This document shows, one piece after another, positions 1 through 33,313 of a DNA stretch of 33,313 nt. The notes beneath the pieces are model-generated. The model saw only the letters and a program-made list of their open reading frames with translations. It was not told the origin of the DNA and searched no databases. Source of the stretch: an uncultured Acidimicrobiia bacterium. Lineage in GTDB: Bacteria > Actinomycetota > Acidimicrobiia > Acidimicrobiales > CAIXPF01. The first letter of the stretch is position 1, and each line of letters begins with the position of its first letter. Position numbers and translations under genes: made by a program. The stretch lies in contig CAIXPF010000099.1 in assembly GCA_903921205.1 (NCBI GenBank), forward strand, positions 1-33,313, given 5' to 3'.

Positions 1-22
1 ATCTTCGCGTGGCGACCGCGCC

Positions 23-46
23 GTGTCGCCATCCGGCTGGCGACAC
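23..46. terminator. Hairpin, possible terminator
   Basis: A perfect 9-bp stem (GTGTCGCCA pairing with TGGCGACAC) closes a 6-base loop. There is no clean T-tract. It may end transcription from a gene left of the window or from the small minus-strand gene that ends at 128. Nothing else is visible in bases 1-127. Confidence 0.35.
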
Positions 47-127
47 CGAACGGAGATCGGCCCACCTGCACGAACTCGGGCTGTGCGGATCGCATCGTCG
101 TGCCGGTGTCTGCCGGGCTGGGCCGGG

Positions 128-271
128 TCACGTGAAGATGCTGACGCCGCCCGGGCCGATCAGCAGGCCGACGACGATCAGGACGATGCCCCACATGACT
201 TGCCGTCGCACAAGGGCCATGATCCCCGAGACGACCAAGATCACTGCGAGAATCCACAGTACGAATGCCAC
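128..271 (-). CDS. GPGG-motif small membrane protein (47 aa)
   Basis: The short hydrophobic protein has one long or two tightly packed membrane segments (FVLWILAVILVVSGIMALV, then WGIVLIVVGLLI) joined by a short basic loop (RRQ). It ends in the signature GPGGVSIFT. This size and C-terminal GPGG motif match the actinobacterial 'GPGG-motif small membrane protein' family, whose function is unknown. A longer reading frame extends upstream to 394, but the GTG at 271 has an excellent ribosome-binding site (GGAGGAGGG) at the right distance and gives the family's usual length. The upstream extension is low-complexity and lacks family features. It stands alone, with no operon partner in view. The family call rests on motif and length recognition. 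Confidence 0.75.
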   Translation of the reverse strand: MAFVLWILAVILVVSGIMALVRRQVMWGIVLIVVGLLIGPGGVSIFT

Positions 272-430
272 GACGCCACCCTCCTCCTGCCGCAACCCCG
301 GCGCCGCATGATCGAGGAACCAGGTTGGCTCGCAAGAGCCGTCGCGTGCTTGCCCCGAGCCTCCTCCGGTCCCGACGGCACCAACAGGGCACAAGGTCGC
401 TGCGGGCGAAGGTCCACAGCCCGGCCCCGC

Positions 431-1135
431 TCAGGGTCGGGTACGGCCGAGGCGATGGATGACCGTCGTCACCAGCACGGTGGAGGCGCGTCGTTCGGTG
501 TGGGTGGCCCGCCGCTCAAAGAACGCCTCGAGGGTCGGCGCGGCGTCCGCCACCGCATCGAGGGAGTCGAACCACAGCTCGTTCACGGCGTCATAGCCGA
601 AACCCCGTGGTGCGGCGCCGACGGCGGTGTTGCGTACCCACCGGCGCACCCCGGCCTCGAGCAGGGCGTCGTCTTCGGGACGGCGTTCGATGGCCCGCAG
701 GTGCTCGACCGGATCGACCGTCTCCCGCCGGCGGGCGTACTCGATCACCGCGACGTCGGTCTCGGGGCCGTCGAGGACCAACTCGCTGGCGGCGTAGACG
801 GTGACGTCCTCGACCGCCCGCTCGAAGGTGCGCAGCTCGTCGGCGAGGGCCACGTCGTTGCGGGTGAGCACCGTGTGCATCGACGGGATCGACACCACGC
901 TGCGTACCGACAGCAGTCCCACCCCGTCGTGCTCGTTCGATGCACCGGGAACGATGGCGGCGGGGTCGACGGTGAGGCAGTAGCGCAAGCCGTTGATGGG
1001 CTGAGGTCCGCTGCCGGCGAGCACCTCACCGACGCGGCTGTGGCGGATCCACCGCTCCCGGAACTCCTCGCGGCTCATGCGCGGGTTGCGGTTGGCCAGG
1101 TAGATGGCCTTGGCCGGATGGTCCACGATGCTCAT
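431..1135 (-). CDS. EthD-domain (dimeric alpha/beta barrel) protein
   Basis: The 234-aa protein carries the EthD-like pattern near its N-terminus: KAIYLANRNPRMSREEFRERW followed by a basic/His segment and a G-x-G-P turn. A second half begins near residue 125 (TDVAVIEYARRRE) and ends with YDAVNELWFDSLDAVADA, which resembles a second EthD/ABM-type ferredoxin-like repeat. EthD-like proteins accompany degradation pathways, but their chemistry is rarely established. The start ATG is preceded by GGGGAGA at a good distance. The gene is monocistronic, and its promoter would lie between 1136 and the hairpin at 1238-1268. Domain family fairly sure; role unknown. Confidence 0.7.
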   Translation of the reverse strand: MSIVDHPAKAIYLANRNPRMSREEFRERWIRHSRVGEVLAGSGPQPINGLRYCLTVDPAAIVPGASNEHDGVGLLSVRSVVSIPSMHTVLTRNDVALADELRTFERAVEDVTVYAASELVLDGPETDVAVIEYARRRETVDPVEHLRAIERRPEDDALLEAGVRRWVRNTAVGAAPRGFGYDAVNELWFDSLDAVADAAPTLEAFFERRATHTERRASTVLVTTVIHRLGRTRP

Positions 1136-1237
1136 CGACGTTGTCTCCCCTGTCGCGGTGTCGGCGCAGTTCCTACTACGTGGGCCGCTCGCCGCGCCGG
1201 GGTGACCACCGCAGGCCCCGGGTCGCTCGGGCGCGTC

Positions 1238-1268
1238 CGTCCCGGCCCGATCGGATCAGGCCGGGACG
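1238..1268 (-). terminator. Terminator-like hairpin ending the SPFH/zinc-ribbon operon
   Basis: A perfect 10-bp GC-rich stem (CGTCCCGGCC / GGCCGGGACG) with an 11-base loop lies 5 bases past the stop codon of the small membrane protein on the minus strand. There is no strong U-tract, as is common for high-GC actinobacterial terminators. Confidence 0.55.
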
Positions 1269-1273
1269 TCCGG

Positions 1274-1555
1274 TCATGGGGTGCGCTGCACCCGCTGACG
1301 GTGGCTCGACTTGTTGTCACCGTCGATGCCGGTCTTCTTTGTCCGCTTGATCTCGTTGACTTTGCGGTCGTTGCCGGTGATCGGCTGGGCGACGACCTTG
1401 GTCTCGGTCTCGAAGCTGTGGGACTTGTCGGTGTTGCGGTAGTGCCGCCACAACCCGTAGTACAGGCCGCCGCCGGCCAGCGGGCCGAGCAGCAGCAGCA
1501 CCCCGCCGTTCGAGTCCGAATCGGCGAGCATCGTCGCGAGGAGGTGCGCAAGCAT
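1274..1555 (-). CDS. Small single-pass membrane protein, coupled to the zinc-ribbon gene
   Basis: The 93-aa protein has one glycine/leucine-rich hydrophobic segment at about residues 17-36 (GGVLLLLGPLAGGGLYYGLW), followed by a highly charged, lysine/arginine-rich tail with no recognisable domain. Its ATG overlaps the stop codon of the upstream zinc-ribbon gene as TGATG (1557-1553), so translation is probably coupled and the start is well fixed. As third gene of the SPFH/zinc-ribbon operon it probably serves the same membrane complex, perhaps as an anchor. I recognise no family. The terminator-like hairpin at 1238-1268 follows directly. Confidence 0.7.
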   Translation of the reverse strand: MLAHLLATMLADSDSNGGVLLLLGPLAGGGLYYGLWRHYRNTDKSHSFETETKVVAQPITGNDRKVNEIKRTKKTGIDGDNKSSHRQRVQRTP

Positions 1556-2799
1556 CAGCTCAACCCCAACAGTGCGATCACGAGCGCCTCGACCACGGTG
1601 CCGACGGCGAGCGCGGTCAGCACCAACCGCTGGGTCGCCACCGGCACGCTGCCCATCACCTCACCGGTACGGCCGTTGACGGCGATGTAGTGCACCATGC
1701 CCTTGCCGCGTTCCTCGTGGTAGTAGGAGTAGAGCCATACCGGCAGGTACATCGCCAGCCAACGGGCGCCGTGCACCTGCAGCCCTTCACGTTCCCAGCG
1801 GACGCCACGGTCGTAGGCCTCGACGCTGGGCACCACCTGGGCCCGGGCGATCGACAGGAGCTGGTGCTCGAGTTCCGGGGTCACATGCACGACGTTCTGG
1901 TCGCGCTTCTCCGAGGTGAACCCCGTCAGGTAGCTGGCGTTCCACTGCACGGCGTTCTCGGTGTCGAACGGCAGGATGGTGTTGATGATGTTGTTGGTGT
2001 TGACCGAGGTGTCCTGGTTGGCCCGTTCGGCGGACGCCTCGATGGTCAGGTTGTCGGCGGTGAAGTCGATGTGGCGCTCGACGGCGTAGATGTCGGCGTC
2101 GTAGTAGGTCTCCTTGTCGTCGCCCGAGCCCTCGGTGTAGCGCCGGGTCTGGACCTCGCCGACCCCGCCCACATCGACGCTGGCGTTGGCATCGACCACC
2201 AGGTACGGCAGGTAGACCCCGACGATGTTCTCGGGCTTGAAGTCCCGCAGGAACGCCCGATGGGCGAAGCGGCGGCGCTTGCCGGCGAACCGGTTGATCG
2301 TCGCCACCGCCTGGTCGTGCGTGACGGTGAACGGGAGCACCGCATCGGGAACCGCACCGTTGGGGATCTGCTCGTTGATGGTCAGCACGTGGCGGCACCA
2401 GTGGCAGCGGGCGCCCATCTGCTCGTTGGTGTTGACCACCACCTCGGCGCCGCAGCCGCCGCACTTCAGGGTGATCACGACGTCGACGTCGGCGGCGATG
2501 TCGGCGGCGCCGGTACCGATGACCGTGCCGGTCAGCGTCGCCACGTCGGTGGCGGGGACCGACTCGTCGAGCCGTGCCTCCGCCCATTCGTGGCGGCAGA
2601 ACAGGCAGACCAGCATGCCGGCGGACGGGCGCAGCTGGATGTCGGTCGCCCCGCAGCGCGGGCAGCGGTTGAGGCCGTCGTCGAGCCGCTGGTTGGCGGT
2701 GTCGATCGTGGCGTTCGGGTTCTCGCTCGGCGGCTCGGCAACCACCGGGTCGGCGGGTGCGGGCTCGGTGCCGTCGCCGGTGGGCGGCATGGTGGTCAT
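1555..2799 (-). CDS. TFIIB-type zinc-ribbon membrane protein (YdjG-like)
   Basis: The 414-aa protein has a Pro/Glu-rich N-terminus, then two zinc ribbons: C46-x2-C49 with C65-x2-C68, and C113-x2-C116 with C132-x2-C135. A large central region follows, and a C-terminal membrane helix is predicted at about residues 391-412. In Bacillus subtilis, YdjG is a zinc-ribbon membrane protein that with YdjH localises the SPFH protein YdjI, which recruits PspA to the membrane. The arrangement here, immediately downstream of an SPFH/SHOCT gene (19-base gap), suggests an analogous module. No signal peptide is seen, so the ribbons are expected to be cytoplasmic. The family match is good; the functional analogy is inference. 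Confidence 0.75.
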   Translation of the reverse strand: MTTMPPTGDGTEPAPADPVVAEPPSENPNATIDTANQRLDDGLNRCPRCGATDIQLRPSAGMLVCLFCRHEWAEARLDESVPATDVATLTGTVIGTGAADIAADVDVVITLKCGGCGAEVVVNTNEQMGARCHWCRHVLTINEQIPNGAVPDAVLPFTVTHDQAVATINRFAGKRRRFAHRAFLRDFKPENIVGVYLPYLVVDANASVDVGGVGEVQTRRYTEGSGDDKETYYDADIYAVERHIDFTADNLTIEASAERANQDTSVNTNNIINTILPFDTENAVQWNASYLTGFTSEKRDQNVVHVTPELEHQLLSIARAQVVPSVEAYDRGVRWEREGLQVHGARWLAMYLPVWLYSYYHEERGKGMVHYIAVNGRTGEVMGSVPVATQRLVLTALAVGTVVEALVIALLGLS

Positions 2800-2818
2800 G
2801 GCTGCGTTCCCCGGGTGC

Positions 2819-4027
2819 CTACAGGCCGAGGATCTTGTTCTTGGCGGCGTCGTAGTCGGCCTGGGTGATCAGCCCGGCGTCGAGCATCTGCTTGAGCTTC
2901 GTGAGCCGCGCCACCGGGTCCTCCTCGGCCGGGGCGGCCGGCGCCGCCGGGGCCACCGGCGCAACCGGAGCCGCCGGCGGTGGCGTGCTCTGCCCGCCGA
3001 TGCCGGGCACCGGCTGCTGCAACCCGCCGAGACCGGTGAACCCCGCAGCCATGCCGAGACCGACCAGCCCCTGGGCACCGGCGTTCTCGCCGGCGGCCTG
3101 GAACCCCGCGGCGACCGACGCCTGCAGGTTGGAGTTGCCACGGGCGCCGGACAGGGCGTCGGCACGCTGCACGTTGCGCAGCAGTTCGCGTGTGTTCTCG
3201 TCGTACTCGATGGCGATGATCGCGGTCGAGACGATCTCGAGGCCGCGGCCGCTCCACTGGTAGTTCTGCTCGACCGCAGCCGACAGGCTCTGGGCGAAGC
3301 CGATCGAGTCCTGCTGGATCTTGGTGATCCGGTTCCCCTTCGAGGGGTCGTTCGTGTACATCGAGAACGCCGGCGCCAGCGAGCCGACGACCTCGTTGAA
3401 CAGCTGGGCGGCGGCATCGTTCTCGATGTCGGTGAAGTCGAACACCTTGCCCGGCTCGAGGTAGGTGGCGGGCACCCAGTTGCGCACGAACAGGATCGGG
3501 TCGACGATCCGCAGCGTGTAGGTGCCCCGGGTGATCGCGCCGACCTGGGCGTTCATGTAGGCGTCATCCCAGTAGATCTCGGACTGGGTGCCGAAGCGGT
3601 TGTTCGGCAGCTCCTTCAGCGTCACGAAGTAGGCGCGCTGCTGGGTGCCGGGTCGACCGCCGAACTTGAAGCGCTCCCACGACGTCGTGATCAGCGAGCT
3701 GACGAGGCCGTTGCCGGCGAAGATCGACTGCGAGTCCTGCGCCTCGCTGCTCCATTCGTAGGCGCCGGGCTCGGCGGCGAACCCGGTGATCGCACCCTGC
3801 TCCATGAGCACCAGGCCATAGCCCTCGGGCACGACGATCTTGCTGCCGTTGGTGATGACCCCGTCCGAGCCCTCGGTGTTCGACCCGCGTCCGGCGTTCT
3901 GGCCGCGGCGCACCGCAGCGAACAGCGCTGCCGTCGGGGCCAGCCCGTCGGGCACCGTGTAGAAGTCCTTCCACTGGTCGGCCAAGGTGCCGCCGAGTGC
4001 GCCGACTGCTGCCTGAATGAGCCCCAT
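2819..4027 (-). CDS. SPFH-domain protein with C-terminal SHOCT (YdjI-like)
   Basis: The 402-aa protein begins MGLIQAAVGALGGTLADQW, as in the YdjI-like/'virion core protein' branch of SPFH proteins, and continues through an SPFH (band 7) fold. A Pro/Ala linker precedes a C-terminal SHOCT motif in the last ~33 residues (LKQMLDAGLITQADYDAAK). SPFH proteins oligomerise at membranes; SHOCT modules are short oligomerisation motifs. An upstream in-frame extension reaches 4246, but the ATG at 4027 has an AGAAGG ribosome-binding site and begins exactly where the family begins. It is the first gene of the operon with the zinc-ribbon and small membrane proteins. No zinc ribbon lies in this protein itself; that function is split into the neighbour. 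Confidence 0.82.
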   Translation of the reverse strand: MGLIQAAVGALGGTLADQWKDFYTVPDGLAPTAALFAAVRRGQNAGRGSNTEGSDGVITNGSKIVVPEGYGLVLMEQGAITGFAAEPGAYEWSSEAQDSQSIFAGNGLVSSLITTSWERFKFGGRPGTQQRAYFVTLKELPNNRFGTQSEIYWDDAYMNAQVGAITRGTYTLRIVDPILFVRNWVPATYLEPGKVFDFTDIENDAAAQLFNEVVGSLAPAFSMYTNDPSKGNRITKIQQDSIGFAQSLSAAVEQNYQWSGRGLEIVSTAIIAIEYDENTRELLRNVQRADALSGARGNSNLQASVAAGFQAAGENAGAQGLVGLGMAAGFTGLGGLQQPVPGIGGQSTPPPAAPVAPVAPAAPAAPAEEDPVARLTKLKQMLDAGLITQADYDAAKNKILGL

Positions 4028-4222
4028 GTGCCTGATCCTTCTCCGTGGCCGGTGACGTTGCCGGAGTGTAGCGAGCGGCATCATCTGGTGAGCCCCCGGC
4101 GCACGTCGTGCTCGGGTCGTTCGATTGCTCAGCCGAGGCATCGCCCGACGACCAGCGTCGTGCCGCCCGCTGTCGGTGGCCGAAGGTCCCCGGAGGCCGG
4201 GCCCTTTGTCACGAACTGCATC

Positions 4223-4249
4223 GGCGTGGGACCTTTCCGTTCCCACGCC
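4223..4249. other. Hairpin in the divergent SPFH/protease intergenic region
   Basis: A perfect 9-bp stem (GGCGTGGGA / TCCCACGCC) with a 9-base loop lies about 70 bases upstream of the protease start. The intergenic stretch 4028-4318 must hold divergent promoters for the SPFH operon and the protease, but I see no convincing -35/-10 pair. The hairpin could be a leader structure or an operator-like site. Confidence 0.35.
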
Positions 4250-4318
4250 TCTCCCCGGAGACGTTCGTGACCTTAGGGTCGTGCTCCCCTACGTCGTTCC
4301 CCCATCCGGAGGATGCCC

Positions 4319-6637
4319 GTGTTCCGTCGAGGCGTCAGCTTGACGCTGTTGGCCGTGGTGTTGTTGGCGGGCGTGCTGGCCGCGCCCGGAGCCTCGGCGG
4401 CGTCGTCCGTTCCCCCCGGTCAGGCCGTGTCGGGCCAGGCCGCCGTCGCCCGCCTCGGCAGCCGGCTGCCTGCGGTGGCCAAGGCCAACGGCCTCAGTGT
4501 CGCCGAGTTGCAGAACCATCTGCTCACCGACCGGGCGCTGTTCGTCGACGCCAGCGACACGCTGCTCTACGTCGATGCGGCGGTGCCCGCCGGCACCGTG
4601 GCGGCGACCGCGTCGACGGCCACGCCGTTCGACCCGTCGATCCCCACCTCCGACGCCTTGCTGTTGCACAGCAAGCCGGGGGCGAGCCGGGTGATCTTCA
4701 TCGACGTCGACGGCCACACCCTCAGCGGCACGGCGTGGAACAACTCGACCGGCGGCAACTGCTACGCCGAGCCCTACAGCATCGACAGTGACGGCACCAC
4801 CTTCACCGCCGAGGAGCGCAACTCCATCATCAGCATGTGGAAGCGGGTGTCCGACGATTACGCACCCTTCGACGTCGATGTGACCACCGAGGACCCCGGC
4901 TACGCCGCCATCAACCGCTCCGGCAGCGGCGACAACCTCTTCGGGACCCGGGTCATCCTCACCAAGAGCACCTCGAACTGCCCCAACGGCCAGACGCTGT
5001 GGCAGTCGCTGTGCAACTCGGGCTGCGGCGGCATCGCCTACGTCGGTGTCTACGACAACACCGGGTCGGGCCACGACTACTACCAGCCGGCCATCGTGTT
5101 CCAGAACGGCACCGGATCGTCCGGGACCTACCCCAAGTACCCCGCGGAGGCCATGTCCCACGAGGTCGGCCACAACATCGGCCTCAGCCACGACGGCTGC
5201 GTGGCCAGCTGCGGCGGCTACTACCAGGGTCACGGCAGCTGGGCGCCGATCATGGGCGTCGGCTACTACAGGCCCATCGTGCAGTGGAGCAAGGGTGAGT
5301 ACGCCGACGCCAACAACACCCAGAACGACTTCTCCGTCGCCGGGAGCAACGGGCTGCCGCTGCGGGCCGACGACCACGGCGACACCGCCGCCGCCGGTAC
5401 CGTACTGACCGGTACGACGGTGTCCGCAGACGGCGTCATCAGCACCGCCGCCGACGTCGACGCCTTCCGGGTGCAGGCGGGAGCCGGCTCGGCGACCTTC
5501 ACGGTGATCCCCGTGCCGACCAGCCCCAACCTCGACGTGAAGCTCGAGCTGCGTGACGACAGCGGCACGCTCGTCGCCGGCAACGACCCGGCGTCGGGCG
5601 GCAGCGGTGACACCTCGACCGGGATGTCGGCGTCGGTCACGGCCACGCTGACCGCGGGCTGGTACACCCTGCTCGTCGACGGTGTCGGCTACGGCGCCCC
5701 GCTGAACACCGGCTACTCCGACTTCGGCAGCCTCGGCTTCTACCGCCTCAGCGGCACCGTGGCCGCCCCGACCGGGCCGCCGACGGCCCGCATCACCGCC
5801 ACGCCGAGGACCGGTGCCGGGCCGCTGACGGTGGCGTTCAACGGGTCGACCTCGTCGGACCCCGACGGCAGCGCCCTGACCTACGCCTGGGACTTCGGTG
5901 ACGGCGGCACCTCGACGGCCACCAACCCGTCGTACACCTACACCACGGTGGGTACCTACACCGCCACCCTCACGGTGACCGATGCCGACAACCTGACCGG
6001 CACCGCCACGGTGGCCATCACCGTCAATGCGCCCCAGCCGCCGACGGCCCGCATCACCGCCACGCCGACCACCGGTCTCGCCCCGCTGACCGTGGCGTTC
6101 AACGGGTCGACCTCGTCGGACCCCGAGGGCGGCGCCCTGAGCTATGCGTGGGACTTCGGTGACGGCGGTACGTCGACGGCGACCAACCCGTCGTACACGT
6201 ACACCACGCCGGGTACCTACACCGCCACCCTCACCGTGACCGACCCGCAGACCCTCACCGGCACGGCCACCGTGACCATCACGGTGAACGCGCGCATCGA
6301 CGTGTCGGCGATCTCGGCCAGCGGGACCAGGGTGAGCAACTCCAACGTCTCGGCGACGGCGACCGTCACCGTGCGCGACGCGGCCGGCTCGCTGGTCGGC
6401 GGGGCCACGGTGACCGGCACCTGGTACGTCGGCACCAAGGCGGTGGTGAAGAACCGAACCGGCGTGACCGATGCGGGCGGTGTGGCGACGGTGACCTCGG
6501 GCAGCATCAAGGCCTCGAAGGGCAACATCGTCAAGTTCTGCGTGACGAACGTGACCAAGTCCGGCACCACCTGGAACCCGGCCCTGTTCGCCCCGACCAC
6601 CTCGGGCACCGACTGCGCCACCTGGACGGCGACCTGA
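4319..6637 (+). CDS. Secreted PKD-domain zinc metalloprotease (metzincin type)
   Basis: The protein (about 772 aa) has a Sec signal peptide (basic RRG, hydrophobic LTLLAVVLLAGVLAA, Ala-x-Ala site near residue 28). The catalytic domain carries the metzincin signature HEVGHNIGLSH (His281, Glu282, His285, His291), with a probable Met-turn at Met312 (APIMGVGYY). A beta-rich pre-peptidase-C-like region follows, then two PKD domains (about residues 487-660; YAWDFGDGG motifs) and a C-terminal Ig-like region. It probably degrades extracellular protein, with PKD domains aiding substrate or surface binding. GTG at 4319 is preferred to ATG 4313 because GGAGG (4308-4312) directly abuts the ATG but sits 6 bases from the GTG. 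It is monocistronic, ending at the hairpin 6659-6691. The exact peptidase family is not certain. Confidence 0.85.
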   Translation: MFRRGVSLTLLAVVLLAGVLAAPGASAASSVPPGQAVSGQAAVARLGSRLPAVAKANGLSVAELQNHLLTDRALFVDASDTLLYVDAAVPAGTVAATASTATPFDPSIPTSDALLLHSKPGASRVIFIDVDGHTLSGTAWNNSTGGNCYAEPYSIDSDGTTFTAEERNSIISMWKRVSDDYAPFDVDVTTEDPGYAAINRSGSGDNLFGTRVILTKSTSNCPNGQTLWQSLCNSGCGGIAYVGVYDNTGSGHDYYQPAIVFQNGTGSSGTYPKYPAEAMSHEVGHNIGLSHDGCVASCGGYYQGHGSWAPIMGVGYYRPIVQWSKGEYADANNTQNDFSVAGSNGLPLRADDHGDTAAAGTVLTGTTVSADGVISTAADVDAFRVQAGAGSATFTVIPVPTSPNLDVKLELRDDSGTLVAGNDPASGGSGDTSTGMSASVTATLTAGWYTLLVDGVGYGAPLNTGYSDFGSLGFYRLSGTVAAPTGPPTARITATPRTGAGPLTVAFNGSTSSDPDGSALTYAWDFGDGGTSTATNPSYTYTTVGTYTATLTVTDADNLTGTATVAITVNAPQPPTARITATPTTGLAPLTVAFNGSTSSDPEGGALSYAWDFGDGGTSTATNPSYTYTTPGTYTATLTVTDPQTLTGTATVTITVNARIDVSAISASGTRVSNSNVSATATVTVRDAAGSLVGGATVTGTWYVGTKAVVKNRTGVTDAGGVATVTSGSIKASKGNIVKFCVTNVTKSGTTWNPALFAPTTSGTDCATWTAT
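5776..6297 (+). repeat. Tandem 261-bp repeat encoding two PKD domains
   Basis: Two in-frame units of 261 bp (87 codons), beginning at 5776 and 6037, are nearly identical at the DNA level. Both open with the same PTARITATP stretch and both contain YAWDFGDGGTSTATNPSYTYTT. Near identity at synonymous positions indicates recent duplication or ongoing gene conversion. Confidence 0.9.
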
Positions 6638-6658
6638 TCGGATCGACCCGGCCCTGAT

Positions 6659-6691
6659 GCCGCCCCGTTCCCCGGCGGGGGACGGGGCGGC
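6659..6691 (+). terminator. Strong terminator-like hairpin after the protease
   Basis: A 10-bp perfect stem (GCCGCCCCGT / ACGGGGCGGC) is extended by further G:C pairs towards a GGCG-centred loop. It begins 21 bases after the protease stop codon. The rest of 6638-6963 (about 325 bases) shows only the PAS-gene promoter and ribosome-binding site. Confidence 0.65.
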
Positions 6692-6900
6692 AGCGCGTCC
6701 GGCGCCGGTCGGCGGTCCGGTGCGAGCGCGCCGGGGCGAAGACGTCGGGCCGAAGTGCGGCGTGCGGCGGCCTCGGTCTGGTCGGGCCGATCGTCACCCA
6801 TCGTCGAACACGGCCGGTGGGCCTGCTTCCGCCCGGCGAGACCGGACCGCGACCTACCGCAGGGTACGGAATGGGGGGAGGGTGGGGGCCGGGTCTGTCG

Positions 6901-6906
6901 TACTGT
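6901..6906 (+). promoter_or_regulatory. Putative -10 box of the PAS gene
   Basis: TACTGT fits the actinobacterial TAnnnT -10 consensus. Initiation about 7 bases downstream would give a leader of roughly 50 bases ending at the purine-rich ribosome-binding site AGGAGAAGG (6953-6961). This would exclude the upstream in-frame ATGs at 6817 and 6871. Confidence 0.4.
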
Positions 6907-6963
6907 TCCCGGAACCGCGCCGCGCGCCAGCGTGAACGCGCCCCTACAGCAGAGGAGAAGGAC

Positions 6964-7332
6964 ACGTCCGACAGTGGGGTTCTGGCCGCGACGAAGGTGG
7001 CCGCCGACATCAGTTTCGATTCGGTGATGGTCACCGACGCGCAGGGTGCCATCGTCTACGTCAACGCTGCGTTCGAGACCCTGACCGGGCATTCGCGCGC
7101 CGAGGTCATGGGCCAGAGCGCGAAGTTCCTGCAGGGTGCAGCCACCGACAGCGCCGTGATCGCACGCCTGACCGACGATCTCGCCAACGGCCGGGTGTTC
7201 GAAGGGCGGGCCATCAACTACAAGAAGGACGGGACTCCGTTCGTCATGCACTGGACGGTCGCCCCGGTGCAACCCGCCGACGGCACGTCGGTGACGCATT
7301 ACGTCGCCGTGCAGCGGGTGCTCTCGCAGTAA
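6964..7332 (+). CDS. Single PAS domain protein, LOV-like without the photoactive Cys
   Basis: This short protein (about 110-122 aa) is almost entirely one PAS domain. It has VMVTDAQGAIVYVNAAFETLTG, then GQSAKFLQG where photoactive LOV domains have GRNCRFLQG, and INYKKDGTPF where LOV has NYRKDGTPF. The flavin-adduct cysteine is therefore replaced by alanine, and there is no output domain. It may sense through another ligand or a non-adduct flavin. The start is uncertain: a strong ribosome-binding site (6953-6961) is followed in frame by ACG at 6964, which is not a standard start. The first standard in-frame start after it is GTG 6997 (111 aa). Earlier ATGs (6817, 6871) lie before the likely promoter. 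The fold is sure; start and function are not. Confidence 0.7.
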   Translation, partial: TSDSGVLAATKVAADISFDSVMVTDAQGAIVYVNAAFETLTGHSRAEVMGQSAKFLQGAATDSAVIARLTDDLANGRVFEGRAINYKKDGTPFVMHWTVAPVQPADGTSVTHYVAVQRVLSQ

Positions 7333-7456
7333 CGGCAAGGGGCCCGCTCCGCCGGCAGCGTGGCGGCGCGGGCGTCGGGCCGGCTTCGCTGCGCTGCTGG
7401 GAGCGGCACGGGTCGCCGCCAGCGCGTCCGGCGCCGCCGGTACCGTCGGGTGCGGA

Positions 7457-7462
7457 TAACCT
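7457..7462 (+). promoter_or_regulatory. Putative -10 box of the thiolase gene
   Basis: TAACCT fits TAnnnT and would place the transcript start near 7469, about 44 bases before the GTG at 7513 with its AGGGGAG ribosome-binding site. No clear -35 is seen. Confidence 0.35.
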
Positions 7463-7512
7463 GGTCAACTGAGGAATGCCTGCGGCAGGTCGCGGGCCCG
7501 AGGGGAGTAGCC

Positions 7513-8670
7513 GTGAATCCGAGCATCGTGGGGTGGGCGCACACGCCCTTTGGCCGTTCCGAGGGAACGCTCGAGGATCTGATCGCCACGGTCACGCACG
7601 GCGCGATCGCCGATGCGGGCATCACCGCCGCCGACGTCGACGCCGTGTGGGTCGGCCACTTCAACTCCGGGCTCGTCAACGACGGCTTCCCGGCCTCGCT
7701 GACCCTGCAGGCCGACCAGGGTCTGCGTTGGAAGCCGGCCACCCGGGTCGAGAACGCCTGCGCCTCGGGCTCCGCCGCGCTGTACTCCGCCGCCCAGGCC
7801 ATCCGGGCCGGCGATGCCAAGATCGCTCTCGTCGTCGGCGCCGAGAAGATGACCAGCCGCTCCACCGCCGAGGTGGGTGCCGCCCTCGGCGGCGCCGCCT
7901 ACCAGCGCGAGGAGGCGGGCAAGACCTTCCCGCAGATCTTCGCCATGTACGCCGCGGCCTACTTCGAGGCGTTCGGCGACCACTCGGGCGACCTGGCCCA
8001 GATCGCTGCCAAGAACCACCGCAACGGGGTGAAGAACCCGCTGGCCCACATGCGCAAGGACGTCGGCTTCGACTTCTGCAACACCATCTCCGACAAGAAC
8101 CCGATCGTCGCCGACCCGCTGCGGGTCACCGACTGCTCGCTGATCTCCGACGGTGCTGCGGCGCTCATCCTGGTGGCCGACGACGTCGCCGCCGACTTCG
8201 ACCGGGCCGTGACCTTCCGCTCGATGGCCCACGTGCAGGACATCCTGCCGATGTCGCAGCGCAACCTGCTCGCCTTCGAGGGCCCGGCCCGGGCCTTCGC
8301 CACGGCGTTCCAGGGTGCCGGCATCAGCGTCAAGGACCTCGACTTCGCCGAGGTGCACGACTGCTTCACCATCGCCGAGCTGCTCTGCTACGAGGCAATG
8401 GGCCTCGCCGAGACCGGCAAGGGCTCCAACGTGATCGCCGCCGGAACCCCTTTCCCCGACGGCGACCTGCCGATCAACCTCTCCGGCGGTCTCAAGTCCA
8501 AGGGCCACCCGGTGGGCGCCACCGGCGTGTCGATGCACGTCATGGCGGCCATGCAGCTCACCGGCAACGCCGGCGAGTTCCAGAAGGAAGGCGCCGAGCT
8601 GGGCTGCGTGTTCAACATGGGCGGCTCCGGCGTGGCGAACTACTGCTCCGTGCTCGAACGACGCGGCTGA
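7513..8670 (+). CDS. Thiolase family protein (acetyl-CoA acyltransferase, SCP2-like)
   Basis: The 385-aa protein contains the thiolase nucleophile Cys83 in ENACASGSAAL. The catalytic histidine lies in GHPVGATG (His332) and the C-terminal cysteine in GCVFNMGGSG (Cys365). The usual NEAF loop is replaced by VHDCFT (His282), typical of the SCP-x/thiolase-like-lipid-transfer subgroup. It should cleave or condense 3-ketoacyl-CoA thioesters in the cytoplasm, plausibly in beta-oxidation or side-chain degradation. GTG 7513 was chosen for the AGGGGAG ribosome-binding site and because family homology starts there (NPSIVGWAHTPFG). A terminator follows at 8709. Thiolase fold very sure; substrate unknown. 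Confidence 0.9.
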   Translation: MNPSIVGWAHTPFGRSEGTLEDLIATVTHGAIADAGITAADVDAVWVGHFNSGLVNDGFPASLTLQADQGLRWKPATRVENACASGSAALYSAAQAIRAGDAKIALVVGAEKMTSRSTAEVGAALGGAAYQREEAGKTFPQIFAMYAAAYFEAFGDHSGDLAQIAAKNHRNGVKNPLAHMRKDVGFDFCNTISDKNPIVADPLRVTDCSLISDGAAALILVADDVAADFDRAVTFRSMAHVQDILPMSQRNLLAFEGPARAFATAFQGAGISVKDLDFAEVHDCFTIAELLCYEAMGLAETGKGSNVIAAGTPFPDGDLPINLSGGLKSKGHPVGATGVSMHVMAAMQLTGNAGEFQKEGAELGCVFNMGGSGVANYCSVLERRG

Positions 8671-8708
8671 GCAACACCGAACGCGGCGAGCTCCGCCGCC
8701 GACCTCGC

Positions 8709-8734
8709 AGGCCCAGGTCCTCGGACCTGGGCCT
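8709..8734. terminator. Bidirectional terminator between thiolase and SRPBCC genes
   Basis: A perfect 12-bp inverted repeat (AGGCCCAGGTCC / GGACCTGGGCCT) with a 2-base centre is followed by a T-rich stretch (TCGTCGTTGTTG). It lies between convergent genes ending at 8670 (+) and 8767 (-). Confidence 0.75.
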
Positions 8735-8766
8735 TCGTCGTTGTTGGGCGACGGTTGCCGCGTCCG

Positions 8767-9255
8767 TCACGACATCAGCGCCACCAGTTGGTCGAGCGCG
8801 GCGCCCCAACCCTCGGCGAAGCCCATGGCGGCATGCTGGTCACGAACCTCGGTGCTCGGATGAACGGCGATCGCCCGGTAGTGGGTTCCGCCGTCAGAGG
8901 CAGCCTCGAGCTCGATCCGACCGGTGAAGGCGAGATCGCCTGCGCCGTTCGTGGGCGCGACGGGCCGGAAGCCTTCGCGCATGATGCTGGTGAAGACCAG
9001 CAGGCGGTTCGGCTCGACCTCGAGGTAGCAGCCGGCGTTGGGATGGCGCTCGCCCTCAGGGCTCTCCATGGTGGTGACGAAGCGCCCGCCCGGCCGCACG
9101 TCGAGATCGGCGGCGACGGTCTTCCACGGTGCCGGCGTGAACCACTGCAGCAACAGCGCCGGTTCGGTCCACGCCGCCCAGACCCGTGCGGGTGGGATCG
9201 GGATTGTCCGTTCGAGCACCAGGTCGAGAGCGGGGTCGGGGGTGAAGGGGCTCAT
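8767..9255 (-). CDS. SRPBCC / AHSA1-domain protein
   Basis: The 162-aa protein has the START-like (AHSA1, 'activator of Hsp90 ATPase homologue 1-like') pattern. It begins LVLERTIPIPPARVWAAWTEP, continues LLQWFTPAPWKT and DVRPGGRFVTTMESPEG, and ends with GFAEGWGAALDQLVALM. Bacterial members are single-domain hydrophobic-ligand-binding proteins, often without known function and rarely linked to Hsp90. The full family length (about 150-165 aa) is present. TAGCAT (9262-9267, minus strand) lies 6 bases from the ATG, so the transcript is probably leaderless. It is monocistronic, ending at the terminator 8709-8734. Confidence 0.85.
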   Translation of the reverse strand: MSPFTPDPALDLVLERTIPIPPARVWAAWTEPALLLQWFTPAPWKTVAADLDVRPGGRFVTTMESPEGERHPNAGCYLEVEPNRLLVFTSIMREGFRPVAPTNGAGDLAFTGRIELEAASDGGTHYRAIAVHPSTEVRDQHAAMGFAEGWGAALDQLVALMS

Positions 9256-9261
9256 CCGCCG

Positions 9262-9267
9262 ATGCTA
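9262..9267 (-). promoter_or_regulatory. -10 box of a probable leaderless promoter (SRPBCC gene)
   Basis: On the minus strand TAGCAT is followed by 6 bases and then the ATG at 9255. A transcript starting at the A of ATG fits the usual -10-to-start spacing, so no ribosome-binding site is expected, and none is seen. Confidence 0.5.
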
Positions 9268-9307
9268 CGACGGCCGTGGCCCGTCCTCGGTCGGGTCCGA
9301 CCGGCGG

Positions 9308-10204
9308 TCAGGCGCCGGGCGACGGTCGATCGAGCACCCACGGGTTGTGCCCGCCCGGCGGCGGGTCGCCGGCGACGGTGGCCCGCACCATGATCCGCCG
9401 CTGGCCGTACGGAAAGGGCCGGCCGCGGTGGGCGACGCAGCGGTTGTCCCACAGGACCAGGTCGCCGGCGGACCAGCGGTGGGCGAAGGTCCGCGGCGGT
9501 TGGCAGGCCCAGTCGCACAGCTCGGCCAGGAACCGGCCGCTCTCCACGGGGTCCTCGCCCACGACGTGCACGGCGTGGCGGCCGAGGTACAGGTTGCGCC
9601 GGCCCGTTGCCGGATGGGTCCGCACCAGCGGCTGCTCCACCGGGGGCAGCGCCGCCCAGTCCTCCTCCGACAGCCAGTCGGCTGCGTCGGCCTGCTCCTG
9701 GCTCCAGCGGTAGGAGTGCACGGCACGCCGGCCTTCGACCAGGGCCCGTCGGTCGGGGTCGAGGTCGTCCCAGGCGGCGCGGAGGTCGGCGAACTCGGTC
9801 TCCCCGCCGGTGAGGGCCGCTTCCTTGCACGACAGCAGCGAGAACGTCGACGGGATGGGCTTGAAGGAGCTGTCCGTGTGCCACACCATGTTCGACTCGA
9901 GCATGCGGGCCACCATGCTGTTCGCGGTCACCAGGTCACCGTTGCTGCGCACGCTCGACAGGCGGGAGAACCGGGTGTCGCTGCGCGAGTTCAGCGCTCG
10001 CTCCAACGGCCCGAACCGGCGGGCGAACGCCAGGTGCTCGTCATCTGAGAGGAACTGGCCGGGGAACACCAGCACGGCGTAACGGTGCGCGAACTCCAGC
10101 ACCGCATCGGCGTCGGCGACCGACAGGTCGGCCAGGGCGACCCCGGTCACCACCGCCCCGAAGCCTGCGTTGATCGGGTTCGCCTCGATCGGTGATCGTG
10201 CCAT
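9308..10204 (-). CDS. TauD/TfdA-family Fe(II)/2-oxoglutarate dioxygenase
   Basis: The 298-aa protein has the TauD/TfdA iron facial triad: His109-x-Asp111 in VWHTDSSF and distal His259 in NRCVAHRG. The 2-oxoglutarate-binding arginine is expected in QRRIMVRATVAG (Arg270 or Arg274). The motif LTGGETEFAD and the length are normal. Members hydroxylate small substrates (taurine, phenoxy acids, alkyl sulfates) while decarboxylating 2-oxoglutarate. The substrate here cannot be read, although overall layout is closer to TfdA/RdpA-like enzymes than to carnitine-type ones (inference). A gATCAT box 8 bases before the ATG may be a leaderless promoter. The gene diverges from the esterase at 10352. Confidence 0.88.
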   Translation of the reverse strand: MARSPIEANPINAGFGAVVTGVALADLSVADADAVLEFAHRYAVLVFPGQFLSDDEHLAFARRFGPLERALNSRSDTRFSRLSSVRSNGDLVTANSMVARMLESNMVWHTDSSFKPIPSTFSLLSCKEAALTGGETEFADLRAAWDDLDPDRRALVEGRRAVHSYRWSQEQADAADWLSEEDWAALPPVEQPLVRTHPATGRRNLYLGRHAVHVVGEDPVESGRFLAELCDWACQPPRTFAHRWSAGDLVLWDNRCVAHRGRPFPYGQRRIMVRATVAGDPPPGGHNPWVLDRPSPGA

Positions 10205-10259
10205 CGAGGGACATGATCGCGCGTCGCGGCCCGTGCTGCCGCGGCCGACCGATGGCGGC

Positions 10260-10328
10260 TACCGTGCGGGCGGATCGATCGGCACGAACCCGGGCGTGCA
10301 GAGATCCGGCACTGCGGAGATCCGGCCC
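10260..10328 (+). promoter_or_regulatory. Promoter region of the esterase with a 16-bp direct repeat
   Basis: TACCGT (10260-10265) is a candidate -10 box. In the following leader, two tandem 16-bp units (TGCAGAGATCCGGCAC at 10297 and TGCGGAGATCCGGCCC at 10313; 2 mismatches) precede the ribosome-binding site GGAGACGACGAG and ATG 10352. Repeats so placed could bind a regulator; this is inference. Confidence 0.35.
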
Positions 10329-10351
10329 TGCAAAGAGATGGAGACGACGAG

Positions 10352-11332
10352 ATGACGGCGATGGACGGACTCGATGTGACGCCCCGGCTCGACAAGGCGC
10401 ACCAGTCGGTGCTCCGGGCGACACCGCCGGACTTCCTCGACCTCAGCGACATCCCGAGGATGCGCCAGAAGTTCATCGATGCCATGGCCAAGATCACCAA
10501 GCCCCCGCGCCCCGAGGGCCTCGAGGTCAGCGATCACCGGCCCGACGACGACGTCATGGTGCGGGTGTACCGGCCGGCCGGGCTCGAGGCGGCGGCGCCG
10601 GCGCTGTACTGGATCCACGGCGGCGGCCTGGTGATGGGCACCGTCGAGATGGACGACGACTACTGCGCCGGCCTCGCCCACCGACTGAAGATCGTCGTGG
10701 CGTCCGTCGAGTACCGGCTCGCCCCCGACTTCCCCTACCCGGCGCCGCTCGAGGACTGCTACCGCGGGTTGCGCTGGCTGCACGACAACGCCGAGACACT
10801 CGGCGTGGACCGTGCCCGCATCGCCATCGGCGGGGCGTCCGGTGGCGGGGCGCTGTGCGCCGGGCTCGGACTGCTCGCCCGCGACCGGGCCGAGGTGCCG
10901 GTCTGCTTCCAGTTCCTGGTGTACCCGATGATCGACGATCGCAACGAGACCCCGATGTCGCACCAGATCCTCGATCCCCGGCTGTGGAACCGCACCGCCA
11001 ACCTGATCGGCTGGAACTCCTACCTCGAGGGCCGCGCCGGGGCGGCGGACATCCCCTTCTACGCTGCGGCGTCACGGGCCACCGTCGAGGACCTCGCCGG
11101 GCTGCCGCCGACCTACATCAACGTCGGCGATCTCGACCTCTTCGTCGACGAGGACGTCGAGTACGCCCGCCGGTTGCGTCTGGCCGGGGTGCCCGTCGAG
11201 CTGCACGTGTACCCCGGGGCGTTCCACGGGTCGAACAACTCGGTGTCGCGTTCGCCGCTGTCGCGTCGTTGGAAGGCCGACGAGCGGGCCGCGTTGCACC
11301 GGGCCCTGCACGGCACCGAGATCGACGCCTAG
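10352..11332 (+). CDS. Alpha/beta hydrolase, HSL family (HGGG esterase)
   Basis: The 326-aa protein has the hormone-sensitive-lipase family oxyanion motif HGGG (residues 89-92). The nucleophile is Ser163 in GGASGGG, with the acid Asp262 in GDLDLFVDED and the base His292 in PGAFHG. EYRLAPDFPYPAPLEDCY is also diagnostic of this family. It should hydrolyse short-chain or bulky carboxylic esters in the cytoplasm. Normal length, no signal peptide. A good ribosome-binding site (GGAG) precedes the ATG. The next gene begins 4 bases after the stop, so they are probably co-transcribed. Next to the SRPBCC and dioxygenase genes it suggests xenobiotic or lipid ester turnover (inference). Confidence 0.9.
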   Translation: MTAMDGLDVTPRLDKAHQSVLRATPPDFLDLSDIPRMRQKFIDAMAKITKPPRPEGLEVSDHRPDDDVMVRVYRPAGLEAAAPALYWIHGGGLVMGTVEMDDDYCAGLAHRLKIVVASVEYRLAPDFPYPAPLEDCYRGLRWLHDNAETLGVDRARIAIGGASGGGALCAGLGLLARDRAEVPVCFQFLVYPMIDDRNETPMSHQILDPRLWNRTANLIGWNSYLEGRAGAADIPFYAAASRATVEDLAGLPPTYINVGDLDLFVDEDVEYARRLRLAGVPVELHVYPGAFHGSNNSVSRSPLSRRWKADERAALHRALHGTEIDA

Positions 11333-11336
11333 GTCC

Positions 11337-11741
11337 GTGGCGCCCAGCCAGGACCGTGGCGTGGTCCCGCCGCCCAAGCCGTGCGTCGCATGCGGCCGGA
11401 CCATGACCTGGCGCGCCGCATGGACTGCCAACTGGGAGTCGGTGCGCTACTGCTCCGAACGGTGCCGACGACGGCGGGTCAGGCCGGTCGACGCCGCGCT
11501 CGAGGAGGCGATCCGGTCCCTCCTCGACGGCCGCGCCCGCGATGCCAGCATCTGCCCCAGCGAAGCGGCACGATCGGTCGACCCCGATGGGTGGCGTGAG
11601 CTGATGGAGCCCGCCCGGGCCGCGGCCCGCCGCCTGGTGGCAGCCGGGGAGGTGGAGATCACCCAGCGGGGCCGGGTGGTCGACCCGTCCACCTGCAAGG
11701 GGCCGATCCGGGTGCGCCGTACCCGACGGGATGGCGTATGA
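11337..11741 (+). CDS. DUF2256-DUF3253 fusion protein
   Basis: The 134-aa protein begins with a small zinc-binding-like segment, KPCVACGRTMTWRAAW, followed by VRYCSERCRRRR; these two pairs of cysteines with the W and R residues match DUF2256. It continues with ALEEAIRSLL, ICPSEAAR, WRELMEPARAAARRLVAAGEVEITQRGRVVDP and GPIRVRR, which match DUF3253, a winged-helix-like domain. Both domains are of unknown function, and fused versions fit DNA or RNA binding (inference). The start codon is 4 bases after the esterase stop, and the stop overlaps the next gene's ATG as ATGA. No separate ribosome-binding site is obvious at this start. Confidence 0.8.
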   Translation: MAPSQDRGVVPPPKPCVACGRTMTWRAAWTANWESVRYCSERCRRRRVRPVDAALEEAIRSLLDGRARDASICPSEAARSVDPDGWRELMEPARAAARRLVAAGEVEITQRGRVVDPSTCKGPIRVRRTRRDGV

Positions 11742-12187
11742 GCACCACGGTCGCCCTGCTGCTGTCGGTTCATCTGCTCGCCACGGCGGCGATGGTGGGC
11801 TTGATCTGGTTCGTCCAGGTCGTCCACTACCCGCTGTTCGCCGCGGTCGGTGCCGAGCGGTTCCTCGCCTACGAGGCGGCGCACCAGCGTCTGACGTCCT
11901 ACGTGGTCGGGCCGCCCATGGCGGTGGAGGGCGTGACGGCGTTGGCCCTGCTGGTGGCTGCACCCGACGGTGTCGGCCGGATGTGGCCGCTGGTCGGCCT
12001 GGCGTTGCTCGCCGCGATCCATGCCAGCACGGTGCTGCTGCAGGTGCCGGCCCACGGCCGGCTCGCACAGGACGGTGATCCTGCGGTGATGCGCCGACTG
12101 GTGCGCACGAACTGGATCCGCACCGTCGGCTGGTCGGCACGTGCTGGTGTGGCCGTCGCCATGTTGGTCGGGGCGGCCATCGCCTGA
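11738..12187 (+). CDS. Four-helix integral membrane protein of unknown function
   Basis: The 149-aa protein has four predicted membrane helices (about residues 5-25, 55-75, 84-100 and 127-147). Conserved-looking polar positions are WFVQVVHYPLF, an F-x-x-YE-x-x-H motif, GPPMAVE within the second helix, and LVRTNWIRTVGW before the last helix. The pattern of a small four-helix membrane protein with buried His/Glu recalls DUF1772-like membrane proteins, but I cannot assign it. ATG 11738 overlaps the preceding stop (ATGA), which fixes the start and implies translational coupling. A 15-bp tandem repeat begins 20 bases after the stop codon. Confidence 0.75.
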   Translation: MSTTVALLLSVHLLATAAMVGLIWFVQVVHYPLFAAVGAERFLAYEAAHQRLTSYVVGPPMAVEGVTALALLVAAPDGVGRMWPLVGLALLAAIHASTVLLQVPAHGRLAQDGDPAVMRRLVRTNWIRTVGWSARAGVAVAMLVGAAIA

Positions 12188-12206
12188 ATGCGCCCCGGTG
12201 CGGGCG

Positions 12207-12296
12207 GGTACCGACCGGTCTGGTACCGACCGGTCTGGTACCAACCGGTCCGGTACCGACCGGTCCGGTACCGACCGGTCTGGTACCGCTCGGTTC
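12207..12296. repeat. Six-copy 15-bp tandem repeat
   Basis: Six adjacent 15-bp units follow the consensus GGTACCGACCGGTCT: units 1, 2 and 5 are identical, 3 and 4 vary slightly, and 6 is degenerate. Each unit carries the palindromes GGTACC and ACCGGT, so the tract can fold into alternative hairpins on either strand. It lies between a gene stop (12187) and the next gene (12465). The rest of 12297-12464 shows only a GTGCAC...GTGCAC hairpin and the ribosome-binding site. Confidence 0.95.
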
Positions 12297-12464
12297 CGTC
12301 GGGGGGAGAATGGCCCTTGCGGCTCGGGACTTTCACGGATCTGTCCCAAAGCCATTCGGCATGAGCGGGCACCATCTTCGGGCCCTGTCCTCGGGTGCAC
12401 CCACCGGTGCACTGTGGGCAGTGACGGCGCGTGCATCGGCACGCCGGAAGCTGGAGGGCAGGCC

Positions 12465-13058
12465 ATGGACGTGATGCGTAAGGAAACCCCGGCAGGAACG
12501 ACCCCTGCGGGCGCCGGCGACGGCACCTCGACACCGCCGCCGGCGGTGGCACCGCCGGCGGAGAAGCGCCGCCGTGGGCCCTGGCCGATGGTGGCGGGCG
12601 CCGTCGTCGCCGTGGCCCTGTCGGGCTCGATGCTGGTCTTCGGGCTGAACCAGCAGTCCGCGGCGTCGGACTGGAAGGCCAAGGCCGACACCTCGGCCGA
12701 GTTGCTCGAGACGGCCCGAACCGATCTCACCGTCGCCCGGACGGAGTCGGACGCGGCAAAGGCGTCGCGTGACACGGCCCTGGGGGAGACCGCGACCGTG
12801 CGGGCCGACCTCGGCCGCATCACCAGCCAGCGCGACCAGATGCGGGCGCAACTCCTGGCGGGCAAGTCCGTGCTGGCCGGACTCGACGACTGCATCGATG
12901 ACCATGACGGGCTGATCGCGGCGTTCGTCGACTTCCTCAACGGCGTCGGGACCCAGACCGCTCTGCAGAACGCCATCAACACCCATGACACGCACTGCGC
13001 CGCTGCGTACGCCACCGCGCAGCAGTGGTTCGATGCGGTCTCGGCGCTCGGCGTCTGA
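12465..13058 (+). CDS. Single-pass membrane protein with extracytoplasmic coiled coil
   Basis: The 197-aa protein has a Pro/Ala-rich, basic cytoplasmic N-terminus ending EKRRRGPW. One membrane helix follows at about residues 40-61 (MVAGAVVAVALSGSMLVFGL), then a long Ala/Thr/Asp-rich coiled coil (about 65-130). The C-terminal region has two cysteines (DDCIDDH and DTHCAAAY) that could form a disulfide outside the cell. The start ATG has a GGAGG ribosome-binding site; the frame stays open upstream through the 15-bp repeats, but that part has no protein-like character. A trypsin-like protease gene starts about 85 bases downstream in the same direction, so they may act together at the cell envelope. 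No family recognised. Confidence 0.75.
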   Translation: MDVMRKETPAGTTPAGAGDGTSTPPPAVAPPAEKRRRGPWPMVAGAVVAVALSGSMLVFGLNQQSAASDWKAKADTSAELLETARTDLTVARTESDAAKASRDTALGETATVRADLGRITSQRDQMRAQLLAGKSVLAGLDDCIDDHDGLIAAFVDFLNGVGTQTALQNAINTHDTHCAAAYATAQQWFDAVSALGV

Positions 13059-13143
13059 CGCCCGGCGGACCGGCGGTCCGGCGCGGTCACCCGCACCGGG
13101 CACGCCGGTGACCGTTGGGACCTCGGGCGTGGCGACGCGTCCG

Positions 13144-13851
13144 ATGCGGTGGGCCCCGTTGCTGGTGCTGCTGCTGGCCGGCTCGTGCGTCGCCGGACCC
13201 GGCGGCGGTACCGATGCCGCTCCGGCGAGCAAGCCCGTGCCGGCCGGGGTGTCATCGACCGTACCAGGTGGTATGACAGGTCTCGAGCTGGCCCTCGGGG
13301 CCACGGTGCGGGTCCTTGTGGAGACCTGCGAAGGGGGCCGCATGGGCAGTGGGTTCGTCGTCGACGACCACACCGTGCTGACGAATCGCCACGTGGTCGA
13401 GGGCGCCCAGGAGATCCGGGTCGAGACCCGTGACGGCACGCCGCTGGAGGTCGAGAGTGCCGACGAATCGGACTACGTCGATCTCGGCATCATCCACATC
13501 GCGCCGACCTCCATCGTCCCGTTGTCCCTTGCTGGAGGCGACGCCGCCCGGGGCACGGCGGTACGGGTGCTCGGCTACCCGCTCAACGGCCCGCTCACCA
13601 CCACCGGGGGACTGGTCGCCGAGTACGTGGTCGACGACTCGATCAGCGCCGTCGACCCGGTCATCCGGTTGAACGTCGACCTCAACCCCGGCAACTCCGG
13701 CGGCCCGGTCATCGATCCGGGTGGCCGGGTGGCCGGCATCGCCTACGCCTCGGAACGTTCGACCGGGTACGGACTGGCCGTGGCGGCCTCGACCGTCGAG
13801 GCGGCCCGGCGCGACCTCAACGGGTTGCACCCCGTCGAGGCCTGTTCCTGA
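13144..13851 (+). CDS. Exported trypsin-like (HtrA/S1-type) serine protease
   Basis: The protein (235 aa from ATG 13144) starts MRWAPLLVLLLAGSCVAG, an export signal; AGSC is an imperfect lipobox, so it is either a lipoprotein or Sec-secreted. The protease domain shows the catalytic triad His83 (TNRHVVEG), Asp113 (YVDLGII) and Ser185 (NPGNSGGPV). There is no PDZ domain after the protease domain, unlike DegP/HtrA, so this is a compact S1C-like enzyme. The start is uncertain: in-frame GTG codons at 13108 and 13129 would lengthen the N-terminus, and no strong ribosome-binding site decides. A long hairpin at 13853-13909 follows immediately. It may process proteins of the cell envelope. Confidence 0.85.
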   Translation: MRWAPLLVLLLAGSCVAGPGGGTDAAPASKPVPAGVSSTVPGGMTGLELALGATVRVLVETCEGGRMGSGFVVDDHTVLTNRHVVEGAQEIRVETRDGTPLEVESADESDYVDLGIIHIAPTSIVPLSLAGGDAARGTAVRVLGYPLNGPLTTTGGLVAEYVVDDSISAVDPVIRLNVDLNPGNSGGPVIDPGGRVAGIAYASERSTGYGLAVAASTVEAARRDLNGLHPVEACS

Positions 13852-13852
13852 C

Positions 13853-13909
13853 CGGCACCGAACCGGCCCGGAGCGCGGTGACTGCCGGTGCCGGGCCGGT
13901 TCGGTGCCG
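13853..13909 (+). terminator. Terminator-like hairpin with a 19-bp perfect stem
   Basis: Bases 13853-13871 are the exact reverse complement of 13891-13909 (19 bp), separated by a 19-base loop. It starts 1 base after the protease stop codon. There is no T-tract, but the stem is unusually long and it separates two co-directional genes. Confidence 0.65.
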
Positions 13910-13955
13910 ACAGACGGGCCTGCGGCTTCAGGTCGTGCTCGGGCGGTGTGCGAGG

Positions 13956-15161
13956 ATGGCGGTCGTGACCCGGATCCATCTCGACGGTCCCGCCCCGAGC
14001 ATGATGACCCCGGCCGAGCGTCGCCTCGACCTGTTCCGACGTGTCGATGCCGCCGGCGACGCCCTCGCGGCGAGCGAGGACGACGGCAACCGCCTCGGCC
14101 GCCTCGCCGACCCCGCGGTGCAGGCGTTGCGCGCTGCCGGCCTCATCGCCCTGAAGGTGCCGCTCGAGTGCGGCGGCTTCGAGGCCGAACCGGCGTTGCA
14201 GTACGAGGTGTTCGAGCGTGTCGCCCTGGCCAACCCCGCAGCGGCATGGTGCCTGTTCATCCACGCCGACGTGTTGGGTGTGGCCTGCGCCCGGTTCTCC
14301 GACGATGCTCTCGACGTGCTCTTCGCACACGATCCGTTGCCGATGCTCTGCGGCGGGGGAGGGTTGAAGCCCTGCAGCCTGACCCGGGTCGAAGGTGGCT
14401 ATCGCCTCAGCGGTACCTGCCGGTATGGCAGCGGGATGAGCGAAGCGTCGTGGGTGACACTCTCCGGTGTGGTGCGCCACGACGACGGCCGTCTCGAGCC
14501 GCGCATCTGCTTCCTGCCCAAGGGCGACCTGCAGGTCGACGAGGCCGGCTGGGACATGTCCGGCATGCGGGGGACCGGCAGCTTCGACTACCGGGCCGAC
14601 GAGGTGTTCGTGCCCGAGATGATGACCCGCTCGGCGCTGCTGCCGCCGCAGCGCGGTGGTCGGATGTACCGCACCGGCCAGATGGGCTACCTCGGCCACA
14701 GCATCCCGGCGGTGGCGTGGGGCATCGTCGGCAGGGCACTCGACCGCATCGTCGACGACGCGGGCGAGCTCAGCCGTGGCTACCAGCAGCCGACCCGTCT
14801 GGGTGAACGGCAGGCCTTCACTCGCTTCCTCGGTGAGGCCGCCCAGAAGCGCCGGGCGGCGCGGGCGCTGATGATGGCCGACGGCGAGGAACTGATGGCC
14901 GCCGTCGACCGGGGTGATCCGCTGCCCCCGCTCGAGGCGGCCACCCGTTCCGCCGGTGCGTGGGTGTGCCGGCTCGCCGTCGAGGTGATGACCGACCTCG
15001 TGCGTCATGCCGGTGGGTCGGTGCTGCGAGAGGGGTCGCCCTACGAACGGGCGCTGCGCGACGTCACCGTGGCGGCGAGCCACATCGTGGTCGACGAGTC
15101 GGCCCACGAGAACCTGGCCCGGGCCATGCTGGGCCACGAGGGCGCCAACCTGATGGCCTGA
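13956..15161 (+). CDS. Acyl-CoA dehydrogenase homologue (group D flavin monooxygenase type)
   Basis: The protein (about 401 aa) has the acyl-CoA dehydrogenase fold: an N-terminal helical part (AERRLDLFRRVDAAGD), a middle beta domain (GGYRLSGTCRYGSGM, WDMSGMRGTGSFDY) and a C-terminal helical domain. The C-terminus (ALRDVTVAASHIVVDESAHENLARAMLG) resembles the 'type 2' domain of flavin-dependent hydroxylases such as HsaA and DszC, rather than the GTNEVQ end of true dehydrogenases. It may therefore hydroxylate an aromatic or steroid-like substrate with a flavin reductase partner (inference). The start is ATG 13956 or GTG 13965; a gAGGAT box 7 bases before 13965 could be a leaderless promoter. The amidohydrolase follows 46 bases downstream. 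Confidence 0.82.
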   Translation: MAVVTRIHLDGPAPSMMTPAERRLDLFRRVDAAGDALAASEDDGNRLGRLADPAVQALRAAGLIALKVPLECGGFEAEPALQYEVFERVALANPAAAWCLFIHADVLGVACARFSDDALDVLFAHDPLPMLCGGGGLKPCSLTRVEGGYRLSGTCRYGSGMSEASWVTLSGVVRHDDGRLEPRICFLPKGDLQVDEAGWDMSGMRGTGSFDYRADEVFVPEMMTRSALLPPQRGGRMYRTGQMGYLGHSIPAVAWGIVGRALDRIVDDAGELSRGYQQPTRLGERQAFTRFLGEAAQKRRAARALMMADGEELMAAVDRGDPLPPLEAATRSAGAWVCRLAVEVMTDLVRHAGGSVLREGSPYERALRDVTVAASHIVVDESAHENLARAMLGHEGANLMA

Positions 15162-15195
15162 GACCTCTCGCCCGGCGCCGTGGGGATCCACTGAG

Positions 15196-15201
15196 TACCG
15201 T
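15196..15201 (+). promoter_or_regulatory. -10 box of a probable leaderless promoter (amidohydrolase gene)
   Basis: TACCGT matches TAnnnT and ends 6 bases before the ATG at 15208, placing the expected transcript start on the A of the start codon. No ribosome-binding site is present in between (CGGGCC). Confidence 0.55.
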
Positions 15202-15207
15202 CGGGCC

Positions 15208-16389
15208 ATGATCTCTGCGGACTCGCATGTGGTGGAGCCGGCCGAGGTGTTCGCGGGGCTGGCCGAGCGGTTCGGCGACGAGGCCCCGCGCATCGTGTGC
15301 CACGACGACGTTCCCGACCTGATGTACGTGCCGGCCTCCCGCCAGCGGGGCCTGCCCCCGGCGCGGCTCGGCATCGCCGGGTTCCGGCTCGACGCGGCCA
15401 GCGGCCTGGCGGTCGACCCGGCGGTCGGGGTCAAACCCGATCCCGAGGACCCCGACGACCCGGCGGTGGTTGCCCTGTGCCGTGGCGGGTACGCGGCGCT
15501 GCGCGCCGGCATCGCCGATCCGGCCGAGCGGCTCGCCGATCAGGACGTCGACGGGGTCCGGGCCGAGGTGCTCTACCCCAGCGCGTTCTTCACCGTGTTC
15601 GGGTACCGGAACACCGAGCTGGTCGTCGCGGCGTTCCGGAACTACAACGCCTGGCTGGCGGAGTACTGCTCGGCGGCCCCCGACCGCCTGCTCGGTGCTC
15701 CGCTCATCCCGTTGCACGACCCCGATGCCGGACTTGCCGAGCTCGAGAAGGCCGTCGAGCGCGGGGCCCGTACGGCCTGCATCCCGTGCCGGGCCCCGGC
15801 CGGCCGGCCGTACCGCGACGCCGCCTACGAGCCGATCTGGCGCGTCGCCGCCGAGGCCGGGCTGCCGCTCGCCCTGCACATCGGCACCAACGGGCCCGGC
15901 CCGGGTGCCGGTGCTGCCGGTGGTGCTCGGCGACGGCCGGCACCGGATCCCATCGCGGTCTACGCGGGGGCCACCTCGGTGATCGGTGACACGCTGGCCG
16001 AGCTCATCGGCCAGGGGGTGCCCGCCCGTCACCCGAGGCTGACCTTCGTGGTGTCGGAGTTCAACGCAGGCTGGCTGCCGAACTTCCTCGACCGGCTCGA
16101 CCAGGGGATGCAGCGCAACCCCACGGCGGCGAGCCGCGATCTCGATCGCCTGCCGAGCCAGTACTGGCGGACGAACTTCAAGGCCACCATCGAGGACGAT
16201 CGCAGCGCCGTGCTGGTGCGCGAGTTGCTGGGTACCGAGACGTTGCTGTGGGGCAACGACTACCCGCATCGTGACAGCACCTGGCCACGTTCGCGGGCAG
16301 TGGTCGACACGGTGATGGCCGGTGTGCCCGACCCGGAACGGCAGCTCATGGTCGAGGGCAACGCCGTCGCGCTCTACGGGATCGTCTGA
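15208..16389 (+). CDS. Amidohydrolase family 2 protein (ACMSD-like TIM barrel)
   Basis: The 393-aa protein begins MISADSHVVEP, whose Asp5-x-His7 is the metal-binding D-x-H that opens amidohydrolase_2 barrels. Further metal-site or active-site positions are His in LALHIG, Glu in VVSEFNAGWLP, and Asp in WGNDYPHRDSTWP near the C-terminus. Family members are metal-dependent decarboxylases or hydrolases (ACMSD, gamma-resorcylate decarboxylase, and many enzymes of terpenoid and steroid degradation). The position after an HsaA/DszC-like flavoprotein suggests a role in breaking down a hydroxylated ring or an acid product (inference). It probably has its own leaderless promoter at 15196-15201, and a stem-loop terminator at 16393. 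Confidence 0.87.
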   Translation: MISADSHVVEPAEVFAGLAERFGDEAPRIVCHDDVPDLMYVPASRQRGLPPARLGIAGFRLDAASGLAVDPAVGVKPDPEDPDDPAVVALCRGGYAALRAGIADPAERLADQDVDGVRAEVLYPSAFFTVFGYRNTELVVAAFRNYNAWLAEYCSAAPDRLLGAPLIPLHDPDAGLAELEKAVERGARTACIPCRAPAGRPYRDAAYEPIWRVAAEAGLPLALHIGTNGPGPGAGAAGGARRRPAPDPIAVYAGATSVIGDTLAELIGQGVPARHPRLTFVVSEFNAGWLPNFLDRLDQGMQRNPTAASRDLDRLPSQYWRTNFKATIEDDRSAVLVRELLGTETLLWGNDYPHRDSTWPRSRAVVDTVMAGVPDPERQLMVEGNAVALYGIV

Positions 16390-16392
16390 AGC

Positions 16393-16432
16393 CACTCGGC
16401 CGGCCATACCTAAAGGTATGACCGGCCGGGTG
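16393..16432. terminator. Bidirectional terminator with TAAA loop
   Basis: An 18-bp stem with one C-A mismatch and one U:G wobble (left arm 16393-16410, right arm 16415-16432) closes a TAAA loop. It sits between convergent genes that end at 16389 (+) and 16480 (-). Confidence 0.75.
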
Positions 16433-16479
16433 GGCTACCCGGTGCGCGCCGGGTGGACCTGGGCGGTGTCCGGGTCTGC

Positions 16480-16905
16480 TCAGGCCTGCTTGCGGACCAG
16501 GCGGAACACCGGGATGACCCGCGGAGCGGCCTTCTCGGCGTACTTGTTGAACACCGGCAGCTCCGCCGCCTGCGCGGCGTACAGCCGGTCGCGGTCGGCG
16601 CCCTCGGTCAGCACCGCAGTGCCCTCGTAGCGATCGGTCCCGACCTCGATGACGATGTCGGGGTTGGCCTTGAGGTTGTGGTACCAGTTCGGGTTGGTCG
16701 GTGCGCCACCCATCGAGGCGATGATCACCAGGTCGTCACCGTCGGTCGAATAGGCCAGCGGTGCACACAGCTCGCGGCCGGACTTGGCGCCCTTCATGGT
16801 GACCAGCACGATCGGGGTGTTCTCGAACGGCGGGCCGCAGCGGCCCTCGTTGGCGCGGAACTCGGCGATGGCCTTCTCGTTCATGGCCAGGAAATCGATG
16901 GGCAT
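16480..16905 (-). CDS. Nitroreductase-family deazaflavin (F420)-dependent oxidoreductase
   Basis: The 141-aa protein follows the Ddn-like split-barrel pattern. It has FRANEGRCGPPFENTPIVLVT near residue 20, then TMKGAKSGRELCAPLAY, GDDLVIIASMGGAPTNPNWYHNLKANP, and a C-terminal IPVFRLVR. The PNWYHNL-x-ANP segment is a hallmark of deazaflavin-dependent nitroreductase-type proteins, which use the actinobacterial cofactor F420 (or related flavins) to reduce small molecules. It is of normal length, single-domain and cytoplasmic. The ribosome-binding site AAAGGG precedes ATG. The leader carries a 14-bp direct repeat (16921-16948) and a possible -10 box at 16984-16989. Substrate unknown. Confidence 0.88.
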   Translation of the reverse strand: MPIDFLAMNEKAIAEFRANEGRCGPPFENTPIVLVTMKGAKSGRELCAPLAYSTDGDDLVIIASMGGAPTNPNWYHNLKANPDIVIEVGTDRYEGTAVLTEGADRDRLYAAQAAELPVFNKYAEKAAPRVIPVFRLVRKQA

Positions 16906-16920
16906 GGCTATCCCTTTCGT

Positions 16921-16948
16921 GTCGTGGAACGTGTGTCGTGGAACGTGT
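16921..16948 (-). repeat. Perfect 14-bp direct repeat in the deazaflavin-gene leader
   Basis: Two adjacent identical copies of ACACGTTCCACGAC (minus-strand sense) lie between the putative -10 box and the ribosome-binding site of the gene starting at 16905. It may be an operator, or simply slippage. Confidence 0.85.
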
Positions 16949-16983
16949 GACTGGAAGGTGCGGCCGGAAACGTACGGATGGGT

Positions 16984-16989
16984 ACGGTA
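16984..16989 (-). promoter_or_regulatory. Putative -10 box of the deazaflavin oxidoreductase gene
   Basis: On the minus strand TACCGT, in the repetitive context CCGTACCGTACCC, fits TAnnnT. A transcript from about 16977 would have a leader near 70 bases containing the 14-bp direct repeat. Confidence 0.35.
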
Positions 16990-17007
16990 CGGACGCCGTG
17001 GATGGCC

Positions 17008-17871
17008 TCAGACGTCGAGGCGGAACTTTCCGTCGCCGAGGTTCACCATCCGGCCCGCCGACGGGTCGGCGAAGTGGGTGCCGATGACCAGCGCACCCGA
17101 TTCGGCCCAGCGGGCGAAGGCGGCCTTGCGGCTGGCCCGCGACATGACCTGGTCGGTGTCGACCACCGCCGCGAGCTCGGGGTCGTCGATCTGCAGCGGG
17201 GAGTGGACCATGTCGCCGGTGATGATCGCCCGCTCGCCGGCGGATTCGATGACCAGCGAGATGTGGCCAGGGGTGTGGCCCGGCGTCGACTCGAACCAGA
17301 CGTTGTCGCTGATGCGATGGTCGACCCCCACCAGGTCGGCCAGGCCGGCGTCGTGGATGGGGGCGACCGAGTCGCCGAACACGTCGTCGCCGAAGAGGTC
17401 GGGGGTGTTCTTCCAGTGCTCGTACTCGGTCTTGGCGAACAGGTACCGGGCGTTGGCGAAGGTCGGGACCCAGTTGCCGGCCACCAGGCGGGTGTTCCAG
17501 CCGACGTGGTCGATGTGCAGGTGGGTGCACACCACCTCGGTGATCGACTCGGGCGGGTAGCCGGCTGCGGTCAGGTCCTCGAGGAAGGGCAGCTGCAGGT
17601 TGTTCCAGTCAGGGCTGTGGCGGACCTTGTCGTTGCCCACGCAGGTGTCGACCGCGATGCGGTGGCCGCCCACCTCGACGACGAGGCACTGGATGCGCAT
17701 CAGCAGGAAGCCCTCGTCGCTGACGAAGTGGGGCCGGATCCATCCGGCGGTGTCGGCCCGGTCGAGCACGTCCTGCTTGGACAGCTCCTTGAACAGGAAC
17801 CGGGGCGAGGTCGGCCCCTGGCTCTCCAGAATCGAGGTGATGGTGGCGTCGCCGACCTTCCACTGCAGCAT
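17008..17871 (-). CDS. MBL-fold metallo-hydrolase (beta-lactamase-like)
   Basis: The 287-aa protein has all metallo-beta-lactamase-fold motifs. These are THLHIDHVGW (His117, His119, Asp121, His122), TPGHTPGH (His199), ITGD (Asp220) and a late GTHF (His266), giving a two-metal site. The architecture (MRIQCLVVEVGGHRIAVDTCVGND before the metal motif) is that of the quorum-quenching-lactonase/AhlD-like branch, often found with degradation genes. It is cytoplasmic, with no signal peptide. ATG 17871 follows GGGGGAGA; the open frame extends upstream to 17937 without family similarity. Hydrolysis of an ester or lactone is plausible; the substrate is unknown. Confidence 0.88.
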   Translation of the reverse strand: MLQWKVGDATITSILESQGPTSPRFLFKELSKQDVLDRADTAGWIRPHFVSDEGFLLMRIQCLVVEVGGHRIAVDTCVGNDKVRHSPDWNNLQLPFLEDLTAAGYPPESITEVVCTHLHIDHVGWNTRLVAGNWVPTFANARYLFAKTEYEHWKNTPDLFGDDVFGDSVAPIHDAGLADLVGVDHRISDNVWFESTPGHTPGHISLVIESAGERAIITGDMVHSPLQIDDPELAAVVDTDQVMSRASRKAAFARWAESGALVIGTHFADPSAGRMVNLGDGKFRLDV

Positions 17872-18024
17872 GTCGCTCTGTCTCCCCCGGCCGATCGGAT
17901 CGGCCCGATGTCGCGCCGCCCGTGCGGCTCGTCGCACGGTACTGCATCGGCCACGGCGCGGTCCCGGGCCGCCCGGGTCCTCGGCCCGTCCGGCTCCGGC
18001 GCTCGTTCAGGTCGCGCCGGTCGG

Positions 18025-19083
18025 TCAGGTCGTGCGGAACACCGGCGCGGTGGCGGTGGTCGGGTAGCCGCCCCGCACGGCCCCGGCACGCACGTCGCCG
18101 AAGTAGCCGGCGAAGCTGCGGGGCAGCTCACGCCCGTTGGGCAGGCAGAGGAACAGCCGCAAGAGGTGGCGGCGCTGCTCGGGATCGTCGGCGGTGTCGG
18201 TGAACGCGGTGCGCAGGTGGAACGTGGTCTGGTTGTTGGTGAACAGCATCGTGCCCGGCTCGAGGTGCCGCATCAGCCCGAAGCCGGGCTCACGGGCGAC
18301 CGCGCCGACGTAGCGGACGGCCTCCTCCTGGGCGGCGCTGAGTGGCGGGGCGCCGGCGTTGCGGTGGGCGAGCAGGATGTTGGTGCTCACGTAGGCACAG
18401 GCGGTGTGGTCGCCGACCCGGCCGTAGACCGGCATCTGGTACCACGGCTGGGCACCGGCCGGCTCGTTGGACTGCCAGCTGACCGGGAACGGCTCGTACA
18501 GCAACGCCATCAGGTCGGGGCGGCGGCGCAGGATCTCGTTGTGGACCGCCACCGAGCTGGCGAAGCCGGAACTGCCCCCGGCGGTGGCCTGGCACAGGAA
18601 GAACAGCGCGGACACATCGGCGGCGTCGGAGTGCCAGCCCAGCTCGACGTTGGAGGTGTAGCCCCGTCCGGCCTTGCCGGTGATCCCGGTGCCGAGGTCG
18701 CGCACGTCGCCGATGACGTCACCCCGGCTGGACTGGGCCAGTGCGGTGCCCAGGTGCAGCCCGATGCCCCACCACAGGGCGCGCAGCTCGTCCTTGGTGA
18801 GCGACTGCACCGGGAACCCTCCGAGCAGGGCCACCCCGCAGCCGTCCACCAGCTCGCGACGCACACCGTCGAGGGCGGCGGCGAAGCGGGGGAGTGGGAA
18901 GTCGGCGGCCGTCCAGGCGGCGAGGTCGCGCAGGCCGTGGCGGGCCCCGGCGTGGCGGAGGGCGTCGAGCAGCTCACCCACCTCGTCGCCGGTCAGGTCA
19001 CGACACCAGTCGGTGCGGGCCTCGAGGTCGGCAGCGAGCCAGCAGGCGGCGTTGTCGACGATGCGGGGTGCCTGGTCGTCCAC
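18025..19083 (-). CDS. TauD/TfdA-type 2-oxoglutarate dioxygenase (longer subgroup)
   Basis: The 352-aa protein holds the iron triad His151-x-Asp153 (GWHSDAADV) and distal His289 (NNQTTFHLRTAF), with an arginine-rich segment RRHLLRLFLCLPNGRELP supplying the 2-oxoglutarate anchor (about Arg309). GYTSNVELGWHSD and the ~350-aa length mark a different subgroup from the 298-aa dioxygenase at 9308; an N-terminal extension of about 80 residues precedes the barrel. The start is GTG 19083; GAACAT 6 bases upstream suggests a leaderless transcript. The PaaI-type gene lies upstream on the same strand with a 45-base gap. Substrate not predictable. Confidence 0.85.
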   Translation of the reverse strand: MDDQAPRIVDNAACWLAADLEARTDWCRDLTGDEVGELLDALRHAGARHGLRDLAAWTAADFPLPRFAAALDGVRRELVDGCGVALLGGFPVQSLTKDELRALWWGIGLHLGTALAQSSRGDVIGDVRDLGTGITGKAGRGYTSNVELGWHSDAADVSALFFLCQATAGGSSGFASSVAVHNEILRRRPDLMALLYEPFPVSWQSNEPAGAQPWYQMPVYGRVGDHTACAYVSTNILLAHRNAGAPPLSAAQEEAVRYVGAVAREPGFGLMRHLEPGTMLFTNNQTTFHLRTAFTDTADDPEQRRHLLRLFLCLPNGRELPRSFAGYFGDVRAGAVRGGYPTTATAPVFRTT

Positions 19084-19128
19084 CGGCCCATGTTCGCAGA
19101 TCGCCGGAGCCCACCGGGCGCCGACGGT

Positions 19129-19833
19129 TCAGTCGGCCGGGATCAGCCGGGTGAAGTCGACCGACACGAACAGGCCCTCGGCGACGGCCAGGACCCGGTC
19201 GCCGTGGCGGACCTCGCCTGCGGCGAAGATCTTGCGGCCCTCGACCCGCTCGACCCAACCGGTGGCCACCAGGTCGGCGTGCAGCGGGGTCGGCGCGCGG
19301 TAGGTCACCTCGAGCCGGGCGGTCATGCCGGGGCTGTTGGTGCCGGCCTGGGCCGCACCGAGCACCTCGTCGAGGACCGCGGCGACGAAGCCGCCGTGGA
19401 CGTGCCCGGGCGGGCCCTCGTAGAGGTCGCCGAAGCGCACGGTGCCGACGATCCGGCCGTCGTGCTGGGACAGCTGCATCGGTGGGGCGATGGGGTTGGC
19501 CGCCCCCATGAACGGGCTGTGGTCGAAATGGGCGAAGGTCTCCGCCCCGCCCGGGGCCAGCTCGCCGGCGGTCATCCGGGCGACCATCTCGGCGATGGTG
19601 AGCTTCGGTTGGCGAGGGTGGGGGGCGAGCACGGCGCGCAGCTGTCCGACCTGTGCGGCGAGCCCGTCGAGTACCGCCGCCGGCGCGGTGGTGAGGTTCA
19701 GGGCGTTCATCAGCGCCCGCAGCTCGGCGGCGAGGCGGAACTGGGCGGCGAGATCGGCCGGGAGCTCGCGCTGTTCCCAGGCGGCGAAGCGCTCGGCGAA
19801 GTTGATCGCCGGCGGCGTGGGTTGGTCGGTCAT
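19129..19833 (-). CDS. PaaI-type hotdog thioesterase
   Basis: The 234-aa protein has an N-terminal region of about 95 residues of unknown role. A hotdog domain follows with PPGHVHGGFVAAVLDEV, where the HGG (146-148) and Asp155-Glu156 positions are typical of PaaI-type acyl-CoA thioesterases. It would hydrolyse an acyl-CoA, releasing CoA, for example to relieve stalled degradation intermediates. The length exceeds the roughly 140-aa minimal PaaI proteins, matching actinobacterial long forms. ATG 19833 was chosen because it starts at TDQPTPP with a GGGGATG stretch upstream; a longer frame reaches 19869. The putative -10 box TAGCTT lies at 19944-19949 (minus). It diverges from the acyl-CoA dehydrogenase operon. 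Confidence 0.82.
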   Translation of the reverse strand: MTDQPTPPAINFAERFAAWEQRELPADLAAQFRLAAELRALMNALNLTTAPAAVLDGLAAQVGQLRAVLAPHPRQPKLTIAEMVARMTAGELAPGGAETFAHFDHSPFMGAANPIAPPMQLSQHDGRIVGTVRFGDLYEGPPGHVHGGFVAAVLDEVLGAAQAGTNSPGMTARLEVTYRAPTPLHADLVATGWVERVEGRKIFAAGEVRHGDRVLAVAEGLFVSVDFTRLIPAD

Positions 19834-19943
19834 GTCATCATCCCCGCAGGATCGAGGGCCCGGTGCCATCCGGGGGTCCGGGCAGGTCCCGGTCGGCCCG
19901 GCGCAACGGCACGGCAGCCGCGTCCGGCCGGGGGCGAGCTGCG

Positions 19944-19949
19944 AAGCTA
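19944..19949 (-). promoter_or_regulatory. Putative -10 box of the thioesterase gene
   Basis: On the minus strand CTAGCTTCG includes TAGCTT, a TAnnnT box. The same CTAGCTTCGGC-like string occurs in front of the DUF808 gene (27055), which supports it as a promoter element. Confidence 0.4.
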
Positions 19950-19981
19950 GCGGGTCGGGCGCGCCGGGACGGCCACGGGGC

Positions 19982-19987
19982 TACGGT
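19982..19987 (+). promoter_or_regulatory. Putative -10 box of the acyl-CoA dehydrogenase operon
   Basis: TACGGT fits TAnnnT. A start near 19994 would leave a leader of about 60 bases ending in AGGGGAG and GTG 20056. Confidence 0.35.
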
Positions 19988-20055
19988 TCAGGCCGCAGGT
20001 CGCAGGGCGGACCGCGCCGGTCCGCCGCGTCTGTCGCCGATCGAGGGGAGCTTGC

Positions 20056-21183
20056 GTGGACAGCGACGCAACCGAGGACCAGCGAGCACTGCTCGACGTG
20101 TCGGTCCGGTTCATGGAGGAGACGTGCCCGCCGGCCGTCGTGCGCGACGCCGAACGCCGCGACGCCGCGTTCGCTGCGGGCTACCGCAGCCAGGCCGCAG
20201 AGTTGGGCTGGTTCTCGATGCTGGTGCCCGAGGCGCTCGGCGGTGGCAGCCTGTCGGGCAACGGGGTGCTCGACGCAGCCCTGATCGCCTATCTGCGCGG
20301 TGGGCGGCTGCAGCCGGGGGCCTTCGTCGGCACCAACGTGGTGGCCGACGCCATCGCCCGTGCCGGTGGCGCACGGCTGCAGGCCGAGGTGCTGCCGGCC
20401 CTCGTCGCCGGTGAGGCGTCCGCCGCCTGGGCCCTCGCCGCCACCGCCGGTGCCGGTTCGCCCGCCGCCGGGGTCGACGCCCGTACCGACGGCACCGGCG
20501 GGCTGGTGCTCAGCGGCGCCAAGACCGCGGTGCTCGACGTCGAGCCGGGCGGATGGCTGCTGGTCACCGCCTCCTCGCCCGACGGACCGGTGCAGGCCGT
20601 GGTGGCCGCCGACGCCCCCGGCGTCGGGATCGTGGCACTCGACTCGCTCGATCTCAGCCGCCGTTTCTCCGAGGTGCGCCTCGACGGGGTGGTCGTCGCC
20701 GCCGACGCGGTGCTCGGTGATGCCGGCAGCACCGCCGCCCTGGTCGACCATCAGCTGGCGGTCGCCGCCACCCTGCTGGCCGCCGAGTGTGTCGGGGCCA
20801 TGGACGCCGAGTTCGCCATGACCCTGCAGTACGCCAAGGACCGCATCGCCTTCGGGCGGCCCATCGGCTCGTTCCAGGCCATCAAGCACGTGCTGGCCGA
20901 CACCAGCCTGGCGGTCGAGATGAGCAAGGCCATCACCCTGGCCGCCGCCCGGACCCTGGGTTCGCAGGACGATCACGGCCCCGCGGCGGCGAGCATGGCC
21001 AAGGCGCTGGTCGGCGACTCGGCGATCGACCTGGCGCAGAACTGTTTCCAGGTGTTCGGCGGGATCGGCTACACGTGGGAGCACGACCAGCACCTGTACC
21101 TGCGGCGCGTGACCAGCGACGCCGGCCTGTTCGGCGATGCGGCCTGGCACCGCGAGCACCTCTGTCAACTGTCCGGGATCTGA
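20056..21183 (+). CDS. Acyl-CoA dehydrogenase, probable beta-type subunit of a heteromeric enzyme
   Basis: The 375-aa flavoprotein has the acyl-CoA dehydrogenase layout: N-terminal helices (QRALLDVSVRFMEETCPP), mid beta-domain and a C-terminal helical domain (YAKDRIAFGRPIGSFQAIKH; GGIGYTWEHDQHLYLRR). This pattern is typical of the second partner of actinobacterial alpha2beta2 dehydrogenases such as ChsE/FadE pairs in steroid side-chain degradation. GTG 20056 is preceded by AGGGGAG. The 18-base gap to the next dehydrogenase gene suggests one operon and one heteromeric enzyme (inference from family knowledge). Cytoplasmic; FAD-dependent oxidation of an acyl-CoA. The substrate cannot be assigned from sequence alone. 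Confidence 0.88.
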   Translation: MDSDATEDQRALLDVSVRFMEETCPPAVVRDAERRDAAFAAGYRSQAAELGWFSMLVPEALGGGSLSGNGVLDAALIAYLRGGRLQPGAFVGTNVVADAIARAGGARLQAEVLPALVAGEASAAWALAATAGAGSPAAGVDARTDGTGGLVLSGAKTAVLDVEPGGWLLVTASSPDGPVQAVVAADAPGVGIVALDSLDLSRRFSEVRLDGVVVAADAVLGDAGSTAALVDHQLAVAATLLAAECVGAMDAEFAMTLQYAKDRIAFGRPIGSFQAIKHVLADTSLAVEMSKAITLAAARTLGSQDDHGPAAASMAKALVGDSAIDLAQNCFQVFGGIGYTWEHDQHLYLRRVTSDAGLFGDAAWHREHLCQLSGI

Positions 21184-21201
21184 GAGCGAGGGGACGCAAC
21201 G

Positions 21202-22458
21202 ATGAACGACACGATGATCGACGTCGAGGACTTCCGGCGCGAGGCCCGGGCCTGGATCGCCGCCAACCTCGAGCCCCGGGAACGGGTGCGAGCGGGCCGG
21301 GTGGTCGGTGAGGTGACCACCCACGAACAGATCGACGAGGCCCGGGCGCTGCAGCGCAAGCTGTTCGACGGCGGCTACGCCGGGATCTCCTATCCGGCCG
21401 AGTACGGCGGGCGGGGCCTCACCCCGGCCCACGAGCAAGCCTTCCGGGAGGAGGCCGCGGGGTATGTCACCCCCGATTTCGGGGTGGTCGGCGTGGTGAC
21501 GATGGGGGCGATCGGCCGTTCCATCGCCGAGCACGCCTCACCGGAGTTCTGCCGCCGCCACATCCCGGCGATCCTGCGCGGCGACGAGATGTGGTGCCAG
21601 TTCTACTCCGAGCCCGAGGCCGGCTCCGACCTCGCCGGCATCCGGACCCGGGCCACCCGCGACGGCGACCGGTGGGTCATCAGCGGCTCGAAGATCTGGT
21701 CGAGCGGCGCGTACCTGGCCGACTGGGCCATGTGCCTGGCCCGTACCGACTGGGATGTTCCCAAGCACCGCGGGCTCACCTGGTTCGCCATCCCCTGCGA
21801 TGCCAAGGGCGTCACCATCCGCCAGATACGCCAGATCAATGGCGGGGCCGAGTTCTGCGAGGAGTTCCTCGACGAGGTCGAGGTCACCGAGGACGACATC
21901 ATCGGTGAGGTCAACCGGGGTTGGGCGGTGACCCAGACCATGCTGGTCTACGAGCGTGGCGCCGGCGAGACCGCGACCCCGACCGAGCCCAGGGCCCTGG
22001 CCCCCGACCTGGTGGCCCTGGCCCGACGCGTCGGTCGCATCGAGGACCCTGCGGCTCGGCAGGCCATCGCCCGGGCTCACATCAACGACTACGCCCAGTT
22101 CCATCTCGGCCGGCGTATCGCCGACCGACTCGAGCACTCGCACAACCCCGACCATGCGGTGGCCGCCTACTCCAAGCTGGCGGCGGGCGTGTACACCCCG
22201 CTGCGGGCCCGGCTCGGTATGGAGATCGGCGGCCCGGCGGCGCTGGCGTGGGCCATCGGCGACGAGGCCGAGGGCCGTCCGGCGTTGGACTACCTCAACG
22301 GACGGCGCATCTCGATCGCCGCCGGCACCAACGAGGTGCAGCGCAACGGCATCGGCGAGCGGGTGCTGGGCCTGCCCCGCGAACCGAGCTTCGACACCAA
22401 CAAGGCGTTCAACGAGGTGCTGCGCAATGCCCGTAACTGGGATGGCAAGGTCGGCTGA
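21202..22458 (+). CDS. Acyl-CoA dehydrogenase, probable alpha-type partner
   Basis: The 418-aa protein carries classic acyl-CoA dehydrogenase motifs. These are FYSEPEAGSDLAGIRTRATRDG, WVISGSKIWSSGAYLADWAMCLART in the beta domain, and a C-terminal ISIAAGTNEVQRNGIGERVLGLPRE that contacts FAD. It pairs with the preceding gene, and together they resemble heterotetrameric ChsE1/ChsE2-like enzymes, which oxidise CoA-linked steroid side chains. Start ATG with GCGAGGGG at a good distance. The stop codon lies inside a 28-bp tandem repeat (22449-22525). Position next to the thioesterase, BVMO and CoA-transferase genes fits catabolism. Confidence 0.88.
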   Translation: MNDTMIDVEDFRREARAWIAANLEPRERVRAGRVVGEVTTHEQIDEARALQRKLFDGGYAGISYPAEYGGRGLTPAHEQAFREEAAGYVTPDFGVVGVVTMGAIGRSIAEHASPEFCRRHIPAILRGDEMWCQFYSEPEAGSDLAGIRTRATRDGDRWVISGSKIWSSGAYLADWAMCLARTDWDVPKHRGLTWFAIPCDAKGVTIRQIRQINGGAEFCEEFLDEVEVTEDDIIGEVNRGWAVTQTMLVYERGAGETATPTEPRALAPDLVALARRVGRIEDPAARQAIARAHINDYAQFHLGRRIADRLEHSHNPDHAVAAYSKLAAGVYTPLRARLGMEIGGPAALAWAIGDEAEGRPALDYLNGRRISIAAGTNEVQRNGIGERVLGLPREPSFDTNKAFNEVLRNARNWDGKVG

Positions 22459-22525
22459 GGCCGGCCGGGTGGGCGTGGTCGGCTGAGGCCGGCCGGGTGG
22501 GCGTGGTCGGCTGAGGCCGGCCGGG
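22449..22525 (+). repeat. 28-bp tandem repeat spanning the dehydrogenase stop codon
   Basis: Two full copies and a 21-base partial copy of a 28-bp unit beginning GGTCGGCTGAGGCCGGCC; each contains VG-stop (GTCGGCTGA). The gene's own last codons and stop form the first unit. Confidence 0.95.
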
Positions 22526-22531
22526 CCGGCG

Positions 22532-22564
22532 GCCGGTGCCGGACCTCCAGGGTTCGGCACCGGC
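22532..22564. terminator. Terminator-like hairpin between convergent genes
   Basis: A perfect 10-bp stem (GCCGGTGCCG / CGGCACCGGC), extendable by a G:U and an A:T pair, lies between the dehydrogenase (ends 22458, +) and the monooxygenase (ends 22581, -). Confidence 0.65.
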
Positions 22565-22580
22565 TGTCGTCCGGCTGTCG

Positions 22581-24470
22581 TCAGGCCGTGGTGGCGCTGC
22601 GGGCCGGACGGAACACGTAGGGCTCGAGGGTCTCCTGAGCCCAGGCCCGTCGCCGGCCGGCCTCCTTGCCGCCGTAGTAGGACAGCGCGCCGGGCTCGGC
22701 CCGGCCGTAGCCGTTGAAGTTCGACAGGCAGTCGCGCAGCGGCGCGCTGGCCAGGTCGGCCTCGGCGCAGTGCTGCGCCCAGCTCAACTCGGCGTCCTCG
22801 ACGATGTCCACCACACCGTGGCCGGCGTCGCGCATCGTCGTGAGCAGCCACAGCACGTAGTCGGTGTGGTCCTCGATGGCGTCGGTGAAGTTGAAGCTGC
22901 CGCCGGTGCCCTGCGGGCCGGCCACGATCAGCAGGTTCGGGAAGCCGTTGGTGTGCAGCCCCAGGAACGTGCGCGTGCCCTCCTGCTGCCACTTGTCGGC
23001 GATGCTGCGGCCGCCGACGCCACGTACGTGGCCGAGGGTCTCGCGGGACATGAAGTCGAACCCGGTCGCGTAGATCAACACGTCGAGGTCGTACTGGACG
23101 CCGTCGTGGACCACGCCGCGTTCGTTGATCTGCTGCACCCCGAGCGGGGCGACGTCGACCAGGGTCACGTTCGGCCGGTTGAAGGTGGGCAGGAACTCGT
23201 CGTGGAAGGTGGGCCGCTTGCAGCCGTAGGGGTAGTACGGCTTGAGGGCCTCGGCGGTCTTGGGGTCGACGATGATGGCGTCGATGCGGTCACGGATCTG
23301 CTCCATGATGCGGAAGCTGGCCTCGAGCTCGGCCTGGATCCGCTCCTCGCGGGTCGGGCGCGGGCCGTCCTTGCTGCGGCGCCGTCCCGCCGCCTCGGTC
23401 CTGCCGGCGAGGAAATCGTCGTTGGCCTGCAGGGCCCGGCGGCCGATCAGCTGTGCGAAACGGGTCCGGCGGGCCTTGGCCCAGCCCGGCTCGTGCTTCC
23501 ACTCCTCGATCTGCTGCTCACTGGTGGCCCGCTGGTCGCGCACGTCGATGGTCGACGGGGTGCGCTGGAACACGTACAGGTGGCCGACGACCTTGGCGAT
23601 CTCGGGGATGACCTGCACGGCGGTGGCGCCGGTGCCGATGATGCCGACGCGCTTGCCCTCGAGGCTGACGTCGTAGTCCCAGCGCGAGGTGTGGAACGAC
23701 TCGCCGGCAAAGGTCTCCATGCCGGGGATGCGTGCGAGGCGCGGCGTGGTGAGCACCCCGTTGGCCATGATCACGAAGCGGGCCTGCATGGCGTCACCCC
23801 GCTTGGAGCGCACCGTCCAGCGTTCGGTGGCCTCGTCCCAGTCGACGCCGGTGACCTCGGTGTGGAACAGGCAGTGGTCGTAGAAGCCGAACTTCTCGGC
23901 CATTTTCTGGCAGTACTCGAAGATCTCGAAGCCCGACGCGAACTTCATCGTCGGGAAGTACTCCATCTCCTCGAGCAGCGGGAAGTACGAGTACGCCTCG
24001 ACGTCGCAGGCGATGCCGGGGTAGCGGTTCCAGTACCAGGTACCGCCGACGTCGCCGCCCTTCTCGCAGAAGCGGATGTCGGTGAAACCGGCCCGGGACA
24101 GCTTGTACCACAGCAACAGGCCCGCGAACCCGGCGCCGACCACCACGATGTCGCACTTGTCGGTGAGGGCCTCGCGTTCGACCGGGGCGGTCGAATAGTG
24201 GTCCTCGAGGTAGCGGGCGAAGGTGCCCTCCATGGCGATGTAGTCGTCGGTGCCCTTGCGCACGTCGTTGAAGGCCCGGTAGCGGGCCTGTTCCTCGGCG
24301 TCGAAGTGGGCGCCGGGCTTCAACGCCGGCAGGGCCAGCTTGGCCGGGTCGTCGATGACGTCGTAGCCCTTGCCGGCGACCCGCTCGGAGGCCTTCTCGG
24401 CCCGGGTGTTGAACAGCTTGTGCCCGGTTGCAGGGTCGATACGGACTGCCGGATGGGCTGGGGATGTCAT
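22581..24470 (-). CDS. Flavin-containing Baeyer-Villiger monooxygenase
   Basis: The 629-aa protein has two Rossmann motifs: VGAGFAG (residues 111-117) for FAD, and IGTGATA (278-284) for NADPH. The BVMO fingerprint FAGESFHTSRWDY (from residue 254; F-x-G-x-x-x-H-x-x-x-W) is complete. GGDVGGTWYWNRYPGIACDVE is also typical. An N-terminal extension of about 100 residues before the FAD motif places it in the long BVMO group (cyclododecanone/steroid monooxygenase-like). It inserts oxygen next to a ketone, giving an ester or lactone that the nearby esterase or lactonase-type genes could open (inference). ATG 24470 has GGAG 8 bases upstream; the GTG at 24479 is too close to that site. Confidence 0.92.
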   Translation of the reverse strand: MTSPAHPAVRIDPATGHKLFNTRAEKASERVAGKGYDVIDDPAKLALPALKPGAHFDAEEQARYRAFNDVRKGTDDYIAMEGTFARYLEDHYSTAPVEREALTDKCDIVVVGAGFAGLLLWYKLSRAGFTDIRFCEKGGDVGGTWYWNRYPGIACDVEAYSYFPLLEEMEYFPTMKFASGFEIFEYCQKMAEKFGFYDHCLFHTEVTGVDWDEATERWTVRSKRGDAMQARFVIMANGVLTTPRLARIPGMETFAGESFHTSRWDYDVSLEGKRVGIIGTGATAVQVIPEIAKVVGHLYVFQRTPSTIDVRDQRATSEQQIEEWKHEPGWAKARRTRFAQLIGRRALQANDDFLAGRTEAAGRRRSKDGPRPTREERIQAELEASFRIMEQIRDRIDAIIVDPKTAEALKPYYPYGCKRPTFHDEFLPTFNRPNVTLVDVAPLGVQQINERGVVHDGVQYDLDVLIYATGFDFMSRETLGHVRGVGGRSIADKWQQEGTRTFLGLHTNGFPNLLIVAGPQGTGGSFNFTDAIEDHTDYVLWLLTTMRDAGHGVVDIVEDAELSWAQHCAEADLASAPLRDCLSNFNGYGRAEPGALSYYGGKEAGRRRAWAQETLEPYVFRPARSATTA

Positions 24471-24533
24471 GAACCACACTCCAAGTTCGAACTCGTCGGG
24501 AACCGTGTCCCGGACGCTGCTGCCGTGGCGCTC

Positions 24534-24539
24534 AGGCTA
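24534..24539 (-). promoter_or_regulatory. Putative -10 box of the monooxygenase gene
   Basis: TAGCCT on the minus strand fits TAnnnT and gives a leader of about 55 bases before ATG 24470. The remaining divergent region to 24714 shows no clear promoter for the plus-strand gene, only its ribosome-binding site. Confidence 0.35.
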
Positions 24540-24714
24540 TCGCTGCAGCGGCCGGTGGTTTCCGGTGGGCGACCGGGGCGAAGGTCACAACCTCGCCCAC
24601 CCCGGTCTGCGCCTCGTGCGACGCCGGATGTGCAACGGTAGGGGCATCCACCCGCAGGTCCCGGTCGGTGCAGGCGGGTGCGACCGTGAGCGTCCCGATC
24701 GAGGAGCGTGCCGC

Positions 24715-25194
24715 ATGGACGGACCCTGTACCCCTTTCGACCTCGCCGACCCGACGGCGCTCGCCGATGGGCTCGACGACACCCGTGGCGGGGAGGGTGA
24801 GGTCTGGCTCACGGTCGCCCCGCAGGAGCAGCCGGTCCTCGAGCGCAAGGGCCTGCTCGGCCGGCGCAAGCAGGAACCGGCCGGATGGTGCGTGGCGGCC
24901 CAGGACTGGTCGAGACGCCGTGATCCCGCGGAGTGGACGATCTGGATGACCGTGCCGAAGGGTCCGCCGCTGAGCCGGCGCGGGATCGCCCTGCCGTCGG
25001 GGGCCGAGGTCGAGACCGAGTCCGAGGTCGACGCGTTGCTCCGCCTGCCGCCGGGCACGGATGCGTCGATCGTGGCCGGGGAGCTGTGCCGCTTCGCCGC
25101 TGCCCTGATCGCCCCGGCGGCACCGGGCGGGTGGTTCTGGCGGGTCGGCGACACGTTCCTGCCGTACTACCGCATCGAGTACTGGGACGTCTGA
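24715..25194 (+). CDS. Hypothetical protein (159 aa)
   Basis: I do not recognise the family. The soluble, acidic protein starts MDGPCTPFDLADPTALADGL and contains EVWLTVAPQEQPVLERKGLLGRR, EWTIWMTVPKG and a tryptophan-rich end, GGWFWRVGDTFLPYYRIEYWDV. It has no membrane segment, signal peptide or metal motif. The start ATG has GAGGAG at 8 bases spacing; the frame is open further upstream but lacks protein-like composition. It is monocistronic, between the monooxygenase (divergent) and a terminator hairpin at 25216-25242. It lies next to a degraded rhodanese gene, with no visible functional link. Confidence 0.6.
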   Translation: MDGPCTPFDLADPTALADGLDDTRGGEGEVWLTVAPQEQPVLERKGLLGRRKQEPAGWCVAAQDWSRRRDPAEWTIWMTVPKGPPLSRRGIALPSGAEVETESEVDALLRLPPGTDASIVAGELCRFAAALIAPAAPGGWFWRVGDTFLPYYRIEYWDV

Positions 25195-25215
25195 ACGCCG
25201 CCGGGTCGGGTCGTT

Positions 25216-25242
25216 CCCGCCGGCCCGCTCGGGGCCGGCGGG
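25216..25242. terminator. Bidirectional terminator hairpin
   Basis: A perfect 11-bp stem (CCCGCCGGCCC / GGGCCGGCGGG) with a 5-base loop lies between the hypothetical gene (ends 25194, +) and the rhodanese pseudogene (ends 25250, -). Confidence 0.7.
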
Positions 25243-25249
25243 GGACCGG

Positions 25250-25666
25250 TCAGCGGGCCGACTTCCAGGTGGGGTAGTCCACCACGGGAAGCCCGGCGTC
25301 CTTCCAGCCGCGGAAGCCGGTGACGATGTGCGACACGCGCTCGAGGCCCATGTCCTTGAGGGTCTTCGCGGACAAACTTGTCCGCCCGCCCCCCGCTCAA
25401 TACAGGATGAACTCGCGGTCCTCGTTGAAGACCTCGCGGAAATAGGGCGACTCCGGGTCGATCCAGAACTCGAGCATGCCTCGCGGCGCATGCATCGCAC
25501 CGGGGATCACCCCGTCGCGCTCGAGCTCCCGCACGTCGCGTACGTCGATGAGGAGGGCGCCCTCCTGCTCGACCCGGCGACGCGCTTCCTCGGGGGCATG
25601 GTTGTCGATGTGCTTGCGGGCTTCGTCGATCATCTGCTGGACCGACTTCTTCATGTTGAGCGTCAC
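25250..25666 (-). pseudogene. Rhodanese-domain gene broken by a frameshift at the catalytic loop
   Basis: The N-terminal part (from GTG 25666, AAAGGAG ribosome-binding site 8 bases away) reads as a rhodanese: ALLIDVRDVRELERDGVIPGAMHAPRGMLEFW to REFILY, then TGA at 25397-25399. The other half continues in a different frame: LSGGRTSLSAKTLKDMGLE, then VSHIVTGFRGWKDAGLPVVDYP, ending at 25250. In intact homologues the loop reads YC-x-x-GGR, so the break falls exactly at the catalytic cysteine codon. A 4-base deletion between short TTG repeats (for example TATTGCTTGAGC to TATTGAGC) would explain it. Either a real pseudogene, a sequencing error, or a truncated 89-aa product. Confidence 0.75.
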
Positions 25667-25717
25667 CCGATGCACTCCTTTCGTTGAACGATGAGCGGAT
25701 CATGGCACGCCTCGGTG

Positions 25718-25749
25718 TGCCGTGCCCTCAGCGTGCCGTGCCCTCGGCG
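25718..25749 (-). repeat. 16-bp direct repeat across the CoA-transferase stop codon
   Basis: Two adjacent 16-bp copies (plus-strand TGCCGTGCCCTCAGCG and TGCCGTGCCCTCGGCG, one mismatch) overlap the end of the CaiB-type gene. Its last codons AEGTAR-stop are partly repeated just after the stop. Confidence 0.85.
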
Positions 25750-26951
25750 TCGGGCTGCACCAGGACACCGGCCTCACGCAGCGCGGCGATGGTGCCGGGG
25801 TCGAGCCCGAGGACCGAACGCAGGACCTCCTCGTTCGACTCGCCCTGGGTGGCGGGCCGGCCGTGCAGGCCGACCTCGTAGCCGCTTGCCCGTACCGTCG
25901 AGTACGGCAGCCGCAGGGTTCCGCCGTTGCGGTCCTCGACGGTGGTGAAGGCGCCCCGTTCGACCGACCACGGGTCGTCGGGGATGTCGCCGAGGCGGCG
26001 GATGGCACCCACCGGCAGCTTCATCGGCTCCATGGCCGCCTCGAGGGCGTCGCGGTCGGGGAAGGTCGCCGCCCACGCCCGCACGATCTCGCTCATCTCG
26101 GCGACGTGCTCGAAACGGGCCCGTTGGTTGGCGAAGCGCGGGTCGGCCAGCAGCTCGGTACGGCCCATGCACCGGGTGAATGCCGGGAAGGTGGTCGCCG
26201 GGTTGCCGGGCAACTGGGCGAAACGGCCGTCGGCGGTGCGCACGATGAACGCCTTGGCCGGCCAGAAGGTGGGGATCTCGCCCTGCATGCCGCCGTTGGC
26301 CTCGATACCGGTCCACTCCATCATGGCCAGCATGGTCTCGGCCATCGACACGTCGAGATGGGTGCCCCGTCCCGTCCGGCTCCGGCCGAACAGGGCGGCG
26401 CAGATGGCGGTCGCAGCCTGCGAGCCGACAGCGAAGTCGGCGTGGGACACCGGCTCCGGCTGCGGATCGAGGCCCCGGGGCTCGGCGCCGAGGTCGATCA
26501 GGCCCATCTCGGCGTGGATGATCGGGGCGTAGGCGCGGCGGCGGGCGGCCGGGCCGGTCTGGCCGTAGCCGGAGATCGAGCAGTAGATCAGCTCGGGCTT
26601 CGCGGCGAGCAGCTCGTCGGGGCCGAGGCCGAGCCGGGCCATCACGCCGGGCCGGAAGTTCTCGACCACCACATCGGCGGCGAGCGCGAGATCCCGGGCG
26701 ACGGCGCGGCCCTCCGGCTGGTCGAGATCGAGGCAGATGCAGGTCTTGCCGCAGTTCACCTGGGACCAGATGACCGAGATGCCGTTGCCCCGCACCGGCC
26801 GTGCGCGGCGCATCATGTCGCCCTCGGGCGGCTCGATCTTGATGACCTCGGCGCCGAGGTTCACCAGCGCCTGGGTGCAGGACGGTCCGGCGATGACACG
26901 GGTGAAGTCGGCGACCCGCACGCCATCCAACGGTCTCGGTAGTTCGCCCAT
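25728..26951 (-). CDS. Family III CoA-transferase (CaiB/BaiF)
   Basis: The 407-aa protein is a full-length CaiB/BaiF CoA-transferase. It begins LDGVRVADFTRVIAGPSCTQ, then LGAEVIKIEPPEGD, CGKTCICLDL, ISGYGQTGP and the nucleophile Asp in SHADFAVGSQAA (the Asp that forms the acyl-anhydride). The C-terminal part has LPVGAIRRLGDIPDDPW. It moves CoA between carboxylic acids, and so could activate an acid released by the neighbouring catabolic enzymes (inference). ATG 26951 lies 8 bases after TAACGT (minus-strand 26965-26960), a probable leaderless promoter. The end carries a 16-bp repeat. It diverges from the DUF808 gene. Confidence 0.92.
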   Translation of the reverse strand: MGELPRPLDGVRVADFTRVIAGPSCTQALVNLGAEVIKIEPPEGDMMRRARPVRGNGISVIWSQVNCGKTCICLDLDQPEGRAVARDLALAADVVVENFRPGVMARLGLGPDELLAAKPELIYCSISGYGQTGPAARRRAYAPIIHAEMGLIDLGAEPRGLDPQPEPVSHADFAVGSQAATAICAALFGRSRTGRGTHLDVSMAETMLAMMEWTGIEANGGMQGEIPTFWPAKAFIVRTADGRFAQLPGNPATTFPAFTRCMGRTELLADPRFANQRARFEHVAEMSEIVRAWAATFPDRDALEAAMEPMKLPVGAIRRLGDIPDDPWSVERGAFTTVEDRNGGTLRLPYSTVRASGYEVGLHGRPATQGESNEEVLRSVLGLDPGTIAALREAGVLVQPDAEGTAR

Positions 26952-26959
26952 GGCCGGGC

Positions 26960-26965
26960 ACGTTA
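26960..26965 (-). promoter_or_regulatory. -10 box of the CoA-transferase gene, probably leaderless
   Basis: TAACGT on the minus strand ends 8 bases before the ATG at 26951; there is no ribosome-binding site between them. Confidence 0.45.
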
Positions 26966-27055
26966 CCGGCCTCGGGCGCCGTCCGGCCCGGTTCCCGAGC
27001 AGCCGCCGTTCGGTTCCGGGCCGGTCCGTCTCGCCGCCGCAAGCACGACGGCCAC

Positions 27056-27061
27056 TAGCTT
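27056..27061 (+). promoter_or_regulatory. Putative -10 box of the DUF808 gene
   Basis: TAGCTT (in CTAGCTTCGGC) would start a transcript near 27068, about 24 bases before ATG 27092. A strong GGGGAGGGG ribosome-binding site follows. Confidence 0.45.
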
Positions 27062-27091
27062 CGGCGTCGTCCGTGGCACTGGGGAGGGGCG

Positions 27092-28045
27092 ATGAGTGGT
27101 GGCCTGATCGGGCTGTTGGACGACGTGGCGGCGCTGGCCAAGCTCGCGGCGTCCTCCATCGACGACGTGGGCGCCGCGGCCGGCCGTGCCGGGGCCAAGG
27201 CGGCCGGGGTGGTGGTCGACGACACCGCGGTCACGCCGACCTACGTGCACGGTCTCGCCGCCGACCGGGAGCTGCCGATCATCCGGCGCATCGCCCTGGG
27301 CTCGCTGCGCAACAAGCTGCTGTTCATCCTGCCGGCGGCGTTGGTGCTCAGCGAGTTCCTGCCGGTCCTGGTCGAGATCATCCTGATGGTCGGCGGGGCG
27401 TATCTCTGCTTCGAGGGCGCCGAGAAGTTGCGGCACCGGCTCCACCGGGGAGACGGCGCCGAGCCGGACCATACCGTTGAGAATGGTGTCGATCAGGAGG
27501 GGCGGGTCGTGGCCGGCGCCATCCGCACCGACTTCATCCTGTCGGCGGAGATCATGGTGATCGCCCTCAAGGAGGTCATCGACGAGGGCTTCGTGTCCCG
27601 GGCGGTGATCCTGGTGGTGGTGGCGCTGATGATCACCGTGATCGTCTACGGGCTCGTCGGTCTCATCGTGAAGATGGACGATCTCGGCTTGCGACTCGCC
27701 ACGTCGGGCACCGGCGCCACGCGCTCGGTCGGCCGGGCGTTGGTCGGCGGGATGCCGAAGCTGCTGGCGGGGCTGTCCGCGGTCGGCACCGCCGCCATGC
27801 TGTGGGTGGGTGGCCACATCCTGCTCGTCGGCACCGACGAGCTGGGTTGGCACGGTCCCTATGCGGCCGTTCACGACGTCGAGGATGTTCTGCACCACGT
27901 CGCAGTCCTCGGCGGGGTGCTCGGCTGGATGTTCAACACGCTGGTGTCAGCGACATTGGGCGTGGCGGTCGGCTTCGCCGTGCTGGCCGTGGTGTCCCGA
28001 CTGGCCGGGTCCGGCGTCGCCCGGGTCGGAGGCCGCCGCCGGTGA
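27092..28045 (+). CDS. DUF808 / YedI-family inner membrane protein
   Basis: The 317-aa protein matches DUF808 (E. coli YedI-like). The N-terminus is GGLIGLLDDVAALAKLAASSIDDVGAAAGRAGAKAAGVVVDDTAVTP-like (residues 3-47), then GLAADRELPIIRRIALGSLRNK before the first helices. Membrane segments are predicted at about residues 73-108, 147-200 and 213-312 (several helices). Function is unknown; it sits in the inner membrane. Full length, with a very strong ribosome-binding site. It converges with the SnoaL-like gene, leaving only 2 bases between the two stop codons, with no separate terminator visible. Confidence 0.9.
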   Translation: MSGGLIGLLDDVAALAKLAASSIDDVGAAAGRAGAKAAGVVVDDTAVTPTYVHGLAADRELPIIRRIALGSLRNKLLFILPAALVLSEFLPVLVEIILMVGGAYLCFEGAEKLRHRLHRGDGAEPDHTVENGVDQEGRVVAGAIRTDFILSAEIMVIALKEVIDEGFVSRAVILVVVALMITVIVYGLVGLIVKMDDLGLRLATSGTGATRSVGRALVGGMPKLLAGLSAVGTAAMLWVGGHILLVGTDELGWHGPYAAVHDVEDVLHHVAVLGGVLGWMFNTLVSATLGVAVGFAVLAVVSRLAGSGVARVGGRRR

Positions 28046-28047
28046 AC

Positions 28048-28494
28048 TCAGCGGCTGGGAACCCGCGGGTTGGAGGAGTCGAACACGATTGGCGTGGCAA
28101 GCTCGGCGTGTAGCCACACCCGGTAGCGGCTGATCTTGCCGTCGACGAGCTCGAAGAAGCTGAACGCCGTGCCGGAGATCGGCCCGTTGGTCGGGGTCTG
28201 GTTGAGCCAGGGACCGATGTGGGTGCCGGTGAAGGACCACCACGCCATGACCTCGTCGTCGTTGGCCACCACCCGCTCGACGGTGACGGCGAGGTCGCCG
28301 ACGTTGCGGCGGAATCCCACCACGTGGGCCACCAGCCCGTCGCGTCCGGGCGGCCCGCCGAACGCCTGGTTGGCCTCGTCGACCATGTCCGGCCGGGCGA
28401 ACTGCTCGATGAGCTCGAGTCGGCCGTTGCCGACGACCTCGGTGAGATAGGTCTGGATGAGTTGCCCAGGGGTCAGCGTCACGGCGCCGATCAT
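28048..28494 (-). CDS. SnoaL/NTF2-like (ester cyclase type) protein
   Basis: The protein (148 aa from ATG 28494) has the NTF2-like SnoaL pattern. A helix TPGQLIQTYLTEVVGNGRLELIEQF comes first, then a loop with RPDMVDE, GLVAHVVGFRRNVGDLAVTVERVVANDDEVMAWWSFTGTHIGPW and a final strand SFFELVDGKISRYRVW. These proteins are small cone-shaped hydrolases, isomerases or binding proteins. The start is uncertain: ATG 28494 lacks a clear ribosome-binding site, and the GTG at 28482, 7 bases after a cATGAT box, could be a leaderless start. It converges with the DUF808 gene. Fold confident; activity unknown. Confidence 0.8.
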   Translation of the reverse strand: MIGAVTLTPGQLIQTYLTEVVGNGRLELIEQFARPDMVDEANQAFGGPPGRDGLVAHVVGFRRNVGDLAVTVERVVANDDEVMAWWSFTGTHIGPWLNQTPTNGPISGTAFSFFELVDGKISRYRVWLHAELATPIVFDSSNPRVPSR

Positions 28495-28583
28495 GGCCCG
28501 CCGCGCGTGCCGTGACCAAGGCGGGTCGATCGGTCCGGCGCGGCGATCCAGTAGGTGTTGATCTCCCGTAGATTCGCGGACCA

Positions 28584-28599
28584 TACGTTCAGGGAACGT
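28584..28599 (+). promoter_or_regulatory. Promoter with overlapping palindromic operator of the pgsBC operon
   Basis: TACGTT (28584-28589) is a candidate -10 box; a second, TAGATT, lies at 28569-28574. The perfect palindrome ACGTTC-AGG-GAACGT (28585-28599) overlaps the -10 region, a typical place for a repressor site. The leader runs to the GGCGGAGG ribosome-binding site before 28659. Confidence 0.4.
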
Positions 28600-28658
28600 G
28601 AGGGGCCGAGGGAGGGGACCCTCGAGTGGTCTCGGACCACGGAAGGCGGAGGGTTCAC

Positions 28659-29900
28659 ATGTCGGTTCTCCTGCTGGCGGCCGGCATTGCGCTGGCCGTC
28701 CTCGGATGGTGGGTGGTGGCAGGGTGGCGACACCGGTGTCGCGTCGAGCAGTTGCGCTGGCGGGTCCACGTCAACGGCATACGCGGCAAGTCGACGGTGA
28801 CCCGGCTCATCGCCGGATCGCTGCGCGAGGCCGGGATCGTGACCATCGGCAAGTCGACGGGAACGGCCGCTGCGGTGATCAACCGTGCCGGTGACGACGA
28901 GCCCATCGATCGGCACGGGCCGGCGACGATCCTCGAACAGCTGCGGGTCGTGCGCGCCTACGTCACGACCGGGGTCGAGGCGCTCGTCGTGGAATGCATG
29001 GCGCTCAAACCCGAGTACCAGCGGGCGAGCGAGCGACAGATCGTGCGGTCCACCATCGGCGTGCTCACCAACGTCCGCCACGACCACCAGGACGTGATGG
29101 GCGAGACCCTGGTCGAGATCGCCACCTCCCTGCTCGAGACGTGCCCGCGCAACGGGGTGCTGGTGACGGCCGAACAGAACCTCCAGGTGCTCGAGGTGGT
29201 GTACCGGGTGGCCGGACGCAACGGGACCCGGGTCGTCGTCGTCGATCCCGAGGAGGTGACCGACGAGGAGGTCGGGCGCTTCGACTTCGTGTCGTTCAAG
29301 GAGAACGTCGCCATCGCCCTGGCGGTTGCCGCGCTGATCGGGGTCGGCCGCGCCACGGCGATGGACGGGATGGTCGCTGCGAACCCCGATCCCGGGGTGC
29401 TGCGGATCTTCGACGTCTACCTGGGCTCGACCCGGGTGACCTGGGCGAACCTGTTCGCGGTGAACGACCGGGAGTCGATGATCACCGCCATGGACCGGCT
29501 CACCGGCTACCGCACTGCGGACACGGTGACGATCGGCATCCTCAACAACCGGCTCGACCGTGAGCGACGGGCCATCCAGTTCGCCGACATCGCCGTGAAC
29601 GACCTCGACTTCGACCGTCTGGTCACCTTCGGGGCCTACGAGAAGCTGGTCACCAACCGGCTGCTGGCCTGCGGTTACCGCAACCCGATCCTCAACCTCG
29701 GCGACGATCGACGGCCCACGGCCGCCGAGATGATCGAGGCCATCGTCACCGACCAACACGTGGCGCACGTGCTGCTGGTCGGCTTCGTCAACATCCACAC
29801 CGATCAGGCCGAGCTGTTGATGCACCATCTCGACGACCCGGCGCTCCGGGCGCCGCCGATCATCGACCTCACCGCCGTCGCAGAGACCGTGTCCCTGTGA
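28659..29900 (+). CDS. pgsB: Poly-gamma-glutamate synthase PgsB/CapB
   Basis: The 413-aa protein has an N-terminal membrane helix (about residues 2-22), then the PgsB/CapB-specific P-loop HVNGIRGKSTVTRLIAG (Lys44-Ser45 bind ATP). Conserved segments VVECMALKPEYQ and TNVRHDHQDVMGETL of the Mur-ligase-related ATP-grasp-free ligase fold follow. In Bacillus it is the catalytic amide ligase that polymerises glutamate at the membrane with PgsC. The length is close to Bacillus PgsB (about 393 aa). ATG 28659 was chosen for its GGCGGAGG ribosome-binding site; the 11 extra upstream codons are non-conserved. The stop overlaps the next GTG as GTGA. No CapA/PgsA gene is in the window. Very clear family match; polymer identity inferred. 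Confidence 0.93.
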   Translation: MSVLLLAAGIALAVLGWWVVAGWRHRCRVEQLRWRVHVNGIRGKSTVTRLIAGSLREAGIVTIGKSTGTAAAVINRAGDDEPIDRHGPATILEQLRVVRAYVTTGVEALVVECMALKPEYQRASERQIVRSTIGVLTNVRHDHQDVMGETLVEIATSLLETCPRNGVLVTAEQNLQVLEVVYRVAGRNGTRVVVVDPEEVTDEEVGRFDFVSFKENVAIALAVAALIGVGRATAMDGMVAANPDPGVLRIFDVYLGSTRVTWANLFAVNDRESMITAMDRLTGYRTADTVTIGILNNRLDRERRAIQFADIAVNDLDFDRLVTFGAYEKLVTNRLLACGYRNPILNLGDDRRPTAAEMIEAIVTDQHVAHVLLVGFVNIHTDQAELLMHHLDDPALRAPPIIDLTAVAETVSL

Positions 29901-31018
29901 TCGCTCTCCTGAGTGGTGCCGGGTCTCTCCTGGGTGGCGCCGGCAACGTGGAGTTGGTGCGACTGGCCTTCGTGGTGGGCGTCGCGGTGTCCCTGGTGTT
30001 CTACGAACGCTGGAACCTCACCACCGGCAGCGTCGGCGAGCTCGGCTACGTGGCGGCGCTGTTCTTCCGTCCGGCGTCCCTGGTGGCGACCTTCGTCGTG
30101 GCGTCGGCATGTCACCTGCTCGTCAACCGTGCGGTGGCATCACGGGTCCTGATCTACGGGCGCAACAAGTTCGCCCTGCTGGCCGTCACCTCGGCGGCGC
30201 TGATCGTGCTCGCCCGCTTCGCCCTGATGCCGTTCGACACGCTGTCGGAGAGGGGCTCGCTGATCGGGTCCGGCGGGCTCATCGTGCCCGCCCTCATCGC
30301 TCATCACATGGGGCGCCAGGGAGTGGTCAGGACGACCCGGACGGTTCTGCTGGCTGCATCGCTGGTGGTCGGGGTCGTGCTCGTCGCGGGGCTGGCACTC
30401 GACGCGGGGATCCCGGTGCCGACCGTGGCGACCGGCGAGCTGGCCTTCGAGCAGTGGCTGGTGCCGCTCGCGGTGCTGTTCAGCGCCGTCACCGCATGGG
30501 GCCTGCAGGCAGCGTTCGGGCTGCGGGCGGGAGGGTTCGTCGGCGGTGCGTACGTGGCGTTGCTCTCCTCGAACGCTCGGTCGGTGTGCGCCGTGCTGCT
30601 GGTGGCGTTGGCCACCTATGCCGTCGTCGTGCACCTCGTCGGCCGGTTCGTGATCCTCTTCGGTCGGCGGAAGTTCGCAGCGATGCTGTTGTGCGGGGCG
30701 TTGTTCGGTTGGTGGTCGGTGACCGGGGGCGCACAGGTCGTCTCGGCGGGGCCCTTCGAGTTCGGTGCGCTCGCCGGGTTCGCCGTTCTGCCGATGTTCC
30801 TGCCGGCCCTCATCGCCAACGACATGGAACGCGTCGGGGTGCAGCGGACACTTGCCGGGCTCGGATTGTCGAGCCTCGTCGTGCTCGGCGGCCTCCGGCT
30901 GATCGAGCTGCTCGGCTCCCTGCCGGCGGCCGAGCTGCTGGTTGTGGTGCTCGCGGCGATCGCGCTGGGCGCCACCTCGGCGCAGGCCCTCAGATGGAAC
31001 CGGAGCGTGTCGGTGTGA
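29897..31018 (+). CDS. pgsC: Double-length PgsC/CapC: two tandem PgsC units
   Basis: The 373-aa integral membrane protein is about 2.5 times the length of Bacillus PgsC (149 aa) and contains the PgsC pattern twice. The first unit (about 20-165) has SLVFYERWNLTTGSVGELGYVA, LIYGRNKFALLA and LIVPALIAHHMGRQGVVRT. The second (about 190-340) has AGGFVGGAYVALL, VILFGRRKFAAML and FLPALIANDMERVGVQRTL. PgsC is the membrane partner of PgsB in poly-gamma-glutamate synthesis and export. GTG 29897 overlaps the pgsB stop (GTGA); its own stop overlaps the next gene likewise. A fusion of two PgsC copies may let one polypeptide form what is normally a PgsC dimer or oligomer (inference). Confidence 0.88.
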   Translation: MIALLSGAGSLLGGAGNVELVRLAFVVGVAVSLVFYERWNLTTGSVGELGYVAALFFRPASLVATFVVASACHLLVNRAVASRVLIYGRNKFALLAVTSAALIVLARFALMPFDTLSERGSLIGSGGLIVPALIAHHMGRQGVVRTTRTVLLAASLVVGVVLVAGLALDAGIPVPTVATGELAFEQWLVPLAVLFSAVTAWGLQAAFGLRAGGFVGGAYVALLSSNARSVCAVLLVALATYAVVVHLVGRFVILFGRRKFAAMLLCGALFGWWSVTGGAQVVSAGPFEFGALAGFAVLPMFLPALIANDMERVGVQRTLAGLGLSSLVVLGGLRLIELLGSLPAAELLVVVLAAIALGATSAQALRWNRSVSV

Positions 31019-31941
31019 ATCGTTCGAGGGTGCTCGCGGTGCTTGCGGTGTCGAGCGTGCTCTCGCTGGGGTCGGGGTGTCAGGACCCCGTGCCGCCGGC
31101 GGGCCGGGCCGTGTCCGATGTGGTGGCCCGCGAGGTGACGCTCATGGTGCGCGAAGGTACCGATGGGTATGTCGCGCCGTCCGACGCCGAGCTCTCGTCG
31201 ATCGGACCGCTGGCCGAGGCGTTGCTGGCCGGCCGGGGTGCCGAGGCCGGGTCGAGGGCCGCGGCACTCGGCTACGAGCTGGTCAACGGGATCGACGTCG
31301 ACGGCCGGCGGTTCACCGTGGCGCGTGAACCCGAGGGGAACCGGCGGGGCTGGGCGACGATGGTCGTCGCGCAATCGGGTGGTCGGACGGTGGTGGAGGT
31401 CCCCCATCCCTGGGCGGACCGTGAGACCGAGACCGTCGGGTTGGCGCTGTTCCGCTCGCTCGGTGCCCGGGTGCTGCTGATCGGCGGCGCCCACAGCGCC
31501 GCCAACGCCGACGGTTCGGCCGATCCGGTCCATCAGGTGGGTTCGGCCTTCCATGCGGCCCACGTGGCGATGGCGACGCAGGGCCTGAGCGCCGTGCAGT
31601 TGCAGGGGTTCTCGACACGTCGCCACCCCGCGCTCGCCGCCGACGTGATGGTGTCCGCTGCCCAACCGGTGCCGACCCCGATCGCCGAGTCGGTCGCCGC
31701 AGCACTGCGGTCCTCGGGTCTCGACGTGTGCCTCTTCGGGCCGGCACGCTGTGACGACCTCGGCGGCAGGACCAATGAACAGGGCCGGGCCTCCATTGCC
31801 GCCGGTACGGAGTTCGTGATCGTCGAGTTCTCGACCAGGCTCCGCCAGCGACCCGACTGGGTCTCCTCGGTCGTCGGGCCGGTCACGGCTGCGGTCGCTT
31901 CGGGTGGGCCGGCGTTCACCGGTGCCCCGACGCCCGGCTAG
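31015..31941 (+). CDS. Predicted exported (lipo)protein of the pgsBC operon
   Basis: The 308-aa protein starts VNRSRVLAVLAVSSVLSLGSGCQ, an export signal with a loose lipobox at Cys22. No family is certain. The central part has VEVPHPWADRETETVG (His131, Asp135, Glu137, Glu139), GGAHSAANADG (His160), HQVGSAFHAAH and VQLQGFS. The end, TNEQGRASIAAGTEFVIVEFSTRLRQ, faintly recalls the layout of phage-type gamma-PGA hydrolases, with a conserved-looking Glu271, but the usual His is Gln197. It may trim, release or bind the polymer. GTG 31015 overlaps the pgsC stop as GTGA and has GGAG upstream, so it is co-translated. A longer open frame further upstream only shadows pgsC. Confidence 0.75.
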   Translation: MNRSRVLAVLAVSSVLSLGSGCQDPVPPAGRAVSDVVAREVTLMVREGTDGYVAPSDAELSSIGPLAEALLAGRGAEAGSRAAALGYELVNGIDVDGRRFTVAREPEGNRRGWATMVVAQSGGRTVVEVPHPWADRETETVGLALFRSLGARVLLIGGAHSAANADGSADPVHQVGSAFHAAHVAMATQGLSAVQLQGFSTRRHPALAADVMVSAAQPVPTPIAESVAAALRSSGLDVCLFGPARCDDLGGRTNEQGRASIAAGTEFVIVEFSTRLRQRPDWVSSVVGPVTAAVASGGPAFTGAPTPG

Positions 31942-31944
31942 CAT
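31939..31944 (+). promoter_or_regulatory. -10 box of the MBL gene, overlapping the preceding stop codon
   Basis: TAGCAT uses the TAG stop codon of the previous gene (31939-31941) as its first half and ends 8 bases before ATG 31953. The MBL gene is probably transcribed (nearly) leaderless on its own, in addition to read-through. Confidence 0.45.
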
Positions 31945-31952
31945 TTCGGACC

Positions 31953-32867
31953 ATGTCGAGCGTGACCCCTTTTCTGGACAGCGATCTGCGGCTCGGCCGC
32001 GCGGTGGCCCTCATCGGTGCCGAGGAAGGCAAGTACCCGGCCGGAAACTCCTTGCTGGTGGTGGGTGCGGACACCTCGGTGCTGATCGACCCGTCGGTGT
32101 CGGTGTTCGACCGCGGCGGCGCGCCGGCACCGGTGGACCGGATCCTGCTCAGCCACGCCCATGAGGACCACATGGCCGGTATCGGGGTGTTCCCCGACGC
32201 TCCGGTGCACGCCCATCACGAGGACCTGCTCGGCGTGCGATCGCTCGACGGCCTGATGGAGATGTACGGGATGACGCCCGAGCACGACGCCATCTTCCGC
32301 GACGTGGTGCTCGACGAGTTCCACTTCACCGAGCGGCCCGATGCCTGCGGGTTCGCCGACGGCGACCGGTTCGATCTCGGCGGTGGCCTGCGCGTCGAGG
32401 TCGTGCACCTGCCGGGCCATACCAGGGGGCATTGCGGCTTCCTGGTCGAACCCGACGGGGTGTTCTTCGTGGCCGACGTCGATCTGTCGAGCTTCGGGCC
32501 GTACTACGGCGATCACTGGTCCGACCTCGAGGACTTCGAGGCCGCGCTCGCCCGTTGCCGGGAGATCGATGCCCGGTGGTACGCGACCTTCCATCACAAG
32601 GGCATCGTCGAGGGCCGGGCCGAGTTCCTGACCGCGCTCGATGCGTTCGAGGCGGTCATCGCCCGGCGCGAGCGGCGGCTGCTCGACTTCCTCGCCGAAC
32701 CGCGGGACTTCCCCGAGATCGTGGCCCATCGTCTGGTCTACCGGCCGGGCGTCGACATCATGTGGGCCGACGAGACGGAGACACGTACCGCCCAGCGGCA
32801 TCTGGTCCGCCTGCTGCGTGACGGGCAGGTGCACGAGATCGAGCCCGGACGCTACCGAGCCGCCTGA
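31953..32867 (+). CDS. MBL-fold metallo-hydrolase
   Basis: The 304-aa protein contains HAHEDH (His68, His70, Asp72, His73), LPGHTRGH (His156), FVADVD (Asp175) and a late TFHHKG (His214/His215), so all metal-ligand positions of a beta-lactamase-fold hydrolase are present. It has no signal peptide. The overall layout (early DSDLRLGRAVALIGAEEGKYPAGNSLLV) is a soluble hydrolase of unspecified substrate. It follows the pgsBC-lipoprotein operon by 11 bases but has its own probable promoter (31939-31944), so linkage to the polymer system is only a possibility. Distinct from the MBL protein at 17008. Confidence 0.88.
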   Translation: MSSVTPFLDSDLRLGRAVALIGAEEGKYPAGNSLLVVGADTSVLIDPSVSVFDRGGAPAPVDRILLSHAHEDHMAGIGVFPDAPVHAHHEDLLGVRSLDGLMEMYGMTPEHDAIFRDVVLDEFHFTERPDACGFADGDRFDLGGGLRVEVVHLPGHTRGHCGFLVEPDGVFFVADVDLSSFGPYYGDHWSDLEDFEAALARCREIDARWYATFHHKGIVEGRAEFLTALDAFEAVIARRERRLLDFLAEPRDFPEIVAHRLVYRPGVDIMWADETETRTAQRHLVRLLRDGQVHEIEPGRYRAA

Positions 32868-32934
32868 CCGGGTCGGGCCGGGTCTTGCCGGACTCCGCGT
32901 CCGGGTGCCCGGGTGCCCGGGTGACGGTCTCGGT

Positions 32935-32980
32935 GCCGGCCCCGGCGGGCGATTCGCCCGTCGAGGGGCCCGGGGCCGGC
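32935..32980 (+). terminator. Terminator-like stem with nested hairpin
   Basis: An outer 11-bp stem (GCCGGCCCCGG / CCGGGGCCGGC) encloses an inner CGGGCG-ATT-CGCCCG hairpin. It lies 67 bases after the MBL stop. Just before it, 32901-32923 holds a short CCGGGTGC tandem repeat (three near copies). The following 32981-33313 holds no convincing gene. Confidence 0.55.
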
Positions 32981-32992
32981 CGCTGCGACCTT

Positions 32993-33109
32993 GTTTGTAG
33001 CGAAATGGTTCGAGTGAGGCGGTGCCTCCCCTTGTGGCATCGCGAATGACCTGGTCAGAGCGTTGCCGGAAATGGGCTGGCGGGCCCGGCGAACCACTTG
33101 GCTACAAAC
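32993..33109. repeat. Imperfect inverted repeat of 20 bp around a 77-bp spacer
   Basis: The left arm at 32993-33012 (GTTTGTAGC...TGGTTCG) and the right arm at 33090-33109 are reverse complements with two mismatches. The region is less GC-rich than its surroundings and has a small internal hairpin (GAGGC-GGT-GCCTC). It could be a miniature transposable element or a regulatory inverted repeat. Confidence 0.7.
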
Positions 33110-33197
33110 CTGGTGAAAAGCCGTGTCGAACGGGCGACAGCGGCTTACTCGACAGGGCCACCCGCCGGCACACCCTGCCCCGGTGCTCGGCGCCTTG

Positions 33198-33260
33198 GCG
33201 AACGCACCGACGCGAACGCACCGACGCGAACGCACCGACGCGAACGCACCGACGCGAACA
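33198..33260. repeat. 14-bp tandem array (four copies plus partial)
   Basis: Four exact tandem copies of GCGAACGCACCGAC (33198-33253) and a decayed partial fifth (GCGAACA). There are no spacers, so it is not a CRISPR array. It lies in a gene-free stretch near the window end. Confidence 0.95.
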
Positions 33261-33313
33261 TACCAAGTGGAATGGACGCGGTCGGGAACGTGGGACGAGA
33301 CTGGCCGGGACCC

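Follow-up and report, generated by a model that had tools for sequence, protein, structure and literature searches.

The pgs locus in the window (the whole 33,313-nucleotide stretch of an Acidimicrobiia genome that was analysed) is probably a gamma-PGA-type synthase operon that operates without CapA, whose third gene product, P3, would be a surface protein related to the PghP/YndL hydrolases and, judging from its residues, likelier in the window copy to bind polymer than to cut it. The three genes lie on the forward strand, with all frames open: pgsB (28659..29900) encodes a poly-gamma-glutamate synthase of 413 residues, a Mur-ligase-like amide ligase (TIGR04012, E 2.5e-101); pgsC (29897..31018) encodes a double-length membrane protein of 373 residues with two CapC/PgsC repeats (TIGR04011 and PF14102); and the P3 gene (31015..31941) encodes an exported, probably lipid-anchored protein of 308 residues from an unnamed family that appears distantly PghP/YndL-like. 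The original prediction of a PgsB, double PgsC and exported protein trio joined by GTGA at both junctions agrees with the sequence, in which the pgsB stop overlaps the pgsC start at 29897..29900 and the pgsC stop overlaps the P3 start at 31015..31018. A scan of positions 28000-33313 gave no sigma-70-like promoter and no terminator-like site, a result that says little for a high-GC actinobacterium. A metallo-beta-lactamase-fold gene (31953-32867) lies 11 bases downstream of P3; it was considered as a fourth operon gene and set aside, as it is open and ~90% identical in a second species of the genus (G001) in which the trio is wrecked. The region conserved with G001 also includes two genes upstream of the trio, a SnoaL-like gene (28048-28584, minus strand) and a DUF808 gene (27092-28045).

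In the pgs and cap operons of Bacillus, the last gene encodes an exported protein. The window trio resembles the Bacillus PgsBCA/CapBCA(D) systems in that PgsB and PgsC/CapC are encoded by overlapping, co-directional genes followed by one for an exported protein; it differs in its double PgsC, in the lack of CapA/PgsA from both operon and genome, and in having P3 in last place with no gamma-glutamyltransferase (GGT)/CapD in the operon. PgsA/CapA had been described as missing from the operon, and its absence proved to extend to the whole genome: the bacterium's own genome (G000, 100% complete by the tool's estimate) gave 0 PF09587 matches, while 7 of 14 control genomes were positive, so that the CapA/PgsA required by the canonical PgsBCA/CapBCA systems is not encoded there. 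CapA is absent from G001 as well. One GGT is encoded in the own genome, outside the operon (G000:C95).

The wider group does not share this state. The trio occurs without CapA in the window genome, but a PF09587 gene is present somewhere in 9 of the 10 other Acidimicrobiia genomes with PgsB above the cut-off. Regular occurrence of capA near homologous loci, which the prediction had counted against itself, was found in part: of the pgsB stretches, 4 of 18 from Acidimicrobiia contain PF09587, and 9 of 10 from other actinobacteria have the order pgsB-pgsC-capA-GGT. The anionic-polymer synthase reading is supported for a genome that is CapA-free throughout, but not as a general CapA-less arrangement in Acidimicrobiia. 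A study of B. subtilis (PMC6029982) reports that cells with pgsBC and without pgsA still make PGA, which is L-rich.

The P3 frame has a coding-like codon-position G + C content (0.74/0.58/0.86), although the bias is weaker than in the adjacent genes (second position 0.42-0.49), and a simple gene caller passed over it and called antisense frames instead. P3 is nevertheless a real protein, because relatives exist elsewhere: in Streptomyces, other Actinomycetota, a Chroococcidiopsis plasmid and a phage-like plasmid of Corynebacterium. P3 itself has no meaningful match in Pfam, NCBIfam or the PDB, and searches of Pfam, NCBIfam, PHROGs and PDB sequences with P3 or its family returned nothing or chance-level matches only (best PDB E 0.073, PHROG E 0.057 and, for one member, Pfam E 0.016); every family listed in the Pfam search of 14 members was likewise a single-member hit at chance level. 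Searches of phage records yielded no relatives, and a scan of viral contigs yielded one, the same Corynebacterium element, whose P3 domain is part of a tail-region protein, as would be expected of a capsule depolymerase. Searches of the open-access literature gave no paper on poly-gamma-glutamate in Acidimicrobiia and, among the papers listed, none on a P3-type gene.

The family is tied to pgsB. PgsB occurs in 7 of 8 genomes with P3 versus 21 of 396 Actinomycetota genomes overall (Fisher 3.1e-9; 5.2e-8 if the own genome is left out), and it was found within the fetched stretch at 10 of 13 P3 loci. The arrangement varies: one genome (G456) has overlapping genes in the order pgsB-pgsC-capA-P3, and P3 and capA diverge in Streptomyces, where P3 is not the last gene of the operon. 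Applying the lipobox rule for bacterial lipoproteins by eye, we found a Cys in the lipobox place in 5 of the 11 family members that have an N-terminus (window GSGC, P0004 LVGC, L070 LTAC, L084 LAGC and L090 LAAC); the other six have a hydrophobic segment without Cys. The PgsW type (TIGR04332) was considered as the identity of P3 and rejected. P3, P0004 and P0005 give no match to TIGR04332 ('poly-gamma-glutamate system protein'), whereas the third genes of L049, L050 and L051 score 284-318 bits; Cetobacterium too has this type as third gene. A profile comparison of the P3 family with TIGR04332 gave P 0.19. PgsW and P3 share the third position after pgsB and pgsC and an N-terminal hydrophobic segment, but have no detectable homology. 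TIGR04332 matched neither G000 nor G001, and two positive controls did match.

Two plasmid loci are close to the window in layout. Plasmid pCHRO.01 of Chroococcidiopsis thermalis PCC 7203 (L072), in a comparison limited to this plasmid, has the order pgsB-pgsC-P3 homologue and no CapA in the stretch, and its PgsC (333 residues) has two TIGR04011 stretches, scoring 46 bits, below the cut-off. It differs from the window in that P3 does not overlap pgsC and retains His197 and His269, and in that a HlyD-type gene follows, with a PF00149-type phosphoesterase further on. Plasmid pCgly1 of Corynebacterium glyciniphilum (L093) also has pgsB overlapping a double pgsC and no CapA in the stretch, but its third gene encodes a GGT, not P3. 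A GGT profile made from that one sequence matched only its source and detected no GGT in the 11 P3 stretches scanned.

Although the third protein had been described as of unknown family, and its family is indeed unnamed, it is not simply unknown: besides its tie to pgsB it shows a weak but specific kinship to the PghP/YndL gamma-PGA hydrolases (PF05908), as profile comparison suggests. An hhalign comparison of the P3 family with 13 PF05908 members gave a score of 35.8 (probability 41%) and P 2.8e-4. Because PF05908 was chosen after the motifs had been read, this value does not have the meaning it would have in a blind search; it becomes 0.0011 when a wrong-frame row left out of the alignment (L127, for which no right-frame copy turned up) is included. 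The best of 200 column shuffles scored 26.8, the reversed profile 17.6 and five other families 12.4-21.0. The PF05908 Pfam model matched 0 of 14 P3-family members at a maximum E-value of 10, a setting at which the filters of HMMER discard most matches above 0.1. An AlphaFold model of P3, built on an alignment of two rows, reached a pLDDT of 40.5, too low to judge whether P3 has the carboxypeptidase-A-like fold of the PghP type.

In the profile alignment the two families share the residue order His, Asp/Glu, His, Glu and the pattern HGF...L.G..N...E(L)..R. The zinc ligands of PghL are His41, Glu46 and His102, and Glu165 and His77 are close by, according to PMC6506827, and these zinc and catalytic residues appear to pair with P3 His131, Asp135, His197 and Glu271, and perhaps His160. 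The local alignment spans the C-terminal half, and the N-terminal residues were paired by a forced global alignment with a low score of 16.0; the latter applies to His131 (31405..31407), which would match the first His of the PghL/PghP zinc site and is kept, and to Asp135 (31417..31419), the putative counterpart of the zinc Glu, which is Asp in all 14 family rows. Glu271 (31825..31827), which would correspond to the catalytic Glu, is also kept. By contrast, residue 197 (31603..31605), the likely counterpart of the second zinc His and His in the 13 other rows, is Gln (CAG) in the window, and residue 269 (31819..31821), again His in the 13 other rows, is Ile (ATC). The window copy is alone among the 14 in lacking both; His160 is missing in two other members (L089 and L090). 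Because the second zinc-ligand His and another conserved His are lost, the window P3 may bind rather than cut the polymer. P3 also differs from PghP/YndL (PghL) in its greater length, in its export and in having its gene together with pgsB.

The lost zinc His could also suit a P3 that is unrelated to hydrolases, a new surface protein replacing CapA in elongation or anchoring of the polymer. We regard this as unlikely. CapA is absent from the genome, and of the 10 loci with both P3 and pgsB, 4 showed no CapA in their stretches (the window, L072, L087 and L088, although the L088 stretch spans no more than 3.2 kb and PF09587 is present elsewhere in its genome, G487). However, a CapA gene lies beside or near P3 at the other six (L070, L071, L084, L085, L090 and L091), hence P3 is not a simple replacement, and the specific PF05908 profile link and the P3 domain in the tail region of a phage-like plasmid both argue against a non-hydrolase origin.

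It is also improbable that the trio is a remnant of a pathway that is decaying in the genus and whose decay has gone further in the sister species. G001 is collinear with the window and about 92% identical to it at the nucleotide level in the left flank, and its pgsB, pgsC and P3 are broken by deletions and frame changes; PgsC and P3 had no match in the genus members G002 (88% complete) and G003 (97%). Furthermore, the window P3 has private deviations at 5 of 18 positions versus 0-3 in the other rows, and pairwise dN/dS between window and G001, a mixture of both lineages, lies at 0.35-0.41 in the two pieces of pgsB that were compared and at 0.37-0.52 in two pieces of pgsC. Against decay in the window stand its three open frames and the distribution of changes. 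Of 118 conserved PgsB columns, 95 are unchanged, 10 are changed in both, 13 in G001 alone and 0 in the window alone; of 54 conserved PgsC columns, one is changed in the window alone and three in G001 alone. Because it has no lineage-specific changes at conserved sites versus 13 in G001, the window PgsB is still maintained. It likewise shows 0 private deviations at the 52 columns that do not vary among 28 other PgsB rows, as do 21 of all 29 rows.

PgsB scores 339.2 bits against the equivalog model TIGR04012, passing the curated cut-off (222.7) by 116 bits, and falls in an Acidimicrobiia clade of the PgsB tree (support 99/98). The description of PgsC as double was right: the protein has two stretches matching TIGR04011 (121.3 bits over both, cut-off 96.45) and PF14102 (112.6 bits, cut-off 27), each half alone stays under the TIGR cut-off in the genome search (68 and 65 bits), and the halves align with each other (34.7% over the local alignment, E 3e-8). 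The otherwise constant VVPGY motif is altered in the window (V48E, P49L). The AlphaFold model of PgsC is all helical (pLDDT 72), with no Foldseek match at E 0.001 or better and no VIA-align match above Z 4.0. That PgsB and PgsC make another amide-linked product (another amino-acid polymer or a wall modification) is quite unlikely: PgsB also matches the Mur-ligase middle domain PF08245, its substrate cannot be read from sequence and PgsC is double and diverged, but the equivalog margin argues for gamma-polyglutamate, as does a PF05908 gene with intact motif elsewhere in the genome, though such genes are also present in members of the order whose genomes lack a strong PgsB match (G011 and G065, for example).

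In the gamma-PGA reading that we favour, PgsB would act as an ATP-dependent amide ligase and, with the membrane-embedded double PgsC, would make and export a gamma-linked glutamate polymer without CapA. P3 would be translated in step with PgsB and PgsC, exported and probably lipid-anchored. Its family may descend from, or share the fold of, the PghP/YndL zinc gamma-PGA hydrolases, and it would occupy the place held by GGT in other pgs operons, a CapD-type slot; this position, together with the kinship, suggests that proteins of this family most likely shorten the polymer or set it free at the cell surface. The window P3, with two conserved His residues lost, would more likely bind or retain polymer, or act weakly, than cut. 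A bolder and rather doubtful extension is that P3 represents a new family of operon-embedded gamma-PGA hydrolases that in the window's genus has become a zinc-less pseudo-hydrolase, holding polymer on the surface and letting a CapA-less synthase build a capsule; if true, a degrading enzyme would have been recruited as an anchor.

P3 provides a specific candidate for a new family of gamma-PGA hydrolases, found in Actinomycetota and on a cyanobacterial plasmid and missed by the Pfam and NCBIfam copies used, with active-site residues that are testable. The window also presents a pgs locus kept under selection in a CapA-free genome, which bears on what CapA does, and together with G001 it offers a natural comparison of an intact and a wrecked pgs locus in two close species.

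Within the window, pgsB (28659-29900, + strand; TIGR04012, 339 bits, cut-off 222.7), pgsC (29897-31018, +; 373 aa) and a third gene, P3 (31015-31941, +; 308 aa), lie in the positions originally predicted and, as read from the sequence, overlap by GTGA at both the pgsB/pgsC and the pgsC/P3 junctions; the trio is a real, coherent operon. The proposed doubling of PgsC was also confirmed: TIGR04011 and PF14102 each match two stretches of it, and its halves can be aligned to one another (E 3e-8). The VVPGY motif of the window PgsC is altered (V48E, P49L), and given this change its N-terminal half may work differently. By eye, the P3 N-terminus is a basic-hydrophobic signal ending in GSGC, which we take to be a lipobox, and a lipid anchor is likely for the window protein. 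Such an anchor is not general for the P3 family, as the Cys is present in only 5 of the 11 rows that have the N-terminus and missing from the other 6.

Several further features were observed. The PgsC proteins of L033-L035, L039 and L044 (535-605 aa) are double with an extra C-terminal tail of ~150-230 residues, and on two Acidimicrobiia contigs a ~1,595-aa frame is divergent to pgsB (L062:3121-7914, L064:4344-9128). The window also encodes a 774-aa PKD-repeat protein (4313-6637) that has a match to M12-type metallopeptidases; two tandem 261-base copies in its gene (5776-6293, 87% matches) encode the PKD repeats. Tandem arrays lie at 12207-12288 (15 bases x 5.5, 94%), 22449-22525 (28 x 2.8, 100%, across the end of an acyl-CoA dehydrogenase gene) and 33198-33259 (14 x 4.4, 100%).

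The absence of CapA was borne out and extends genome-wide: PF09587 had no match in the window's own genome, whose completeness the tool puts at 100%, with 7 of 14 control genomes positive, and was not found in the genome of the same-genus sister species G001 either. PgsB scored above cut-off in 11 of 296 Acidimicrobiia genomes, including the window's own, and PF09587 occurs somewhere in 9 of the 10 others (absent from G127). A CapA gene was present in 4 of 18 Acidimicrobiia pgsB stretches (L036, L039, L056, L065), some of which end just past pgsC; the G001 locus, being broken, and two short contigs (L037, L038) were left out of this count. Thus, an operon without CapA is common in Acidimicrobiia, whereas a genome without CapA is unusual. 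In other actinobacteria, 9 of 10 stretches showed the order pgsB-pgsC-capA-GGT, and neither CapA nor gamma-glutamyltransferase (GGT) was detected in the remaining one (L173), the scan using home-made profiles from few sequences and, for GGT, from one. The third gene is GGT in the pgs locus of a Corynebacterium glyciniphilum plasmid and encodes an NlpC/P60 protein in that of a Streptomyces plasmid. TIGR04332 (PgsW type) is the third protein in L049-L051; it was not found in the window's genome or G001, while two positive controls matched.

P3 is a real protein family. A tblastn search of plasmids gave relatives in 6 records, from Streptomyces clavuligerus (3 records), S. finlayi, Chroococcidiopsis thermalis and Corynebacterium ureicelerivorans; none was found in phage records. 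A profile search, scoring at most 5 first-look candidates per genome, found P3 in 8 of 396 Actinomycetota genomes. Among 396 genomes sampled likewise, 21 have PgsB (E 1e-40 or better), including 7 of the 8 with P3; G465, the one P3 genome outside this set, is 87% complete, with P3 at a contig start. The test of this co-occurrence (Fisher's exact 3.1e-9; 5.2e-8 leaving out the window's genome) takes no account of shared ancestry: of the eight P3 genomes, three belong to one genus and two to another. PgsB lies within the fetched stretch at 10 of 13 P3 loci; the other three are on a Corynebacterium element (L073), on a contig of 3.9 kb (L086) and at the contig edge in G465 (L089). The original prediction had an exported protein coupled in place of CapA. 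At 4 of the 10 P3-pgsB loci this held, CapA not being found (the window, L072, L087 and L088, the last just 3.2 kb), but at 6 CapA is adjacent or near (L070, L071, L084, L085, L090, L091). G456 has overlapping pgsB-pgsC-capA-P3 genes, and P3 and capA are divergently oriented in Streptomyces. The Chroococcidiopsis pgsB-pgsC-P3 order is closest to the window trio. In G650 (L087:6003-7985), two P3 genes, one on each strand, converge next to pgsB, a HAMP-type gene and pgsC, and in G487 (L088:1467-3188) a truncated PgsC start reads on into the P3 frame, either as a fusion of the two or through an assembly error.

The third protein had been described as of unknown family. It indeed has no NCBIfam or Pfam match, but hhalign and co-occurrence point to a pgs-linked, PghP-like family. 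Alignment of 14 P3 rows, some partial or cut from longer frames, gave 12 invariant and 14 nearly invariant positions, including His131, Asp135, His197 and Glu271 (window numbering), and this motif suggested PghP as a relative. Against 13 PF05908 members (PghP/YndL gamma-PGA hydrolases), the family scored 35.8 by hhalign (P 2.8e-4, probability 41%) and 34.8 without the window row (P 4.2e-4), compared with 26.8 for the best of 200 column shuffles, 17.6 reversed and 12.4-21.0 against five other families. The local alignment sets HGF opposite HGF and pairs the final E-L...R. In a weak part of the forced global alignment, PHP-VSDRETE stands opposite PHGGGIEPGTSE, which would make His131 the counterpart of the first zinc His and Asp135 that of the zinc Glu. 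The PghL zinc ligands are His41, His102 and Glu46, and alanine changes at PghP His40, Glu45, His78, His103 and Glu165 impair activity (PMC6506827). An AlphaFold model from two rows (pLDDT 40.5) was too low in confidence for the fold to be read.

PghP is a zinc enzyme akin to carboxypeptidase A that is thought to open capsulated cells to phages (PMC4497714). A P3 domain near a phage tail gene fits such a role: on the Corynebacterium ureicelerivorans plasmid, also in IMG/VR as a viral contig, the domain lies within a 738-aa protein, without a Pfam match, that is encoded a few genes after a tail tape-measure gene. This protein is possibly a capsule depolymerase. It is encoded at L073:4879-7095 (L095:3945-6191 with a longer start), with the P3 domain mid-protein, in the tail region of this phage-like plasmid.

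The window P3 deviates at 5 of 18 otherwise constant positions, defined as columns filled in at least 11 other rows (G114A, A157G, R161S, H197Q, H269I), compared with 0-3 in each of the other 13 rows, a count inflated by its place among the more distant rows. His197, a Gln in the window protein, is expected from the alignment to be the counterpart of the second zinc ligand. The G001 remnant has LLGF at this place, and His197 is thus missing in both species.

G001 is collinear with window 20954-33171 (20954 being the end of the fetched stretch), with nucleotide identity of about 92% in the left flank, a block that also takes in codons 1-85 of pgsB, 85%, 79% and 76% in three stretches of the trio, and 88-90% downstream. 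PgsB residues 86-151 are gone, pgsC is fragmented and P3 mostly deleted; this multi-deletion pseudogene cluster, with conserved flanks, lies at ~6820-8890 (-) of L069 (G001:C10:16000-32000; the L045 record). Among 118 PgsB columns at least 90% conserved in 17 other Acidimicrobiia rows, 0 changed in the window alone, 13 in G001 alone, 10 in both alike and 95 in neither; PgsB has thus been constrained in the window lineage since the split. Of 54 PgsC columns, 1 changed in the window alone, 3 in G001 alone, 11 in both in the same way and 5 in both but differently, and 34 stayed as they were. Pairwise dN/dS against the broken G001 genes (0.35-0.52) combines two lineages, one constrained and the other free. 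The PgsB tree places the window among Acidimicrobiia (99/98) on its own fairly long branch (0.69), but in a search of 59 genomes P3 was detected in just the window's own and G001, and no other Acidimicrobiia member had it among the 396 of the profile search. It is therefore plausible that P3 was acquired by transfer.

PgsB and the double PgsC would most likely synthesize and export a gamma-linked glutamate polymer. Absence of CapA is no bar to synthesis, since B. subtilis carrying pgsBC without genomic pgsBCA made 26 g/L PGA (D/L 5/95; 75/25 with pgsBCA; PMC6029982). P3 would act extracellularly on the polymer, in the slot held by GGT in other pgs operons; GGT was not seen in any of 11 P3 stretches scanned and lies elsewhere in 9 of 10 genomes looked at. 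The family at large would be an enzyme trimming or releasing polymer, while in the window genome P3 is perhaps merely a polymer-binding anchor. Polymer cutting in that genome may instead be the work of genes lying elsewhere, a PF05908 gene with the complete His/Glu/His/Glu motif (G000:C81:17446-17898, L136) and one GGT (G000:C95). PF05908 genes were also matched in 8 other genomes of the order. The chief gain over the first reading is P3 as a putative pgs-linked, PghP-like family, of which the window copy lacks a key residue.
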